A stretch of DNA of 55,005 nucleotides from Paracoccus sp. IB05. Its GTDB lineage: Bacteria > Pseudomonadota > Alphaproteobacteria > Rhodobacterales > Rhodobacteraceae. The position numbers were made by a program, and so were the translations under genes. The notes under the pieces are model-generated. The model was given only the letters and a program-made list of their open reading frames with translations, had not been told where the DNA came from and ran no database searches. Below are positions 1 through 55,005 of this stretch, piece by piece. The stretch covers positions 1 through 55,005 of the forward strand of contig NZ_JAEFCF010000036.1 in the NCBI RefSeq assembly GCF_016405985.1, in the 5' to 3' direction. The number at the start of each line of letters is the position of its first letter. The stretch's first letter is position 1.

Positions 1-499
1 CCCGGCATGTTCTTCGACGAAGTGCTTGAATCTCACGAATTCCGGTCATCCGACAAAGTAGTTGTTTTTGATATTTTTCTCCTGCTAAGCAGAGGTGTGT
101 CCGATAATGCAACCTTATCGGATGTTATGGCGAGGTGACAGCCGCGGCGGATATTTACATTATGAATAAGTTTAAGCGCCGATGGATCTTTGTAGCTCCA
201 GATGCCGCGACCATCCCCATCCCCCGCCTTGCGGCGCTGGATCAGGCAATCTGTCTACCGTGAAGATATTGAAACAACGAGTTTTCTGCCGGATCATCCC
301 TCGCGGCTCCCGAACCGGTTGCTCGGCCTGAGGAGCCAGCCCGTATCCTCGAGCGCAGCGGCGATTCCCGGGCTTGAGGGGCGCCGGGAAGAGGCAATGC
401 AACTGCGCGATCTTCTCGCCCTTGGCCCGGCGCATCGCGGCCTTGCCCTCTGGCCGGGGACGCGGCTTTGGCCAGAGCCTTCGGTTGGGGTCGCCCCGT
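1..499. other. Left-edge region without a recognisable gene
   Basis: No open frame here has a protein pattern I recognise. The first 170 bases are relatively AT-rich and contain a perfect short inverted repeat (100-122). The stretch from about 200 to 500 is GC-rich with overlapping open frames on both strands, none with a convincing start or family motif. It probably represents the edge of an older insertion or a degraded gene. Confidence 0.4.
100..122. repeat. Perfect 8-bp inverted repeat with 7-nt spacer
   Basis: The arms TCCGATAA (100-107) and TTATCGGA (115-122) are perfect inverted complements separated by TGCAACC. There is no T-run after it and no gene ends just before it, so it does not look like an ordinary terminator. 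It could be a recombinase or regulator site or the end of a mobile element; the sequence alone does not decide. Confidence 0.5.
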
Positions 500-1180
500 G
501 GCGCTGGTTGCAGCACATCTTCCGCTCACAGCGTTCCGGCTGGAGGGAGAGGTATGGCTTGCCGGCAATATCGCAAAGATTCCTATAACCCGGTTGCCCT
601 GGATCTGTCAGGGCATTGGCGTGAGGCGGTTCAGTCCGCAGAAGTCAATGGCCTGCCCAATCCCAAGCCAGTCATCCTGTATGCGGAGATCTTCTGCCTC
701 CGCTATGCCGTCTCCTGCCGCGATCTGGCGGAGACAGTGGCGGAGCGATGGGATACCGTCGACTATGCGACGCTCAACCGCTGGGTGGTTCTTTAGGCGC
801 GCAATCGCGACTTACGGTGCGCCCGACCGGGTGGTGATCGACAAGAGCGGTGCCAATCTGGCTGGCTTGCAAGCCGTGAAGGTCATTCTGAAATTCACCG
901 ACGAAGGGCGCACGATCCCGATCCAGAAAGTCAAATGTCTCAATAGCATTCTCGGGCAGGATCACAGGTTCGTCAGGCGGATCACCCGCCCAGTGACGGG
1001 CTTTAAGGCCCTCTACCCGACCGCAGCGACCAGTGCCGGGATCGGGACTGCTCACATGATCCGAAAGGGTCAAATCCGGGCGAACGGCACCACGTCATTC
1101 CACACCTTCGCGGACCTGGGGGCATAATCATGTTCAGCAGCCTCACCCTTAATAATAACTGAAAAGTTGCGACAGCACCC
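500..1180 (+). mobile_element. Decayed IS6-family insertion sequence
   Basis: The element is defined by the transposase remnant inside it. The right end (1161-1180, reverse complement GGGTGCTGTCGCAACTTTTC) resembles an IS6-family terminal repeat. A weaker partial match, GGCGCTGGTTGCAGC, lies at 500-514, about 40 bases before the transposase ATG, which is where a left end would be expected. The span of about 680 bp is some 200 bp shorter than typical IS6-family elements, in line with the deletion seen in the transposase. The adjacent 8-base sequences do not match each other, so no target duplication is seen. The left boundary is uncertain. Confidence 0.5.
554..1127 (+). pseudogene. IS6-family DDE transposase, internally deleted and frameshifted
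   Basis: The N-terminal part (554 to about 793) encodes the helix-turn-helix region, including RDLAETVAERWDTVDYATLNRW, the typical IS6 segment ahead of the catalytic core. It runs into TAG at 794-796. In another frame the sequence continues with AIATYGAPDRVVIDKSGAN, the second-aspartate region, and ends with GFKALYPTAATSAGIGTAHM, the conserved C-terminus, stopping at 1125-1127. About 65-70 residues between these parts, including the first catalytic aspartate, are missing. The protein cannot be active. Family assignment is firm; the exact relative is unknown. Confidence 0.8.
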
Positions 1181-1596
1181 ACCTGCGGCCTCAAGCACAA
1201 TAGCGCACCACCGCCAGGCCAGGCTGACATGGCGCCGGCGGTGCCGTGTCTGTGGGAAGCCCCCGCACCATGGCCCACATCTTCACGGGGTGGCGTGGAT
1301 TTATGTCGTAGTGGACACATATTCCGTTCTCTCGATGCAATACACGTCGGTTTGCTGCGCGGGCACCGGAGGGGCACTTTCCTGGCAAACCTGCCCCGCA
1401 GAACGGCCTGCATGCCAGAGAGGTCGTTCGCATCGTCCGACTCCGGGGTCGGCCGCTGTCACGGGTGACCTCGGCAGTCTGACCCTCCGACTGTCCCAAA
1501 GCCTTCCTGCACATTCTGCAATGGCGGCATTTGATAAATGAATTATGCGCCCTGGCATCCCTGCGGCTACGGAAAGATGTAAGTAGGGAGTAGATT
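1181..1596. other. Intergenic region upstream of the catabolic cluster
   Basis: No convincing gene is present. The last about 100 bases should carry the promoter of the cluster that begins at 1597, and a good ribosome binding site (GGGAG, about 1586-1590) precedes that ATG. I could not pick out a confident -35/-10 pair or an operator palindrome. A short open frame around 1290-1340 reads like a transposase scrap, but it is too short to call. Confidence 0.35.
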
Positions 1597-1923
1597 ATGA
1601 CAGGCACTACGACTGGCACCTGGGTCACTGCGGTTTCTGTTGCCGAGCTGGATGACGGCGACGCAATGCGTTTCGATCATGAGGGCCGCTGTGTTGCGGT
1701 CTATAATGCTGGCGGCACATTTTACGCTTCGGCCGGCATTTGCAGCCATGAACATGCCTTCATGTCAGAGGGCTATCTCGATGGCCATATCATCGAATGC
1801 CCCCTGCATCAGGCGCTGTTTGATATCCGTACCGGCGCCAACCTGTCCCCTCCTGCGACGAAATCCCTGCAGACCTATCCGACCCGGGTGGAAAACGGAA
1901 AGGTGATGGTTCTGCTGGGCTGA
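1597..1923 (+). CDS. mocE: MocE-like Rieske [2Fe-2S] ferredoxin
   Basis: This 108-residue soluble ferredoxin would carry electrons from the reductase at 9578 to the oxygenase at 8592. The Rieske ligands are complete: C49-S-H51 and C68-P-L-H71, in a protein that is essentially just the Rieske domain. The length fits the MocE family of rhizopine catabolism (mocDEF), where ferredoxin, reductase and oxygenase together demethylate a methylated inosamine. It opens the + strand cluster and is followed after 64 bases by a sugar-binding protein gene, so transport and oxygenation are probably co-transcribed. A ribosome binding site GGGAG precedes the ATG. The family is certain; the substrate of the system is not known. 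Confidence 0.9.
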   Translation: MTGTTTGTWVTAVSVAELDDGDAMRFDHEGRCVAVYNAGGTFYASAGICSHEHAFMSEGYLDGHIIECPLHQALFDIRTGANLSPPATKSLQTYPTRVENGKVMVLLG

Positions 1924-1987
1924 TGAGACACGGGGCTGCGTCGGAGGAGACGCGCAGCGCCGCAAAGCAAAATCAAGGGAGGAACGA

Positions 1988-3292
1988 ATGAAACTGACAC
2001 GCCGCAGCGTGCTTGGCAGCGCATTGGCATCGACGGCTCTTGCAGCCATACCCACCGGAATTCTGCCGCATCTCGCGCAGGCTCAGACTGGCGGGGGGGG
2101 GCACAGCGTCCTGAACGCCCTGATCGCGCAATATGCGGCGGCCGCCGCCGAAGGGATGAAGAACGCCTCTGTCGCCGCGCTTTATGACCGCGACGCGTTC
2201 ACCGATTACCTCGAAGTCTATCCGGTGGCTGATCTGGTCGATGGCTTTGACTGGAAGCCGGGCATGGGTGCAACCTTTACCGGGCCCTATAGCAAGCTCG
2301 AGATCAAGGCCCCGTTCACCGATTACATTCCGCTTCCCGAGGGACCGGTGCTGGACCCTGCGAAGACCTATAAGATCGGCTTCGTCTTCCACGGCTTCAA
2401 CCATCCCTGGCTGATTGCGCTTGCAGATACCGCAGCCTGGGAGGCGGCGCGTCACCCGAATATCGAGATCGAAGTCGTCGATGCAGAATTCGATGACAAC
2501 AAGATGGGCCAGATCATTGATACCTGGGTGACGCGCCAGTTTGACGGGATCGTCCTCTGGCCCTCGCGCGAGGCGCCGATGGGGCCGCCGGTGGATCGTG
2601 CCATTGATGCCGGCATTCCGGTGGTCAGCGTTGACCGTCGCACCTCGTCGCAGAAGATCAGCTCTGAGGTTCTGGGGAACTTCTACGCGAATGGGCTGCA
2701 ACAGGGGCTTTATCTCAAGCATTCCGGCCAGACCGGCAAGATCATCCTCAACCGCAAGGATCTGGGCAGCACCGCCGATTCCATCCGCACCGGCGCATTC
2801 CTCCAGGTGATAGGCCAGGAAGAAGGCTTCGAGATTGCGGGGAACTACCACACCAACAGCCAGCGTTCGCTTGCGTTCCAGTCAACCGTGGATGCGCTTC
2901 AGGCGATCCGCGATGTTGCGGTCAGCTTCAATACCGGCGGCGAAGAGGCGATGGGCGCACTCGATGCGATCCGCGAAGGCAACCGGCTCGATTCCGCGCC
3001 CGATGGCAAGCGTATCGCCATCCTCGCCAATGATGATGCGAAAGAAGTGCTGCATGAGGTGGAACAGGGCAATATCGCCATGGTTTCCCCCTATACGCCG
3101 CTGATCGGTGATATCGGGATCCGGACCGTCCTTCTGCATATCGGGGCGAAAGAGGGGCTGAATGCCGCGCCGCCGCGCCTGGTGCTGACCCCGAACCTGC
3201 CGATGATCACCCGTGAAAAGATGACCATCGAAGGGGTCGAAACCATGACGCCGGCCGAATGGCCCTATGCTTACGGTCCGGCGGTCGCCTGA
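1988..3292 (+). CDS. CUT2-type sugar ABC transporter, periplasmic substrate-binding protein
   Basis: This is a 434-residue exported binding protein of the ribose/RbsB-like class that feeds the two permeases and the ATPase downstream. The N-terminus carries a twin-arginine-like motif (T4-R5-R6-S7-V8-L9), a hydrophobic stretch and a probable cleavage site after AQA near residue 32. The periplasmic-binding-protein-1 fold begins near residue 118 (KIGFVFHGFNHPW), and the pattern DGIVLWPS and AGIPVVSVDRR is typical of the family. It is about 100 residues longer than usual because an extra segment lies between the signal and the first lobe. The start is supported by GGGAGGAACGA before the ATG. Substrate inferred from context: a methylated sugar, polyol or cyclitol. 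Confidence 0.88.
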   Translation: MKLTRRSVLGSALASTALAAIPTGILPHLAQAQTGGGGHSVLNALIAQYAAAAAEGMKNASVAALYDRDAFTDYLEVYPVADLVDGFDWKPGMGATFTGPYSKLEIKAPFTDYIPLPEGPVLDPAKTYKIGFVFHGFNHPWLIALADTAAWEAARHPNIEIEVVDAEFDDNKMGQIIDTWVTRQFDGIVLWPSREAPMGPPVDRAIDAGIPVVSVDRRTSSQKISSEVLGNFYANGLQQGLYLKHSGQTGKIILNRKDLGSTADSIRTGAFLQVIGQEEGFEIAGNYHTNSQRSLAFQSTVDALQAIRDVAVSFNTGGEEAMGALDAIREGNRLDSAPDGKRIAILANDDAKEVLHEVEQGNIAMVSPYTPLIGDIGIRTVLLHIGAKEGLNAAPPRLVLTPNLPMITREKMTIEGVETMTPAEWPYAYGPAVA

Positions 3293-3314
3293 GCGGGCCC
3301 GGATCCGACGGCGC

Positions 3315-3343
3315 GCTTCCGGCTGGCTTTGCCACCCGGAAGC
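3315..3343 (+). terminator. Strong intercistronic hairpin after the binding-protein gene
   Basis: The arms at 3316-3322 (CTTCCGG) and 3336-3342 (CCGGAAG) pair perfectly. After one C:C mismatch, TGGC and GCCA extend the stem around a TTT loop. There is no T-run. Hairpins here, between a binding-protein gene and its permease genes, commonly let the binding protein be made in excess by partial termination or 3'-end protection. The role is inferred; the hairpin itself is plain in the sequence. Confidence 0.5.
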
Positions 3344-3383
3344 CGCCGGTTTCCTCCGCAGCCCTTGCCAACGGAGACTTCCC

Positions 3384-4382
3384 TTGTCTGATATCCAGAA
3401 AACTCACAACCCCGCGGTTTTTGTGCGGGGAGGGTCTCGTCTTGCCCGGGCCTTCGGGAGCGGTGGCGGTGACCTGAGCCGCCTTTTCGTGCTGATCGCG
3501 CTGCTGGTGAGTGGCGCGCTGCTGTTTCCCGGATTTGCCAGCCCCGGCAATGCCATGGTGATCCTGACCTCGGTTGCCGGGGTCGGGATCCTGGCGCTTG
3601 GCATGACCATGGTGATCATCACCGGCGAAATTGACCTTTCTGTCGCAGGGATTGCGGTGCTTTCGACCGTGATCGGCGGCGTCCTGCTGCCGGGGGGCTC
3701 TCCGGCCATGGTGATCGGGGCGGTTTTGCTGACCGGGCTGGTCCTCGGGCTGATCAACGGGATCCTCGTGGCCGCGCTGCGGCTGTCCTCGCTGATCGTG
3801 ACCCTGGCCACCATGGGGATCGCCAGCGCGCTGGCGAATATCATCTCACGCGGGCAGGCCAGCTACCCGAATGCAATGCCGGAATTCCTCTGGTTCGGGC
3901 GCGGCGCAATCGCCGGCCTGCCGGTGCCGGTTGCTCTGTTCCTGCTGGCGGCGGCTGTCGCGCTGGTGCTGACCGGATCGGCCAGCTTCGGGCGCAGGCT
4001 TTATGCCACCGGCGGCAATGCACGGGCCGCGGAACTGTCCGGTGTTCAGACCTGGAAAGTCCGGCTTACGGTTTTCGCCTTGTCAGGCCTTGCGGCAGCG
4101 CTGGTCGGCCTGATCGAAAGCGCGCGTCTGGGCTATATCAATCCTGCCGGTTTTGTGGGGCTGGAGCTGAAGGTTCTGGCGGTCGCGGTCCTTGGCGGTG
4201 CGGCGCTTTCCGGCGGTGTCGGCTCGGTCCGGGGGGCGGTTCTTGCCACGCTTATCATCGGCTGCATCAACAATCTGCTGAACCAGGCCGGGGTCAGTTT
4301 CTACATGCAGCAGGTGGTGACCGGGCTGGTGATCCTTGCGGTCGTGGCCCCCGGATTCAGCAAAAGGATTGATGTGCGATGA
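3384..4382 (+). CDS. CUT2-type sugar ABC transporter permease (first)
   Basis: This RbsC-like inner-membrane permease of about 332 residues is rich in hydrophobic helices. It contains the family hallmarks ITGEIDLSVAG early in the protein and GRRLYATGGNARAAELSG in the cytoplasmic loop that contacts the ATPase. The open frame extends upstream to 3267, into the binding-protein gene, but a TTG at 3384 with GGAGA upstream gives the usual family length and avoids an unlikely basic N-terminus. The stop overlaps the next start by four bases (ATGA), which indicates translational coupling. Confidence 0.87.
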   Translation: MSDIQKTHNPAVFVRGGSRLARAFGSGGGDLSRLFVLIALLVSGALLFPGFASPGNAMVILTSVAGVGILALGMTMVIITGEIDLSVAGIAVLSTVIGGVLLPGGSPAMVIGAVLLTGLVLGLINGILVAALRLSSLIVTLATMGIASALANIISRGQASYPNAMPEFLWFGRGAIAGLPVPVALFLLAAAVALVLTGSASFGRRLYATGGNARAAELSGVQTWKVRLTVFALSGLAAALVGLIESARLGYINPAGFVGLELKVLAVAVLGGAALSGGVGSVRGAVLATLIIGCINNLLNQAGVSFYMQQVVTGLVILAVVAPGFSKRIDVR

Positions 4383-5398
4383 GCATTGCAACAACGCCCC
4401 GCCACAGGGGGCCTGCGATCATACCGCAGCTGATCGGCAACCCGCTTCTGTGGTTGCTGGTGCTGATCCTGGCCCTGGGCCTGATGACCAGCCCGGTCTT
4501 CCTCAGCGGCAATAATATCGCCAATGTCCTGCGCAATGCCGCAGTGGTCGGTCTGCTGGCCACCGGTTTTTCGGTGGTGCTGCTGACCGGGCGGATCGAT
4601 CTGTCAATTGCCTCGGTCATGGTCTTTTCGGTGATTGCCGGCGTGCTGCTGACAACCGAGGCCGGGCGCTATCTCGGATATCGCTGGATAGTGCGCGGCA
4701 ATACATTTGCCGGCCCGGAAGCGCTGGCCATCGGGCTTTGCCTGGCAAGCGGGGCGCTGCTCGGGTTGCTGAACGGGCTTGGCTCCGTCGGGCTGAAGAT
4801 CACCTCTTTCATCTTCACCCTGATCACCATGACGGCCCTGCGCGGCGTCAGCTATCTGATCACCAATGGCGCGCCGGTCTATTATTCGGAAGGGCTGATG
4901 CGCTGGCTGGGCGAGGCGGTGTTCTTTGGCCTGCCGGTGGGCTTCATTCTGTTCCTCGCCATGGCGGTTCTGCTGCATCTGACCCTCAGCGGAACGGTTT
5001 TCGGCCGCAGGCTGATGGCCATAGGCGGCAATGAAAAAGCCGCGCGTTACAGCGGCATCAATACCGGGCTGATCGTGATTGCGGCCTTTGTGATCAGCGG
5101 ATTCTGCGCGGCACTGGCGGGTGTGCTGTTCACTGCCCGGCTGATGTCGGTCGAGCCGGCCCTGGCACAGGGCTATGAGCTGATCGCCATCACCATCGCG
5201 GTCATCGGCGGGATCAGCCTCGCGGGCGGCACCGGGTCGATCCCGAATGTCCTGCTCTCGGCGGTGACATTTTCGGCGGGGCTCAATCTGCTCGCGATCT
5301 GGGGGATCGCGACATGGTACCAGAACCTCGCCATTGGCATAGCCCTGATCGCAACCGTGATCCTGACGCGGGTGCTGAACAAGGCAAAACCGTCCTGA
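4379..5398 (+). CDS. CUT2-type sugar ABC transporter permease (second)
   Basis: This second RbsC-like permease (339 residues) is paralogous to the previous one, sharing LLTGRIDLSIASV and GRRLMAIGGNEKAARYSG. Two different permease subunits suggest a heterodimeric channel. It starts within the stop of the preceding gene. A segment after residue 95 (ETEAGRYLGY region) is longer than in the partner. It acts in the inner membrane with the binding protein at 1988 and the ATPase at 6977. Confidence 0.87.
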   Translation: MSIATTPRHRGPAIIPQLIGNPLLWLLVLILALGLMTSPVFLSGNNIANVLRNAAVVGLLATGFSVVLLTGRIDLSIASVMVFSVIAGVLLTTEAGRYLGYRWIVRGNTFAGPEALAIGLCLASGALLGLLNGLGSVGLKITSFIFTLITMTALRGVSYLITNGAPVYYSEGLMRWLGEAVFFGLPVGFILFLAMAVLLHLTLSGTVFGRRLMAIGGNEKAARYSGINTGLIVIAAFVISGFCAALAGVLFTARLMSVEPALAQGYELIAITIAVIGGISLAGGTGSIPNVLLSAVTFSAGLNLLAIWGIATWYQNLAIGIALIATVILTRVLNKAKPS

Positions 5399-5426
5399 GC
5401 GGCGGACATAACGGGAGGAGACAGCA

Positions 5427-6974
5427 ATGAACGGACATCTGACGCTTGGCGTCGATATCGGCACGACCAATGTCAAGGCATCCATCCTTGACACCCAGAG
5501 CGGCAGGATCGTCGCTTTCGGCTCACAGGAGCATCCGCTTTTTCACCCGCGCCCGGGCTGGGCCGAGCAGGAGGCCGACAATTACTGGTCGGCTGTGGTC
5601 TCGGCGATCCGGCAGTGCCTGGAACAGGGAAATTTCGCAGACCGGATCGCGGGGGTCGCGATCTCGGGTCTGGTCGGCGTCACCCTGCCCGTGAATGACA
5701 AGGGCCAGCCACTGCGCCCGGCGATGATCTGGATGGACAGCCGGTCAGAGGCCGAATGCGACGACATCCGCCGCCGCGTGGGCGAAAGCGAGATCAACCG
5801 TATCAACGGCAATCGCGTGGCGCCCTGGTTCATCGACCCCAAGGCGCTTTGGATGGCAAAACATGAGCCGCATATCTTTGCGGCCACGCATAAATTCCTC
5901 TCGCCATCGGGCTATTGCACCTTCCGCATGTCGGGCGCCTTTACAATGAACACGGGCGATGCAGGTCTCTGCTATGCCTATGAATATCAGAAAGCCGCCT
6001 GGAACGCCAAAGCCGCCGAGGCGATCGGCATCCCGATCGAGAAACTGCCCCGTCTTTACCAAAGCCATGAGGTGGTCGGCGAAGTGACGCGCCGTGCCGC
6101 CGAGGAAACCGGTCTACGGGCGGGAACCCCGGTCGCGGCGGGCGGCACCGATATCAGCTCTGCGGCGCTTGGGGTCGGGGTGACGCGGCCCGGTCAGGCC
6201 TTCTATTCGATGGGGACCGGATCAAACCTCGGGGTCATCATTCCGACCGAACAGCGACTGGATGAATTCCGCGTCCTGAAATGGCCGCATGTGCTGCCGG
6301 GGCTGACGATGTTCGATGCGCCGATGGCCTTTACCGGCGCCTCGCTGAAATGGTTCCGCGATCAGTGGGGCGACAGTGAATGGCAGCTGGCCGAGCGGAT
6401 GGGCGAGAATGTCTTCGACCTCTTTACCGCCCAGGCCCGCCATGTGCCGCCCGGCGCGAACGGGCTTTTGTATCTGCCCTATCTGGGCAATTCGCTTGCC
6501 CCGAACTGGAACAGCAATGCGACAGGCGTTTTCTTCGGTGTGCGTCCGACCACCGGGCGCTCAGATATGATCCGCGCCCTGATCGAGGGTGTGGCCTTTG
6601 ATCTGCTGTCGAACTTCCGCATCGCCACCGAGGCCGGAGCCGGGATCGACACGCTGGTGCTGAACGGCGGCCCGACCAAAAGCCGGTTCTGGAACCAGAT
6701 CACCGCCAATGTGGTGAACCGCCCGCTGCAGGTGCCGGATATCGGCGAGGCCGCGCCCGTAGGCGATGCGGTTCTGGCAGCGGTTGCCGCCGGGATCTAC
6801 CCCGATCCGGTCACGCCGCTCGCCGATATCGTCCGCATCCGCGAGACCATCGACCCCGACCCCGCCGCCCATGAACGCTATATGGAGTTCTTCTCGATCT
6901 GGCAGGAGGTGTACCAGAACCTGCGCCCGACCATGGACCGCCATCGCGGCCTCATGGAACGGCTGGAGGGCTGA
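5427..6974 (+). CDS. FGGY-family carbohydrate/polyol kinase
   Basis: This 515-residue kinase resembles xylulokinase and is predicted to phosphorylate the imported or demethylated sugar or polyol using ATP. It begins with the FGGY phosphate-binding motif LGVDIGTTNVKAS and has AGGTDISSAALG at the start of the second domain. Near the C-terminus it carries VLNGGPTKSRFWNQITANV, the FGGY signature region. Length is normal for the family. A clean GGAGGAGACAGCA precedes the ATG. It sits between the permeases and the ATPase, so kinase and importer are produced together. With the GlpD-type dehydrogenase at 13768 it recalls the kinase plus polyol-phosphate dehydrogenase pairing of erythritol catabolism; that parallel is inference. 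Confidence 0.88.
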   Translation: MNGHLTLGVDIGTTNVKASILDTQSGRIVAFGSQEHPLFHPRPGWAEQEADNYWSAVVSAIRQCLEQGNFADRIAGVAISGLVGVTLPVNDKGQPLRPAMIWMDSRSEAECDDIRRRVGESEINRINGNRVAPWFIDPKALWMAKHEPHIFAATHKFLSPSGYCTFRMSGAFTMNTGDAGLCYAYEYQKAAWNAKAAEAIGIPIEKLPRLYQSHEVVGEVTRRAAEETGLRAGTPVAAGGTDISSAALGVGVTRPGQAFYSMGTGSNLGVIIPTEQRLDEFRVLKWPHVLPGLTMFDAPMAFTGASLKWFRDQWGDSEWQLAERMGENVFDLFTAQARHVPPGANGLLYLPYLGNSLAPNWNSNATGVFFGVRPTTGRSDMIRALIEGVAFDLLSNFRIATEAGAGIDTLVLNGGPTKSRFWNQITANVVNRPLQVPDIGEAAPVGDAVLAAVAAGIYPDPVTPLADIVRIRETIDPDPAAHERYMEFFSIWQEVYQNLRPTMDRHRGLMERLEG

Positions 6975-6976
6975 GC

Positions 6977-8470
6977 ATGGATATGTCTGCGCCCTTGCTG
7001 GAACTGCGCGGGATCGGCAAGTCCTTTCCCGGCGTGCGTGCGCTCCATGATGTCAGCCTTGATCTGCGGGCGGGCGAGGTCCATGCGCTGCTTGGCGAGA
7101 ACGGCGCAGGCAAATCGACACTGCTCTCGTGCATGAACGGGTTGTTGCGCCCGGATGAGGGCAAGATCCTGATCGCTGGCCGCGAGGTGCAGTTCGCGCG
7201 CCCTGCGGCCGCGATTGCGGCGCGGTTGGCTATGGTCCACCAGGAGCTGGTGCTGTGCAGCAATCTGAGCGTGGCGCAGAATATCTGGCTGGGCCGTGAA
7301 ATCCGGCGGGGCGGCGGCAGGATTGACCGCGCCGCGACCCGGGACCGCACCCGCGAGCTGCTGGCCATGGCCGGACTGGATCTGGATCCGGATTGCATCC
7401 TGGGCACTCTGGGCCTGGCCGAACAGCAGATCGTCGAAATCTGCAAGGCGCTGGCCAGCGATCCGCGCATTATCGTGCTGGATGAACCAACCGCCTCTCT
7501 GGATGACGACCAGGTGCAGCGCCTGCTTGGAGTGGTGCGCCGCCTCAGAGATCGCGGTCTGGGCATCATCTATGTCTCGCACCGTCTGAACGAGGTGCTG
7601 GAGCTTGCCGACCGCATGACCGTGCTGCGCGACGGGCGTCATGTCGTCACCCGTGATCTGAACGGTATGACCGAAGACGGGATCGTCTCTTACATGGTCG
7701 GCACCAACCGCGCGGGTAACGGGTTCGCCTGGTCAGCCCGACCGATTGGCGCCCCGGTGCTGGAGGTCGAGCGCGCTGTAACACGCGGCAGGCTGAAAGA
7801 TGCCTCCTTGCGGGTCCATGCCGGCGAAATCGTGGGGGTCGCGGGTCTTCTCGGCTGCCACCGCGAGGAACTGGCCCAGACGATTTTCGGCACTGTGCCG
7901 TTGCAAAGCGGGGCGATCCGCATTGACGGGCACAGCCCCCGCCTCACCTCGCCTATGGCGGCGATCCGGGCGGGCGTGGCCTATATGCCGGCGGACCGCA
8001 AGGAACAGGGGCTCGTCCTGGGCATGTCGGTCGGCGAGAATATCACCATGACCGAACTTGACCGCCTTTCGCGGCTCGGCCTGATCCGGCGCAGTGCGGC
8101 GCGACGGATGAGCCTTGATCTGATGCGCCGGCTGGGCATCCGCGCCAGTGGACCGGGTCAGCGCGCGGGGCAGCTTTCGGGCGGCAATCAGCAAAAGATC
8201 GTCATCGCGAAATGGATGACGAAGCCCGGCCGGGTGGTGATCGCCGAAGATCCCACACGCGGTGTCGATATCGGGGCGAAAAGTGAGATCTGGGGCGCCC
8301 TGCGCAGCCTTGCCGAAGAGGGGCGCGGTTTGCTGGTTATGACAACCGAGCTGCAGGAAATGATGCAGGTCTGCGACCGCATTGTTGTGATGAGCCGCGG
8401 CCGCGTCACCGGGGAATTCACCCGCGATGCCTTTGATGTGGAACGGATCACGGCCTGCTTCTTCTCGTGA
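6977..8470 (+). CDS. CUT2-type sugar ABC transporter, duplicated ATP-binding protein
   Basis: This 497-residue cytoplasmic ATPase has two fused nucleotide-binding domains, as in RbsA, XylG and MglA. Domain 1 has Walker A GENGAGKST (residues 40-48) and Walker B VLDEPTASL. Its signature (LGLAEQQIVEICKAL) is divergent. Domain 2 has a degenerate Walker A (GVAGLLGCHREE, no GKS/T), normal for this family, but an intact LSGGNQQK signature and AEDPTRGVDIG. It follows the kinase with a two-base gap, and GGAGGG lies upstream. It energises the permease pair at 3384 and 4379. Confidence 0.9.
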   Translation: MDMSAPLLELRGIGKSFPGVRALHDVSLDLRAGEVHALLGENGAGKSTLLSCMNGLLRPDEGKILIAGREVQFARPAAAIAARLAMVHQELVLCSNLSVAQNIWLGREIRRGGGRIDRAATRDRTRELLAMAGLDLDPDCILGTLGLAEQQIVEICKALASDPRIIVLDEPTASLDDDQVQRLLGVVRRLRDRGLGIIYVSHRLNEVLELADRMTVLRDGRHVVTRDLNGMTEDGIVSYMVGTNRAGNGFAWSARPIGAPVLEVERAVTRGRLKDASLRVHAGEIVGVAGLLGCHREELAQTIFGTVPLQSGAIRIDGHSPRLTSPMAAIRAGVAYMPADRKEQGLVLGMSVGENITMTELDRLSRLGLIRRSAARRMSLDLMRRLGIRASGPGQRAGQLSGGNQQKIVIAKWMTKPGRVVIAEDPTRGVDIGAKSEIWGALRSLAEEGRGLLVMTTELQEMMQVCDRIVVMSRGRVTGEFTRDAFDVERITACFFS

Positions 8471-8476
8471 AACGTG

Positions 8477-8492
8477 CCGGGCAGATGCCCGG
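8477..8492 (+). terminator. Short GC-rich stem-loop after the transporter ATPase gene
   Basis: CCGGGC (8477-8482) and GCCCGG (8487-8492) form a 6-bp stem with an AGAT loop seven bases after the ATPase stop. No T-run follows, so it may attenuate rather than end transcription. The 121-base gap to 8592 is the largest break inside the cluster and could also hold a secondary promoter. Confidence 0.35.
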
Positions 8493-8591
8493 TCGGGGTG
8501 AAAGCAATAACCCCATGCAGAACATGAATTTAACGCCTGAAAGCCGGCCCTGTAGCCTGACAGAGGCTTAGTCTGAGAGGAGGATTCTCGA

Positions 8592-9581
8592 ATGGATGGA
8601 AACGGCTCTGCCAGCTATGCTGGCATTGGCGGGATCGGCAGCAATGTCTGGCCGCTCACTGGCGCGGAAATGATTTCGCGCAGCAAACTCAAAGAGTTGC
8701 GGGCACGTAGCAATGGGCCGGGACTGGTCAACCTTGCGGTGCATATCTCGGCGCTGGCGGTAACCGGCTTTCTGGTCTGGCTGGCCTCGGGCAATCTCTG
8801 GCTGCAGATCCCGGCCATGGTGCTTTACGGCACGATCATCGTGCTGACTTTTGCGCCACTGCATGAATGTTCGCATGGCACGGCCTTCAGATCGCGCTGG
8901 CTGAACTACCTCGTCGGCATCGCCATCGCGACGGCGACGCTCAGGCCCTTCCTTTATTTCAAATACCGCCATGCCGCGCATCACACCTATACGCAGCATG
9001 ATGATCTCGACCCCGATATCGTGCCCTTCCCCACTTCGCTGCGCGAATATTTCCGTCTGGTACTGGGCGCGTCTTTCTGGCCGAAACTGCTGGGCACTTT
9101 GTGGCGCGGCGCGACCGGGCGCTACAATGAGGAAGAGAAAAGTTTCCTGCCCGAAAGCGTGCGCGGCCGTGTTTCGCTGGAAATCCGGCTGGATGTTCTG
9201 CTTTACATCACCATTGCGGCGGCCTCGGTCTATTACGGCAGCATGATTGCGCTGACCTACTGGCTGATCCCGCGCTTTCTGGGTGAGCCCGTTCTGCGCG
9301 CCATCCGCATGGCCGAACATACCGGTGCCGAGGAAAGCCCGGACCTGCTGGCAAATACCCGCACCACGCTGGCCAATCCGATCTTCCGCAAGCTCTACTG
9401 GAACATGCCCTTCCATGCCGAACATCACCTGGCATCCTCGGTCCCGTTCCATGCGCTTGGTCAGTTGCATGACCATGTGCAGCCGCATCTGAAACATGTC
9501 AGCCGGGGCTATATCCAGGTCCATCGCGAGATCCTGGCCGAGGTGCTGCGCCTTCAGCGCGAGAAAAGGCAAGCACGATGA
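8592..9581 (+). CDS. MocD-like membrane di-iron oxygenase (fatty acid desaturase superfamily)
   Basis: This 329-residue integral membrane protein carries the three histidine boxes of the desaturase/hydroxylase superfamily: HECSH (91-95), HAAHH (127-131) and HAEHH (275-279, within NMPFHAEHHL). Hydrophobic segments lie around residues 45-88, 103-122 and 203-230. The closest functional class I recall is MocD, the oxygenase of rhizopine O-demethylation; related proteins hydroxylate terpenoids and alkanes. Neighbours support a three-component system: a Rieske ferredoxin at 1597 and a reductase overlapping its stop (ATGA at 9578). A good ribosome binding site (AGGAGG) precedes the ATG. The predicted reaction is O2-dependent hydroxylation of a methyl or methylene group; the substrate is unknown. 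Confidence 0.87.
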   Translation: MDGNGSASYAGIGGIGSNVWPLTGAEMISRSKLKELRARSNGPGLVNLAVHISALAVTGFLVWLASGNLWLQIPAMVLYGTIIVLTFAPLHECSHGTAFRSRWLNYLVGIAIATATLRPFLYFKYRHAAHHTYTQHDDLDPDIVPFPTSLREYFRLVLGASFWPKLLGTLWRGATGRYNEEEKSFLPESVRGRVSLEIRLDVLLYITIAAASVYYGSMIALTYWLIPRFLGEPVLRAIRMAEHTGAEESPDLLANTRTTLANPIFRKLYWNMPFHAEHHLASSVPFHALGQLHDHVQPHLKHVSRGYIQVHREILAEVLRLQREKRQAR

Positions 9582-10813
9582 GCATGGATGCGGGCCGGAT
9601 TGCCGGAACTGCCAGAATTGTCGTCATCGGGTCCGGCCATTCGGCCGGGCGGCTGATCGCCCAGCTGAAATCTCTGGGCCACAGCGGTCGGATCGTGCTG
9701 ATCGGCGAAGAGGCACATCCGCCCTATGAGCGGCCCTGGCTCTCGAAATCGATGCTGACCGAGCCGGTGGAACCAGCGCTGCCTGCTATTCTGCCTGACC
9801 TGGAGGGCGTGGAATTCCGGCCCTCGCGTCAGGCGGTCGCGATTGACCGCAAGGCGGGGCGGGTGCGGCTGGAGGATGGCAGCGACGAGGCCTATGACAT
9901 TCTCGTCCTCGCCACCGGTCTGGCCCCACGCAGGCTTGCGCTTTGTGATGGTCTGGAAGACCGTGTGCTCTGCCTGCACAAACTGGACGAGGCGCGCGCA
10001 TTGCGTGCCCGTCTGGGCCAGGAAACCGGAGGCGGCAGTGTCGCGCTGGTCGGGGCAGGTTTTATCGGGCTGGAGGTGGCCTCATCGGCCCGTCAGCTGG
10101 GCTGCGCCGTCGATATCATCGAAAAGGCACCCCTGCCGCTGATGCGCGCCCTGCCAGAGGCCCTTTGCCGCCGGATCGCCGCATTGCATGAGGCAGAGGG
10201 CTCACGCCTGCATCTGGGAACCGGGGTGACTGCCTTAGCACCCGAGGGCGACGGTGTCCGGCTGAGCCTGGAGAATGGCTGCCATATTTCGGCAAAGACG
10301 GTTGTTCTGGGCATGGGCGGCACACCGCGTGACGCGCTGGCCCGGGAGGCAGGGCTTGATCTTGCCGACGGGATCCTGACCGATGCGGCCGGCCGCAGCT
10401 CGGACCCGCAGATCTTCGCAATCGGCGATGTCGCCCGCCGGCGCTCCGGCACGACGGAAGCGGCCGGCCTCAGGCTGGAATCCTGGCGCAATGCCGAGGA
10501 CAGCGCCATTGCCGCCGCCGCTGCAATCCTGGATGCGCCCCCGCCTCCGCCCCCGGGCGCGCCGTCTTTCTGGACCGAGCAGCTGGGCCAGCGCATCCAG
10601 TTTATCGGACAGCCGGTCGCAGATGGCGAGCTCTGGCAGTCGGATGAGGCCTTCCGCCCCGGCTATGGCGCCTTTCTCATGCGCGACGACTGCCTGCACC
10701 AGGCGGTTTTCGTCAATGCCCCCAAGGTCATGCGCGCCGCCCGCGAGGCCTTTCGCCGGGATGGCAGAATTGCCGCCGACACCCTCTCTGCGCTTGGTTT
10801 CCGGCGCATCTGA
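9578..10813 (+). CDS. MocF-like FAD/NAD(P)H ferredoxin reductase
   Basis: This 411-residue flavoprotein passes electrons from NAD(P)H to the Rieske ferredoxin. The N-terminal FAD motif reads VVIGSGHSAG (residues 15-24), a histidine variant of the usual GxGxxG. A second Rossmann motif, VALVGAGFIGLEVA, lies near residue 155 for NAD(P)H, and IFAIGDVA near residue 285 is the conserved second FAD contact of rubredoxin/ferredoxin reductases. It overlaps the oxygenase stop by four bases and is followed after 30 bases by the dehydrogenase gene. The family call is firm; the NADH or NADPH preference cannot be read from this. Confidence 0.88.
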   Translation: MSMDAGRIAGTARIVVIGSGHSAGRLIAQLKSLGHSGRIVLIGEEAHPPYERPWLSKSMLTEPVEPALPAILPDLEGVEFRPSRQAVAIDRKAGRVRLEDGSDEAYDILVLATGLAPRRLALCDGLEDRVLCLHKLDEARALRARLGQETGGGSVALVGAGFIGLEVASSARQLGCAVDIIEKAPLPLMRALPEALCRRIAALHEAEGSRLHLGTGVTALAPEGDGVRLSLENGCHISAKTVVLGMGGTPRDALAREAGLDLADGILTDAAGRSSDPQIFAIGDVARRRSGTTEAAGLRLESWRNAEDSAIAAAAAILDAPPPPPPGAPSFWTEQLGQRIQFIGQPVADGELWQSDEAFRPGYGAFLMRDDCLHQAVFVNAPKVMRAAREAFRRDGRIAADTLSALGFRRI

Positions 10814-10843
10814 TCCCTTCCAGTTCTTTACGGAGACGCAAAG

Positions 10844-11953
10844 ATGATCCGTTCATCCGCAGCGATTTGCACTGCGGCGGGCCGCCCGCTGGAGATTGCC
10901 GAAGTCATGGTCGCCCCACCCCGCGCCGGCGAGGTTCTGGTCGAGATCGACCATACCGGCCTGTGCCATACCGATCTGACTGCGCTTGAAGGCGCGAATG
11001 CCACGGCGGTCTATCCGCTGATCCCCGGCCATGAAGGCGCGGGGCGGGTGGTGGAAACCGGCCCGGGCGTCACCGGGCTGAAGCCTGGCGACCATGTCAT
11101 CCCGCTTTACGGGCCGGAATGCGGTGACTGCGCCATGTGCCGGTCAGACCGCACCAATCTGTGCTGGACGATCAAACCCACCCGTGACCGCGGCGTGATG
11201 CCCGAGGGCAGCGCCCGCTTCAGCCGCGACGGCGAGGTCATCCATCACTTCATGGGCACCTCGACCTTCTCACGCTATACAGTCGTGCCGGAAATCGCCC
11301 TGTGCCGGATCCGCCAGGATGCCCCCCTGAATGAGGTCTGCCTGTTCGGCTGCGGCGTCACCACCGGTGTCGGGGCCGCGCTGTCTGAGGTGCGGCCAGG
11401 CGACCGCGTTGCGGTTTTCGGCCTGGGCGGCATCGGCATTAATATCATTCAGGGCGCGCGTATCGCCGGCGCCAGCCAGATCATCGGCATCGACCTGTCC
11501 GGCAGCAAGACCTCCCTCGCCCAGAGCTATGGCATGAGCCATTTCATCCGCCCGGACCCGGCTGGCAGTGACACGGTCACCGAGATCCGCGATCTGACCC
11601 AGGGCGGCGTCGACGTGGCCTTTGAATGCACCGGCGTGCTTTCCGTCATGCGCCTGGCCCTCGACGCAGCGGTGCCGGCCTGGGGCAAAGCGGTGCTGCT
11701 GGGGGTAGAGCCGCCCGGCTCCACCCTTTCCGTACCGCCGGTCCAGGTGCGTTACGGCAAATCGCTGCTGGGCAGCTATTTCGGCGGCGTCAAAGGCCGG
11801 AGCGGGCTGGGCGCGCTGATCGACCGCTATATGGCCGGAGAGATCGACCTGAAAGGGCAGATCACCCACCGGATGCCGCTCGCCCGGATCAATGAGGGGT
11901 TTGATCTCATGCGCGCCGGGACATCGGTGCGCTCTGTCGTCAGTCTGGTCTGA
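10844..11953 (+). CDS. Class III-type zinc alcohol dehydrogenase (S-hydroxymethylglutathione/formaldehyde dehydrogenase-like)
   Basis: This 369-residue MDR dehydrogenase has catalytic zinc ligands C41, H63-E64 and C169. The structural zinc cysteines are C93, C96, C99 and C107, and the NAD motif is GLGGIG at 192-197. The stretch around HFMGTSTFSRYTVVPE and FGCGVTTG is characteristic of class III enzymes that oxidise S-hydroxymethylglutathione. In this cluster it would remove formaldehyde released by oxidative O- or N-demethylation, but an ordinary alcohol substrate is also possible. A second protein with the same opening pattern begins at 54953. GGAGACGCAAAG precedes the ATG. Confidence 0.85.
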   Translation: MIRSSAAICTAAGRPLEIAEVMVAPPRAGEVLVEIDHTGLCHTDLTALEGANATAVYPLIPGHEGAGRVVETGPGVTGLKPGDHVIPLYGPECGDCAMCRSDRTNLCWTIKPTRDRGVMPEGSARFSRDGEVIHHFMGTSTFSRYTVVPEIALCRIRQDAPLNEVCLFGCGVTTGVGAALSEVRPGDRVAVFGLGGIGINIIQGARIAGASQIIGIDLSGSKTSLAQSYGMSHFIRPDPAGSDTVTEIRDLTQGGVDVAFECTGVLSVMRLALDAAVPAWGKAVLLGVEPPGSTLSVPPVQVRYGKSLLGSYFGGVKGRSGLGALIDRYMAGEIDLKGQITHRMPLARINEGFDLMRAGTSVRSVVSLV

Positions 11954-11956
11954 ACC

Positions 11957-12811
11957 ATGGCACACGAAGATGAAGCGGATTGGGTGTTTCGTGACCGTCA
12001 TCCCGAGCGCGGCGAGGTCTATGCCCGCATGGACAGCGAAAGTGACCGGGCCTATGCGACGCTGAAACTGCAGCGCGGCCTGCGCTATGGTGACCATCCG
12101 CGTGAGGCCTTCGACCTTTTTCCCGGCCATTCAGGCGCGCCGCTGGTGGTCTTCTTTCATGGTGGGTACTGGCAGTCTCTCTCGCGCGAACGCTTTGCCT
12201 TTGTTGCAGACCCCCTGGTCCGCGCCGGATTCAATGTCGCTCTGCCCGGCTATCCATTGGCGCCAGAGGCTTCGCTGAGCGCGATTGTTTCCGCAGCCAG
12301 TATCGCAGTGAAAGTCGCCACAGAGGCCGCAACTGCGGCTGGCCTTGCCCCATCCGGCTGGATCGCCGCAGGTCATTCTGCGGGGGCACATCTGGCACTG
12401 ATGACCGCGCTTTCACCGCAATCTGTTCCATTGCGTGGTGTGGTCGCCATCAGCCCGATCTGTGATCTTGACCCCTTGCGTGGCACCAGCCTCGACAGCG
12501 CGCTGAAGCTGACCAGCGAGGATGTCCGGAGCCTGAGCCCTGCGCGGCTGCCTCTTCCGTCCGCCAGGGTGCAGATGATTGTCGGGGCAGATGAAACTGC
12601 GGGCTTCCGGGGTCAGGCCTTCAGCCATACCGCCCGCATGGTGCAGGCCGGCCATGATTGTTCCTGCCGTGAATTGCCCGGCCTCAATCACTACACGATT
12701 CCCCTTGAGATTCGTCGCCCTTACTCGTCGATCATGGCTGCAGTCATCGAGCTGACCGGAACACCGGCAGGCCAGGGAGGAACAGGACTATGCTTACAAG
12801 GGAACGTCTGA
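11957..12811 (+). CDS. Alpha/beta hydrolase of the HGGYW (kynurenine formamidase-like) type
   Basis: This 284-residue serine hydrolase has an oxyanion motif HGGYW at 68-72 and a nucleophile elbow GHSAG (140-144, Ser142). Further on are an acidic residue in GADE near 213 and a histidine in GLNHY near 237. HGGYW is typical of arylformamidase-like hydrolases. It follows the dehydrogenase by three bases, and its 3' end overlaps the LysR start. It could hydrolyse a formyl ester, for example S-formylglutathione, in place of the usual FGH; that is inference. Alternatives are a lactonase or a formamidase acting on the substrate skeleton. Confidence 0.8.
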   Translation: MAHEDEADWVFRDRHPERGEVYARMDSESDRAYATLKLQRGLRYGDHPREAFDLFPGHSGAPLVVFFHGGYWQSLSRERFAFVADPLVRAGFNVALPGYPLAPEASLSAIVSAASIAVKVATEAATAAGLAPSGWIAAGHSAGAHLALMTALSPQSVPLRGVVAISPICDLDPLRGTSLDSALKLTSEDVRSLSPARLPLPSARVQMIVGADETAGFRGQAFSHTARMVQAGHDCSCRELPGLNHYTIPLEIRRPYSSIMAAVIELTGTPAGQGGTGLCLQGNV

Positions 12812-13764
12812 ATTACATCAACTTCAACCAGCTGCGCTCTTTCTTTGCGGTGGGGCGCGAGCTGAGCTTCACCAAAGCGGCGGATCTGCTGTGCATCGGG
12901 CAGCCGACGGTCACCACCCAGGTGAAATCGCTTGAAGAGACCTATGGCAGGCAGCTCTTTTTGCGAACCCCTTCCGGGGTCGAGCTGACGACAGAGGGCG
13001 ATGCGCTGATGCTGATCGCCCGCCAGATATTCGCGCTGGAACAACGGGCCCATGCGCTGCTGACCAGCCGGCCCGAGATCGCCGGGCGGCTGCATATCGG
13101 GACCGTGGGGCCGTTTTTCGTGATGAAGCTGCTGGCGGGCTACAGTGACAGGTTCCCGCTGGTCCATGTCACGCTGGAAAGCGGCAGTTCGGACCGGATT
13201 TACCGCAAGCTGATCGACTACAAGGTGGATGTTGCGATCCTTGGACGCGATTACGCTGATCCCCGGCTTGATGATGTGGCTCTGGGCGAACATGAGGTCA
13301 TGCTGCTGCTGCCGGTCGCGCATCCCTGGGCACAGCGGCAGAAGATCATGGTCGAAGAGCTGGACGGGGTGCGCATGATCTGGCGCGAAAGCGGCTCCAT
13401 GACCCGGCGTGCCTTTGAGGGGATCCTCGAAAAGCGCAGTGTCCGGCCCTCGGTGGTTATGGAACTGGCGCGGGATTCCATGATCGAGGCAACCGCTGCC
13501 GGTCTCGGCATCGGGATTATTTCGCGCACCGAATTCGACAGCGATCCGCGGCTGGTGAGCCTGCCGCTCGCCGGAGAAAAGCCGGTGACCCATTCCTATG
13601 CCGCCTGCCTGAAAGAGCGCCGGTCGATCGGGTCGATCGATGCCTTCATGACCATGGCGCGCAGTGCCGCCGACGCTGCGCAATCGGCACCGGCCGAGAC
13701 CAATACAGACCGCCCGCAAGGCAATCTCGTCGACATCAGGCGGGCGAAGCAGAAAACAGGATGA
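12790..13764 (+). CDS. LysR-family transcriptional regulator
   Basis: This 324-residue LysR protein has an N-terminal winged helix (FNQLRSFFAVGRELSFTKAA, with QPTVTTQVKSLEE as recognition helix) and a periplasmic-binding-like effector domain from about residue 95. The pattern RESGSMTRRAFE and AAGLGIGIISRTEFDSDPRL recalls the LysR subgroup often linked to aminoethylphosphonate genes, but that subgroup controls varied pathways. It is encoded inside the operon on the same strand, starting 22 bases before the hydrolase stop with GGAGG upstream, which is unusual because LysR genes are commonly divergent. It probably regulates the 1597-15333 cluster. The C-terminal about 30 residues are low complexity. 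Confidence 0.9.
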   Translation: MLTRERLNYINFNQLRSFFAVGRELSFTKAADLLCIGQPTVTTQVKSLEETYGRQLFLRTPSGVELTTEGDALMLIARQIFALEQRAHALLTSRPEIAGRLHIGTVGPFFVMKLLAGYSDRFPLVHVTLESGSSDRIYRKLIDYKVDVAILGRDYADPRLDDVALGEHEVMLLLPVAHPWAQRQKIMVEELDGVRMIWRESGSMTRRAFEGILEKRSVRPSVVMELARDSMIEATAAGLGIGIISRTEFDSDPRLVSLPLAGEKPVTHSYAACLKERRSIGSIDAFMTMARSAADAAQSAPAETNTDRPQGNLVDIRRAKQKTG

Positions 13765-13767
13765 CAG

Positions 13768-15333
13768 ATGGCGAAGCCGATAGCGGATATGTTGATTGTG
13801 GGCGGTGGTGTGAATGGCTGCGGCATCGCGCGGGACGCTGCGGGACGTGGCCTGAAGGTTATCCTTTGCGAAAAGAACGATCTCGCCGAAGGCACGTCGT
13901 CGCGCTCGACCAAGCTGTTCCATGGTGGGTTGCGCTATCTGGAGTATTTCGAATTCCGTCTCGTGCGCGAAGCCTTGCGCGAAAGGGAGACCCTGCTGGC
14001 GGCCATGCCCCATATCGCGCGGCCGATGCGCTTCGTCCTGCCCTTTCACCCGTCGATGCGGTTCGAGGGGGGCACGCCGGCATCGCGTTTGCTGGGCCGG
14101 TTCATGCCATGGCTCCGGGATCGTCGCCCCGCCTTTGTGATACGACTGGGCCTTTTCCTTTATGACCATATGGGCGGGCGCAAAATCCTGCCGCCGACCC
14201 GCCGGCTCAATCTGCGCAAGGATGAGGCGGGTCAGGCGCTGAACGGCGCGTTCCGGAAGGGATGGGAATATTCGGATGCGGCGGTCGATGATGCCCGGCT
14301 GGTCGTGCTGAATGCGCGCGATGCCCAAAGGCTGGGCGCGGACATCCGGACCCGCAGCGAGGTCGTCGCCGCAAGGCGTCAGGCCAATTTCTGGGAGGTC
14401 GATGTTATTGGCCCGAAAGGGCCGGAAACACTGCGCGCGCGGCTGGTCGTCAATGCCGCCGGCCCCTGGGTCGGCGGGATCAGCGCAAAACTGTCTCCGA
14501 GGTCCGAGCGCGGGCTGCGGCTTGTGCGCGGCAGCCATATCGTGGTGCCCCGCATCTTCGGCCATGACCGCGCCTATATCCTGCAGGGCCCTGACGGCCG
14601 CATCGTCTTTGCCATTCCCTATCATGAGGATTTCACGCTGATCGGCACGACGGATGTCGACCACAGAGGCTCGCCTGATCAGGTGAACTGCTCGGATGAA
14701 GAGGTCCGTTATCTGTGCGATTTTGTCAGCCGTTGTTTCGAAAAGCCGGTCCTGCCCTCGGATGTGGTCTGGCGTTATGCCGGGCTGCGGCCGCTGCTGG
14801 ATGATGGTGCGGGCGATGCCCGATCCGCCACCCGGGACTATTCGCTTGACCTGGAACAGAATGACCGGGCGCCTCTGCTGACGGTTCTGGGCGGCAAGAT
14901 CACCACCTATCGAAAGCTCTCCGAGGCTGCGGTCGATCTGATCGCGCCCCTCTTCACCAGCTGCAAGGCCGCCTGGACGGCCATGGCACCGCTGCCGGGT
15001 GGAGATTTCGACCCGGGGCAGGCGGATGCTCTGGCACAGGCACTGACCCGGCGGCATCCCCAACTCCCACCCGCCACCTCCCGCAGACTGATACGTGCCT
15101 ATGGTACCGAGGCCCTGGTGATGATGGAGGAGGGGCCGGGCGCCGATCTCGGTGGCGGCCTGCATGAGGCCGAACTGCGCTGGATGGTTGAGCGTGAATT
15201 TGCCACGACACTTGATGACGTCATCTGGCGCCGAAGCAAGCTTGGTTTGCGTGTTGCACCGGAGGGGCGCCGCAAGATCCGGGCCTGCCTCGAGCGCCTG
15301 ATCCTGGAGCAGAGCCGGTATCGCAGACAGTAG
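13768..15333 (+). CDS. glpD: FAD-dependent glycerol-3-phosphate dehydrogenase (GlpD family)
   Basis: This 521-residue flavoprotein closely follows the GlpD pattern. It has a dinucleotide fold (VGGGVNGCGIARDAAGRG, residues 11-28), HGGLRYLE near 52, the strongly conserved RGSHIVVPR, IGTTDVD and GGKITTYRKLSE. It would oxidise a polyol 3-phosphate to the keto form and pass electrons to ubiquinone at the membrane. An extra segment with GGTPASRLLGRFMPWL near residue 105 makes it slightly longer than E. coli GlpD. It starts three bases after the LysR stop. Here it may act on the phosphorylated product of the FGGY kinase (as EryB-type paralogs do) rather than on glycerol 3-phosphate; its specificity is not readable. 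Confidence 0.87.
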   Translation: MAKPIADMLIVGGGVNGCGIARDAAGRGLKVILCEKNDLAEGTSSRSTKLFHGGLRYLEYFEFRLVREALRERETLLAAMPHIARPMRFVLPFHPSMRFEGGTPASRLLGRFMPWLRDRRPAFVIRLGLFLYDHMGGRKILPPTRRLNLRKDEAGQALNGAFRKGWEYSDAAVDDARLVVLNARDAQRLGADIRTRSEVVAARRQANFWEVDVIGPKGPETLRARLVVNAAGPWVGGISAKLSPRSERGLRLVRGSHIVVPRIFGHDRAYILQGPDGRIVFAIPYHEDFTLIGTTDVDHRGSPDQVNCSDEEVRYLCDFVSRCFEKPVLPSDVVWRYAGLRPLLDDGAGDARSATRDYSLDLEQNDRAPLLTVLGGKITTYRKLSEAAVDLIAPLFTSCKAAWTAMAPLPGGDFDPGQADALAQALTRRHPQLPPATSRRLIRAYGTEALVMMEEGPGADLGGGLHEAELRWMVEREFATTLDDVIWRRSKLGLRVAPEGRRKIRACLERLILEQSRYRRQ

Positions 15334-15476
15334 CTTCTGCCAGGTGGTGCGGCTCTATAAAGCCAGTCTTAGACGCAGTGTCGCGCGCGGTGACAGAGCC
15401 CCGTGTTCAGCGAAGGGTCCTCGGGTCCGGTGATGGTTTCGTCTCTTCGGGCCAAAGGAGAGGTGCGTTGCGGTGA

Positions 15477-15584
15477 CAGGAAATCACCATCGAGACCGCC
15501 GGGACGCCGGCGAAGCTTCAGCCGATCCTTGCCGCTCTTGATCTGGAGTTTCTGATTGCCGCCCGCTCGCAGGGCGACAGGTAA
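15477..15584 (+). pseudogene. hipB: hipB antitoxin remnant (C-terminal tail only)
   Basis: About 34 codons remain, in frame and ending in TAA at 15582-15584. They read like the end of HipB: the phrase LQPILAALDLEFLIAARSQG matches the family tail. A TGA directly before it and the lack of any helix-turn-helix upstream show that the DNA-binding part is gone. It lies 20 bases before the hipA start, the normal hipBA arrangement. Confidence 0.65.
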
Positions 15585-15604
15585 GAAATTGAGGATCTGT
15601 TCTG

Positions 15605-16120
15605 ATGGGGTGGCGTCCGGCCTGGCAGCCGTTGCAGGTTGTGCTGAACAACCGCCCTGTCGGCACGTTGAGCCGCGAGAGCAATAGCGCGACCAGGTTT
15701 GTCTATCACCCGGACCGGCTGGCCTGGGAACACGCTTCCGGTTTCTCTTTCTTTGCCCCTGCGCGGGACACCCTGGCGCGGCGCAGCCGTCCTTGCATTT
15801 TTCGAGAGCCTTCTGCCCGATTCCGACCGGATCCGCCGGCTTGTCGCCGAAAGGCTTGGCGCGCGCGGCACGGATGCCTGCGGCCTCCTATCGGTGATCG
15901 GCCGCGACTGCGTGGGGGCTTTGCAGGTCATCGCAGGCGAGGGTGTTCCTCCCGGCAGCACCGGCCAGCCGCTTTCCCTTTGTCCCCGGTGAGGCAGCGA
16001 GCCAGCTTCCCCAGGGCTTTCCCGCCGCCATTGTCGAGAGCGTTTCCGCCGCCGCAATATGGCGCAGCCGCAGCCTTCTGGCGCTCGGGGCGTCAGTGAC
16101 CGGCTGCGCGGCAAGGCCCG
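15605..16120 (+). pseudogene. hipA: hipA kinase toxin, frameshifted and internally deleted
   Basis: The start matches the HipA N-terminal domain (LNNRPVGTLSRESNSATRFVY, DRLAWEHA). It then shifts frame near 15735 into LPVSLSLPLRG, FFESLLPDSDRIRR and ARGTDACGLLSVIGRDCVGALQ, which are all classic HipA couplings. After about residue 120 the kinase core is missing. The sequence jumps to a second tail-like segment, LPQGFPAAIVESV, in a third frame near 16000-16090, resembling the HipA C-terminus. No catalytic residues survive. Together with the hipB tail it is a dead toxin-antitoxin module. Confidence 0.8.
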
Positions 16121-16132
16121 GGACGGCCCCGG

Positions 16133-16870
16133 TCAGATCATGCCGCCATTGGCGCGCAGCACCTGGCCGTTGATCCAGCCGCCATCCGGGCCGACGAGAA
16201 AGGCGACCACGGCTGCGATGTCTTCGGGGCTGCCGAGCCGTTCGAGCGGGTTCATCTTCGCCAGATGCCCGACAAGCTCGGGCGACTTGCCATCGAGGAA
16301 CAGCGCGGTCGCGGTCGGCCCGGGCGCAACGGCATTGACAGTGATCGAGCGGCCCCGCAACTCCTTGGCCAGAATGCCGGTCAGCGTCTCGACCGCGGCT
16401 TTGGTCGCGGCGTAAATGCCGTAGGTTTCAAGTTTAAGCCCCACCACGCTGGTCGAAAAATTCACGATACGGCCCCCGTCGCGCAGGCGTTTCGCCGCCT
16501 CGCGCAGGGTGTGGATCGTGCCTTTCAGATTGATGTCGATCTGGCTGTCGATCAGCGCGTCTTCGCTCTGGCCGATCGGGGCCAGCTTCATGATTCCGGC
16601 ATTGTTGACGAGAACATCAATACCTCCGAAAGCAGCCTCGACAGTGTCGAACATGCGGGTGACGGCAGGGACATCCCTTACATCGGCCTGGATGGTAAGG
16701 GCCCTGCCGCCCGCTTTTTCGATAGCGGCCGCAAGCTCCTCCGCCGGCCCGACCGAGCCTGCGTAATTGATGACGACGCTGTAGCCGTCAGAGCCAAGGC
16801 GACGGGCGATGGCCGCGCCGATGCCGCGAGACGCGCCGGTGACGAGGGCGACCTTATTGCTGTCAGTCAT
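16133..16870 (-). CDS. SDR-family NAD(P)-dependent oxidoreductase
   Basis: This 245-residue short-chain dehydrogenase has the cofactor motif TGASRGIG (11-18), a basic residue pattern in VVINYAG, NNAG in the middle, and the catalytic Ser in NFSTSVVG with YAATK as the Tyr-Lys pair. It is closest in feel to the 3-oxoacyl-ACP reductase-like group. The open frame could start upstream, but ATG at 16870 with AGGAGAAATGAC before it gives the normal N-terminus MTDSNKVALVTG. It is divergent from the LysR gene at 17031, which probably controls it. The substrate is unknown. Confidence 0.88.
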   Translation of the reverse strand: MTDSNKVALVTGASRGIGAAIARRLGSDGYSVVINYAGSVGPAEELAAAIEKAGGRALTIQADVRDVPAVTRMFDTVEAAFGGIDVLVNNAGIMKLAPIGQSEDALIDSQIDINLKGTIHTLREAAKRLRDGGRIVNFSTSVVGLKLETYGIYAATKAAVETLTGILAKELRGRSITVNAVAPGPTATALFLDGKSPELVGHLAKMNPLERLGSPEDIAAVVAFLVGPDGGWINGQVLRANGGMI

Positions 16871-17030
16871 GTCATTTCTCCTGTGCTCAGCGCCCATGCG
16901 CCGGATTGCAGGGAATATGCGCTTTTCTTTGAACTGAATAATCACCTATATTTTGGCATCACTATTCCATTGTAACGAACAAAAGCGGGCCGGCTTTCGC
17001 AGCACCCGCGCGGGAAACAGAGCAGAGATC

Positions 17031-17930
17031 ATGGACCGACTGGACGCGATGCGGCTCTTCACGCGGGTCGTCGAAAGACGGAGCTTCACTGAGGCGGCTT
17101 TTGATCTCGACATTCCGCGCTCCACCGCGACCCAGGTGATCCGGCAGATGGAAGACCGCCTCGGAGCGCGGCTGCTTCAGCGCACGACGCGCAGCGTGCG
17201 GCCGACCCTCGACGGCGAGGCATATTACCGGCGCTGCATCACCATTCTCGCCGATGTCGAGAATGCCGAAGGGGCCTTCGCCGGTGCAACGCCAGAAGGA
17301 CCGCTGCGCGTGGATGTGCATGGCACATTGGCACGCCACTTCATTCTGCCGGCGCTGCCGCAGTTTCTGGAGCGCTATCCCGGGATCGCGCTTTACATGA
17401 GCGAGGGCGACCGGCTGGCAGATCTTGTGCGCGAGGGGATCGATTGCGTGCTGCGTGTCGGTCAGCCGCAGGACAGCGAAATGATCCTGCGCCGTCTCGC
17501 AACTCTGCCAGAGGTCACGCTTGCCTCACCGGATTATCTGGCCCGCTTCGGCAATCCCGCTGATGTCGACGCCCTTGCCGGCGGCCATCGCATGATCGGA
17601 TTTCACTCGACGGCCACCGGGCGGCTGCTGCCGTTGGAGTTTTCGGTTGGCGGCAAGGTGCGCGAGGTGATCCTGCCGACAACGCTTACCGTCAATGCCG
17701 CCGAAAGCTATGTGGCGGCCGCCAGGCTGGGCCTCGGATTGATCCAGGTGCCGCATTACCATGCCGAAGCCGCGATGGCTGCCGGCGAGCTGATCGAGGC
17801 GCTGCCAGCCAGCCTGCCGCCACCCCTACCGGTTTCGCTTCTCTATCCCACCAACCGGCAGCTGTCGCCCCGGGTGCGATTGTTCATCGACTGGGCGGCG
17901 CAGCAGTTTGCCAGCGGTCAGCGGGTCTGA
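17031..17930 (+). CDS. LysR-family transcriptional regulator, divergent to SDR
   Basis: This 299-residue regulator starts MDRLDAMRLFTRVVERRSF, typical of the LysR group that is usually divergent from an SDR or quinone reductase gene. The winged helix is at about 2-60, followed by the effector domain. An upstream in-frame start at 16953 exists, but the family alignment begins at 17031. The 160-base gap to the SDR gene contains an AT-rich patch (16930-16975) with two ATCAC-containing half-sites about 17 bases apart that may form the operator. Confidence 0.9.
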   Translation: MDRLDAMRLFTRVVERRSFTEAAFDLDIPRSTATQVIRQMEDRLGARLLQRTTRSVRPTLDGEAYYRRCITILADVENAEGAFAGATPEGPLRVDVHGTLARHFILPALPQFLERYPGIALYMSEGDRLADLVREGIDCVLRVGQPQDSEMILRRLATLPEVTLASPDYLARFGNPADVDALAGGHRMIGFHSTATGRLLPLEFSVGGKVREVILPTTLTVNAAESYVAAARLGLGLIQVPHYHAEAAMAAGELIEALPASLPPPLPVSLLYPTNRQLSPRVRLFIDWAAQQFASGQRV

Positions 17931-17987
17931 CCCTCGCGACTGACCCTCGCGCCTGACGCACGGGCCGGGCCCTTGCCGGTATGGGAT

Positions 17988-18551
17988 TCAGAACGTCCGG
18001 CCAAGCTTCGCGGCCCGTTCCAGCAGGCCGGTGCGCGCGCTTTCTGACCCTGTACTGCCATGCAGAAGCTCCAGAGAGGCCTCCGCTATGCCGCAATAAT
18101 TGAGGACGCCCTGCACCAGCTGCGTCTGCATGGCGCTGTCATAGCTGCGCTTTGCGTATTGCCCGGCATCGGCGGCGGCGAGGCCGATCAGCAGGGCCTT
18201 CTGATGCGCCAGCCTGCGCTCGCCATAGGCCCAGTCACGGTTCCAGACCCGGTCGATCCAGCCCTTGCTCGTGGCCGGCAGCGACCACCACCAGACCGGG
18301 AACACGAAGGCGAGCGCGTCGTTTCTCGTGACCCGCTCCTGCTCAGCCAGAACGGCGGGGCTGTAGATCTTGCCGGGCGTATCACGATCGGGCTCGTCCT
18401 CGACGCCAAGGCGCGGATCAAAGCCTTCTGCGCGCAGATCCGCGATTTCGGCCTGGTGCCCAGCCTCTTGCAGGCCGGCGACAAAGCGGTCCAGAACCGC
18501 GCCACAAAACGAATTCCGGCGCGGATGATCGAAAACAACCAGGACGTTCAA
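17988..18551 (-). CDS. NAD(P)H-dependent flavodoxin-fold oxidoreductase (quinone reductase-like)
   Basis: This 187-residue Flavodoxin_2 protein has the FMN-binding opening VVFDHPRRNSF, the conserved WWSLPATSKGWIDRVWNRDWAYG around the active site, and the late GxxxxSYDSAMQ region. It probably reduces quinones or similar electrophiles with NAD(P)H. The start is TTG, supported by GGAGG six bases upstream; no in-frame ATG fits. It lies 66 bases after the PotA-like ATPase on the same strand, so it may be the last gene of that operon. Confidence 0.85.
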   Translation of the reverse strand: MNVLVVFDHPRRNSFCGAVLDRFVAGLQEAGHQAEIADLRAEGFDPRLGVEDEPDRDTPGKIYSPAVLAEQERVTRNDALAFVFPVWWWSLPATSKGWIDRVWNRDWAYGERRLAHQKALLIGLAAADAGQYAKRSYDSAMQTQLVQGVLNYCGIAEASLELLHGSTGSESARTGLLERAAKLGRTF

Positions 18552-18617
18552 ATCGGGCCTCCATACTTTTGTGATGCGTCATCCGGCCCGGCCGGTTCCG
18601 GCAGCGCGCCTGATCGC

Positions 18618-19688
18618 TCAGGGCAGAATCCAGGGCTGACGCAGGATGCGGAGAGAGACCTGGTCTCCCGGACGCAGATCCGCGGTCAGGTCAGGCGCCT
18701 GCCGCACCAGAATTCGGGCACCGGATGCGAGGCGCACCAGGATTTCGACGACCGGCCCCAGGAACACGATGTCGGTAATGGTGCCGGTAATGGTGCCGGT
18801 CTGGGCGGCCGTCAGGGCGGCGGTTCCGGTGTCGCTGCGCAGAACGGTGAAATCCTCGGGCCGGAACAGGGCCGCGCCTTTGCCGGGCTGAAGGCCCGGC
18901 GTTCCGGTGGAATCCCCACCCGCCAGGGCGACAGCAGGGTGCGCCTCGTCAAACATCTCTGCCGGCAGAAGGTTCGAATGCCCGACAAAGCCCGCGACAA
19001 AGGCGCTGCCTGGCTTCTGGTAGATCTCTCCGGGCGTGGCGAACTGTTCGACCGTGCCGTTGTGAAAGACCGCGATGCGATCAGAAAGCCGCATCGCCTC
19101 TTCCTGATCATGGGTGACGTAAAGGATCGTGGCGCCGGTGCTGTCATGGATCCGTCTGATCTCGCGCTGCAGATCCAGTTTCAGGCTCTGATCCAGCGCG
19201 GCCAGCGGTTCATCCATCAGAAGCATCTCCGGCTCGTAGGCCAGGGCGCGCGCCAGGGCGACCCTTTGCTGCTGCCCGCCCGAGAGGGCATTCGGCCGGC
19301 GATCCGCGAATTCCTCCAGCCGCACAAGCGCCAGCATTTCCTCGAGCCGCCGCTTTTGCCGCTGCCGGTCCCATTTGCGCATCTTCATCGGAAAGGCGAT
19401 GTTTTCGGCGACAGTCAGATGCGGGATCAGCGTGTATCTCTGGAAGACCATCCCGATATTGCGCAGGTTCGGCGCCACCGGAAGCAGCGAGTCACCCGCA
19501 AGCCGGATATCCCCGGTGCTGGGTGTTTCAAGCCCTGCGATCATATAGAGCAGTGTCGATTTGCCCGAGCCGGACGGGCCCAGAAAAGTGACGAATTCGC
19601 CGCGTCCGATCTCGAGGCTGACATCGCGCACGGCGATGCTTTGGCCAAAAGATTTGCTGAGCGCGTCAATTGAAAGCCAGGCTGTCAT
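18618..19688 (-). CDS. PotA-like ABC transporter ATP-binding protein
   Basis: This 356-residue ATPase of the polyamine/opine/iron class has Walker A GPSGSGKST (38-46), signature LSGGQQQR, Walker B LLMDEPLAALD, the switch THDQEEA and a C-terminal TOBE-like domain (from about 240). The ATG overlaps the upstream permease stop by four bases. It energises the two permeases at 19685 and 20482 for a substrate captured by the binding protein at 21416. The substrate is unknown; polyamine-like or another charged nitrogen compound is the default for the family. Confidence 0.9.
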   Translation of the reverse strand: MTAWLSIDALSKSFGQSIAVRDVSLEIGRGEFVTFLGPSGSGKSTLLYMIAGLETPSTGDIRLAGDSLLPVAPNLRNIGMVFQRYTLIPHLTVAENIAFPMKMRKWDRQRQKRRLEEMLALVRLEEFADRRPNALSGGQQQRVALARALAYEPEMLLMDEPLAALDQSLKLDLQREIRRIHDSTGATILYVTHDQEEAMRLSDRIAVFHNGTVEQFATPGEIYQKPGSAFVAGFVGHSNLLPAEMFDEAHPAVALAGGDSTGTPGLQPGKGAALFRPEDFTVLRSDTGTAALTAAQTGTITGTITDIVFLGPVVEILVRLASGARILVRQAPDLTADLRPGDQVSLRILRQPWILP

Positions 19689-20482
19689 CTGCCCCTCCGG
19701 GTCAGGATTGCCGCGATCAGCAGCAGGATCAGTGAAAAGGCCAGCACCATCGTCGAGGCCACCGCGATCACCGGCGTCAGATCCTGGCGCAGGGTGGTCC
19801 AGAGCTTGACCGGCAGGGTTTGCAGGTTCGGGCCCGCCATGAAGATCGAGATGACGATCTCGTCCCAGGAAATCAGGAAGGCGAAGATCACCGCTGTGAT
19901 GATGCTGAGACGAATGGACGGAAAGGTCACATGCAGCCGCGCCCGCCAGCGGCTGGCGCCGCAGAGGACGGCGGCATCCTCAAGCGAGGGATCAAAGCTG
20001 TTCAGCCCATTCACAAGGATGATCACGGTGAAGGGCAGGGCCACGATGGCATGGGACAGCACGAAGCCGATGAATGTGTCATTCAGCCCGGCCCGCAGCG
20101 CGAGAGAATAGATCCCCACGGCCAGCACCACCACCGGCAGCACCATCGGCATCAGCAGCAGCATATGCAGCCACCAGGCCCCGCGCAGCCTGCCACGGCT
20201 CATCGCAAGTGCTGCGCCCAGCCCGAAGACCACCGCAATCACCGCCGCCGCGAGACCGACCCGGAGGCTGGCGCCCAAGGCCGCGAACCAGCCGGGATCG
20301 GCGAAAAACGCCTCATACCATTTCAGTGTCCATCCCGGCGGCGGGAAGATCAGCCAGCGCGACGATCCGAAGGACAGGAGCACAATGAAAACGACCGGCA
20401 GCAGCAGGAAACCGGCCACCAGAAGCCCGATCGCAACCAGGACCCAGCGGAGGGCGCCGAGATGACGGAAATCCAATAACAT
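19685..20482 (-). CDS. PotC-like ABC transporter permease
   Basis: This 265-residue inner-membrane permease has about six helices and the binding-protein-dependent loop around AAVLCGASRWRARLHVTFP, which contacts the ATPase. The frame is open far upstream, but the ATG at 20482 shares one base with the stop of the partner gene (TGATG) and gives the normal PotC length, starting MLLDFRHLGAL. Confidence 0.88.
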   Translation of the reverse strand: MLLDFRHLGALRWVLVAIGLLVAGFLLLPVVFIVLLSFGSSRWLIFPPPGWTLKWYEAFFADPGWFAALGASLRVGLAAAVIAVVFGLGAALAMSRGRLRGAWWLHMLLLMPMVLPVVVLAVGIYSLALRAGLNDTFIGFVLSHAIVALPFTVIILVNGLNSFDPSLEDAAVLCGASRWRARLHVTFPSIRLSIITAVIFAFLISWDEIVISIFMAGPNLQTLPVKLWTTLRQDLTPVIAVASTMVLAFSLILLLIAAILTRRGR

Positions 20483-21393
20483 CAGCGGCCTCCCTTTGCG
20501 GAGCGCAGCGGGTCGAACAGGCGCAGTTGCAAGGCATAGGCCGCAAGCGTGATGGCAAAGAGGATGAAGGCTGCCGCTGCGCCCAGACCCCAGCGAAGCA
20601 GGGATTGCACCAGATGCACGATCAGCTCGGCCAGCATCATGGTTGAACTGCCGCCCAGCATCACAGGCGTGATGAAATAGCCCAGCGACATGACAAAGAC
20701 CATCAGGGCGCCTGCTGCGATCCCCGGCACGCAGGCCGGCAGGAAGACATGCAAAAAGCACTGCCATCGGTTTGCGCCGCACAGCGCGGCGGCCCGCAAC
20801 AGCCCCGGCTCAATCGCGCGCATGGTGCTGAGCAGGGGAAAGATCACGAAAGGCAGCAGGATATAGGTCATCCCGATCACGACCCCGGTCATGTTGTTGA
20901 CAAGGCTCAGCGGCTCCGAGATGAGGCCAAGCCCTTTCAGCATCCGGTTGATCACCCCATTCGACTGCAACAGGATCAGCCAGGCGAAGCTGCGCGTCAG
21001 CAGGCTGGTCCACATCGAAATGAAGATCAGCCCCAGAAGAGCCATGCCCCAGAACCGGTTTGAAACCGCGATCAGCCAGGCGACGGGAAAGCCGATCAGC
21101 ACCGTCACCACGGTCACCACCGATGCGATGGTGAATGTGTTGAGCAAAACCGTGCGATAGGCCCCGGATTGCAGCAATTCGGCATAATTCCCGAGCCCGG
21201 CTTCGGGCTCCAGAATGCTTCTGGCCAGCAAAAGCGCGACCGGCAGGAGGAAGAAAAACAGAACCAGAAGCAGCGCCGGGATCGCAAGCGTCGCGGTCGC
21301 TCCCTCAAGCCTTGCGCGCAGCGCCGCGCGCCAGCCCCGTGGGGCAGGGCCGGGCAGCTGTACGGAGCGGGTCTTATCAGGGCCTGTCTGCAT
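20482..21393 (-). CDS. PotB-like ABC transporter permease
   Basis: This 303-residue permease partners the PotC-like subunit. A cytoplasmic N-terminus of about 30 residues is followed by six hydrophobic helices, with the conserved loop AAALCGANRWQCFLHVFLPACVPG. The gene starts 22 bases after the binding-protein stop. Two different permeases, as in PotB/PotC, point to a heterodimer. Confidence 0.88.
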   Translation of the reverse strand: MQTGPDKTRSVQLPGPAPRGWRAALRARLEGATATLAIPALLLVLFFFLLPVALLLARSILEPEAGLGNYAELLQSGAYRTVLLNTFTIASVVTVVTVLIGFPVAWLIAVSNRFWGMALLGLIFISMWTSLLTRSFAWLILLQSNGVINRMLKGLGLISEPLSLVNNMTGVVIGMTYILLPFVIFPLLSTMRAIEPGLLRAAALCGANRWQCFLHVFLPACVPGIAAGALMVFVMSLGYFITPVMLGGSSTMMLAELIVHLVQSLLRWGLGAAAAFILFAITLAAYALQLRLFDPLRSAKGGR

Positions 21394-21415
21394 CTGTTCT
21401 TCCCCTCATGACGGA

Positions 21416-22447
21416 TCAGCCGGCCTGCCACTCATACCAGCGCGCGCTGATGGCGTCGCGATTTGCGGCCCACCAGGCGATGTCCAGCGGCACATTCTGC
21501 GCCGCATGTTCGCTGGGCTGATAGGGCAGGATCTCGGCCTTCAGCTCGGGGATCGCGCCGGGATTGGTCGGTCCATAGGCCGAGAGATTGGCCATACGGG
21601 CCTGGCCTTCCGCGCTGCCCGCATAGGCAAGAAAGCGCATCGCCGCCTCTTTGTTCGGCGTGCCTTTGGGCACGACCAGCACATCGGCCGCGACCAGGTT
21701 CTGATCCCAGGAGATGCCGATATCCAGCCCGTCCTGGATCAGCGACCAGAGACGCCCGCTCCAGAGCATCCCGATCTTTGTCTCGCCCGAGGCGACCAGC
21801 TGCTGCGATTCCGCGCCGCTGCTGTACCAGACGATCTGCGACTTGATCTCGTCGAGTTTCTTGAACGCGCGGTCCAGATCGAGTGGGTAAAGGTCTTCGG
21901 GCTTCACGCCATCTGCCAGCAGTGGCACCTCCAGCAGGCCCGGCCCGACCCATTTGTAATAGGCGCGCTTGCCGGGGAATTTTTCGAGATCAAAAAGATC
22001 CGCCCAGCCTGCGGGCTCGGTATCGAAGCTGTCTTTGACAAAGCCGAGCACATGGGTCGAGACATAGCTGCCGATGGTGTAATCGGTCACAAAGCGCGGA
22101 TCATGCGAGTCGCGGTCGATGATCGAGAAATCCAGTTTCTCCAGCAGCCCCGCATTGCCGGCAAAGACGCCGAAGTCATGTTCGACATCTACCACGTCCC
22201 AGGTGACATTGCCGGCCTCGACCATTGCCTGAAGCTTGCCGTAATCCGAGGGGCCGCCCGGGGCGACTTTGATCCCAGTCGCCTCGGTGAAGGGGCCGAT
22301 CCAGGCCTCTTCCTGCGCGGCCTGGGTGGTGCCGCCCCAGCTGATGAAATTGACCACTTTCCCATCGGCCAGGGCGCTGCGCGCGCCGATCAGGGCCAGT
22401 GCGGTGCCCGAGCCGAGAGCGGCAAGGAGAGAACGTCGGTTTATCAT
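21416..22447 (-). CDS. PotD/PotF-like periplasmic binding protein
   Basis: This 343-residue exported protein has a signal peptide (MINRRSLLAALGSGTALAL, probable cleavage after ARSALA near 27) with an RR pair near the start. The mature domain begins VNFISWGGTTQAAQEEAW, typical of the spermidine/putrescine-binding type 2 fold, and has WDVVDVEHDFG. The conserved C-terminal pattern KGTPNKEAAMRFLAY is present. It is the first transporter gene of the operon, 33 bases after the M19 gene stop. Confidence 0.88.
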   Translation of the reverse strand: MINRRSLLAALGSGTALALIGARSALADGKVVNFISWGGTTQAAQEEAWIGPFTEATGIKVAPGGPSDYGKLQAMVEAGNVTWDVVDVEHDFGVFAGNAGLLEKLDFSIIDRDSHDPRFVTDYTIGSYVSTHVLGFVKDSFDTEPAGWADLFDLEKFPGKRAYYKWVGPGLLEVPLLADGVKPEDLYPLDLDRAFKKLDEIKSQIVWYSSGAESQQLVASGETKIGMLWSGRLWSLIQDGLDIGISWDQNLVAADVLVVPKGTPNKEAAMRFLAYAGSAEGQARMANLSAYGPTNPGAIPELKAEILPYQPSEHAAQNVPLDIAWWAANRDAISARWYEWQAG

Positions 22448-22480
22448 GGGTTTCTGTCCTGTTTTCGCTATGAGGGGAAA

Positions 22481-23485
22481 TCAGCCAAGGATCCGGCGAT
22501 AGTAATCCAGCCAGTTCTGGCCGAGGAAATCGTCGATCTGCTCCTCGGTCCATTTGCGGCGCGCAAGCTCATCGGCAAGGCGCGGCAGATCGGCGGGCGT
22601 GCGCATCCACTCCGGCCAGACCGGCGGCACCACCGGCGCCCAGTCATAGGTCGACCGCCCGGTCCGGACCTGGCGGATATAGGACAGCGGACGACGCCAG
22701 ACGAAATCAGTGCCAAGCCCCAGCGATTTATGGCCAACCACAGACGCGGCATGTTCGACCATATCGATAAAGGTCTCCAGCTTGCAGTCGATCCCGCCGG
22801 GAAGCATCGCGGGGAACAACACCATCCCGAACATGCCGCCGGTTTCGGCCACCTTCTTGAGCACATCGTCGGATTTCAGCCGGTGGGTCAGCTCGAACTT
22901 ATGGCCGTATTTCGTGCCGAAGCTTGACGGGTTGGAATGGGTGACGGCAATCGGCTGGCTCGAATGCTCGATACTGTCCAGCGTGGTGCGCAAACCGCAA
23001 TGCGACACATCGACGATCATCCCGAGCCGGTTCATTTCAGAGATGATCTTCCTGCCGTAAAGCGACAGCCCGCTGTCATTCGGCTCAAGGCAGCCGGAGC
23101 CCGCAAGACCCTGGTGGTTATAGCTCATTTGCAGGCAGCGGATGCCCAGATCATAGAAGATCTCGACCAGCGCCAGGTCATCTTCCAGCGGCAGGGTGTT
23201 CTGGAAACCGAGGATGACGGCGGTGCGGCCACTTTCGGCGATCCGGGTGATGTCATCTGCGGTGCGGGCCTGTTCGATCAGGTCGGTATGATGCCGGAAG
23301 GCGCGCCGCCAGCGCGACAGGGCGGAAAGCGCGTCACGGGTATTGTCGAAGGTGTAGTTCATGCAGGTCGTATGAACACAGGACACTCCGCCCCGGTTCC
23401 ATTCCTGAAAAACCTCGACATCGCATTCATCGGCCTGCAATCCGTCGATCAGGATGCGGCGCTTTTGGGGGGTGAGTTCGGACAT
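22481..23485 (-). CDS. M19 membrane dipeptidase-family protein with altered metal site
   Basis: This 334-residue TIM-barrel protein belongs to the renal dipeptidase family. It has CVHTTCMNYTF, the later histidines in DVSHCG and ITHSNPSS, and GLGTDFVW near 235. However, the N-terminal metal motif (DGHxD in classic enzymes) reads DGLQA, and the bridging-glutamate position is GFQN. The binuclear zinc site of a true dipeptidase is therefore incomplete. A similar variant is found in glycine betaine/dimethylglycine catabolic clusters of pseudomonads, where its role is not settled. Here it lies between the GST and the binding protein of a Pot-type transporter. It probably acts on the imported compound, but not as an ordinary dipeptidase. 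Confidence 0.82.
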   Translation of the reverse strand: MSELTPQKRRILIDGLQADECDVEVFQEWNRGGVSCVHTTCMNYTFDNTRDALSALSRWRRAFRHHTDLIEQARTADDITRIAESGRTAVILGFQNTLPLEDDLALVEIFYDLGIRCLQMSYNHQGLAGSGCLEPNDSGLSLYGRKIISEMNRLGMIVDVSHCGLRTTLDSIEHSSQPIAVTHSNPSSFGTKYGHKFELTHRLKSDDVLKKVAETGGMFGMVLFPAMLPGGIDCKLETFIDMVEHAASVVGHKSLGLGTDFVWRRPLSYIRQVRTGRSTYDWAPVVPPVWPEWMRTPADLPRLADELARRKWTEEQIDDFLGQNWLDYYRRILG

Positions 23486-23530
23486 GGTTGCCTCGTCGTG
23501 TCAGGATTTGCGGGTCAGGATTTGAAAGTG

Positions 23531-24163
23531 TCAGAAGAAAGGGGCGGTGATGGATTCCGCCGCAAAACTGCGCTGGATCGCGGGGCGCTCGACCAGAGTG
23601 TCGAGATGGCGGGCCAGGTCGGGGAAGCTGCGGGTGGGCTTTGACAGCAGGCGGCACCAGCGCCCGAGGAGCAGCAGGTAGAAATCGGCAATCGAAGGCT
23701 GTTCACCGGCAAGCGCGTTCCGCCCCTGCAAGGCCGCGTCCAGCACGGCCAGATGGCGCAGAAGATGCGCCTCCATCCTCGCCCGATAGGCAGGCTCGTC
23801 TTCGGGCGGCACATAGAATTCGGGGCGGTAATACTGCCAGAAATCCACCTGGACCGTATTCGTGAGAAAGGTCAGCCATTGATAGGTCAAAGCGCGCTCG
23901 TGGCTTCCGGGCGCGGCGATCAGACCCGCCTCTGGATGGCGGTCTGCCAGATGCAGGCAGATCGCCGCCGCCTCGAACAGCGTCAGATCGCCATCGACCA
24001 GCGTCGGAATTCTTCCATTCGGGTTCAGCGCCAGATAGTCCGCGCTTTGATGCGCGCCCTTCTTGCGGTCGACGAGGATCAGCTCATAGGGCACCCCGAT
24101 TTCGTTCAGCACAAAATGGGGCGCGAGACTCGCAAGTCCCGGCGCATAATAGAGTTTGTACAT
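23531..24163 (-). CDS. Glutathione S-transferase family protein
   Basis: This 210-residue protein has an N-terminal thioredoxin-like domain (MYKLYYAPGLASLAPHF, with NPNGRIPTLVDGD and FEAAAICLHLADRH as glutathione-site motifs) and an all-helical C-terminal domain from about 85. Serine 12 is a likely catalytic residue by analogy with beta/zeta-type GSTs. It starts 12 bases after the amidohydrolase stop. Its place in a catabolic operon suggests conjugation or isomerisation of a pathway intermediate. Confidence 0.87.
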   Translation of the reverse strand: MYKLYYAPGLASLAPHFVLNEIGVPYELILVDRKKGAHQSADYLALNPNGRIPTLVDGDLTLFEAAAICLHLADRHPEAGLIAAPGSHERALTYQWLTFLTNTVQVDFWQYYRPEFYVPPEDEPAYRARMEAHLLRHLAVLDAALQGRNALAGEQPSIADFYLLLLGRWCRLLSKPTRSFPDLARHLDTLVERPAIQRSFAAESITAPFF

Positions 24164-24175
24164 TCTGGTATGTCC

Positions 24176-25591
24176 TCAGCTCAGGCCGGTGTTCTGCGGC
24201 GGGTCGGCCTGCCATCGCGGTTTCATATCGAGGCGCTCCAGCATCCGCAGATGCGAACGCCGCGCCTCGTCATAGGCTTTCGCGGCGTCGACCAGTTGCG
24301 GATGACCGTCCGCCCAGACAAGGACGCCGTTGACGATCACCCTGTCGACCGATTTCGAGCCGCAATTATAGACCAGCGACTGGACCGGGTCAGACCAGGG
24401 GTGGGCCTCGGGCAGATCGGTGCTGCGGATGACGATATCGGCGTATTTCCCCGGCTCCAGCGAGCCGAGATCGGCTGCCATTCCCACCGCCTTCGCGCCG
24501 CCGATGGTGGCCAGTTCCAGCACATCCATCGCGGTCATCTGCTGGCCGTCACCCTTGGCGCGGGTGCCCAGCAGCGCCACAAGCCCCTGAAATCCGACAT
24601 CATAGCGGCAGCCGGAGGCAACGCCGTCGCTGGCGAGCGAAACATTGGCACCGTGGCGGCGCATCTCGAGATGTCTTGCATGTTTTGCCGCCTGAGCCCC
24701 CAGATTCATCGAGGTCACCGGGCACCAGACCGCTGTCACCCCGGCTTCTGCCGCCAGCTTCACCTCATCGGGATCGAGGTCGTTCATATGGCTGAAGGTC
24801 ATATTCCCGCCCAGCAAACCGTGATCTGCATAATGGCAGATCGCCCGTTTCCCCAGGCGCGCAGCATCAGCCCCGGCATCATGATGGTCAAAAGACTGAT
24901 GCATGGTCAGGATCACGCCATTTGCATCCGCCACCGATTTTGCCGCCTGAAGCAGTTCGTCCGAGGTCGAACCAAGCCCGAAAACCACGACACAGCCGCG
25001 GATCAGCGGCTCTTTCGCCGCCGTATTGCGCTTCAGCTGCCCGCCAAGCAGATCAAGGCTGCGGTCCAGATCGCGCGCGGCGCGTGACATATCGTAAACG
25101 CCATCGCTGATCGGCAGATCCCACAGGAACGGATCCCCGATAAACCCCCTGATGCCCAGCTCTGCGGCGGCTTCGGCGGCAGCATCGGCATATTTCAGCG
25201 TTCCGGCCTCAAGAAAGCAGGTCGTGCCATTCGACAGCATTTCAAGGCAGTTGAGCATTGTTGCCGCGCGCTCGTCGGCAAGGTCAGAGAGATCCCACCA
25301 CTGGCGCAGCACATTCATCATCGTGCCGGTTTCCAGCGTATCCGGCAGCGCCCCCCGGGCGGTGTTCATGAAATGCACATGGGTGTCGATGAAGCCGGGA
25401 TGAACCGTACCGCCTTTGGCGTCGATCACCTGATCTGACCGGTAGCGGGCAAGGATCTCCGCCTCCGGTCCGACATCAACGATACGCCCGCCATTGATCG
25501 CGATCGCCCCGTTTGGCAGGCAGCGCCGGCCGGAATCCATGGTGATGACAAAGCCGTTGCGGATCAGACTATCGACAGGCAGCTGCTCCAT
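24176..25591 (-). CDS. Amidohydrolase of the MTA/SAH deaminase (TrzA/AtzA-like) family
   Basis: This metal-dependent hydrolase of about 471 residues has the HxH metal motif in HPGFIDTHVHFMN, LTMHQSFDHHD and TFSHMN histidines, and the late aspartate in SLASDGVASG, all standard for the family. It typically hydrolyses an amino or chloro group on a nitrogen heterocycle or opens a related amide ring. The open frame extends to 25660, but ATG at 25591 with GGAG upstream gives MEQLPVDSLIRNGFVIT, the normal opening. It is the first enzyme gene of the operon and follows a LysR gene. The substrate is unknown; together with the GST and M19 genes it suggests breakdown of an imported nitrogen compound. Confidence 0.85.
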   Translation of the reverse strand: MEQLPVDSLIRNGFVITMDSGRRCLPNGAIAINGGRIVDVGPEAEILARYRSDQVIDAKGGTVHPGFIDTHVHFMNTARGALPDTLETGTMMNVLRQWWDLSDLADERAATMLNCLEMLSNGTTCFLEAGTLKYADAAAEAAAELGIRGFIGDPFLWDLPISDGVYDMSRAARDLDRSLDLLGGQLKRNTAAKEPLIRGCVVVFGLGSTSDELLQAAKSVADANGVILTMHQSFDHHDAGADAARLGKRAICHYADHGLLGGNMTFSHMNDLDPDEVKLAAEAGVTAVWCPVTSMNLGAQAAKHARHLEMRRHGANVSLASDGVASGCRYDVGFQGLVALLGTRAKGDGQQMTAMDVLELATIGGAKAVGMAADLGSLEPGKYADIVIRSTDLPEAHPWSDPVQSLVYNCGSKSVDRVIVNGVLVWADGHPQLVDAAKAYDEARRSHLRMLERLDMKPRWQADPPQNTGLS

Positions 25592-25701
25592 GACATAGGC
25601 TCCGCTAAGGCTGTTTCCTGTGGCACCCCTCAGGCAGGCGCGCCGGTTCTCCTCAATCATAAAGGGTCAGCCTTACCGCTCAAATACTTATTACGACTTT
25701 G

Positions 25702-25722
25702 TTGATAGATATTTCGTATCAA
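25702..25722. promoter_or_regulatory. Candidate LysR-type operator
   Basis: TTGATA (25702-25707) and TATCAA (25717-25722) are a perfect inverted repeat with nine bases between, containing the T-N11-A pattern of LysR sites. It lies in the short AT-rich gap between the LysR gene and the amidohydrolase gene, about 110 bases upstream of the latter's start, where an activator would be expected to bind. Binding is inferred. Confidence 0.5.
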
Positions 25723-25749
25723 TAGCGTCAGGAGGGGACCCGGCCATGA

Positions 25750-26727
25750 TCAGATCATCCCCGCCGGCAGTTTTGCGGCCTGGGCCTGGCCCGCCTTACC
25801 GGAGCTTTCGCGGGGAGGTTTTCCGGCACTGACGGCCACTGTGCGGGCAAGGGCCCGGTCTGGCGCCTGATCGCGGATCGCTTCTATGATTGACATGACA
25901 GCCGGGCTGCTGGCGGCCGTCTCTGGGAAAACCGCGTGCAGCGTGCTGACAGCGGTCAGATCGGGCGGGCACAGGACCGCGACCCCCCTCGTCACGGAGG
26001 CCACGCTTTCCGGGACGAGGCTGTAGCCGCAACCGGCCGAGACCAGTGCGACCATTGTCAGGGTGGAGCCCACAACCTGCGACACTTCGGGCGAGAAACC
26101 GGCCGTCATGCAGGCCCCCATGACAGCATCGAAATAGCCTGGTCCAATATCGCGCGAAAAGAAGACAAAGGGTTCAATGGCCAGATCCGCCAGGCGCAGC
26201 GTCGGATCACCGACCCGGGGATGATCCTCGGCCAGCACGAGGACGAGACGGTCAACCGACACTTCTTCCGTTACAAAACCCGGCGCGCGCCAGGGGCCGC
26301 GGATCAGAGCGACATCCAGTTCGCCCTCCAGCAGCATCTCGCCCTGGCGCACCGAATTCGCCTCGGTCAGACGAAGCTCGGTTTCGGGCCAGGATTCGCG
26401 GAACCCTTTCAGGATCGCCGGCAGCAGCACCGAGGACGAGCTGACAAAGCCGAGGCGGAGCGTCTCGCCTTCGGCACGCTGCACGGCACCGAAAGCGATT
26501 TCGGCGGCTTTGAGCGCGCGCCGCGCATGGGGAAGGAGCCGGCGCCCTGCCGGGGTCAGTCTGACGCCTTTGGTATCGCGGTTGAACAGCGCCTGTCCGA
26601 CATAGTCCTCAAGCTGGCGGATCTGCTGTGACAAGGGCGGTTGCGAGATATGCAGTTTTTGCGCTGCATTGCGGAAATGCAGTTCCTCTGCGACGGCGAC
26701 GAAATATCTAAGCTGACGCAGATCCAT
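25750..26727 (-). CDS. LysR-family transcriptional regulator of the amidohydrolase/Pot operon
   Basis: This 325-residue LysR protein begins MDLRQLRYFVAVAEELHFRNAA with recognition helix QPPLSQQIRQLEDYVG, and has an effector domain from about 90. The opening and the GYSLVPESVASV stretch resemble BenM/CatM-type regulators. It is transcribed in the same direction as, and just upstream of, the operon at 25591-17988 and probably activates it through the palindrome at 25702. The start is the ATG at 26727. Confidence 0.9.
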   Translation of the reverse strand: MDLRQLRYFVAVAEELHFRNAAQKLHISQPPLSQQIRQLEDYVGQALFNRDTKGVRLTPAGRRLLPHARRALKAAEIAFGAVQRAEGETLRLGFVSSSSVLLPAILKGFRESWPETELRLTEANSVRQGEMLLEGELDVALIRGPWRAPGFVTEEVSVDRLVLVLAEDHPRVGDPTLRLADLAIEPFVFFSRDIGPGYFDAVMGACMTAGFSPEVSQVVGSTLTMVALVSAGCGYSLVPESVASVTRGVAVLCPPDLTAVSTLHAVFPETAASSPAVMSIIEAIRDQAPDRALARTVAVSAGKPPRESSGKAGQAQAAKLPAGMI

Positions 26728-27300
26728 ATATCATCAACTCCCTTGCGGCAGAATATGAGATGGGCGGGGGCACAGAAATTCTGGCAGGCCCGGTGAAGTC
26801 GCTGACTATAAGACTGGATCCGGGCGCCAACTACCTGGGGTATCGGAACCATGTTCTCTTCTTCTTCGCTTGCATAGGGTTAACCTGCTAAAGGTTCCCC
26901 ATATCGCAAAGTTGGACCCGATCTGAGCGGGTCAGCAGCGCCGGTGACAGGTTTCTCATGCGGCGGGGAAAGCAGCAGTGATCTGCTGCCGGTTTCACGT
27001 GCCGTCTGAGCGGCTAGCAGAAACGCCCGGTATAGTCGGAGGCGTCAGCACGCCCGCCGCCACAGCGCGGTGACGATCTGTCATCAGCCTGGCGCCCGCA
27101 ATGAAGGGCGCCGCTACTACGGGCAATGGGGAAGGTGCCATGTAAGGAAGGCCGGAAACCAGAAAACCGGTGGCCATGAGAAGAAGGGTCACAAATGAAC
27201 AGGACCCGTCACTGAGAACCCCCTCCGCGAAACCTCGCCCGGAAGCGCCTTATGGGCCGCCTGCGGGTGGGATGACTGGTTCGGGGCTGCGCCCGTGCCC
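26728..27300. other. Gap with no recognisable gene
   Basis: The stretch includes the probable promoter of the LysR gene (26728-26900, moderately AT-rich). The rest has open frames only in shadow-like patterns. A 65-codon hydrophobic frame on the - strand at 26995-27192 looks like part of a membrane protein but has no family signature. I call nothing here. Confidence 0.35.
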
Positions 27301-27309
27301 CTTCAGGCG

Positions 27310-27780
27310 GGCTGATGGCGGATGTCATGGGCGTGCTCGACCGGCTGCTCCTGCGGCTTTGCCACAACTGGCATCGGCCCGGATGGAGGCGCGCGCCGTC
27401 CCGCCGGAACTGCAGCGCGTGGACCGCCCGGTCGTGGTGGTCGATGTGAGTTTCGCCCGCGCAATGCGCGACCGGGACCGGATCCCGGCTTCATTCCTCA
27501 AAGGGATCGACGGGCTGCGCCTCACCGCCACAATGACCGGGCCATCGGCCCCGAGCAGATCGGCAAGGCCTAGGGGCGGGCCGGGGATGAGCTTCCGGAC
27601 CTGATCTCCCGAACCTGATGTCCCGGATCGGCAACCGGCTCGGGTTTGGCACCGTGCAGCGTTTCCAGCCCGCCAGCAGCGGCCTTCCTGAGCGCAGTTT
27701 CGTGACCGTCCCGGCCGATTGCGCTGTGGCAAAGCCGTTCCCGCCAGGGTGTTGCCGCCGCATGGCCGTCTTCCTCGAGA
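27310..27780 (+). pseudogene. imuB: imuB-like (DNA polymerase Y-family) remnant
   Basis: Read across three frames, the sequence matches the C-terminal half of ImuB, the catalytically inactive polymerase partner of the DnaE2 mutagenesis system. Recognisable parts are VLDRLLLRLCH; MEARAV, LQRVDRPVVVVDVSFARAMRD and FLKGID; GLRLTATMTGP; GPEQIGKA; and DELPDLISR. The last is SRIGNRLGFGTVQRFQPASS followed by LPERSF. At least three frame changes and a missing N-terminal half make it non-functional. The 3' end abuts the GntR gene on the other strand. Confidence 0.7.
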
Positions 27781-27793
27781 CAGGTCAGGGCGA

Positions 27794-28396
27794 TCAGTTC
27801 AACCGGTTCAGGTGACGTTCGAGAATGGCTGAAGCAGCTTTGGTATCATGGCGGCGGATGGCGACCATGATACCATAATGATCATTGTCGACGCGCGGTT
27901 TCCACCGTTTGCTGTAATGGACAAGGATATAGCGCGCCGCCAGATTTTGCATACTCTCGACCGCTTCCAGCAGCCGGGGCATCTCGCAGGCCTCATAGAT
28001 CTTCATATGGAAGGCGCGGTTAAGCTCTTCCCAGTCAAAGATATTCTGCGCCTGGTCACAGGCCTGGCGCAGGGCGTCGGCCTCGCGCACCTGGCCGGGG
28101 GTGAGATTGGGCACGGAATGAAGCAAGGTCAGCGGCTCGAGCGCCAGCCGCATCAGCTTCAGCTCCCTTTGCGCCATAGGGTCAAGTGGCGCAACCTGCA
28201 TTCCCCTGTTGTGCTGTGACACGACCAGGCCGCGCGCGACCAGTTTCAGCAGCGCCTCCCGCACAGGGACATGGCTGGCACCGAATTCGGCGGCGAGATA
28301 ATCCTGTCGGAGCTTTTCACCCGCCATCAGCTCGCCACGGATGATGCGTCTTGCCAGTTCATCCGCGATCAGCTGTGGCGTTGGGACGGCTGGCAT
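27794..28396 (-). CDS. bioR: GntR-family regulator with FCD domain, probable BioR
   Basis: This 200-residue regulator has a GntR winged helix (ADELARRIIRGELMAGEKLRQ, FGASHVPVREALLKLVARG) and an FCD effector domain with the histidines expected for its metal/ligand site (FHMKIYE, HYGIMVAIRRHD). It lies 62 bases downstream of bioC on the same strand, and BioR-like boxes occur before bioB, so a biotin-repressor role is likely. BioR in Paracoccus and relatives is a GntR protein acting on such boxes. The frame is open to 28480, but ATG at 28396 fits the domain start. If it is not BioR, it is a generic GntR/FCD regulator. Confidence 0.75.
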   Translation of the reverse strand: MPAVPTPQLIADELARRIIRGELMAGEKLRQDYLAAEFGASHVPVREALLKLVARGLVVSQHNRGMQVAPLDPMAQRELKLMRLALEPLTLLHSVPNLTPGQVREADALRQACDQAQNIFDWEELNRAFHMKIYEACEMPRLLEAVESMQNLAARYILVHYSKRWKPRVDNDHYGIMVAIRRHDTKAASAILERHLNRLN

Positions 28397-28458
28397 GACG
28401 TCGATCAACCTTGGTGGGGACGGAGGGAAAGAGCGAGGCGGGCGCCGTAAAGGGCCGT

Positions 28459-29190
28459 CTATGATCTGCGGGCAATACAATAAGACGGGCGATAGGTCAA
28501 AGTGGGCGGCCCTGCCGCGTTGATCTCTCGCAGCAGGCCGCGCAGCCGGCCCGGCGCAAGCCGCCCTGCGGCAAAGCCGTTCACGCCGCTGGCGCGCAGA
28601 TGCGCAAAAAGATCTTCGGCGCTTTCGAACTGCAGGGTGATGGCCTCATCGCGGAAGACAAGAACCTCCATCGCGGCGGGCAGGGCATCACATATGCCGG
28701 CAGCGTTTAGATAGGAGGGCGCCCCCCGGGGCAGGCCCCAGCCGGAAAATTCGGGGAAATTGTCGGGGCCAAAGCCTGACAGCGCCAGCAGGCCCGCGGG
28801 GCGCAGGGCCTGCCCCGCTTTGGCCAGCAAGGCGCGCGGATCGGCGATCCATTGCAGCATCGAGGCGCTGGCGAGCAGATCCAGATCGCGCGGGAAATCA
28901 CAGGCGGCGGCGTCTCCGGGCAGAGGATATACCCGCCCATGCCCCGGCCAGGCCAGCTGCGGCAGCGGGGCGACAAGATCATTCAGCCAGATGTCCTCGG
29001 GGCACAGGCGCGCAAGTTGCCGTGTCAGAAGGCCGGTGCCATGGCCCAGTTCCAGCACCCTGCGGGCGGTGCTGATATGGGAGAAGATGCCTTCGGCCAG
29101 GCGTCCGGCGATCCGGGCCTGCGCCAGCGCCGCCCCTTCGTAGCTGTGATGATGGCGGGAAAACTCCGCCGCGATCCGCGCCATCATCAT
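28459..29190 (-). CDS. bioC: Malonyl-ACP O-methyltransferase BioC
   Basis: This 243-residue SAM-dependent methyltransferase would methylate malonyl-ACP to open pimelate synthesis. Motif I reads VLELGHGTGLL near residue 44, the acidic LNDLVAPL follows, and SASMLQWIADP is typical of BioC. It shares ATGA with the bioG stop. As the last gene of bioBFDAGC it pairs with BioG, which removes the methyl group at the end. Motif I has histidine where a small residue is common (ELGHGTG), which is tolerated. Confidence 0.88.
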   Translation of the reverse strand: MMMARIAAEFSRHHHSYEGAALAQARIAGRLAEGIFSHISTARRVLELGHGTGLLTRQLARLCPEDIWLNDLVAPLPQLAWPGHGRVYPLPGDAAACDFPRDLDLLASASMLQWIADPRALLAKAGQALRPAGLLALSGFGPDNFPEFSGWGLPRGAPSYLNAAGICDALPAAMEVLVFRDEAITLQFESAEDLFAHLRASGVNGFAAGRLAPGRLRGLLREINAAGPPTLTYRPSYCIARRS

Positions 29191-29780
29191 CTGAACTCGC
29201 TCCAGTCCCGCCAGAGGGGAAAGGGATTATGGCCGCAGTCGAGCCAGGTGATCTGCCGCTCCGGCCAGCCCGCGACCATTCCGCGTTGTGGAAAGATACG
29301 GTCGCGCCGCCCGGCAATGATATGGGTGAATGCGGCGGCGGGGGCGGCCTCGCGCAGGGCAAGATGTTGCAGTTCCAGCGCGAGGGCGTCGATATCTGTG
29401 TGTGGCGGCAGAGCGGCCCCGGCGCGGCGGGCGAAGCGCTGCAGGCTCTCTGCGGTGAGTGACGCCGCCGTGGCGTCATAGGTCTCGGGGCCGATGGCCG
29501 CGCACGGATCGGGCGCGCCGCAGATGGCGGTGGCCCGCGCCGGGGCCAGATGATCCAGATGGCGCGCGGCGACAGCCACCCCCATCGACCAGGCAATCAC
29601 ATGCAGCCGGCGATAGGGGCGCAGCAACGCCACGGGCAGGGTTTCATCGCGGTAATCGTCGAGAGCCAGCACATCTTCGCCGCCTTGCATGTGCTGAACA
29701 GCGGCTGCACCGACGGCCCAGCCGCCATAGAACAGGATCAGATCTTCGCTGCCGGATCTTTGCAGCCATTGCGCCCGCAT
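29187..29780 (-). CDS. bioG: Pimeloyl-ACP methyl ester esterase BioG
   Basis: This 197-residue alpha/beta hydrolase is of the BioG (DUF452) type and would hydrolyse pimeloyl-ACP methyl ester, releasing pimeloyl-ACP for BioF. The nucleophile elbow is AWSMG (Ser65), the late GRRDRIFP holds the acid, and DCGHNPF the histidine. BioG replaces BioH in this lineage. The gene abuts bioA (sharing one base) and bioC (ATGA). Confidence 0.87.
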   Translation of the reverse strand: MRAQWLQRSGSEDLILFYGGWAVGAAAVQHMQGGEDVLALDDYRDETLPVALLRPYRRLHVIAWSMGVAVAARHLDHLAPARATAICGAPDPCAAIGPETYDATAASLTAESLQRFARRAGAALPPHTDIDALALELQHLALREAAPAAAFTHIIAGRRDRIFPQRGMVAGWPERQITWLDCGHNPFPLWRDWSEFR

Positions 29781-31048
29781 CAGAGCCCCTTTGCGATGGC
29801 AAGCATGGCCGCGCTGACCTTTGTCAGCTCGTCCGGGCGGATCGTCAGCGGCGGCATGGCATAGAGCAGCCTGCCGAAGGGCCGCAGCCAGACGCCGGTC
29901 TCAGCGCAAAAGCGGTGCACCTTGTCCATCGGCAGGGGCGCTTTCATCTCGATCACCCCGATGGCGCCCAGAACCCGGAGGTCCGCAACCGATGGCAGGT
30001 CGGCCGCGGGCGCGAGGTCACGCTGCAGCTGCGCGCCGATGCTGCGGGCCCTGGCGCTCCAGTCCGCGCTTTGCCACAGATCCATTGCGGCGGCGGCAAC
30101 GGCGCAGGCCAGCGGATTGGCCATAAAGGTCGGGCCATGCATCAAAGTGCCTGCCTCCCGCGCCAGATCACCGGTGGCAATGGTGGCGGCCAGGCTCATC
30201 ATGCCGCCGGTCAGTGCCTTGCCAAGGCACATGATATCGGGCCTGACCCCTGCCAGATCGGCTGCAAAGGGGGCGCCGGTGCGGCTGAAGCCGGTGGCGA
30301 TTTCATCGAAGATCAGCAACACGCCATAGCGGTCACAGATCGCCCGCAGGCCCCTGAGATAGGCGGGGTGGTAGAAATACATCCCCCCTGCGCCCTGGAC
30401 GACTGGTTCGATGATGAAGGCGGCAATCTCTGCGTCATGGCGGCATAGCAGCGCCTCGACCTCGCCCAGCCCGTTCAGCGCCGGGTCCTCGGGCCAGGCG
30501 GCGCCATGGGGCACTGGCGGGCGGGCGGCGAAGTGCTGCGGCGCAATGGCCCGCCCGAAATGGCTGTGCATGCCGGTCTCGGGATCGCAAAGGCTCATCG
30601 CCTTCCAGGTGTCACCGTGATAGCCGCCGCGCACGGTCGCCAGGGCGGTGCGGCTGCGATGGCCACGAGCGATCTGGACCTGAATGGCGAGTTTCACCGC
30701 CACCTCCACCGCCACCGAGCCACTGTCGGCATAGAAGATCCGGTCGAGCCCCTCAGGCAAAACAGCTGTCAGCCGGCGGCTCAGATCGATGGCCGGCTGA
30801 TGGGTCAGCCCGCCGAACATGACATGCGGCAGCCGTGCCGCCTGGTCTTGCAGGGCTTTGACCAGCGGGGGCGGCGCATGGCCAAAGGCCGCGCACCACC
30901 AGGAGGACATGGCGTCGATCATCCGCCGGCCATCGTCGAGCGTCAGCCAGATGCCCTCGGCCCGCTCGACCCTGTGCTGTGGCGCCGGCCGCGCAATCGA
31001 GCTGTAGGGATGCCAGATATGGCTGCGGTCAAAGGCCAGATCCTCCAT
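29780..31048 (-). CDS. bioA: Adenosylmethionine-8-amino-7-oxononanoate aminotransferase BioA
   Basis: This 422-residue PLP-dependent class III aminotransferase converts KAPA to DAPA with SAM as amino donor. It shows MEDLAFDRSHIWHPYSS at the start (HPYSS is a BioA marker), SSWWCAAFGHAPP, the cofactor aspartate in LLIFDEIATGF, and the PLP lysine in CLGKALTGG. The open frame runs upstream to 31318 inside bioD, but ATG at 31048 overlaps the bioD stop and gives normal length. Confidence 0.92.
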   Translation of the reverse strand: MEDLAFDRSHIWHPYSSIARPAPQHRVERAEGIWLTLDDGRRMIDAMSSWWCAAFGHAPPPLVKALQDQAARLPHVMFGGLTHQPAIDLSRRLTAVLPEGLDRIFYADSGSVAVEVAVKLAIQVQIARGHRSRTALATVRGGYHGDTWKAMSLCDPETGMHSHFGRAIAPQHFAARPPVPHGAAWPEDPALNGLGEVEALLCRHDAEIAAFIIEPVVQGAGGMYFYHPAYLRGLRAICDRYGVLLIFDEIATGFSRTGAPFAADLAGVRPDIMCLGKALTGGMMSLAATIATGDLAREAGTLMHGPTFMANPLACAVAAAAMDLWQSADWSARARSIGAQLQRDLAPAADLPSVADLRVLGAIGVIEMKAPLPMDKVHRFCAETGVWLRPFGRLLYAMPPLTIRPDELTKVSAAMLAIAKGL

Positions 31049-31665
31049 CACAGCGCGGCCTTTATGGCGCCGAGGTCGATGCCCTGAAAGGCCTGTTCCA
31101 GCGCGGGGCGGGTGACATGCGCCAGGCGCGGCAGCCGGCCGAGGGATGGCAGGGCGGCGATCCGGCTGATGGTCTGCTGGCTGTCCTGCATTTCCGCGCC
31201 GATAAAGACGATGCCCAGCAGCGGCAGGCGGCGCGCGCGCAGGGCTTCGATCGTCAGCAGGCTGTGATTGATGGTGCCAAGTGCGGTCCGTGCCACCAAG
31301 ATCACCGGGGCCTGCCATTGCGCCATCTGATCGGCGTATAGGAAACTGCCGTCCAGCGGCACCAGCGCCCCGCCCGCCCCCTCGACCACCAGAGCGCCGT
31401 CAATCCTGGGCAGGGGCATCGCGCCGATCCTGACCCCCTCGCGCGCCGCCGCATGATGCGGCGAAGCGGGGAGCTTCAGCCGATATGCCTCGGGCAGGGT
31501 GGGGCGGCCGGTCAGGCGGGCGACGGTCTCGCTGTCGGTCTCTTCATCAAGCCCGGCCTGGACGGGTTTCCAATAGCTTGCCTGCAAAGCCAGGGTCAGC
31601 CCGGCGCTGAACACGGTCTTGCCGATACCGGTATCGGTGCCGGTGATGATGACGGCAGAACTCAT
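31048..31665 (-). CDS. bioD: Dethiobiotin synthetase BioD
   Basis: This 205-residue ATP-dependent carboxylase closes the ureido ring of dethiobiotin. The P-loop TGTDTGIGKT sits at residues 8-17, WKPVQAG near 33 and VEGAGGALVPL near 115, all standard. The ATG overlaps the bioF stop by four bases. Length is typical. Confidence 0.92.
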   Translation of the reverse strand: MSSAVIITGTDTGIGKTVFSAGLTLALQASYWKPVQAGLDEETDSETVARLTGRPTLPEAYRLKLPASPHHAAAREGVRIGAMPLPRIDGALVVEGAGGALVPLDGSFLYADQMAQWQAPVILVARTALGTINHSLLTIEALRARRLPLLGIVFIGAEMQDSQQTISRIAALPSLGRLPRLAHVTRPALEQAFQGIDLGAIKAAL

Positions 31666-32795
31666 ATCGGCCCCCGGATTCTCATTCCCGCAATGGCGGT
31701 GAAAAGCGCATCAATATCCGTGACTTGCAGCCCGCCGGTGATCGAGATGCGCAGGCGCGCGGTGCCTTTCGCCACGGTGGGCGGGCGGATGGCGCGAATA
31801 TCGAAACCCGCCTCGCGCAGGTGACGCGCGGCCCCGAGCGCCGCGTGGTCCTCCCCGAGGATCAGAGGCAGGATCTGGCTGCGGCCGAGGTTCAGCCCTG
31901 CGCTGCTGGCGGCGCGATGGGCATGGAGGCGCAGGGTTTCGGCATGCCCGATCAGGGCGGGCCGTGTCTGCACCAGCAAAAGCGCCGCGCGCACCGCTGC
32001 CGCAACCAGCGGCGAGGGGGCGGTGGCATAGATAAAGGGGCGCGCGCGGTTGATCAGCGTCTCGGTCACGATGCGCCCGGCGCAGATCAGCGCGCCGCTG
32101 GCCCCGAGCGCCTTGCCGCAGGTATGGACCACAACCGAGGCAACATCGTCCGGCACATCGGCAAGCCCGCGCCCCATCGGCCCGTAAAGCCCGGTGGCAT
32201 GGGCCTCATCGAGGACCAGAACCGCGTCGCACGCCCGCGCCAGAGATATGAAATCCGCCAGTGGCGCGAAATCGCCATCCATCGAACAGAGCGTCTCAAG
32301 CGCGATCCAGATCCGCCCCGAGCCGCCTCTGGCGCGCCAGTCGCGGATCTGATCCTCAGCATGCTGCGCGTCATTATGGCGGAACTGCTGGTTCTGCGCC
32401 GGGCCAAGCCGCATCCCCTCATGCACACTGGCATGGATCCCTGCATCATAAAGCACCAGATCATCCGCCATCGGCAGGGCCGAGAAGATCGCCTGATTGG
32501 CCTGAAAACCGCCGCCCATGAACAGGCAGGACTCAGTGCCGAAGAAATCGGCGGCCTCGGCCTCCAGCGCTGCAAATTCCGGATCATTGCCGCGCAACAG
32601 CCGCGATCCGCCCGACCCCACGGGCACACCGCGGGCGATGGCCGCCTGCACCGCTTCGGCGAGGGCGGCGGATGCGCTCAGGCCCAGATAGTCATTCGAG
32701 GCAAAGTCACGCCCCAGAGCCGGCAGCAGCGCGCGGGCGCGCCCCCGCGCTGCCGTGACCGCAAGCCGTTCGGCATGGCGGGGAAACAGGCTCAC
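31662..32795 (-). CDS. bioF: 8-amino-7-oxononanoate synthase BioF
   Basis: This 377-residue PLP enzyme condenses pimeloyl-ACP and alanine. Recognisable parts are [21 protein letters not shown], the cofactor region [19 protein letters not shown] and the PLP lysine in [12 protein letters not shown]. It starts with GTG (32795), sharing GTGA with the bioB stop. Length is close to the family norm. Confidence 0.92.
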
Positions 32796-33739
32796 GCCGC
32801 CGCCCCACAGGGGCGCAGCACTTCGGCGCGCAGGCCGAGCCTTGCGAAAAGCTGTGCGTCTTTGCTGTCGCCGGGATTATCCGCCGTCAGCAGCGTATCG
32901 CCGACAAAGATCGAATTGGCGCCGGCGAAAAAGCACATCGCCTGCAGCTCATCCGACATCGCGCTGCGCCCCGCCGAAAGCCGGACATAGGATTTCGGTG
33001 CCAGGATGCGCATGGTGGCAATCGTGCGCACCATCTCGATCGGGTCAAGCGGTGGCACATCGGCCAGGGGCGTGCCTGCCATCGGCATCAACATGTTGAT
33101 CGGGATGGATTTCGGCGGCTCGGGCAGATCGGCCAGGGTCTGGATCATCGCGATCCGGTCCTCAGGGCTCTCGCCCATGCCGATGATCCCGCCGGAACAG
33201 ACATTGATCCCGGCCAGGCGGACCCGCTCCAGCGTCTCCAGCCGGTCGGCAAAGCTGCGGGTGGTGATGATCGAGGGGTAAAAGCTCTCGGAAGTGTCGA
33301 TATTGTGGTTGTAATAGTCCAGCCCCGCGGCCCTGAGCTGCACCACCTGGGCATCATCCAGCATCCCCAGTGTCATGCAGGTCTCAAGCCCGAGGGCCTT
33401 CACCCCCTCGACCATGGCGATGACCGCCTTCATGTCGCGCGCTTTCGGCGAGCGCCACCCGGCGCCCATGCAATAGCGCGTCGCCCCGGCGTCTTTGGCC
33501 TTTTTCGCCTCGGCCAGAACCTTCTGCACCTCCATCATTTTCGAGGCGCTGAGCTGCGACCCGTTGCGCGCCGATTGCGCACAATAGGCGCAGTCTTCCG
33601 GGCAGCCGCCGGTTTTGATCGACAGGAGTTTCGCGCATTGGATGCGGTTCGGGTCGAAGTTTGCCCGATGCACGCTCTGGGCGCGGAACAGCAGATCCAT
33701 CAGGGGCAGATTATAGACAGAGCTCGCACGCATTTGCAT
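32792..33739 (-). CDS. bioB: Biotin synthase BioB
   Basis: This 315-residue radical SAM enzyme inserts sulfur into dethiobiotin. The radical SAM cluster is C46-P-E-D-C50-A-Y-C53. [12 protein letters not shown] and [10 protein letters not shown] are strongly conserved BioB motifs, as is [12 protein letters not shown] near the C-terminus. It is the first gene of the bioBFDAGC operon. GGAGG precedes the ATG at 33739. Confidence 0.94.
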
Positions 33740-33804
33740 CGGGGTCCTCCGGCAGGGCTGCGATCAAGCAGACAGGGATCCGGACGCGCGCTCAATTTGC
33801 AAAG

Positions 33805-33814
33805 CTATCTATTA
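33805..33814 (-). promoter_or_regulatory. BioR-like operator box 1 (upstream of bioB)
   Basis: CTATCTATTA (complement TAATAGATAG) matches the BioR consensus TTATCTATAA at 8 of 10 positions. It lies 66 bases upstream of the bioB start, in an AT-rich stretch that should hold the promoter. Repression by the GntR protein at 27794 is inferred. Confidence 0.6.
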
Positions 33815-33904
33815 TTCGACCCAGGGCTGAATTTATTTTAATATTTAAAATCAAATATATAAATCATAATTTGCGTGGATCGCGAGTGGCAGGGTCCTTC
33901 CGCT

Positions 33905-33914
33905 TTGTCTATAA
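33905..33914 (-). promoter_or_regulatory. BioR-like operator box 2
   Basis: TTGTCTATAA matches TTATCTATAA at 9 of 10 positions. It overlaps the 12-base palindrome ATAATATATTAT (33911-33922) and lies about 100 bases upstream of box 1. The block 33826-33926 between and beside the boxes is far more AT-rich than the rest of the window, as expected for a promoter. Confidence 0.6.
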
Positions 33915-34086
33915 TATATTATCCGCATCCCGTGTTTCTGCGGCGCTGCAAACCGCGCCATCATCCGGCCTTGGATCGCAGGCTCCGCAGGCTCCGCAGG
34001 CCACGGCCCGGTGATGGGAGGGCCATCGCAAAATCCGCTCTTTGACCCCATCCTCCGTCTTTGGCTGGCATCCCGTCGCGGCCTGT

Positions 34087-34116
34087 CCCGGATCACCATG
34101 CAAGTGGTGATCCGGG
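34087..34116 (-). terminator. Perfect 12-bp stem-loop after the AfuA-like gene
   Basis: CCCGGATCACCA (34087-34098) and TGGTGATCCGGG (34105-34116) are perfect inverted complements around a TGCAAG loop, nine bases after the stop of the binding-protein gene on the - strand. No U-run follows in that direction. It most likely ends the transporter operon and insulates the bio promoter. Confidence 0.65.
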
Positions 34117-34124
34117 TGATTGCC

Positions 34125-35105
34125 TCACTCGACGTCACCGGCTTTGGGCAGCGCCGCCCAGTCTGCAAGGAAGGCGTCGCGGTTTGCTGCCGCCTCGGCC
34201 TCATCCAGCGCAAAGGTCCTGATGTCGCTGATTTCGGGCAGGCCGACGTGATCGGCCACGGTGATGTCGGTGCGGCTGGGGCGACGGAAGGCCACCTTCA
34301 GGAGCGCAATCTGCGCGTCTTTCGACAGCAGCGCGTCGATGGTGGCTTTGGCCGCCTCGCCCGCCGGGGCGTTCCTGATCAATGCGGCATATTCCGGCGA
34401 AGTGAAGGTGCCATCCGCCGGATAGACCAGCAACAGTTCGGTCTGCCCGCCATCGATATAGGCGTAGCTGTTGGTCTCATAGGTCAGCCCAACGGTATAT
34501 TCGCCCATCGCCACACCTCTCGGCACATTCGAGGACGAGCCGGACACCACCATATTCGACACCACCGCCTTGTAGGTCGCCTCATCCAGGAGCTTCGACA
34601 GGCCCCAGACGATCGTATAGCCGGTAGAGCTGTTCGCCGGATCGGCCAGGATGATGCGGCCATTCCAGGCCGGATCCGCCAGATCGGCCCAGGTCTGCGG
34701 TGCGGCCTGACCGTCCAGCTGGTCGGTATTCACCAGCATCGTCACCACATGCAGGTTTGCCGGCAGGAACAGATCGCCCGGATAGCGCAGCTCGGGCAGC
34801 ATCGCCTCGAGCGCGGGCGAGGCATAGGGCTCGAAGAGGCCCTCATAGGCGCCCAGCGTATTGGCGGAAGATGACCAGAACACATCGGCCTGTGGCGCCG
34901 GGGCCTCGGCCTCGACCCGGCGCAAGAGCACGCCCGAACCGCCCGTGATCACGCCAAGACTGGCACCTGCCTGTTCCCTGACGGCGGCCTGCACTGCCTC
35001 ATAGGCCGGGACCGGGTTCGAGGTGTAAAGCACCGGATCAGCGAAGGCTGCCGGCACCAGCGCGGCGGTCAGCAGGGCGGCGAGCGGGGTGGATTTCATG
35101 AACAT
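34125..35105 (-). CDS. Periplasmic binding protein of an AfuA/FbpA-type ABC transporter
   Basis: This exported binding protein of about 326 residues has a signal peptide (MKSTPLAALLTAALVPAAFA). The mature protein begins DPVLYTSNPVPAYEAVQAA, the type 2 fold used by ferric, phosphonate and sugar-phosphate binders. The iron-binding tyrosine pair of FbpA is not evident. ATG at 35105 lies seven bases after AAAGG and fits best; 35111 and 35099 are alternatives. With the phosphatase at 37914 and the DeoR regulator at 38964 the substrate is more likely a phosphorylated sugar or polyol, as for AfuABC, than iron. That is inference from context. Confidence 0.85.
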   Translation of the reverse strand: MFMKSTPLAALLTAALVPAAFADPVLYTSNPVPAYEAVQAAVREQAGASLGVITGGSGVLLRRVEAEAPAPQADVFWSSSANTLGAYEGLFEPYASPALEAMLPELRYPGDLFLPANLHVVTMLVNTDQLDGQAAPQTWADLADPAWNGRIILADPANSSTGYTIVWGLSKLLDEATYKAVVSNMVVSGSSSNVPRGVAMGEYTVGLTYETNSYAYIDGGQTELLLVYPADGTFTSPEYAALIRNAPAGEAAKATIDALLSKDAQIALLKVAFRRPSRTDITVADHVGLPEISDIRTFALDEAEAAANRDAFLADWAALPKAGDVE

Positions 35106-35170
35106 CGTCATACCTTTCTGTCGAAATTTATATTCTGGGCCGGGGCCGCATTGCCGCGCCCCCGGCAAGG

Positions 35171-36808
35171 TCACCGCAGGGCAAAGACGTCGATGCGGAA
35201 GACGCGGGCGGCGATGATGATCGGCAGCAGGATCACCGTCACAAGCACCAGCCCATAGGCCGAGGCATAGGCCATCAGCCCGGAATCGATCAGCCGGAAC
35301 ACCTGGATCGGCAGCGTCTCGCGCCCGCCGGAATAGACGAGGATCGAGGCCGACAGCTCGGCCACCGTCGTGGTCCAGGTCAGGATCGCGGCCGAGATGA
35401 TGGCGGGCAGCATCACCGGCAGCACCACCCTGAAGAAGGTCGCGACCGGCGCAACGCCAAGGCTGATCGAGGCTTCTTCAAGCGAGTTCGGGATATTGTG
35501 CAGCGTCGCCTGCCCGTTGCGCATCCCGAAGGGCATCCGGCGGATCACATAGGCCAGCACGATGATGGTGGCGGTCCCCGAGAGCGGCAGCCAGCCGCCA
35601 TGGAATGTGGCCAGCAGCCCCACCCCCAGCACCGTGCCCGACAAAGCCAGCGGAATGGCCGAGACGTAATCGACGAAGGGCGTCAGGATATTGGGCTTCT
35701 TGACCACCAGATAGCTGACCATGGCCGAGAAGATGATCGAGATGAGGGTCGCGATCCCGGCATAGGTCAGTGAATTGACCAAAGGCTGCGGCGCGGAGAC
35801 GAAGACCCGTTCCAGATTGGCCAGTGTCCAGCTGCCCCATTGCATCACCGGTCCGCGCGAGGCGGTGAAGGCGCCGATGATGATCGAGATCAGCGGCAAA
35901 AGCGAGATCAGCACCACCAGCCCCGCCAGGGCCGCGACCAGCGCGCCGCGCATCCCGCGCAAGGGCTGCGGCTTTGCGCCCCGGCCCTGCACGATTTCAT
36001 ATTTGCCGCGCCGGATGATCCGGCGGTTGACGAACAGCACCGCCATCACGATCAGCACCGAGACGCTGGCCAGCGTCGATTGCATGGTGATGTCCGAGGC
36101 GCCTTCCGCCACCGCCGCCTGATAGGTCACGACCGACAAAAGCGGCAGGCGATGCGACAGGATCATCGAGATCGCGAAATTGCCCACGGTCATGGTGAAG
36201 ACCAGCAGCGCCGAGGCCAGAATGGCGGGCATGATCACCGGCAGCATCACCTTCAGCCGCGACTTGCCCGGTGCGGTGCCAAGGCTTTGCGCGGCCTCTT
36301 CCAGCTGCGCATCGAAACGGGCGATGGCCGAGACGACACCGATATAGACATAGGTGTAATAGATGAAACTCATCGAGGTGATCAGCCCGAACCAGCCATA
36401 GAAGCTGGGCAGACGGATGCCGACCTCGCGCAGCGAGCGGGTGATGAGCCCGTTATTGCCCAGCATCATCAGCCAGGTCTGGGCGGCGATCACTTCGGGG
36501 ATCACCAGGGTGATCAGCGGCAGCAGCGCGATCAGCCCCTTGCCGGGAAAGGTATGGCGGGCGGTGACATAGGCCATCGGCACGCCGATCAGCGTGGCGA
36601 TGACGGTGACGGCTGTGGCCAAAAGCAATGTGTTGCCGATGGCCTGCATATATTTGGGGTTGTCGAAAAGGCGGGCCCAGCCGCTCGGCCCGTCGCCGGT
36701 GACGCTCGCGGTCAGAATATTGGCCAGCGGGTACAGCACGAAAAGCGACAGCAGTGCCAGCGCCGCCACCGTCAGCCAGAACCATGGGGTGCGGATGCTG
36801 GCGGTCAT
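35171..36808 (-). CDS. Fused double permease of an AfuB/FbpB-type ABC transporter
   Basis: This 545-residue inner-membrane protein contains two permease domains in tandem (about 1-265 and 285-545) with about 12 helices. Each half has its ATPase-contact loop: EEAAQSLGTAPGKSRLKVMLP in the first and EEASISLGVAPVATFFRVVLP in the second. Fusion of both permeases in one chain is the rule in the ferric/hexose-phosphate class. Its start overlaps the ATPase stop by four bases. Confidence 0.9.
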   Translation of the reverse strand: MTASIRTPWFWLTVAALALLSLFVLYPLANILTASVTGDGPSGWARLFDNPKYMQAIGNTLLLATAVTVIATLIGVPMAYVTARHTFPGKGLIALLPLITLVIPEVIAAQTWLMMLGNNGLITRSLREVGIRLPSFYGWFGLITSMSFIYYTYVYIGVVSAIARFDAQLEEAAQSLGTAPGKSRLKVMLPVIMPAILASALLVFTMTVGNFAISMILSHRLPLLSVVTYQAAVAEGASDITMQSTLASVSVLIVMAVLFVNRRIIRRGKYEIVQGRGAKPQPLRGMRGALVAALAGLVVLISLLPLISIIIGAFTASRGPVMQWGSWTLANLERVFVSAPQPLVNSLTYAGIATLISIIFSAMVSYLVVKKPNILTPFVDYVSAIPLALSGTVLGVGLLATFHGGWLPLSGTATIIVLAYVIRRMPFGMRNGQATLHNIPNSLEEASISLGVAPVATFFRVVLPVMLPAIISAAILTWTTTVAELSASILVYSGGRETLPIQVFRLIDSGLMAYASAYGLVLVTVILLPIIIAARVFRIDVFALR

Positions 36809-37866
36809 GCTGCAATCACCCGGGCCTCGGAGGCATCGATGCCCAGACTGACCGCCGCCCCGGGGGCAAAACCGTCATGGCCCGGGCCATGCAGATCCGC
36901 CATCACCTCGATCCCGTTGCCAAGATCAAGCCGGTAGCTGGTTTTCGATCCCAGATATTGCCGCGACCTGACAGTGGCGGGCAGGTTCTGGAAACCCTGT
37001 TCCGGCGCGGTGGAAAGATGCAGGCTTTCGGGGCGCAGGATCAGCAGGCCTTCGGCTGCAGGTATTTCGCGCGCATCGGTGGCAAGGATCCTGCCCTGGC
37101 CGAAATCGGCCTCGACCAGCCCGCCCCCTGCCGGGCGCAACCGTGCCGCCAGCCGGTTCGCCGCGCCGACGAAATCGGCGACATAGCCGCTGCGCGGCGT
37201 GGCATAGATCTCCTGCGGGCGGCCAAGCTGTTCGATGGCGCCCTTGTTCATCACGCCGATCAGATCCGACATCGACAGGGCTTCTTCCTGATCATGGGTC
37301 ACGAAGACGGTGGTGATATTCGCCTCGCGCTGCAGCTCGGTGATGGTCTCGCGGATCTGGACGCGCAGTTTTGCATCCAGATTGGACAGCGGCTCGTCCA
37401 TCAGCAGCACCGCCGGCTTGATGACAAGCGCGCGGGCCAGCGCCACACGCTGCCGCTGGCCGCCCGACAGCGCCGCCGGGTGCCGGTCGCCCAGATGGCC
37501 CAGGCCGACCCGTTCCAGGGCCTCGGCCACCTTGCGGGCGACATCCGGACCGCGTTCGCCCCGCGCATGCAGGCCATAAGCCACATTGCGGTTCACCGTC
37601 TTGTCGGGAAACAGCGCATAATCCTGAAACACCATGCCGATGGCCCGCTTATGCGGTGGCAGCCGGGTCACATCGATCCCGCCAAAGCGCAGACTGCCCC
37701 CCGCCGCCGGCACAAATCCCGCAATGGTGCGCAAGAGCGTGGTCTTGCCGCAGCCGGACGGGCCCAGCAGCGTGAAGAAACAGCCCTCGGGGATATCAAG
37801 GCTCAGGCCCGAGATCACGTTTTCCTTTCCATAGCTGACGGTAAGATCGTCGATCCTGATACCCAT
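36805..37866 (-). CDS. AfuC/FbpC-type ABC transporter ATP-binding protein
   Basis: This 353-residue ATPase has Walker A GPSGCGKTT (36-44), signature LSGGQRQRVALARAL, Walker B LLMDEPLSNLD and switch THDQEEAL. A C-terminal TOBE domain starts near 240 (NRLAARLRP). It overlaps the permease gene (ATGA) and follows the phosphatase gene by 47 bases, so the four genes from 38714 to 34125 form one transcription unit. Confidence 0.9.
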   Translation of the reverse strand: MGIRIDDLTVSYGKENVISGLSLDIPEGCFFTLLGPSGCGKTTLLRTIAGFVPAAGGSLRFGGIDVTRLPPHKRAIGMVFQDYALFPDKTVNRNVAYGLHARGERGPDVARKVAEALERVGLGHLGDRHPAALSGGQRQRVALARALVIKPAVLLMDEPLSNLDAKLRVQIRETITELQREANITTVFVTHDQEEALSMSDLIGVMNKGAIEQLGRPQEIYATPRSGYVADFVGAANRLAARLRPAGGGLVEADFGQGRILATDAREIPAAEGLLILRPESLHLSTAPEQGFQNLPATVRSRQYLGSKTSYRLDLGNGIEVMADLHGPGHDGFAPGAAVSLGIDASEARVIAA

Positions 37867-37913
37867 CTGATGTCCCTGTCTGTTGTTCTTGCTGTTGTTC
37901 CTGTCTCAGCCGG

Positions 37914-38714
37914 TCATGCCGGAAGCGACAGGCCGTCGATCACCGCCAGCGCGGCGTCATGGCAATGCCGCCCGCCGGCGGCGAGGATCCGGCCATCGCT
38001 TTCCAGCGTCAGCGGCTGTCCCTTCCAGTCCGAAATGATGCCGCCCGCCCCTTCGATCACCGGGCGGAAGGGCGCGAAATCAAAGACCTTCTGCCCGGCA
38101 TCCAGCGCTAGATCGCTGCGCCCCTCGGCCAGGCGGCCATAGTTCAGACAGGCGCCGCCATAGACCCGGTTCGCGGTTTCGCGCCGCAGCGCCTGCAGCG
38201 CCGGCAGTTCGGCGGCGCTCATGTAATCCTGATTGGAATTGGTCATCACCGCCTGCGCCAGTGATCCGCAATCGCGGCAGCGCACCGCACGTCCGTTCAG
38301 CGTGGTGGCGCGGTCCGGCGCCCCCAGCCAGCGCCCGTCAACCGGCGGCACATCGATGACACCCAGGCGCGGCACGCCCTCCACCGCCAGGGCGATCAGG
38401 GTGCCAAAGACCGGGATGCCGACGATGAACGGGGCCGTGCCATCGATCGGATCCAGCACCCAGACATGGCTGGCGCCTGTATTCTCGTCGCCCTCTTCCT
38501 CGCCGATGATGCCATGCGCCGGGTAGTGCGTCGCGATCATCGCGCGCAGTTCTGTCTCGATGGCCCGGTCGATCCGGGTGACGAAACTGCGGTCGGGTTT
38601 CACCTCGACATCCAGCCCTAGGGCGGTCTCGCGCGCCAGGACCGCGCGGGCGGTATCGGCCAGCTGCCCGGCAAAGGCGATGTGATGATCTTCGATGCCC
38701 GAAAAGCGGGTCAT
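37914..38714 (-). CDS. Inositol-monophosphatase-family phosphatase (HisN/IMPase-like)
   Basis: This 266-residue metal-dependent phosphatase has the motifs GEEEG (71-75) and DPIDGT (88-93). The third metal aspartate lies in KVFDFAPFRPVIEGAGG. It resembles bacterial histidinol-phosphatase/IMPase proteins. As first gene of the transporter operon it could dephosphorylate the imported compound in the cytoplasm. HisN is an alternative, but no his genes are nearby. There is no signal peptide, so it is cytoplasmic. Confidence 0.88.
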   Translation of the reverse strand: MTRFSGIEDHHIAFAGQLADTARAVLARETALGLDVEVKPDRSFVTRIDRAIETELRAMIATHYPAHGIIGEEEGDENTGASHVWVLDPIDGTAPFIVGIPVFGTLIALAVEGVPRLGVIDVPPVDGRWLGAPDRATTLNGRAVRCRDCGSLAQAVMTNSNQDYMSAAELPALQALRRETANRVYGGACLNYGRLAEGRSDLALDAGQKVFDFAPFRPVIEGAGGIISDWKGQPLTLESDGRILAAGGRHCHDAALAVIDGLSLPA

Positions 38715-38963
38715 GGCCGTTTCTCCCTGTGCCGCAGGCAGGATGTGACCCGTCGCCGTACAGAACTGCCCGGTGACGGCCGCAGATCCCGGCTGCGACT
38801 CGTTCGTCTCATGTTGATGGGGAAACGCTAGCGCCGCCGCGTCAGTGTGGCAATATGTGTTTTGCGTGTCGTTTTGTGTTTTCTAGATGTCCGGCTTTTT
38901 GTGGCAATCCGGGGCGAGATCGGGCAAGTATACCGGGGAAACAGCCAATCGGAGCGTGGCAGA
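38715..38963. promoter_or_regulatory. Divergent control region between phosphatase and DeoR genes, with repeated GTGGCAA and GTGTTTT
   Basis: This 249-base gap contains GTGGCAA at 38847, 38901 and 38966 (the last overlapping the DeoR start codon), a near copy GTGGCAG at 38956, and GTGTTTT at 38857 and 38876. DeoR-type regulators often bind repeated short sites, so these are candidate operators for the flanking divergent genes. No promoter boxes are assigned with confidence. Confidence 0.45.
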
Positions 38964-39767
38964 ATGTGGCAAGAGGAGCGCCATCGTCGGATTCGCGACC
39001 AGCTGACAGCTTTCGGCCAGATCTCGGTCGACCGCATCACGGAAGAATTCGGTGTCTCGCGTGAAACCGTGCGGCGGGATCTGATGGATCTGGAACAGGC
39101 CGGCGCGTTGCGCCGGGTGCGGGGCGGTGCGGTGCCGGTCCGGCGCGAGGACACGACCTTCGGCATCCGCGTCACGCTGCGCCTGCAAGAGAAACGTGCA
39201 ATCGCCACAAGGGCACTTGGCCTGCTGCAAAGCGGGATGACGATTTTCATGGATGCGGGATCTACCAGCACCGTCATGGCTGAAACCCTGGCGGAACCCC
39301 ATGGTCTGACCGACCTCAACATCATCACCAATTCGATGGATGTCGCGCGGCTTCTGGCCGAACGCCCCGACCAGCCGGGACGGCGCTTCAGGGTGCTGAT
39401 GCTGGCAGGCGAGGTGAAGCATGATCCGATGGAGACCCATGGCGGTGCAACGATCAACGACATCCAGCGCTACCGCGCCGATGTCGCGCTGCTGGCCCCC
39501 TGGGGGATAGATGCCCAGATGGGCGCGATGAACTACTTCATCCACGGGGCGGAAATTGCCCGCGCCATGGTGCGCAATGCCGACCGGACCATCGTCCTGG
39601 CCGATCATTCCAAGATCGCGGCCCCTGCCCGTTCGGTGTTCTGCCCGGTTGCCGATATTGACCACCTGATCGTCGATGAGGCCGCGACCGCCCGCCCTGG
39701 CTTTGCGGAGCTTGCCGCGGTTTTACCGGGCCTGATCGTCGCGCATGGAACAGCAGGGCGCGACTGA
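38964..39767 (+). CDS. DeoR-family transcriptional regulator
   Basis: This 267-residue regulator has a DeoR winged helix (RHRRIRDQLTAFGQISVDRITEEFGVSRETVRRDL) followed by LRRVRGGAV and a sugar-phosphate-isomerase-like sensor domain (FMDAGSTSTVMAE, ITNSMDVA, VLADHSKI). The sensor domain usually binds a phosphorylated sugar, which fits the neighbouring transporter and phosphatase. The frame opens upstream at 38847, but ATG at 38964 with GGAG nine bases before it fits the family start. Confidence 0.9.
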   Translation: MWQEERHRRIRDQLTAFGQISVDRITEEFGVSRETVRRDLMDLEQAGALRRVRGGAVPVRREDTTFGIRVTLRLQEKRAIATRALGLLQSGMTIFMDAGSTSTVMAETLAEPHGLTDLNIITNSMDVARLLAERPDQPGRRFRVLMLAGEVKHDPMETHGGATINDIQRYRADVALLAPWGIDAQMGAMNYFIHGAEIARAMVRNADRTIVLADHSKIAAPARSVFCPVADIDHLIVDEAATARPGFAELAAVLPGLIVAHGTAGRD

Positions 39768-39933
39768 CGTCTCATTCTCTTCTGAGGAGCTCTCGCCGAG
39801 ACAGAAAACGCGCCTGCTTTACCCGGCCGCGTTGACTGCGGCACCTGTCGAGGGGCGCGTCTGGAGAATGCTGCCACACCGCATCCCCGACAGCTCAGCG
39901 GCGGGCATCATCCGACGTACCAATGCCGGATCG

Positions 39934-42633
39934 TCACTGTATCGGCGCCACACAGAAACTGCGGGTCGAGATCGGGTTGTGCCAGCAGCGGCCCTTCGCT
40001 TCGGTCACCGGACCATCGGTTCTGACCTCGTTCAGGCGCCAGATGCCGTCCTGGACATAGGTCACGCTGCGGTCCCCGTCCGGCCAGACATAGACGTTCA
40101 GCGCGATCTGCTCCCGCAGCTTCTGCATCTCTGCTGAAGCCTGCCAGAAGATAAAGCCATGGCAGGGTTTTTCCGAGATCACCTTGCCATTCGCCTCCCT
40201 GACCTGACAGGTGAACGGGTCAGATTGCAGATCGCCCGCGCTCCATTCCTCCAGGAGCTGCGCATTGGCCACGCAGGCCTGCGTGATATTGTCCATACAG
40301 CCCCTGTCAAAGGCGCGCGAGGCCTCGGAGAGCACCAGCGGCGGCGGCGGCGGATCCTCCTCCTCTGCGGGCGGTGCGAAGGCAAGGGGCGCGGACGGTG
40401 TCTCGCCCCGGCGCACGCTGTCAGTCAGCATCCCGCCATAGATCAGGCAGGCCGCGCCATCGGTGGTGGCGACGCGCTGATGAAAGCAGCCGCGCTGATA
40501 AGCGGCTAGGGCAAGTGCCGGATCGGCGGGCTGGGCTGCCCCGCCGGAAAGCAGATCGCCGGCCAGCCTGCACCCGTAAGGCGCCACCGAAGCGTCGGCG
40601 CTGTCGCAGGTGAACCGGGCCCATCGCAGGGCCTCGGGCAGACGCGTCTGATCCGCCAGTGCCAGTTTCGCGGCATCATAGCAGGCCCAGCTGTCCTGAT
40701 CATTTCCGCTGGCCATCAGCGCCTCGCAGGCCATCGACCGGATATAGAGCGCGCCTTCCCCGTCACCACGCTCTGCCATCGCATCCGCAAGCTGGCTGCA
40801 GGTATTGCCGGCCTGCGCCATGGCGTGTTCATCCCGGCAGCCCATGCGCAGGGTCGCAAGCCAGGCCTCAGGATCGTCGCGGGCGGGGATGGTCACGCCC
40901 TGGGCCTCATATCCGACCCTGGCGTAAAGCCCCGCCAGTGGCGCGCAGCCTTTGATATTGGTGCGCGAACAGGCCTCTTTCAGCATCGCTTCGACCGTGT
41001 CCAGACCGTCCGGTGCCTCCAGCGCCGCATAGACATAGAGCGCCTGACTGCAATCCTGCGACGATCCTTCCACGGGGGACAGGCAGGATCGGGAAAGGGC
41101 GTCATATCTGACGCGCAAGGCGGGACGGGCCTCGGAAAGTGTCACGTCCATGGCCGCGCCGAGGCTTTCGCAGATGCTGTCCTTGCTGTCCTGAGCGTCA
41201 CAGAGCGCAATCGCGCGGGCGGCCGCAGCCTGCCGCTCGGCCACCGGCCAGAAATCGGGCAGCTTTGAGAGGGTGGCGCAGGCCGCAGGATCGCCGGCTG
41301 CGCAGCCTTCAGTCAGGAAGGCACTGGCCCGGGCCACACGCGCCGGACCCCGCGCATCGGGATCGCCATAGGTCAGGAAATCGCGGTAAAGATAATAGGC
41401 GGATTTGCAGCTGCGCTGATTTGGATCGCGCGGCCCTTGGGTGCAGATCCCCGCCTCGATGCCCGCCAGCGCGAACCGTTCATCCTGGGTCGGCCCCGCC
41501 GCACCCCGCGCCGCTGTCACCGTGCGAAAGCCCTCTTCCAGCGCCTCGCAAATCCAGCCGATCCCTTGCTGGCAGGCGGTCAGATTTGCCGCGAAATTCG
41601 ATGCCGCCTCGACGAGGGACGGGTTGCGATCTGCCGCCGTGTTCCGCGCCAGCAGGATACAGCCGATGCGGTCCTGCGCATCGCAAAGCAGTTTCGACAG
41701 TTCCGCCGTCACGCGATCATCCGTCGCAGCCCCGCTTGCCAGCGCCTGATCCTGCGCAAGCTCTGTCGTATTGTCCTGCCGGTTGATCGCCAGCTGGCAC
41801 CCCTCCAGGTCTTTGGCCATACAGCCCAGCAGAGCATAGCGTGTGACCACAGCCGGCCCACGGCCCGGCCCTTCCGGCGCGTCATAGATCAGGCTGGCAA
41901 ATGCGGTGCAGGCCGTGCCGAGGCCCAGATCGCAGGCCTGTTTCATCCCCGCAGGATCCCCGGCCTGACGGGCCTCGGCCAGCAATGCCGCCGCTTCCTG
42001 CCCCCCGCCCTGCCCGGCCTCGACAAATCCGGCGTCCTCCCGGATCAGCGCCGCACTGAAACCGGCACCGGAGACACAGGAACTGCCCTCTGGCAGCTGA
42101 TCGGAAAGGCGGATTGTCCTTTCGCTGGCCCCGGTGCTCAGAAGACCCAAGACCAGCGCATAGCCGCCCGCCTGCAGCCGATACCCGGATGCAGAGGGGC
42201 CAAAGGCAGGCAGGGAGGCCGCGAGACCGTTCAGCCCCGAAAGCGTATCGGCGTGGCCCGCAACAAGATGGCAGGTGTTCGGCGGCGCGAGATAGCGCTG
42301 CTCCTGACCATCACGGGCAGGCGTCGGGGGGCAGAAATGCGTGACCCCGGCAATCTCCAGATAGCCCACGGCCCGTTCAAGCCCCTTGCCGGTCGCATAA
42401 TCCAGCGCGAACCATGCCGCGCCATCCGGGCCGAAGGTTACGTCGCGCAAGGAAACCGCTTCGCCCGCCGCCAGTTCGCGCGCTTCCGCCCCGGCTGGTG
42501 TCACGTAAACGGGTTGCGCCGCACAGACATGGCGGGTCTCCAGCGGCTGATGGGGCACAGGCTCCTGCGCCAGGGCCGGAAAACAGAATGCGGTTGAGAG
42601 CAAGGCAAGGGCGGGCAGCGTGATCCTGATCAT
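39934..42633 (-). CDS. Large secreted cysteine-rich repeat protein (Hcp/Sel1-like)
   Basis: This protein of 899 residues is predicted to be exported (signal MIRITLPALALLSTAFCFPALA, cleavage near AQE). After an SH3-like N-terminal part (about 30-105) come many helical repeats. Each bears a cysteine pair 6 to 17 residues apart, for example ACDLGLGTAC, LCDAQDRIGC, GCAAGDPAAC and ACSRTNIKGC. About 36 cysteines in the mature chain give up to 16 such pairs. This is the design of disulfide-braced Sel1-like repeats in Helicobacter cysteine-rich proteins, though overall similarity looks low. A proline/glutamate-rich linker lies near residue 760 and a distinct C-terminal domain follows. ATG at 42633 is chosen; a TTG lies 12 bases upstream. 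The function is unknown. Confidence 0.75.
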   Translation of the reverse strand: MIRITLPALALLSTAFCFPALAQEPVPHQPLETRHVCAAQPVYVTPAGAEARELAAGEAVSLRDVTFGPDGAAWFALDYATGKGLERAVGYLEIAGVTHFCPPTPARDGQEQRYLAPPNTCHLVAGHADTLSGLNGLAASLPAFGPSASGYRLQAGGYALVLGLLSTGASERTIRLSDQLPEGSSCVSGAGFSAALIREDAGFVEAGQGGGQEAAALLAEARQAGDPAGMKQACDLGLGTACTAFASLIYDAPEGPGRGPAVVTRYALLGCMAKDLEGCQLAINRQDNTTELAQDQALASGAATDDRVTAELSKLLCDAQDRIGCILLARNTAADRNPSLVEAASNFAANLTACQQGIGWICEALEEGFRTVTAARGAAGPTQDERFALAGIEAGICTQGPRDPNQRSCKSAYYLYRDFLTYGDPDARGPARVARASAFLTEGCAAGDPAACATLSKLPDFWPVAERQAAAARAIALCDAQDSKDSICESLGAAMDVTLSEARPALRVRYDALSRSCLSPVEGSSQDCSQALYVYAALEAPDGLDTVEAMLKEACSRTNIKGCAPLAGLYARVGYEAQGVTIPARDDPEAWLATLRMGCRDEHAMAQAGNTCSQLADAMAERGDGEGALYIRSMACEALMASGNDQDSWACYDAAKLALADQTRLPEALRWARFTCDSADASVAPYGCRLAGDLLSGGAAQPADPALALAAYQRGCFHQRVATTDGAACLIYGGMLTDSVRRGETPSAPLAFAPPAEEEDPPPPPLVLSEASRAFDRGCMDNITQACVANAQLLEEWSAGDLQSDPFTCQVREANGKVISEKPCHGFIFWQASAEMQKLREQIALNVYVWPDGDRSVTYVQDGIWRLNEVRTDGPVTEAKGRCWHNPISTRSFCVAPIQ

Positions 42634-42840
42634 TAAAACTCGCAAATGGTGATGTCCCGGGCCACGATCACAGGCCGGCTGCCGATCTCGGGCAGGATGG
42701 ACCGGAAGGGGGCCGGTTCCAAGCAGGGACGCGAAGCATCCGGCGTGATCCTGCCGAGCGACACGGGATATGTCCGACCGGGATCCGGGCGTGACTGTTC
42801 CCGCAGAACATCTGTGCTAAAGGGCGTGGAAACATACGAA

Positions 42841-43209
42841 ATGGACGGCGTCATGCGGAAACTTCTTCTTGTTATCATCGGTCTCGCATTGCTTGGCTTC
42901 GGCGGCTATCGACAATTTGCCGGTGCGGGTGTCAGCGCGGCAGACCAGGCGCGGTGCGAAGAACAGGTCCGCGCGCAAAGCGGCACCGATGCCGAAGCCC
43001 TGGCGCTTTTGCTGCCGAAATGCAGCGATACCGGCATGGTGGCGATGATGGAGGCCCAGGCATCGGGCGATGATGCCCAGGCGGCAGCGCTCCGGATCTC
43101 GCAGGCCAATCAGGGCGACCTGACGGCGCATCTCCTTGACTGGGCGATGATCGGCGCGGGCCTCGCCGCATTGGCGGCAGCTGCGGCCCTGAACCGCCGC
43201 CGCGCATGA
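42841..43209 (+). CDS. Small protein with two membrane segments and a paired-cysteine domain
   Basis: I do not recognise a family in this 122-residue protein. Residues 5-20 (MRKLLLVIIGLALLGF) form a signal anchor. A polar region with two cysteines (ARCEEQV and LPKCSDT) follows, then a hydrophobic helix near 100-116 (MIGAGLAALAAAAAL) and an RRR end. The middle is therefore probably periplasmic. ATG at 42841 is chosen because GTGGAAA lies upstream. It is divergent from the cysteine-rich repeat protein, so a partner role is possible but unproven. Confidence 0.6.
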   Translation: MDGVMRKLLLVIIGLALLGFGGYRQFAGAGVSAADQARCEEQVRAQSGTDAEALALLLPKCSDTGMVAMMEAQASGDDAQAAALRISQANQGDLTAHLLDWAMIGAGLAALAAAAALNRRRA

Positions 43210-43222
43210 TCAGGATGCCGGG

Positions 43223-43519
43223 GTGAAGACGTCGCGCCGGATCTGGCTGCTGATCCTGATGGTCGTCATCGGGACCGCGCCACTCGCTTCGGTGGCCCTG
43301 GCCGGGCTGATTGCGGACTGGAACGGCTGCGCGCTGCATGAGGGCTTTGCACAGCCTTGTATCCTGTTCGGAACCGATATCGGCGGCGTGCTTTACACGA
43401 TGGCAGTCATGGGTTGGCTGATGCTGATTTCGCTTTTCTTCCTTGGAGGCGGATTGCTCGGGCTGGCCTGGGAGGGCGTCATGCTGATCGCCCGGAGGAT
43501 GTCGCGACGCCAGAGATAA
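43223..43519 (+). CDS. Small two-helix membrane protein
   Basis: This 98-residue protein has helices at about 6-31 (IWLLILMVVIGTAPLASVALAGLI) and 52-85, with a short loop containing two cysteines (WNGCALHEGFAQPCILFG). It starts with GTG, preceded by AGGATG, 13 bases after the previous stop, so the two genes are probably co-transcribed. It resembles small uncharacterised membrane proteins of proteobacteria; I assign no function. Confidence 0.6.
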   Translation: MKTSRRIWLLILMVVIGTAPLASVALAGLIADWNGCALHEGFAQPCILFGTDIGGVLYTMAVMGWLMLISLFFLGGGLLGLAWEGVMLIARRMSRRQR

Positions 43520-43554
43520 TCGGTGCAGCTGCATCATGAAGGTGTGCGCCAGCG

Positions 43555-44111
43555 TCAGCTGACAGATCCAGGGATCAGATCGGCGGCTTTTTCCGCAATC
43601 ATGCAGAGGGCCGCCCGGGTGTTGCCGGCAACCACTGTCGGCACCACAGACGCGCCAGCAATGCGCAGCCCCGCGAGGCCGTGCAGCTTCAGCGACGGGT
43701 CAACCACTGCCATCGGGTCGGTGCCCAGATTTGCCGTTCCGGCATTGTGATAGATGGCCTGGCCATTGCGGCGGGTGCCCCTTTCTGCGCCCATTGGCCG
43801 ACGTCACGCGCCTGGCCCCTGACCCAGATCATCCCGTTGATCAGGGTCGAGCCACCAAGGCCCTTGCCGCGCGGGATGGATATCTGGCGGTCATAGGTCG
43901 CCGGCTCGGGCTCCGAGGTGAAACGCCAGTTGTAAACCGGATCGACAAGCAGTTTGGAAAAGCCCGCCGGGATATCGATCCACATGCTTTTCGGCGCGCC
44001 GCCATCTTCGACCAGCAGCACCAGGTGGCGGCCATCCTCTGACAGCCGGTTCGCCGGCACGCAGCCCGCCGTGCCGCCACCCGGACTGATTTAGTCGAAT
44101 TGCTCTGTCAC
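43555..44111 (-). pseudogene. GMC-family oxidoreductase, nonsense-mutated and internally deleted
   Basis: A GTG start at 44111 reads MTEQFD and then meets TAA (44091-44093) where the family has tyrosine. The frame continues GGGTAGCVPANRLSEDGRH, the FAD motif, through RGKGLGGSTLINGMIWVRGQ. It then jumps, with a frame change near 43790, to HNAGTANLGTDPMAVVDPSLK and GLRIAGASVVPTVVAGNT, the C-terminal active-site end. About 370 residues between are missing. It was probably choline- or alcohol-dehydrogenase-like. It lies directly after the dead FAD-linked oxidase and was once in its operon. Confidence 0.82.
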
Positions 44112-44114
44112 GGA

Positions 44115-45249
44115 TCAGGCTCCGGGAATGAGTTTGCCGGGATTGAGGAGGTTCAGCGGATCGAGCGCCGCTTTGATCCGGCGCTGCAACGCCAGCTGCG
44201 CGGCCGGCAGCAGGCGCCCGACCTCGGTAAGGCGGTAGCTGCCAAACACCGTGTTCGGCCGTCACCGAACCACCGCAGGCAATCACCAGATCATGCACGG
44301 CGCGGTTCAGGGTGCCTGTGGCCCCGGGCCGGTCGGTGAGAATGTTGAAATGCAGATTGCCATCTCCGATATGGCCGAAGACATGCGGTTGCAGCCGGGC
44401 ACCGGTCTGCGCGGCGAGATCCTCCGGCACGGACCGGCTTTTCAGCAGGAAACCGGGGATCCTGGCGACGGGCACCGAAACATCGTGCTTTACCGAGGTT
44501 CCGCTGGCGGCCTCGGCCTCGCTCAGGCTTTCGCGCAGATGCCATATCGCGCGGCGCTGTGCTTCATTCGCGGCAATCGTGCCGTCATGGCAGAGACCGG
44601 CCTCAAAGGCCTGACCGATCAGCGCCTCAAACTCCGGCGCGCTATCCGGCGCGGTTGAGCTGGCTTCGATCAGCAAAAGCCATCCGTCCTGCACGGTGAC
44701 CTGGCATGCCACTCCCATCCTGTCACCGGCACGGAGGCTGGCCGCAGCCGAGATGATCTCAAAGGCCGAAAGGCGCTCGCCCATGCGGTCGGTGGCAAGG
44801 CCGTAAAGCTCCAGCGCGGGTGCAGGGTCCGTGACCGCAAGCAGCGCGGTCGCGGTCGAGACTGCCAGCGGTTAGGTCTTCAGATCCGCTTTGGTGATGA
44901 TCCCCAGACAGCGCTCAGAGCCAGTGAAGAGCTGCATCCGGTTCAGGCCGGAATTGTCCTTGTGCAGACCATCCAGCCGCGAGACCACGCTGCCATCGGC
45001 CAGCACCACTTCCAGCCCAGGCAGGCGTCGGGCAGCGATCCCCGCCCGCAGCATATGCGCCCCGCCTGTATTGGTCGCGAGGCTGCCCCCGACCATGGCC
45101 GAGCCGGTGGCTGCGAAACTGACCGGCAGACCACCGAGGATGGCGGCGCGGTCGGTGCGCAATATGTCGATAAAGACCCCAGCCTCAACCGTGGCCGTCA
45201 TACCGGTCCGCGCCAGCCACAAGGGCGCCGAAATGGCGATGAACGGCAT
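44115..45249 (-). pseudogene. FAD-linked oxidase (GlcD/lactate dehydrogenase type), truncated and mutated
   Basis: The FAD-binding part PVSFAATGSAMVGGSLATNTGG and LEVVLADGSVVSRLDGLHKDNSG is present, but the first about 100 residues are lost at 45249. A TAA at 44872-44874 interrupts the frame. Reading on gives the cap domain and HVFGHIGDGNLHFNIL, then a frameshift near SVTAEHGV. The other frame supplies the expected end, RIKAALDPLNLLNPGKLIPGA, and the stop at 44115. All pieces align in order, so this is one decayed gene. Confidence 0.85.
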
Positions 45250-45337
45250 CGGCCTTCTCTGGATCGAAGGCGGCAGGATCCGCGAGGTCCGGCAGTTCTC
45301 GGAGGATCAGGCTGCCGAAGACCGGTTCTGGGGCTGA
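45239..45337 (+). pseudogene. C-terminal scrap of a SnoaL/ketosteroid-isomerase-like protein
   Basis: The last about 30 codons of an open frame read IEGGRIREVRQFSEDQAAED and end FWG, stopping at 45337. This matches the closing strand of NTF2-like SnoaL proteins (DGRI, EDxAAxDxFW). Nothing upstream on this strand belongs to the family; instead it meets the truncated end of the oxidase pseudogene at about 45249. It marks a recombination junction. Confidence 0.5.
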
Positions 45338-45495
45338 CCATTGGGCCAGAGGCAATACGCGGTCCCAGCCAGTCAGACGGGAACCGGGCGAGAGATGTTT
45401 TGCCCAGGCAGTTCAATCGACGCGGAGAGCACCCTTGTGGCAACGCCGCTCTCCGGTGGCGCCGGGTTCCCGTCATAGCGGCTTTGGCCCGGCTT

Positions 45496-46740
45496 TTAGT
45501 GCGGGCATCTCAGCCTTGGCCCTCGCCCCAAAACCAGGCATCCGATCGCGGCCAGCTGAATGGCGGCGGCGCTGAGGAACAGGGCCTCTGCGCCTGCCAT
45601 GTCGCCCGGGCGCAGCAATCCGAACGTGGCCGGTGCAAAGGCATAGCCCGCCTGACCGATGGCGACGATCAGCGGTACCACGCGGGCGGTCTCTGCCGGG
45701 GAAAACTCCTGCTGCGCGATCAGGGGCGGCAAAGATGTGGCATTGCCGATCCCCAGCCCGAACAGCGCGATGCCGAGGAACAGCCAAAGATCAGCATCGC
45801 CGGCGGCCATAATGAACATGAGCGAGCCGATCACCTGCACGCCGTAACTGGCACAGGCGACAAGGCGACGGTCGGCATTCGCGGGCATCATCTGGCCGAC
45901 CAGGGTCCGCCCAAGGATCGCGGCGAGGGTGGCACCGCCCATCGCAAGGCCCGTCATCCCCTCACCCAGCACCGGAACCAACAGCGAGAACAGATGCGCC
46001 AGCAGCCCGATCTGGGCGAAAAGCCCCAGCATCATGCCCGCGGCCAGGGTCAGGAATTTGCGGTCGCGCAGGAAGGATCTGCGCGCCACCGTTTCCGGAA
46101 CGGTGTGCGGGCGCGGGTGCGCCCCTCCATCCGGGGTTTGCCCCAGGCTGTCCGGTGTGTGCCGGAACACCAGCACCGACAGCACCCCAACCGCGACAAC
46201 CATGACCCCGCCGATGGCCAGGGTTGCAGGAACAAAGCCGATCCCCGCAATCAGCGCGATCCAGAGCGGTGAGAAGATGACGCCGCCAAAGCTTGCGCCG
46301 TTATAGGCCAAGCCCAGGTCGGCAGGACGGCGCAGGCTGAACCAGGGCGCGATCAGCGCATTCACTGCCGCGGCGCCCATCGCGACCCAGCCCGCTCCAC
46401 TGGCCAAGGCCGCCAGAAACAGCTGCGATGGCTGTGCCGCCAGCGCCCAGCCGAGGATGCCGACCGCCAGCAACACCGCGCCGGTCACCGTCACAACCGG
46501 CACCCCAAAGCGCCGGTAAAGGCGTGGCAGTTTGGCCACCACCCCGGCCCCGAACAGGAAATGCACCGTCACCGCTGCCGAGACCAGTGTCACCGGCCAG
46601 CCGGTCCGCGCGACGACCGCGTAAAGAAATACCGGCGGACCATAGAACCCCACGCCCCAGCCGAAGATAGCCAGCAGGAACGTGGCGGCGACAACATGCC
46701 AGCCAAAGAACGGACGGGCGGTGCGGGCAGGCAGGGTCAT
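45496..46740 (-). CDS. MFS transporter
   Basis: This 414-residue major facilitator protein has about 12 helices, starting FFGWHVVAATFLLAIFGWGVGFYGPP, a pattern common in monocarboxylate/oxalate-formate-like exporters. The central loop at about 195-225 is polar. It is divergent from the ArsR-type gene at 46859 with a 118-base gap, so the regulator probably controls it. The substrate is unknown. Confidence 0.85.
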   Translation of the reverse strand: MTLPARTARPFFGWHVVAATFLLAIFGWGVGFYGPPVFLYAVVARTGWPVTLVSAAVTVHFLFGAGVVAKLPRLYRRFGVPVVTVTGAVLLAVGILGWALAAQPSQLFLAALASGAGWVAMGAAAVNALIAPWFSLRRPADLGLAYNGASFGGVIFSPLWIALIAGIGFVPATLAIGGVMVVAVGVLSVLVFRHTPDSLGQTPDGGAHPRPHTVPETVARRSFLRDRKFLTLAAGMMLGLFAQIGLLAHLFSLLVPVLGEGMTGLAMGGATLAAILGRTLVGQMMPANADRRLVACASYGVQVIGSLMFIMAAGDADLWLFLGIALFGLGIGNATSLPPLIAQQEFSPAETARVVPLIVAIGQAGYAFAPATFGLLRPGDMAGAEALFLSAAAIQLAAIGCLVLGRGPRLRCPH

Positions 46741-46858
46741 GGGGAACTCTCGTTGATCTCGTGCCGGTTATGCCTGCAACCCGGCCTGGGATGCTTCGGC
46801 GAAACCCGAAGCATCCGACACCGCTTTGCGCTAAACTGCCCCCAACCGGAGGAGCCCC

Positions 46859-47596
46859 ATGGCCACATCGAATCGCATTGCCGAAGTGGCCGCCGCCGTG
46901 GGCGAGCCTGCGCGTGCCGCCATGCTGGCGGCCCTGATGGACGGGCGCGCCCTGACCGCCGCCGAACTGGCCGACCTGGCTGCCATCACGCCGCAGACGG
47001 CCAGCGGCCATCTTGCCCGGCTGACCTCGGTCGGGCTGATCACGGCGGAAAAGCAGGGACGCCATCGCTATCACCGCCTTGCCGGCGCCGATGTCGCGCG
47101 GATGATCGAAAGCGTCATGCAGATCGCAGGCGGTGTGACATTGGCCCGGACCATACCCCGGATTGGCCCCAGGGACGCGGCCCTGCGGCAGGCGCGCACC
47201 TGCTATGACCATCTCGCGGGGGGACTTGGTGTCAGCATCGCCGATGCCCTGCGCGCCAGCGGGGCGGTAGAGATCGACGGCGATGCCGCTGCCCTGACCG
47301 AGGTTGGCCGGGCGCAGATGCAGGCGCTCGGCATTCTCGCACCCGCCCGCAGCACCCGCCCGCTCTGCCGCCCCTGTCTGGACTGGAGCGAGCGCCGCCC
47401 GCATCTGGCGGGTGCCCTGGGCGCCGCGATCTGCAGCCATGCGCTGGATCAGGTCTGGGTGCGACGCCGCGCAGGCACACGGGCGCTGGAGATCACACCG
47501 GCAGGCAGGATCGGGTTCAGGCAGGCCTTCGGGGTGGTAACTGTTACAGGCCAACCGGGCCTTGCTGCATCCCAGGCTGAACGGCAGCCGTGGTAA
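46859..47596 (+). CDS. ArsR-family winged-helix regulator
   Basis: This 245-residue regulator has an N-terminal ArsR/SmtB winged helix (VGEPARAAMLAALMDGRALTAAELADLA, ITPQTASGHLARLTSVGLI). Its long C-terminal domain contains CYDHLAGGLG and CLDWSERRPHLAGALGAAI, the hallmark of a large ArsR subgroup usually next to a transporter or oxidoreductase gene. GGAGGAGCCCC precedes the ATG. It probably represses the divergent MFS gene. Confidence 0.9.
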   Translation: MATSNRIAEVAAAVGEPARAAMLAALMDGRALTAAELADLAAITPQTASGHLARLTSVGLITAEKQGRHRYHRLAGADVARMIESVMQIAGGVTLARTIPRIGPRDAALRQARTCYDHLAGGLGVSIADALRASGAVEIDGDAAALTEVGRAQMQALGILAPARSTRPLCRPCLDWSERRPHLAGALGAAICSHALDQVWVRRRAGTRALEITPAGRIGFRQAFGVVTVTGQPGLAASQAERQPW

Positions 47597-48365
47597 TGCC
47601 CGCCTGGCAATGACGCTGATGGCCCACAGGGCGCGAGGCCGCCGCCCCCGCATTTCACCAGCTCGCGGATCAGGTCACACCCAAAGCCTTGCGCGCCATG
47701 ACACCAGCGACGCTTTCTGCGTGCGGATTTCATCCGCGCGGTGATTGCCTGTCCCTCCTCCGGGGGCCGTTCGGCAAAGACCTGCCCGCGACGCCTGATG
47801 CGGCCCGACGTGCGGATGAGACCTGAGCCGCCAAAGAGGTCACGCTGCCCTGTCATCCTGCAGAACCCTTCACGTTGCAGGCAGGACCGACCCGCTTTTG
47901 CTCACCGTCGCCGGGAGACACCTCCAGGGGCGGTGCGGAACAGCAGATCCAGAGGCCTTCGATGCGGGGGGACAGTTACCCGGATCGCGCCTGTGCCTTC
48001 CGTGTTTTCCGGGGCGCAGTAATTTCACGCGCATTAAGCTCGCTTGAAATCCCGGCTCGGGAAGCGCTTGCGGGTTTGTTGCTCCGGGTTGCGCGCCCCG
48101 CCCGCTGTCCGCATCGGCCCGGGGGTGGCTCGCCCTCTGGGGTGAGATCAGCAATCGTGCCGCATTGTGCAATCTCCATCGCGCCCGCTTTCAGGATGGC
48201 CTGTTCCAGGCCGCGCAAACCGCCGGCCACCTCTGCCGGAGCCGCCACAGCCCTGCCCGATATGCCGGAGCCGTCGTCATTCCAAAGTATGGTGACGCCT
48301 CGCTGGCCCCGAAGCGCAAAGGCTGACAGTCTGACCCTTGCGGACCCTGATCCCGGAGGTGGAAG
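47597..48365. other. 769-base region without an intact gene
   Basis: No complete gene is visible. A possible histidine-kinase remnant lies on the - strand near 48085-48345. The first half (47600-48000) has only shadow frames; one - strand frame opening MTGQRDLFGGSG at 47856 looks like a real N-terminus but soon loses any pattern I know. The right end carries GGAGG before the MoxR start and should hold that operon's promoter. Confidence 0.35.
48085..48345 (-). pseudogene. Possible sensor histidine kinase C-terminal remnant
   Basis: An open - strand stretch reads GVTILWNDDGSGISGRAVAA followed by GGLRGLEQAILKAGAMEIA. The DDGxGI element and the later GLRGL resemble the G1 and G2 boxes of a NarX-type ATPase domain. 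No dimerisation histidine or N-terminal part is present. In related methylotrophs a two-component pair is found near these genes, which makes a relic plausible, but the evidence is thin. Confidence 0.3.
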
Positions 48366-49346
48366 GTGACAGCTGACGGTAATCCCGGTAATCCCGCGCC
48401 GCTCCGGCAGGTGGCCGCGCTGGCACGTGATGTTTCGGCGGGGCTGATTGGCCATCACGTCCTTGTCGAGCGGCTGATGATCGCATTGCTGACCGGTGGC
48501 CATGTGCTGATCGAAGGGCCACCCGGCCTTGCCAAGACCCGCGCGGTGAAGCGCGTCGCGCAGGGGCTGAGCGGCGGCTTCGCCCGCATCCAGTGCACCC
48601 CTGACCTGATGCCCTCGGATATCGTCGGCACCCAGATCTTCCGCCCCGATGGCGGTCGCTTCGACTTTCAGCCGGGGCCGGTGTTTCACGATCTGGTGCT
48701 GGTGGATGAGATCAATCGCGCCCCCCCCAAGGCCCAATCGGCGCTGCTGGAGGCCATGGGCGAGGGCCAGGTGACGACGGCGGGGGTCACCCGCCGCCTG
48801 CCGGATACATTCATGGTGGTCGCCACGCAGAATTCGATCGAGCATGAGGGCACCTTCCCGCTCCCCGAGGCGCAGCTTGACCGCTTCCTGCTGCATCTGA
48901 ACCTCGAATTGCCCGATGCTGCCACAGAACGCGCCATCCTTGATCTCGTCGAGAGCGAGGCCAGAGAAGCGCCGCCGCCGCCTGCCGAAAAGCTGGATGG
49001 CGAAACGATCCGCGCCGCGCGGGCGGCTGTCGCAGACATCTTCCTTGCGCCGGCGCTGAAGGATTTCATCGTGCGGCTGGTGGTGGCAACGCGGGAAACA
49101 GCGGGGGGCCCGCTGGACGGGCTGATCGAACATGCGGTCTCGCCGCGCGGCACGCTGGCGCTGGCGGCAGGCGCGCGGGCGCGGGCGGCACTGCTGGGGC
49201 GCGACAACGCGCTGCCGGAAGATGTCGATGCGCTGGCGGCAGATACGCTTTCGCACCGGCTGATCCCCAGCTGGCGCGCGGTGTCCGAAGGTCTCGGCCC
49301 CCGAGACCTTGTCGAGCGGTTGCTGGCCCATGTTCGTCCGTGGTGA
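48366..49346 (+). CDS. MoxR-type AAA+ ATPase
   Basis: This 326-residue AAA+ ATPase has Walker A EGPPGLAKT (50-58), Walker B LVLVDEINRAPPK and ATQNSIEHEGTFPLPEAQLDRF, a fingerprint of MoxR. Such ATPases work as chaperone-like factors with VWA proteins, for example in methanol dehydrogenase activation. It starts with GTG, with GGAGG upstream. It opens a tightly overlapping seven-gene operon. Confidence 0.92.
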   Translation: MTADGNPGNPAPLRQVAALARDVSAGLIGHHVLVERLMIALLTGGHVLIEGPPGLAKTRAVKRVAQGLSGGFARIQCTPDLMPSDIVGTQIFRPDGGRFDFQPGPVFHDLVLVDEINRAPPKAQSALLEAMGEGQVTTAGVTRRLPDTFMVVATQNSIEHEGTFPLPEAQLDRFLLHLNLELPDAATERAILDLVESEAREAPPPPAEKLDGETIRAARAAVADIFLAPALKDFIVRLVVATRETAGGPLDGLIEHAVSPRGTLALAAGARARAALLGRDNALPEDVDALAADTLSHRLIPSWRAVSEGLGPRDLVERLLAHVRPW

Positions 49347-50217
49347 TCCCCCCCGCGCCAGTGCTGCTGCCGATCCCGCAGGGCTCAGCGCCGGGCGGCT
49401 GATGGCGCTGGAACCGCTGGCCGCGAAAGAGTTGCGCGATGCGGCGAGCCTCGCCGAACGGCCGGGCAATACCGCCACCCGCCGCCGGGGCAATGGCCAT
49501 GAGATCCGCGAATTGCGCCCCTTTGCCGAGGGCGATGATCCGCGCCATATCGATGCCGCCGCCACTGCAAGAACCGGCGCGCCGCAGCTGCGCAGCTTTC
49601 ATGAGGATCGCGAGTATAATCTGATGCTGCTTGCGGATTTCCGGCGTCCGATGCTCTGGGGAACCCGGGGCCGGCTGCGTTCGGTCGCGGCAGCAGAGGC
49701 GCTGATGCTGGCCGGGTGGAAGGCCATTCTGGCGGGTGGCGCGGTCGGGGCAGCGGTGCTGACCGATGACGGGCCCCAGATCCGGCTGCCCCGTCCGCGG
49801 CATCGCGGCATGGCCGGGGTGGCGGCATGCCTGGCCGATGCCCATGCCGCAGCGCTGGAGCGGGCCGGCCCGGGAAAGGGAGAAAGCCTGGCGCTGGCCC
49901 CCGCGCTCGCGCAACTGGCCCGCCAGGTGCCACGCGGCGCCGGCATCCTGCTTGCCACCGGCCTGGATCTGCCGGGTGAAGGGCTGGATGCCGCCCTTGC
50001 CGCCTTGCGCGCGCGCGGCCCGTTGCAGCTTTTGCTGATCGAAGACGCGGCAGAGACCGCGCCGCCGGCCATGGCAATGCCCTGTATTACCCGCGCGGGC
50101 GAGGCCGGGCATCTGCGCCTTGATCCGCTGCCGGCGGAACGGGATGCGCGGGCCGCGCGCTACCAGGTGCCGGGCCAGGCCGTGCGCCGGATTTCCACTG
50201 CCGGATCATCGCCATGA
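49330..50217 (+). CDS. DUF58 domain protein (MxaS-like)
   Basis: This 295-residue protein of the DUF58 family has the marker RRRGNGHEIRELRPFAEGDDPRHIDAAATART, followed by a VWA-like fold (LMLLADFRRPMLWG). It is cytoplasmic, with no signal. DUF58 proteins always accompany MoxR; in the mxa cluster the equivalent is MxaS. The ATG at 49330 overlaps the MoxR gene by 17 bases. Confidence 0.87.
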   Translation: MFVRGDPPRASAAADPAGLSAGRLMALEPLAAKELRDAASLAERPGNTATRRRGNGHEIRELRPFAEGDDPRHIDAAATARTGAPQLRSFHEDREYNLMLLADFRRPMLWGTRGRLRSVAAAEALMLAGWKAILAGGAVGAAVLTDDGPQIRLPRPRHRGMAGVAACLADAHAAALERAGPGKGESLALAPALAQLARQVPRGAGILLATGLDLPGEGLDAALAALRARGPLQLLLIEDAAETAPPAMAMPCITRAGEAGHLRLDPLPAERDARAARYQVPGQAVRRISTAGSSP

Positions 50218-50573
50218 ATGACGATCTGCTGCACAGCCTGCATCCGCCGCGTCTGCCTGAGGCCTTTGCCGCCCCTGGCGCAGGCGATTTGCTGGCGGGT
50301 TTTGGCCTGGGCCTGATCCTCGCCGCGCTGATCCTGACGCTGGCCATGCCCTTGCTGCGCCGCCGCCCGGCAGTGCCGCGCATGCGCGCGAGGCTCGCCG
50401 CGGCGGCGGCTTTGCCCGAGGCGGAACGCAGCCTTGCCCTCGCCCGGATTGCAACCGCAACGGGACGCCCGCTGCCCGAGGATCTGCGCCAGGATCTCTA
50501 TTCCCGCAAAGGCGCTGATCCTGCCCGGCTGGAGGCGCTGATCCGGCAACGCAGGCGGCGGGCCGCCCCGTGA
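50214..50573 (+). CDS. DUF4381-type small membrane protein
   Basis: This 119-residue protein has one hydrophobic helix near 25-47 (LLAGFGLGLILAALILTLAMPLL) followed by a basic helical tail. Position and layout match the DUF4381 proteins found between DUF58 and VWA genes. It shares four bases with each neighbour. The role in the complex is unknown. Confidence 0.75.
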   Translation: MNDDLLHSLHPPRLPEAFAAPGAGDLLAGFGLGLILAALILTLAMPLLRRRPAVPRMRARLAAAAALPEAERSLALARIATATGRPLPEDLRQDLYSRKGADPARLEALIRQRRRRAAP

Positions 50574-51511
50574 TCACATTCGCCACGCCTCTCGCCCTTT
50601 TGTTGCTGCCCTTGCCGCTGCTGGCGCGGCTCTTGCCGGTGCAAAGCGGCGGTGGTCAGGTGATGGAACTGCCCGAAGGCATCGCCGCTGTCGCCCGCCC
50701 CACCGAGGCGCCGGACCATCGCCGGTCGCATTTGCTGCTGGCGCTGATCTGGGCCAGCCTCTGCCTTGCGCTGGCCGGGCCGGAACGGGTCGTGCTGATG
50801 CCCGATCAAAGCGCCTCTGGCCGCGATATCATGATCGCGCTGGATATGTCGGGCAGTATGGCGACGCCCGATTTTGCCCTGGACGGCGCCACGGTCACCC
50901 GGCTTGAGGCGGTGAAACAGGTGGCGAAATCCTTCATCGCGGCGCGCAGCGGCGACCGGATTGGCCTCGTGGTCTTTGCCGACCGCGCCTATGTCGCAGC
51001 CCCCCTGACCTATGATCTGAAAGCGGTCAGCCGGGCGCTGGATGAGGCAGAGATCGGGCTGACCGGGCGCTCGACCGCGATTTCCGAAGGGCTGGGCCTT
51101 GCGCTCAAACGCAGCCTTGCCGAGGCCTCGGATGCCAGGGTGATCGTGCTGCTTTCGGACGGGCGCGAGACGGGGGACCGCACAGATGCCCGCCTTGTCG
51201 CCGGCCTTGCAGAAAAGGTCGGGGTGCGGATCCACACCGTCGCCCTTGGACCCGAGGATCTGGAGACCCGGCCCGCCGCCCGTGACGCGGTGGACGTGGC
51301 GATGCTGCGCGCCATTGCGCAAGAGGCCGGCGGCGAGACCTTCCGCGTGCGCACGACCGCCGATCTGCAGGCGATGGCCGGGGCGCTTGACCGGCTGGAG
51401 CCCAACCCCACAAAGCGCCCGCCGGTCGAAGTGCCGCATCCGGTCTGGACCTGGCCCGCCGCGCTGGCGTTGTTCCTGACCCTCGTCGCCGGCTGGAGGC
51501 GATGGGGATGA
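50570..51511 (+). CDS. VWA domain membrane protein (BatA/MxaC-like)
   Basis: This 313-residue protein has helices at the N-terminus (about 4-22 and 54-70), a von Willebrand factor A domain with an intact metal site (D92-M-S94-G-S96 and VLLSDGRETGD), and a C-terminal helix near 290-308. The domain faces the periplasm. It starts with GTG overlapping the previous stop. It is the partner of the VWA protein encoded next. Confidence 0.9.
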   Translation: MITFATPLALLLLPLPLLARLLPVQSGGGQVMELPEGIAAVARPTEAPDHRRSHLLLALIWASLCLALAGPERVVLMPDQSASGRDIMIALDMSGSMATPDFALDGATVTRLEAVKQVAKSFIAARSGDRIGLVVFADRAYVAAPLTYDLKAVSRALDEAEIGLTGRSTAISEGLGLALKRSLAEASDARVIVLLSDGRETGDRTDARLVAGLAEKVGVRIHTVALGPEDLETRPAARDAVDVAMLRAIAQEAGGETFRVRTTADLQAMAGALDRLEPNPTKRPPVEVPHPVWTWPAALALFLTLVAGWRRWG

Positions 51512-52437
51512 GCGGCTTTCTGCTGTTGCGGCCCGCCTGGCTGCTGGCGCTGATCCCGGTGCTGGCGCTGGCGGCTTTCGCGCTGCGGCGCAACCGGCGC
51601 GGGGCCTGGACGGCTGTCACCGATCCGGCGCTGATCCCGGTGCTCCTGCACCTGGGCTGGCTGCGCAACAGCGCCGGAACCCGGGTTATGCTCTTGCCCT
51701 TTATTGCTGTCGGGGTGACGGCCCTTGCGCTGTCGGGCCCTGCGGTGCCCCAGGCCGGCAGAACCGAATTGCGCGCGCTGGATCCGCTGGTTCTGATGCT
51801 GGACCTCTCGCCCTCGGTGGTCTCCGAGGCGCGAAGCCTGTCAGACCTCCAGGCAGCGGCGGCCGGGCTGATCACCGCAGCGGCGGGGCGCCCTGTTGGG
51901 ATGATGCTTTACACTGCCGATGCCTGGCTTGCCTCGGCGCCCACCACCGACAGCGATACCCTCCTCAGCCTGATCGGCGTTCTGGACCGCGAAACCGCGC
52001 CGATTGCCGGCAGCCGTCCTGATATCGCGCTGGCCATGGCGCGCGATCTGTTTTCGACAGCGGATGGAGAGGGGCACAGCCTGCCGGGCGGTGTCGATCT
52101 GGTGCTTGTCACCGATGGCGGCGGCAGCGGCCCGCGCGCCACCGAGGAGGCCGCGCGCCTCGCCAGCGATGGCGCCAGGGTCTGGGGGCTGGCCCTGACC
52201 CCTGCCGTTGCCGCTCCGGCTCAGGATGCGGCGGGCCTTGCAGCCATTGCCCGGGCGGGCGGCGGCGAGAGCTATGCATTTGCGGATATCCCGGGTCTTT
52301 CCACCGCGATCACCCGCGCCCGCAGCGCGAAACTGGCGCGCGAAGATGTCGCCGGCGCCGGGATGCGCGATCTCGGGCCATGGCTGCTGGTGCTGGCGCT
52401 GGCCTGCCTGTTCCCGCTGTTCCTGAGGTGGCGCTGA
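51508..52437 (+). CDS. VWA domain membrane protein (BatB/MxaL-like)
   Basis: This 309-residue second VWA protein has N-terminal helices at about 6-25 and 55-74. Its metal site reads DLSPS, with DLVLVTDGGGSG later, and a C-terminal helix ends in RWR. ATG at 51508 is preferred to 51502 because GGAGG lies eight bases upstream and it forms ATGA with the previous stop. It probably works with the first VWA protein as a pair. Confidence 0.88.
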   Translation: MSGFLLLRPAWLLALIPVLALAAFALRRNRRGAWTAVTDPALIPVLLHLGWLRNSAGTRVMLLPFIAVGVTALALSGPAVPQAGRTELRALDPLVLMLDLSPSVVSEARSLSDLQAAAAGLITAAAGRPVGMMLYTADAWLASAPTTDSDTLLSLIGVLDRETAPIAGSRPDIALAMARDLFSTADGEGHSLPGGVDLVLVTDGGGSGPRATEEAARLASDGARVWGLALTPAVAAPAQDAAGLAAIARAGGGESYAFADIPGLSTAITRARSAKLAREDVAGAGMRDLGPWLLVLALACLFPLFLRWR

Positions 52438-53030
52438 TGCGGCTCGCCCTTCTCCTGTCCGGGCTTCTGGCCCTCGTGCTGGCGGGCAAGGCGCCGCTGG
52501 CAAAGCTTCTGATCCTTGCGGGTCTGCCCGCTTTCGCCGCCCCCCTGCTCGAAGATCCTGCGATCCGGGGTGTCGCGCTGTATCAGGCAGGCGAATACCA
52601 GGCGGCGGATGACGCCTTTCGCGTGGCGGGCCGGGTCTCGACCTATAACCGGGGCCTGTCGCTCGCGATGACCGGCGATCTGCCACTGTCGCTCGCCTAT
52701 TTCGATGCCGTCCTTTTCGCCAATCCCGCCGACAGTATCGCTCGCGAAAACCGCAACGCCGTCAATGCGCTGGTGCCGCCGCATCTGGGCGAGGCCAATG
52801 CCGCCGGGCGGATCGCCGCGAAGGTGATCGCCAGCCCGACCGGCGTTCCCTTTGACGAGATCAAGCGACTGGGGAAACCGCTTGATGCCGGTGGCCGGGT
52901 CGCGGATGGCACCTGGCTTGAAAGCATCCAGGACGATCCCGGTGAATTTCTGCGCCTGCGGCTCGAGGCCGAACATCTGCGGCGCCTTTCGATGGGGCTG
53001 ACCGCGCCGGATCAGGGGGACCCATGGTAA
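52437..53030 (+). CDS. TPR-like membrane protein (BatC/MxaK-like position)
   Basis: This 197-residue protein has a hydrophobic N-terminus of two short helices (about 3-18 and 23-37), then a TPR-like segment (GVALYQAGEYQAADDAFRVAG, YNRGLSLAMTGDLPLSLAYFDAVL). The ATG shares its A with the previous TGA. It sits where the Bat or mxa clusters encode a TPR or MxaK protein; similarity beyond the TPR pattern is unclear. Confidence 0.75.
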   Translation: MRLALLLSGLLALVLAGKAPLAKLLILAGLPAFAAPLLEDPAIRGVALYQAGEYQAADDAFRVAGRVSTYNRGLSLAMTGDLPLSLAYFDAVLFANPADSIARENRNAVNALVPPHLGEANAAGRIAAKVIASPTGVPFDEIKRLGKPLDAGGRVADGTWLESIQDDPGEFLRLRLEAEHLRRLSMGLTAPDQGDPW

Positions 53031-54172
53031 GGCTGCTGGCTCTGATCCTCGCGCTGCTGGCGCTGCCCCTTGCGGCTGGCGCCGAGGCCGGTCTGAAGCT
53101 GTCCATCCTGCGCGATGGCGACGGCCCGCAACCGGTGGTGGGTGAGATGATCCCGGTCATCATCCGCGCCGTTTACGACTACAAGATCGCCAATGAAAAG
53201 CTGGAGATCACCCCCAGCACGGCGTTCGACTGGATCCAGACCCATCCCGATGACTGGCATGAGGAGCGTATCGACGGCCTGCCGAAGATCGTGATGGAGC
53301 GCAGGCTGGCGCTCTGGCCAAAGCGGGCGGGGCCTTTGCAATTCGGCCCGGCGCGCCATCAGCTGACCATCATCAACAGGCAAAGTCAGCGTGAGGATGC
53401 GCTGGTGGTGGCACCACCGCTGATGCTCTCGGTAGGAGAGTTCCCGGCGCTGAAAGGCTGGCATTTCGCAGCGTCAGAGATTGACCTGACCGAAGAGCTG
53501 TCCACTGACCCTGCGCATCTTGCCGATGGAGAGACCGTGACCCGGGTGATCCGGCTGCGGGTGGCTGATGCGCTGCCCGAACAGATCCCGCCCCGGCCCG
53601 TCGTGTCAGAAAACTGGCTGATCACCTTTGCCGCCCCCACAAGGCGCGAGCTGATCCGCACCGAGACCGGGCCAGAGACCGAGGTGATCTGGTCCTGGCA
53701 ATTCCGCCCCCATACCGGCGAGCCGGGTGTGCTGGAGCCGGTGAAGATCCCCTGGTTCAACACCCGGTCGCGCCGGATCGAGACGGTCGAAATTCCCGCG
53801 CTCACCATCGGCTATGCCAGTTTCTACACCGGCCAGGTGCCGCGCGGGCAGATCGGGACCGGACAGGCGCTGGCGCTGGCGGCCATGGTGGCGCTTGGCC
53901 TTGCCCTGGGCTCTGGCCTTGCCGCCTGGCGGCTGCGCCCGGATCGGAGCGGTCAGGCGCTGCGCCGGCTCCGGGCGCGCTACGCGCCGCTGGCGCTGAT
54001 CCGGCGCTGGCAGGCCTGGCGCAAAGGTGATCTTCTGACCCTGCGCCGCCTGCTGGGCGAGGCGGGCGCGGCGCCGGAAAGGCTCACGCGGCTCGAATCG
54101 CAGATCTACGGGCGGCCGTCACAGCCGCCGCCACAGCCGGCTTCTGCGGCGCCGCCTCACACCTTTGGCTGA
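53024..54172 (+). CDS. BatD-like membrane-anchored protein
   Basis: This 382-residue protein has a signal peptide (LLALILALLALPLAAGAEA), a periplasmic beta-rich region of about 250 residues, a transmembrane helix near 285-305 (ALALAAMVALGLALGSGLAAW) and a cytoplasmic helical tail. The layout is that of BatD/oxygen-tolerance proteins, which work with VWA pairs. It overlaps the previous gene by seven bases and ends the operon, with gfa following 69 bases later. Confidence 0.8.
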   Translation: MVRLLALILALLALPLAAGAEAGLKLSILRDGDGPQPVVGEMIPVIIRAVYDYKIANEKLEITPSTAFDWIQTHPDDWHEERIDGLPKIVMERRLALWPKRAGPLQFGPARHQLTIINRQSQREDALVVAPPLMLSVGEFPALKGWHFAASEIDLTEELSTDPAHLADGETVTRVIRLRVADALPEQIPPRPVVSENWLITFAAPTRRELIRTETGPETEVIWSWQFRPHTGEPGVLEPVKIPWFNTRSRRIETVEIPALTIGYASFYTGQVPRGQIGTGQALALAAMVALGLALGSGLAAWRLRPDRSGQALRRLRARYAPLALIRRWQAWRKGDLLTLRRLLGEAGAAPERLTRLESQIYGRPSQPPPQPASAAPPHTFG

Positions 54173-54241
54173 ATTGTCGCCAGCCGGGCCGCGTTCAATA
54201 GTGCAGATAACAAGGCCGCTGTGGCCGGGGAGGAACATATC

Positions 54242-54823
54242 GTGACCTATGAGAATGTGAAAATCCATCCTGCGGTGGATGGCGGCGTGAAAAAGGGATC
54301 TGCCGGCTTCGGCGGTGGCACTTTGCATTGCAATTGTGCCAGCGACCGGGTCGAGGTGAAGGTCTCGGCGCAGACCGCGCATAACCATGTCTGCGGCTGC
54401 ACCAAATGCTGGAAACCCGATGGTTCGGTCTTCGCGCAGATCGCCGTTGTCGGGCGCGACGCGGTCAGCGTCACCGCCAATGAGGGCAAGCTGAAGATCG
54501 TGAATGCGGCCGCGCCGATCCAGCGCCACGCCTGCACAGGCTGCGGCGCGCATATGTATGGCCGGATCGAGAATAAGGAACACCCGTTCTACGGTCTCGA
54601 TTTCGTGCATACCGAGCTTTCGGACCAATCGGGCTGGTCGGAGCCGCAATTCGCGGCCTTTGTTTCCTCGGTGATCGAATCCGGTGTGGATCCGTCGCGG
54701 ATGGAGGGCATCCGGGGCCGGCTGCGCGAACTGGGGCTGGAACCCTATGACGCGCTGTCGCCGCCGCTGATGGACGCGATCGCCACCCATGCCGCGAAAA
54801 AATCCGGCGCTCTTCCCGCCTGA
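54242..54823 (+). CDS. gfa: S-(hydroxymethyl)glutathione synthase (Gfa)
   Basis: This 193-residue zinc enzyme promotes condensation of formaldehyde with glutathione. It shows [14 protein letters not shown], zinc cysteines C30 and C32, the strongly conserved [14 protein letters not shown] (C51, C53, C56) and [13 protein letters not shown] (C98, C101). The start is GTG at 54242 with GGAGG eight bases upstream; a GTG at 54221 is less likely. It lies just before a formaldehyde dehydrogenase gene, the usual gfa-flhA order in Paracoccus-like bacteria. Confidence 0.93.
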
Positions 54824-54952
54824 GCGATGCCCCCGCGTCCGGAGCGGTGTAACACGCTTTCCGGACCGGGGATCTCAGCCCGAAACCCCGCCATGCCCCG
54901 GATCCGTCCGGCGGCATGGCGTCACAAAGACAGCATGTTAAGGACCTGACCC

Positions 54953-55005
54953 ATGCGTACCCGTGCCGCCGTTGCTCTTGCCGCAGGCAAACCGCTGGAA
55001 ATCAT
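54953..55005 (+). CDS. S-(hydroxymethyl)glutathione dehydrogenase, N-terminus only (cut by window end)
   Basis: The 17 visible codons read MRTRAAVALAAGKPLEI, the standard opening of class III alcohol/formaldehyde dehydrogenases, and follow gfa by 129 bases. It would oxidise S-hydroxymethylglutathione to S-formylglutathione. The gene continues beyond the window. It parallels the protein at 10844, which opens with the equivalent AAGRPLEIAE. Confidence 0.8.
   Translation, partial: MRTRAAVALAAGKPLEI

Follow-up and report, generated by a model that had tools for sequence, protein, structure and literature searches.

A conserved gene cassette of Paracoccus sp. IB05 with a putative role in the import, oxidative O-dealkylation and phosphorylation of a small polyhydroxylated compound

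Several described systems share parts of their gene content with the locus analysed here, which lies in a stretch of 55,005 nucleotides of Paracoccus sp. IB05 (the window). The mocDEF genes for the rhizopine 3-O-methyl-scyllo-inosamine have in common with it a desaturase-type hydroxylase, a Rieske ferredoxin and a FAD reductase, and in the rhizopine-type locus L195 these genes stand, as here, beside a sugar-type binding protein. However, our locus lacks mocA, mocC, mocR and PanB-like/PurU genes, has additional genes for a kinase, a full CUT2 importer, an alcohol dehydrogenase (ADH) and a hydrolase, and its hydroxylase shares 30-32% identity with MocD-type proteins. Catabolism of the erythritol/threitol type combines a CUT2 importer, an FGGY kinase and a GlpD-type dehydrogenase; importer and FGGY kinase are likewise encoded in one operon here, whereas GlpD is not conserved and an oxygenase system is added. 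The FrmA/FrmB pair, in which an alpha/beta hydrolase comes after a class III-type ADH, also has a counterpart in the locus, in which, however, the hydroxymethylglutathione residues are altered and the hydrolase comes from another family; in addition, FrmA-like and FGH sequences occur elsewhere in the host genome, the FrmA-like C-terminus adjoining FGH.

In Pseudomonas syringae, mocDEF genes adjoin a second xylose isomerase gene while the rest of the moc genes are absent, and the available text of that report leaves their function open (PMC5132102). Our locus shares this arrangement of mocDEF-type genes next to sugar catabolism without other moc genes; an FGGY kinase, an importer, an ADH and a hydrolase go unmentioned in the available text (PMC5132102). 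Users of 6-O-methyl-D-galactose from porphyran cluster an oxygenase and its redox partners with a zinc ADH and an esterase, but the oxygenase is a P450 instead of a di-iron hydroxylase, and the accessible sections of the source mention neither a CUT2 importer nor an FGGY kinase (PMC10033563). According to the same sections, the zinc ADH is not a formaldehyde dehydrogenase: growth on 6-O-methyl-galactose depends on it, but it fails to oxidise either that sugar or formaldehyde, belongs to a similarity cluster other than that of the glutathione enzymes and has a narrow active site (PMC10033563). The same two kinds of partner, an ADH and a hydrolase or esterase, are found with unrelated oxygenases in our locus and in porphyran users.

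Gene content and conservation

All gene families named in an initial annotation of the window are present on the plus strand, at or near where it had placed them (Table 1), and the single-strand array with few gaps that it described is confirmed by profile matches and by the gaps between the chosen ORFs, which range from -26 to +121 bases. No MocA-, MocC- or MocR-type gene occurs among the 12 genes, in agreement with its statement on mocA and mocC. Two of its labels hold in part: the protein called MocE-like is a Rieske ferredoxin, but it scores below the TIGR02377 cut-off (100.9 vs 136.15 bits; 185.8 bits for the L195 ferredoxin), and the dehydrogenase called class III is class III-like, but misses the TIGR02818/FrmA cut-off (445 vs 543.95 bits). 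The start of the permease 1 ORF is probably placed too far upstream, since most relatives align only from about residue 31-88.

Table 1. Features of the locus, in positions of the window
Feature	Position	Strand	Details
Candidate LysR operator/promoter element, CATTTGATAAATGAAT (CATT-N5-AATGAAT)	1528..1543	+	
Rieske [2Fe-2S] ferredoxin, MocE/HcaC-like	1597..1923	+	PF00355 62.8 bits; TIGR02377 100.9 bits
CUT2 substrate-binding protein	1988..3292	+	PF13407 residues 130-387; conserved N-terminal extension of ~90 residues
CUT2 permease 1	3267..4382	+	PF02653
CUT2 permease 2	4379..5398	+	PF02653
FGGY carbohydrate kinase, private clade	5427..6974	+	PF00370/PF02782
CUT2 double ATPase	6977..8470	+	PF00005, two stretches; AraG/RbsA-like
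Membrane fatty-acid-desaturase-type di-iron hydroxylase, MocD-like	8592..9581	+	PF00487 129 bits
Ferredoxin reductase, HcaD/MocF-like	9578..10813	+	PF07992, PF14759
Divergent class III-like zinc ADH, hydroxymethylglutathione site altered	10844..11953	+	TIGR02818 445 bits
Alpha/beta hydrolase, HGGYW and GHSAG motifs	11957..12811	+	PF07859, PF20434
LysR-type regulator, final gene of the conserved cassette	12790..13764	+	PF00126/PF03466
GlpD-type FAD glycerol-3-phosphate dehydrogenase, outside the cassette	13768..15333	+	NF008899 685.5 bits

The 11 genes from 1597 to 13764 occur in identical order and on the same strand in each of the 17 other loci whose genes were compared one by one, which represent 14 distinct flank contexts in alpha- and betaproteobacteria, and their co-occurrence is therefore not due to chance. 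L217 and L220, duplicates of L010 and L015, were left out of the counts; L017 and L219, on incomplete contigs, were excluded as complete cassettes, the ADH of L017 being counted where covered. The 11 genes appear to form a self-contained catabolic cassette that is mobile between bacteria. This conserved block bears out the proposal of the initial annotation that import, MocD-type oxidation and phosphorylation constitute one unit; the kinase and importer genes, whose failure to occur together with mocDEF genes elsewhere was to count against it, do accompany them in other genomes. Among the nine families whose joint occurrence it had suggested checking, those from the Rieske ferredoxin through LysR are kept in 17/17 loci, and GlpD is kept in none.

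Searches with the kinase only recovered it in 2 of the 394 genomes sampled from the host family, in 8 of 394 from a rhizobial family and, in a class-wide sample of 385 genomes, in one, the Paracoccus genome itself. In the 10 genomes found by kinase-only searches, five of which the hydroxylase scan had already turned up, the hydroxylase gene adjoins the kinase gene in eight, the contig ends early in one, and the remaining genome is S. terangae by DNA identity; these searches found no kinase locus without a hydroxylase wherever the contig extends far enough. A Streptomyces locus (L023) consists of hydroxylase, kinase, Rieske and LysR genes only. The gene set is described nowhere in the literature searched (mainly open access, with the original mocDEF papers outside its coverage), and would define a portable pathway, as yet without a name, whose sugar kinase and hydroxylase belong to private clades.

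Hydroxylase, importer and kinase

The hydroxylase carries the three His boxes of a desaturase-type di-iron enzyme (HECSHG, HAAHH and HAEHH). It is 61-91% identical among the eight complete cassettes compared (38-59% for the reductase), and an identity gap separates cassette hydroxylases (at least 64%) from the next ones (50% and 47%). With 30-32% identity to the MocD-type proteins from L195 and L138 (32% for the latter), a pair sharing 83% identity, it does not rank as a MocD orthologue. The importer is of the CUT2 (ribose) type, with a Peripla_BP_4 binding protein, BPD_transp_2 permeases and a double ATPase. The binding protein is 64-77% identical to 13 relatives, and scores 41.2 bits with the rhizopine SBP model, the cut-off of which is 420. 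Its predicted fold is nearest to ribose-type binders in a low-confidence model (mean pLDDT 62.6); many sugar binders matched this model about equally, and no ligand was inferred from it. The kinase is 61-92% identical among the 10 loci compared; in plasmid records, two matches reach 83% and the other 1116 stay below 60%, the next among the matches listed being at 35.5%. With 338.4 bits it falls under the XylB (TIGR01312) cut-off of 380.25, and XylB and the AI-2 kinase match it about equally in sequence searches. Judged by sequence, kinase and hydroxylase are private clades occurring together.

Our preferred reading, which we hold with modest confidence, is that the cassette serves import, oxidative O-dealkylation and phosphorylation, and that the ADH and hydrolase convert the C1 unit into formate by a route that bypasses the customary glutathione adduct. 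The importer would take up a small polyhydroxylated compound that carries an alkyl group, most likely methyl, in ether linkage; the MocD-type membrane enzyme would hydroxylate the ether carbon, with electrons passing from NAD(P)H via the reductase and then the Rieske ferredoxin. The private kinase would phosphorylate the freed ketose or polyol, which would then enter central metabolism directly, while the divergent ADH and the hydrolase would turn the removed one-carbon unit into formate. We infer that the imported sugar is dealkylated, most likely by O-demethylation, with methyl as the leaving group. Several points weigh against this reading: C-H bonds are likewise hydroxylated by enzymes of the desaturase type, the identity to MocD is low, the Streptomyces locus has a reduced gene set, and the loss of the glutathione-site residues does not indicate what the ADH binds.

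Fate of the removed carbon

The window ADH has N55, T57, W111, K114 and P283. D55, E57, Q111 and R114 are replaced in 19/19 cassette ADHs and K283 in all 18 that cover the position, whereas D55, E57, R114 and K/R283 are kept in 30/30 canonical FrmA; the cassette ADH retains the zinc ligands and T46, and groups apart from FrmA. In the accessible part of the source, D55, E57, R114 and Q111/K283 form the substrate and anion sites of class III ADH, and plant class III enzymes function without Q111 (PMC6409631). The initial annotation had the embedded dehydrogenase oxidise formaldehyde, which is doubtful given that none of the 19 copies has an intact hydroxymethylglutathione site; the assignment of the ADH to the removed carbon is favoured by the gene swap in L140 set out below.

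The hydrolase matches PF07859/PF20434/PF12697 and, with 144 bits (cut-off 320), the HaHSL family, and profile searches gave no esterase D match, which places it outside the S-formylglutathione hydrolase family. HGGYW and GxSxG are present in 16/16 cassette hydrolases, and the nearest solved structures are 9n8r, 2pbl and the kynurenine formamidase 4e11. From these matches, the enzyme is predicted to be hormone-sensitive-lipase/kynurenine-formamidase-like, not an esterase D.

The genome G186 keeps the cassette importer, kinase (77%) and LysR next to a divergent hydroxylase (47%), and its locus (L140) has a PanB-like hydroxymethyltransferase gene in place of those for ADH and hydrolase; the cassette ADH is absent from the G186 genome and a cassette-type hydrolase from the locus sequence. 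Because a PanB-like C1-transferase gene replaces both, this swap, seen in one genome, suggests that the cassette ADH and hydrolase handle the removed C1 unit. The G186 protein is 44% identical to one encoded beside mocDEF of a rhizopine-type locus, and PanB-like genes adjoin mocDEF- or mocDE-type genes in L138, L195 (with purU), L196 and L207, so that some related systems have a PanB-like protein where the cassette has ADH and hydrolase. The association is partly selected, since L195-L197, L206 and L207 were found via PanB or its family. A screen of 95 other hydroxylase loci (L023-L088 and L106-L134) turned up no PanB-like gene, though many of these loci are short and L106 stops ahead of the G186 gene; none was found in L137 and L139 either. 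As the sole PF02548 gene in G186, the gene may have a role in pantothenate synthesis. A PanB-like partner of mocDEF is described nowhere in the literature searched, which was mainly open access and had the original mocDEF papers outside its coverage. Of the FrmA genes of G186, the second lies on the same contig as the cassette genes; it was considered as a C1 link and dropped, as it is flanked by genes of the SBP56 family, which is associated with methanethiol oxidation.

Tentatively, we consider it possible that the ADH oxidises the hydroxylase product R-O-CH2OH to R-O-CHO before it collapses, and that the hydrolase splits this formate ester into R-OH and formate, no free formaldehyde being formed. 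This would be FrmA/FrmB chemistry on the sugar itself instead of on glutathione, and in moc-type systems the PanB-like enzyme would pass the C1 unit to folate. Oxidation of a hemiacetal in sugar demethylation is not reported in the literature searched (mainly open access). By analogy, it might also explain the ADH-plus-esterase pair of porphyran users, although the narrow pocket of that ADH, as described in the available sections, speaks against it (PMC10033563). If true, this would make demethylation that avoids free formaldehyde a recurring strategy; how the methyl carbon is disposed of in oxidative sugar demethylation is now a directly testable question.

It is rather doubtful that the cassette performs ordinary detoxification, with the hydroxylase freeing formaldehyde and the ADH and hydrolase acting as a second thiol-dependent formaldehyde dehydrogenase/formylthiol hydrolase pair. 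A class III-like ADH with intact zinc ligands and T46 adjoins a hydrolase as in frmAB. Moreover, the class III ADH encoded in L027, ~1 kb away from a related hydroxylase (45%), has a complete glutathione site, and its presence there is in keeping with release of a C1 unit as well. Against it stand the residue changes given above, the ADH score under the TIGR02818 cut-off, a hydrolase that is not the esterase D encoded elsewhere in the same genome, and another class III-like ADH in the cassette genomes tested (6/6, 49-54% identical to the cassette ADH). The two verified FrmA of G186, at 51-52%, are at the level of these second ADHs, and 35/41 genomes of the order have a match above the TIGR02818 cut-off.

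Hydroxylation or desaturation at C-H bonds is common among enzymes of the desaturase type, and plain hydroxylation of a C-H or methyl carbon, for example of a deoxy or branched sugar, would involve no ether and release no C1 unit, the ADH oxidising the new alcohol. The low MocD identity fits this unlikely reading, but a gene for C1 transfer in place of ADH and hydrolase in the G186 variant does not, nor does its relatedness to the one beside mocDEF. Slightly less likely again is that the ADH turns the lactol of the freed sugar into a lactone, which the hydrolase opens, and that the FGGY enzyme phosphorylates the aldonate. ADH and hydrolase would make a plausible dehydrogenase/lactonase pair and the kinase matches an FGGY gluconokinase model (236.7 bits), but far under its cut-off of 648.55; moreover, G186 and Streptomyces keep the kinase (77% and 62%) without a cassette ADH genome-wide and without a cassette-type hydrolase in the locus sequence.

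GlpD and the upstream motif

The full pathway of the initial annotation, in which GlpD oxidises the phosphorylated polyol, is very improbable: GlpD lies 3 bases past LysR on the same strand, and its pairing with an FGGY kinase recalls erythritol catabolism, but none of the 17 other cassettes has a match, and its sequence is that of a typical GlpD and shares 60% identity with another GlpD encoded in the genome. Its NF008899 score exceeds the cut-off of 360, as for an ordinary glycerol-3-phosphate dehydrogenase. The search (E 1e-3) reached at least 2.8 kb past LysR in 16/17 loci and 130 bases in L012, and gave no match in L140 or L023 either. On gene content, GlpD is best regarded as a local addition, not a pathway member.

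LysR, which is 46-66% identical to those of the seven complete cassettes compared, would govern the cassette from the motif upstream of the Rieske gene. Of the 18 cassette loci, some of which are close relatives, 13 have the strict CATT-N5-AATGAAT pattern 5' of this gene; the pattern occurs neither elsewhere in the 415,964 bases of these loci nor on the other strand. AATGAATT is present in 17/18 of these loci, and in L140, where the operons diverge, the space between them contains a copy with one mismatch, read by eye.

Composition and spread of the cassette

The twelve genes read from the window alone in the initial annotation, from 1597 to 15333 on the plus strand, were all confirmed by profile and domain evidence, and are separated by gaps of -26 to +121 bases on one contig of a 5.3-Mb draft genome. 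In a scan of one genome collection with the hydroxylase as query, the best 80 of 290 related stretches comprised 14 at 64-80% identity (L009-L022), a Streptomyces locus (L023) at 50%, and the remainder at 47% or less. A gene-by-gene check revealed the order Rieske ferredoxin, binding protein, two permeases, FGGY kinase, ATPase, hydroxylase, reductase, alcohol dehydrogenase (ADH), hydrolase and LysR, on a single strand, in 17 of 17 other loci (L009-L016, L018-L022, L135, L136, L216 and L218); L017 and L219, which are incomplete contigs each with part of the cassette, are not included. The smallest set seen, at L023, consists of hydroxylase, kinase, ferredoxin and LysR only. Flanks are common to three locus pairs (L009/L135; L011/L136, both S. 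terangae; and L018/L019), while the remaining pairs share none, or isolated flanking proteins at 30-53% identity. The cassette thus occupies 14 distinct genomic contexts in rhizobia, other alphaproteobacteria, Caballeronia and Xenophilus, and therefore probably moves as a unit. The transposase fragment next to it (see table) is in line with horizontal arrival.

The kinase and the hydroxylase occur together, as the pathway of the initial annotation required of the transporter/kinase and mocDEF genes. Kinase-only searches (E 1e-150) matched 2/394 genomes of the host family, 8/394 of a rhizobial family and, in a class sample, 1/385, which is the own genome. A MocD-type hydroxylase adjoins the kinase in 8 of the 10 kinase-positive genomes; of the other two, one (G882) has a contig that ends early, and one (G1166) is an S. 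terangae 99.96% identical to L011 over 4530 bases. Five of the 10 had previously been recovered by the hydroxylase scan. In plasmid records, identity falls from 83% to 35.5% for the kinase and from 79% to 41% for the hydroxylase.

GlpD was ruled out as a cassette member, and with it the GlpD step of the pathway first proposed, as no match at E 1e-3 was found in any of the 17 other loci, where the sequence searched 3' of LysR was at least 2.8 kb in 16 and 130 bases in L012. Neither L023 nor L140, the locus with divergent operons in which the gene swap described below occurs, has a match. The window GlpD clears the curated glycerol-3-phosphate dehydrogenase cut-off, and the genome has a second GlpD at 60% identity to it.

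Among 8 complete cassettes compared, the hydrolase (34-61% identity) and the reductase (38-59%) are less conserved than the kinase, binding protein, hydroxylase and ADH, which would be compatible with helper roles. The window reductase has 38-48% identity to those of the other seven, versus 65-80% for the hydroxylase, and those seven reductases have 39-59% among themselves; this gene is therefore fast-evolving or replaced at times. The conserved stretch of the binding protein (see table) has many invariant positions in 14/14 sequences.

The motif CATT-N5-AATGAAT lies 69-105 bases 5' of the estimated ferredoxin gene start in 13 of 18 loci, and its AATGAATT part in 17 of 18, counts that include related loci; L022 has neither. 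It is found nowhere else, on either strand, in the 415,964 bases of the 18 loci.

Candidate partner genes for the C1 unit

G186, a relative from the host family, contains the binding protein, permeases, kinase (77%), ATPase and LysR, and, divergently transcribed, a hydroxylase (47%), a reductase, a ferredoxin and a PanB-like protein (PF02548; 75 bits to panB, cut-off 207.55), its sole PF02548 gene. The cassette ADH is absent from the whole G186 genome, and a cassette-type hydrolase from the locus sequence examined. Such an exchange of genes suggests that the cassette ADH and hydrolase act on the C1 unit. The own genome encodes a full PanB plus two PanB-like proteins.

A similar PanB-like gene lies 3' of MocD/MocE(/MocF)-type genes in L138, L195, L196 and L207, and with another desaturase in L197; L195-L197, L206 and L207 were recovered via PanB or its family and are thus a biased selection. 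No such gene was found in L137, L139 or the 95 other hydroxylase loci screened (L023-L088 and L106-L134), many of them short and one, L106, ending before the G186 gene. Besides PurU, the rhizopine-type locus L195 encodes a MocA-family protein, an aminotransferase-type regulator and a binding protein, and its gene order suggests that the methyl carbon is routed through folate; no mention of such a route for mocDEF loci came up in the literature searches. PanB catalyses one-carbon hydroxymethyl transfer and PurU has formyl-folate as its substrate; the PanB-like and PurU genes therefore fit C1 disposal, a job that the cassette ADH and hydrolase, judged from gene content, appear to do as well. L207, whose MocD is the second, classical one of the own genome (64% to that of L138), is a possible methyl-inositol demethylation locus, and L206, which combines another oxygenase with the PanB-like C1 partner, may serve to demethylate a methylated ribose.

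Features of the window and of compared loci
Sequence	Position	Strand	Feature
Window	786-1127		Degenerate IS240/IS6-type transposase fragment (DDE_Tnp_IS240), just 5' of the cassette
Window	1988-2375		Binding protein, conserved stretch of ~90 residues that separates the signal peptide from the sugar-binding domain
Window	9578-10813		Reductase
Window	12721-15165	minus	814-codon open frame, antisense to LysR and GlpD
Window	28459-37866	minus	BATS-domain radical-SAM protein, two aminotransferases, methyltransferase, ABC importer
L195	5992-7733		PanB-like and formyltetrahydrofolate deformylase genes, directly 3' of mocDEF
L206 (own genome, C43:4000-21000)	1892-8669	plus	PhyH-type dioxygenase, CUT2 ATPase, PfkB kinase, RbsD-like and PanB-like genes close together
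L207 (own genome, C20:233000-250000)	4475-10665	minus	Classical MocD, Rieske ferredoxin, PanB-like and CUT2 importer genes, beside inositol-catabolism-type genes
L027	7817-10903		Class III ADH near a MocD-like hydroxylase (45%), one ORF between

Substrate of the cassette ADH

According to the available part of PMC6409631, the S-hydroxymethylglutathione contact and anion-pocket residues are R114, D55, E57, T46, Q111 and K283 in human numbering (used here via alignment), and plant enzymes are active without a Q111 equivalent. The cassette ADHs have N55, S/T57, W111 and K114 in 19/19, and P, A or V at position 283 in the 18 covered; T46 is retained throughout, and the zinc ligands are intact in the first seventeen. 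Thirty canonical enzymes from the host order, all picked among matches above the family cut-off, have D55, E57, R114 and K/R283 in 30/30, position 111 being Q or T. In a 50-row tree, unrooted and with one very long row, the 16 cassette ADHs group together (88/76) and fall outside a branch (100/97) of human ADH5, 31 host-family genome enzymes and L027. A second ADH, 49-54% identical to the cassette ADH, is present in 6/6 cassette genomes tested (one partial); G186 has two FrmA above cut-off at that same level (51-52%), and the own genome has a contig that opens with an FrmA-like C-terminus and continues with an S-formylglutathione hydrolase above its cut-off.

Judged by its residues, the cassette ADH is predicted not to be an ordinary formaldehyde dehydrogenase. 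Of the formaldehyde oxidation that the initial annotation assigned to it, a role in C1 disposal, suggested by the G186 swap, is retained, but the altered glutathione site in 19/19 argues against the reaction itself. This view is opposed by L027: near its related hydroxylase lies a class III ADH that keeps every canonical glutathione-site residue, and this locus may as a rule work with free formaldehyde and a normal FrmA.

Formaldehyde hemiacetals should persist long enough in water to be captured. It is conceivable, though rather unlikely, that the cassette ADH oxidises R-O-CH2OH to a formate ester, which the hydrolase would cleave to R-OH and formate; this reading is proposed here and not in PMC10033563, where the word 'hemiacetal' does not occur in the available part of the text. 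As described in that part, a zinc ADH and an esterase adjoin, in porphyran users, the P450 that demethylates 6-O-methyl-galactose, and deletion of the ADH cripples growth on 6-O-methyl-galactose and not on galactose, while the pure enzyme oxidises neither 6-O-methyl-galactose nor formaldehyde with several thiols (PMC10033563). Stretching hemiacetal capture to the porphyran ADH is opposed by its narrow active site, its preference for aromatic aldehydes, its dominant reduction and the authors' conclusion that it has no part in a later reaction of the demethylation (PMC10033563, available part). In Pseudomonas syringae, mocDEF is found next to a second xylose isomerase gene, with none of the other moc genes (PMC5132102, available part), a further hint of moc-type oxygenases at work in sugar pathways.

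Other observations in the window

The long antisense frame over LysR and GlpD is probably a codon-bias artefact. The minus-strand genes at the BATS-domain protein are a biotin-synthesis-like set.
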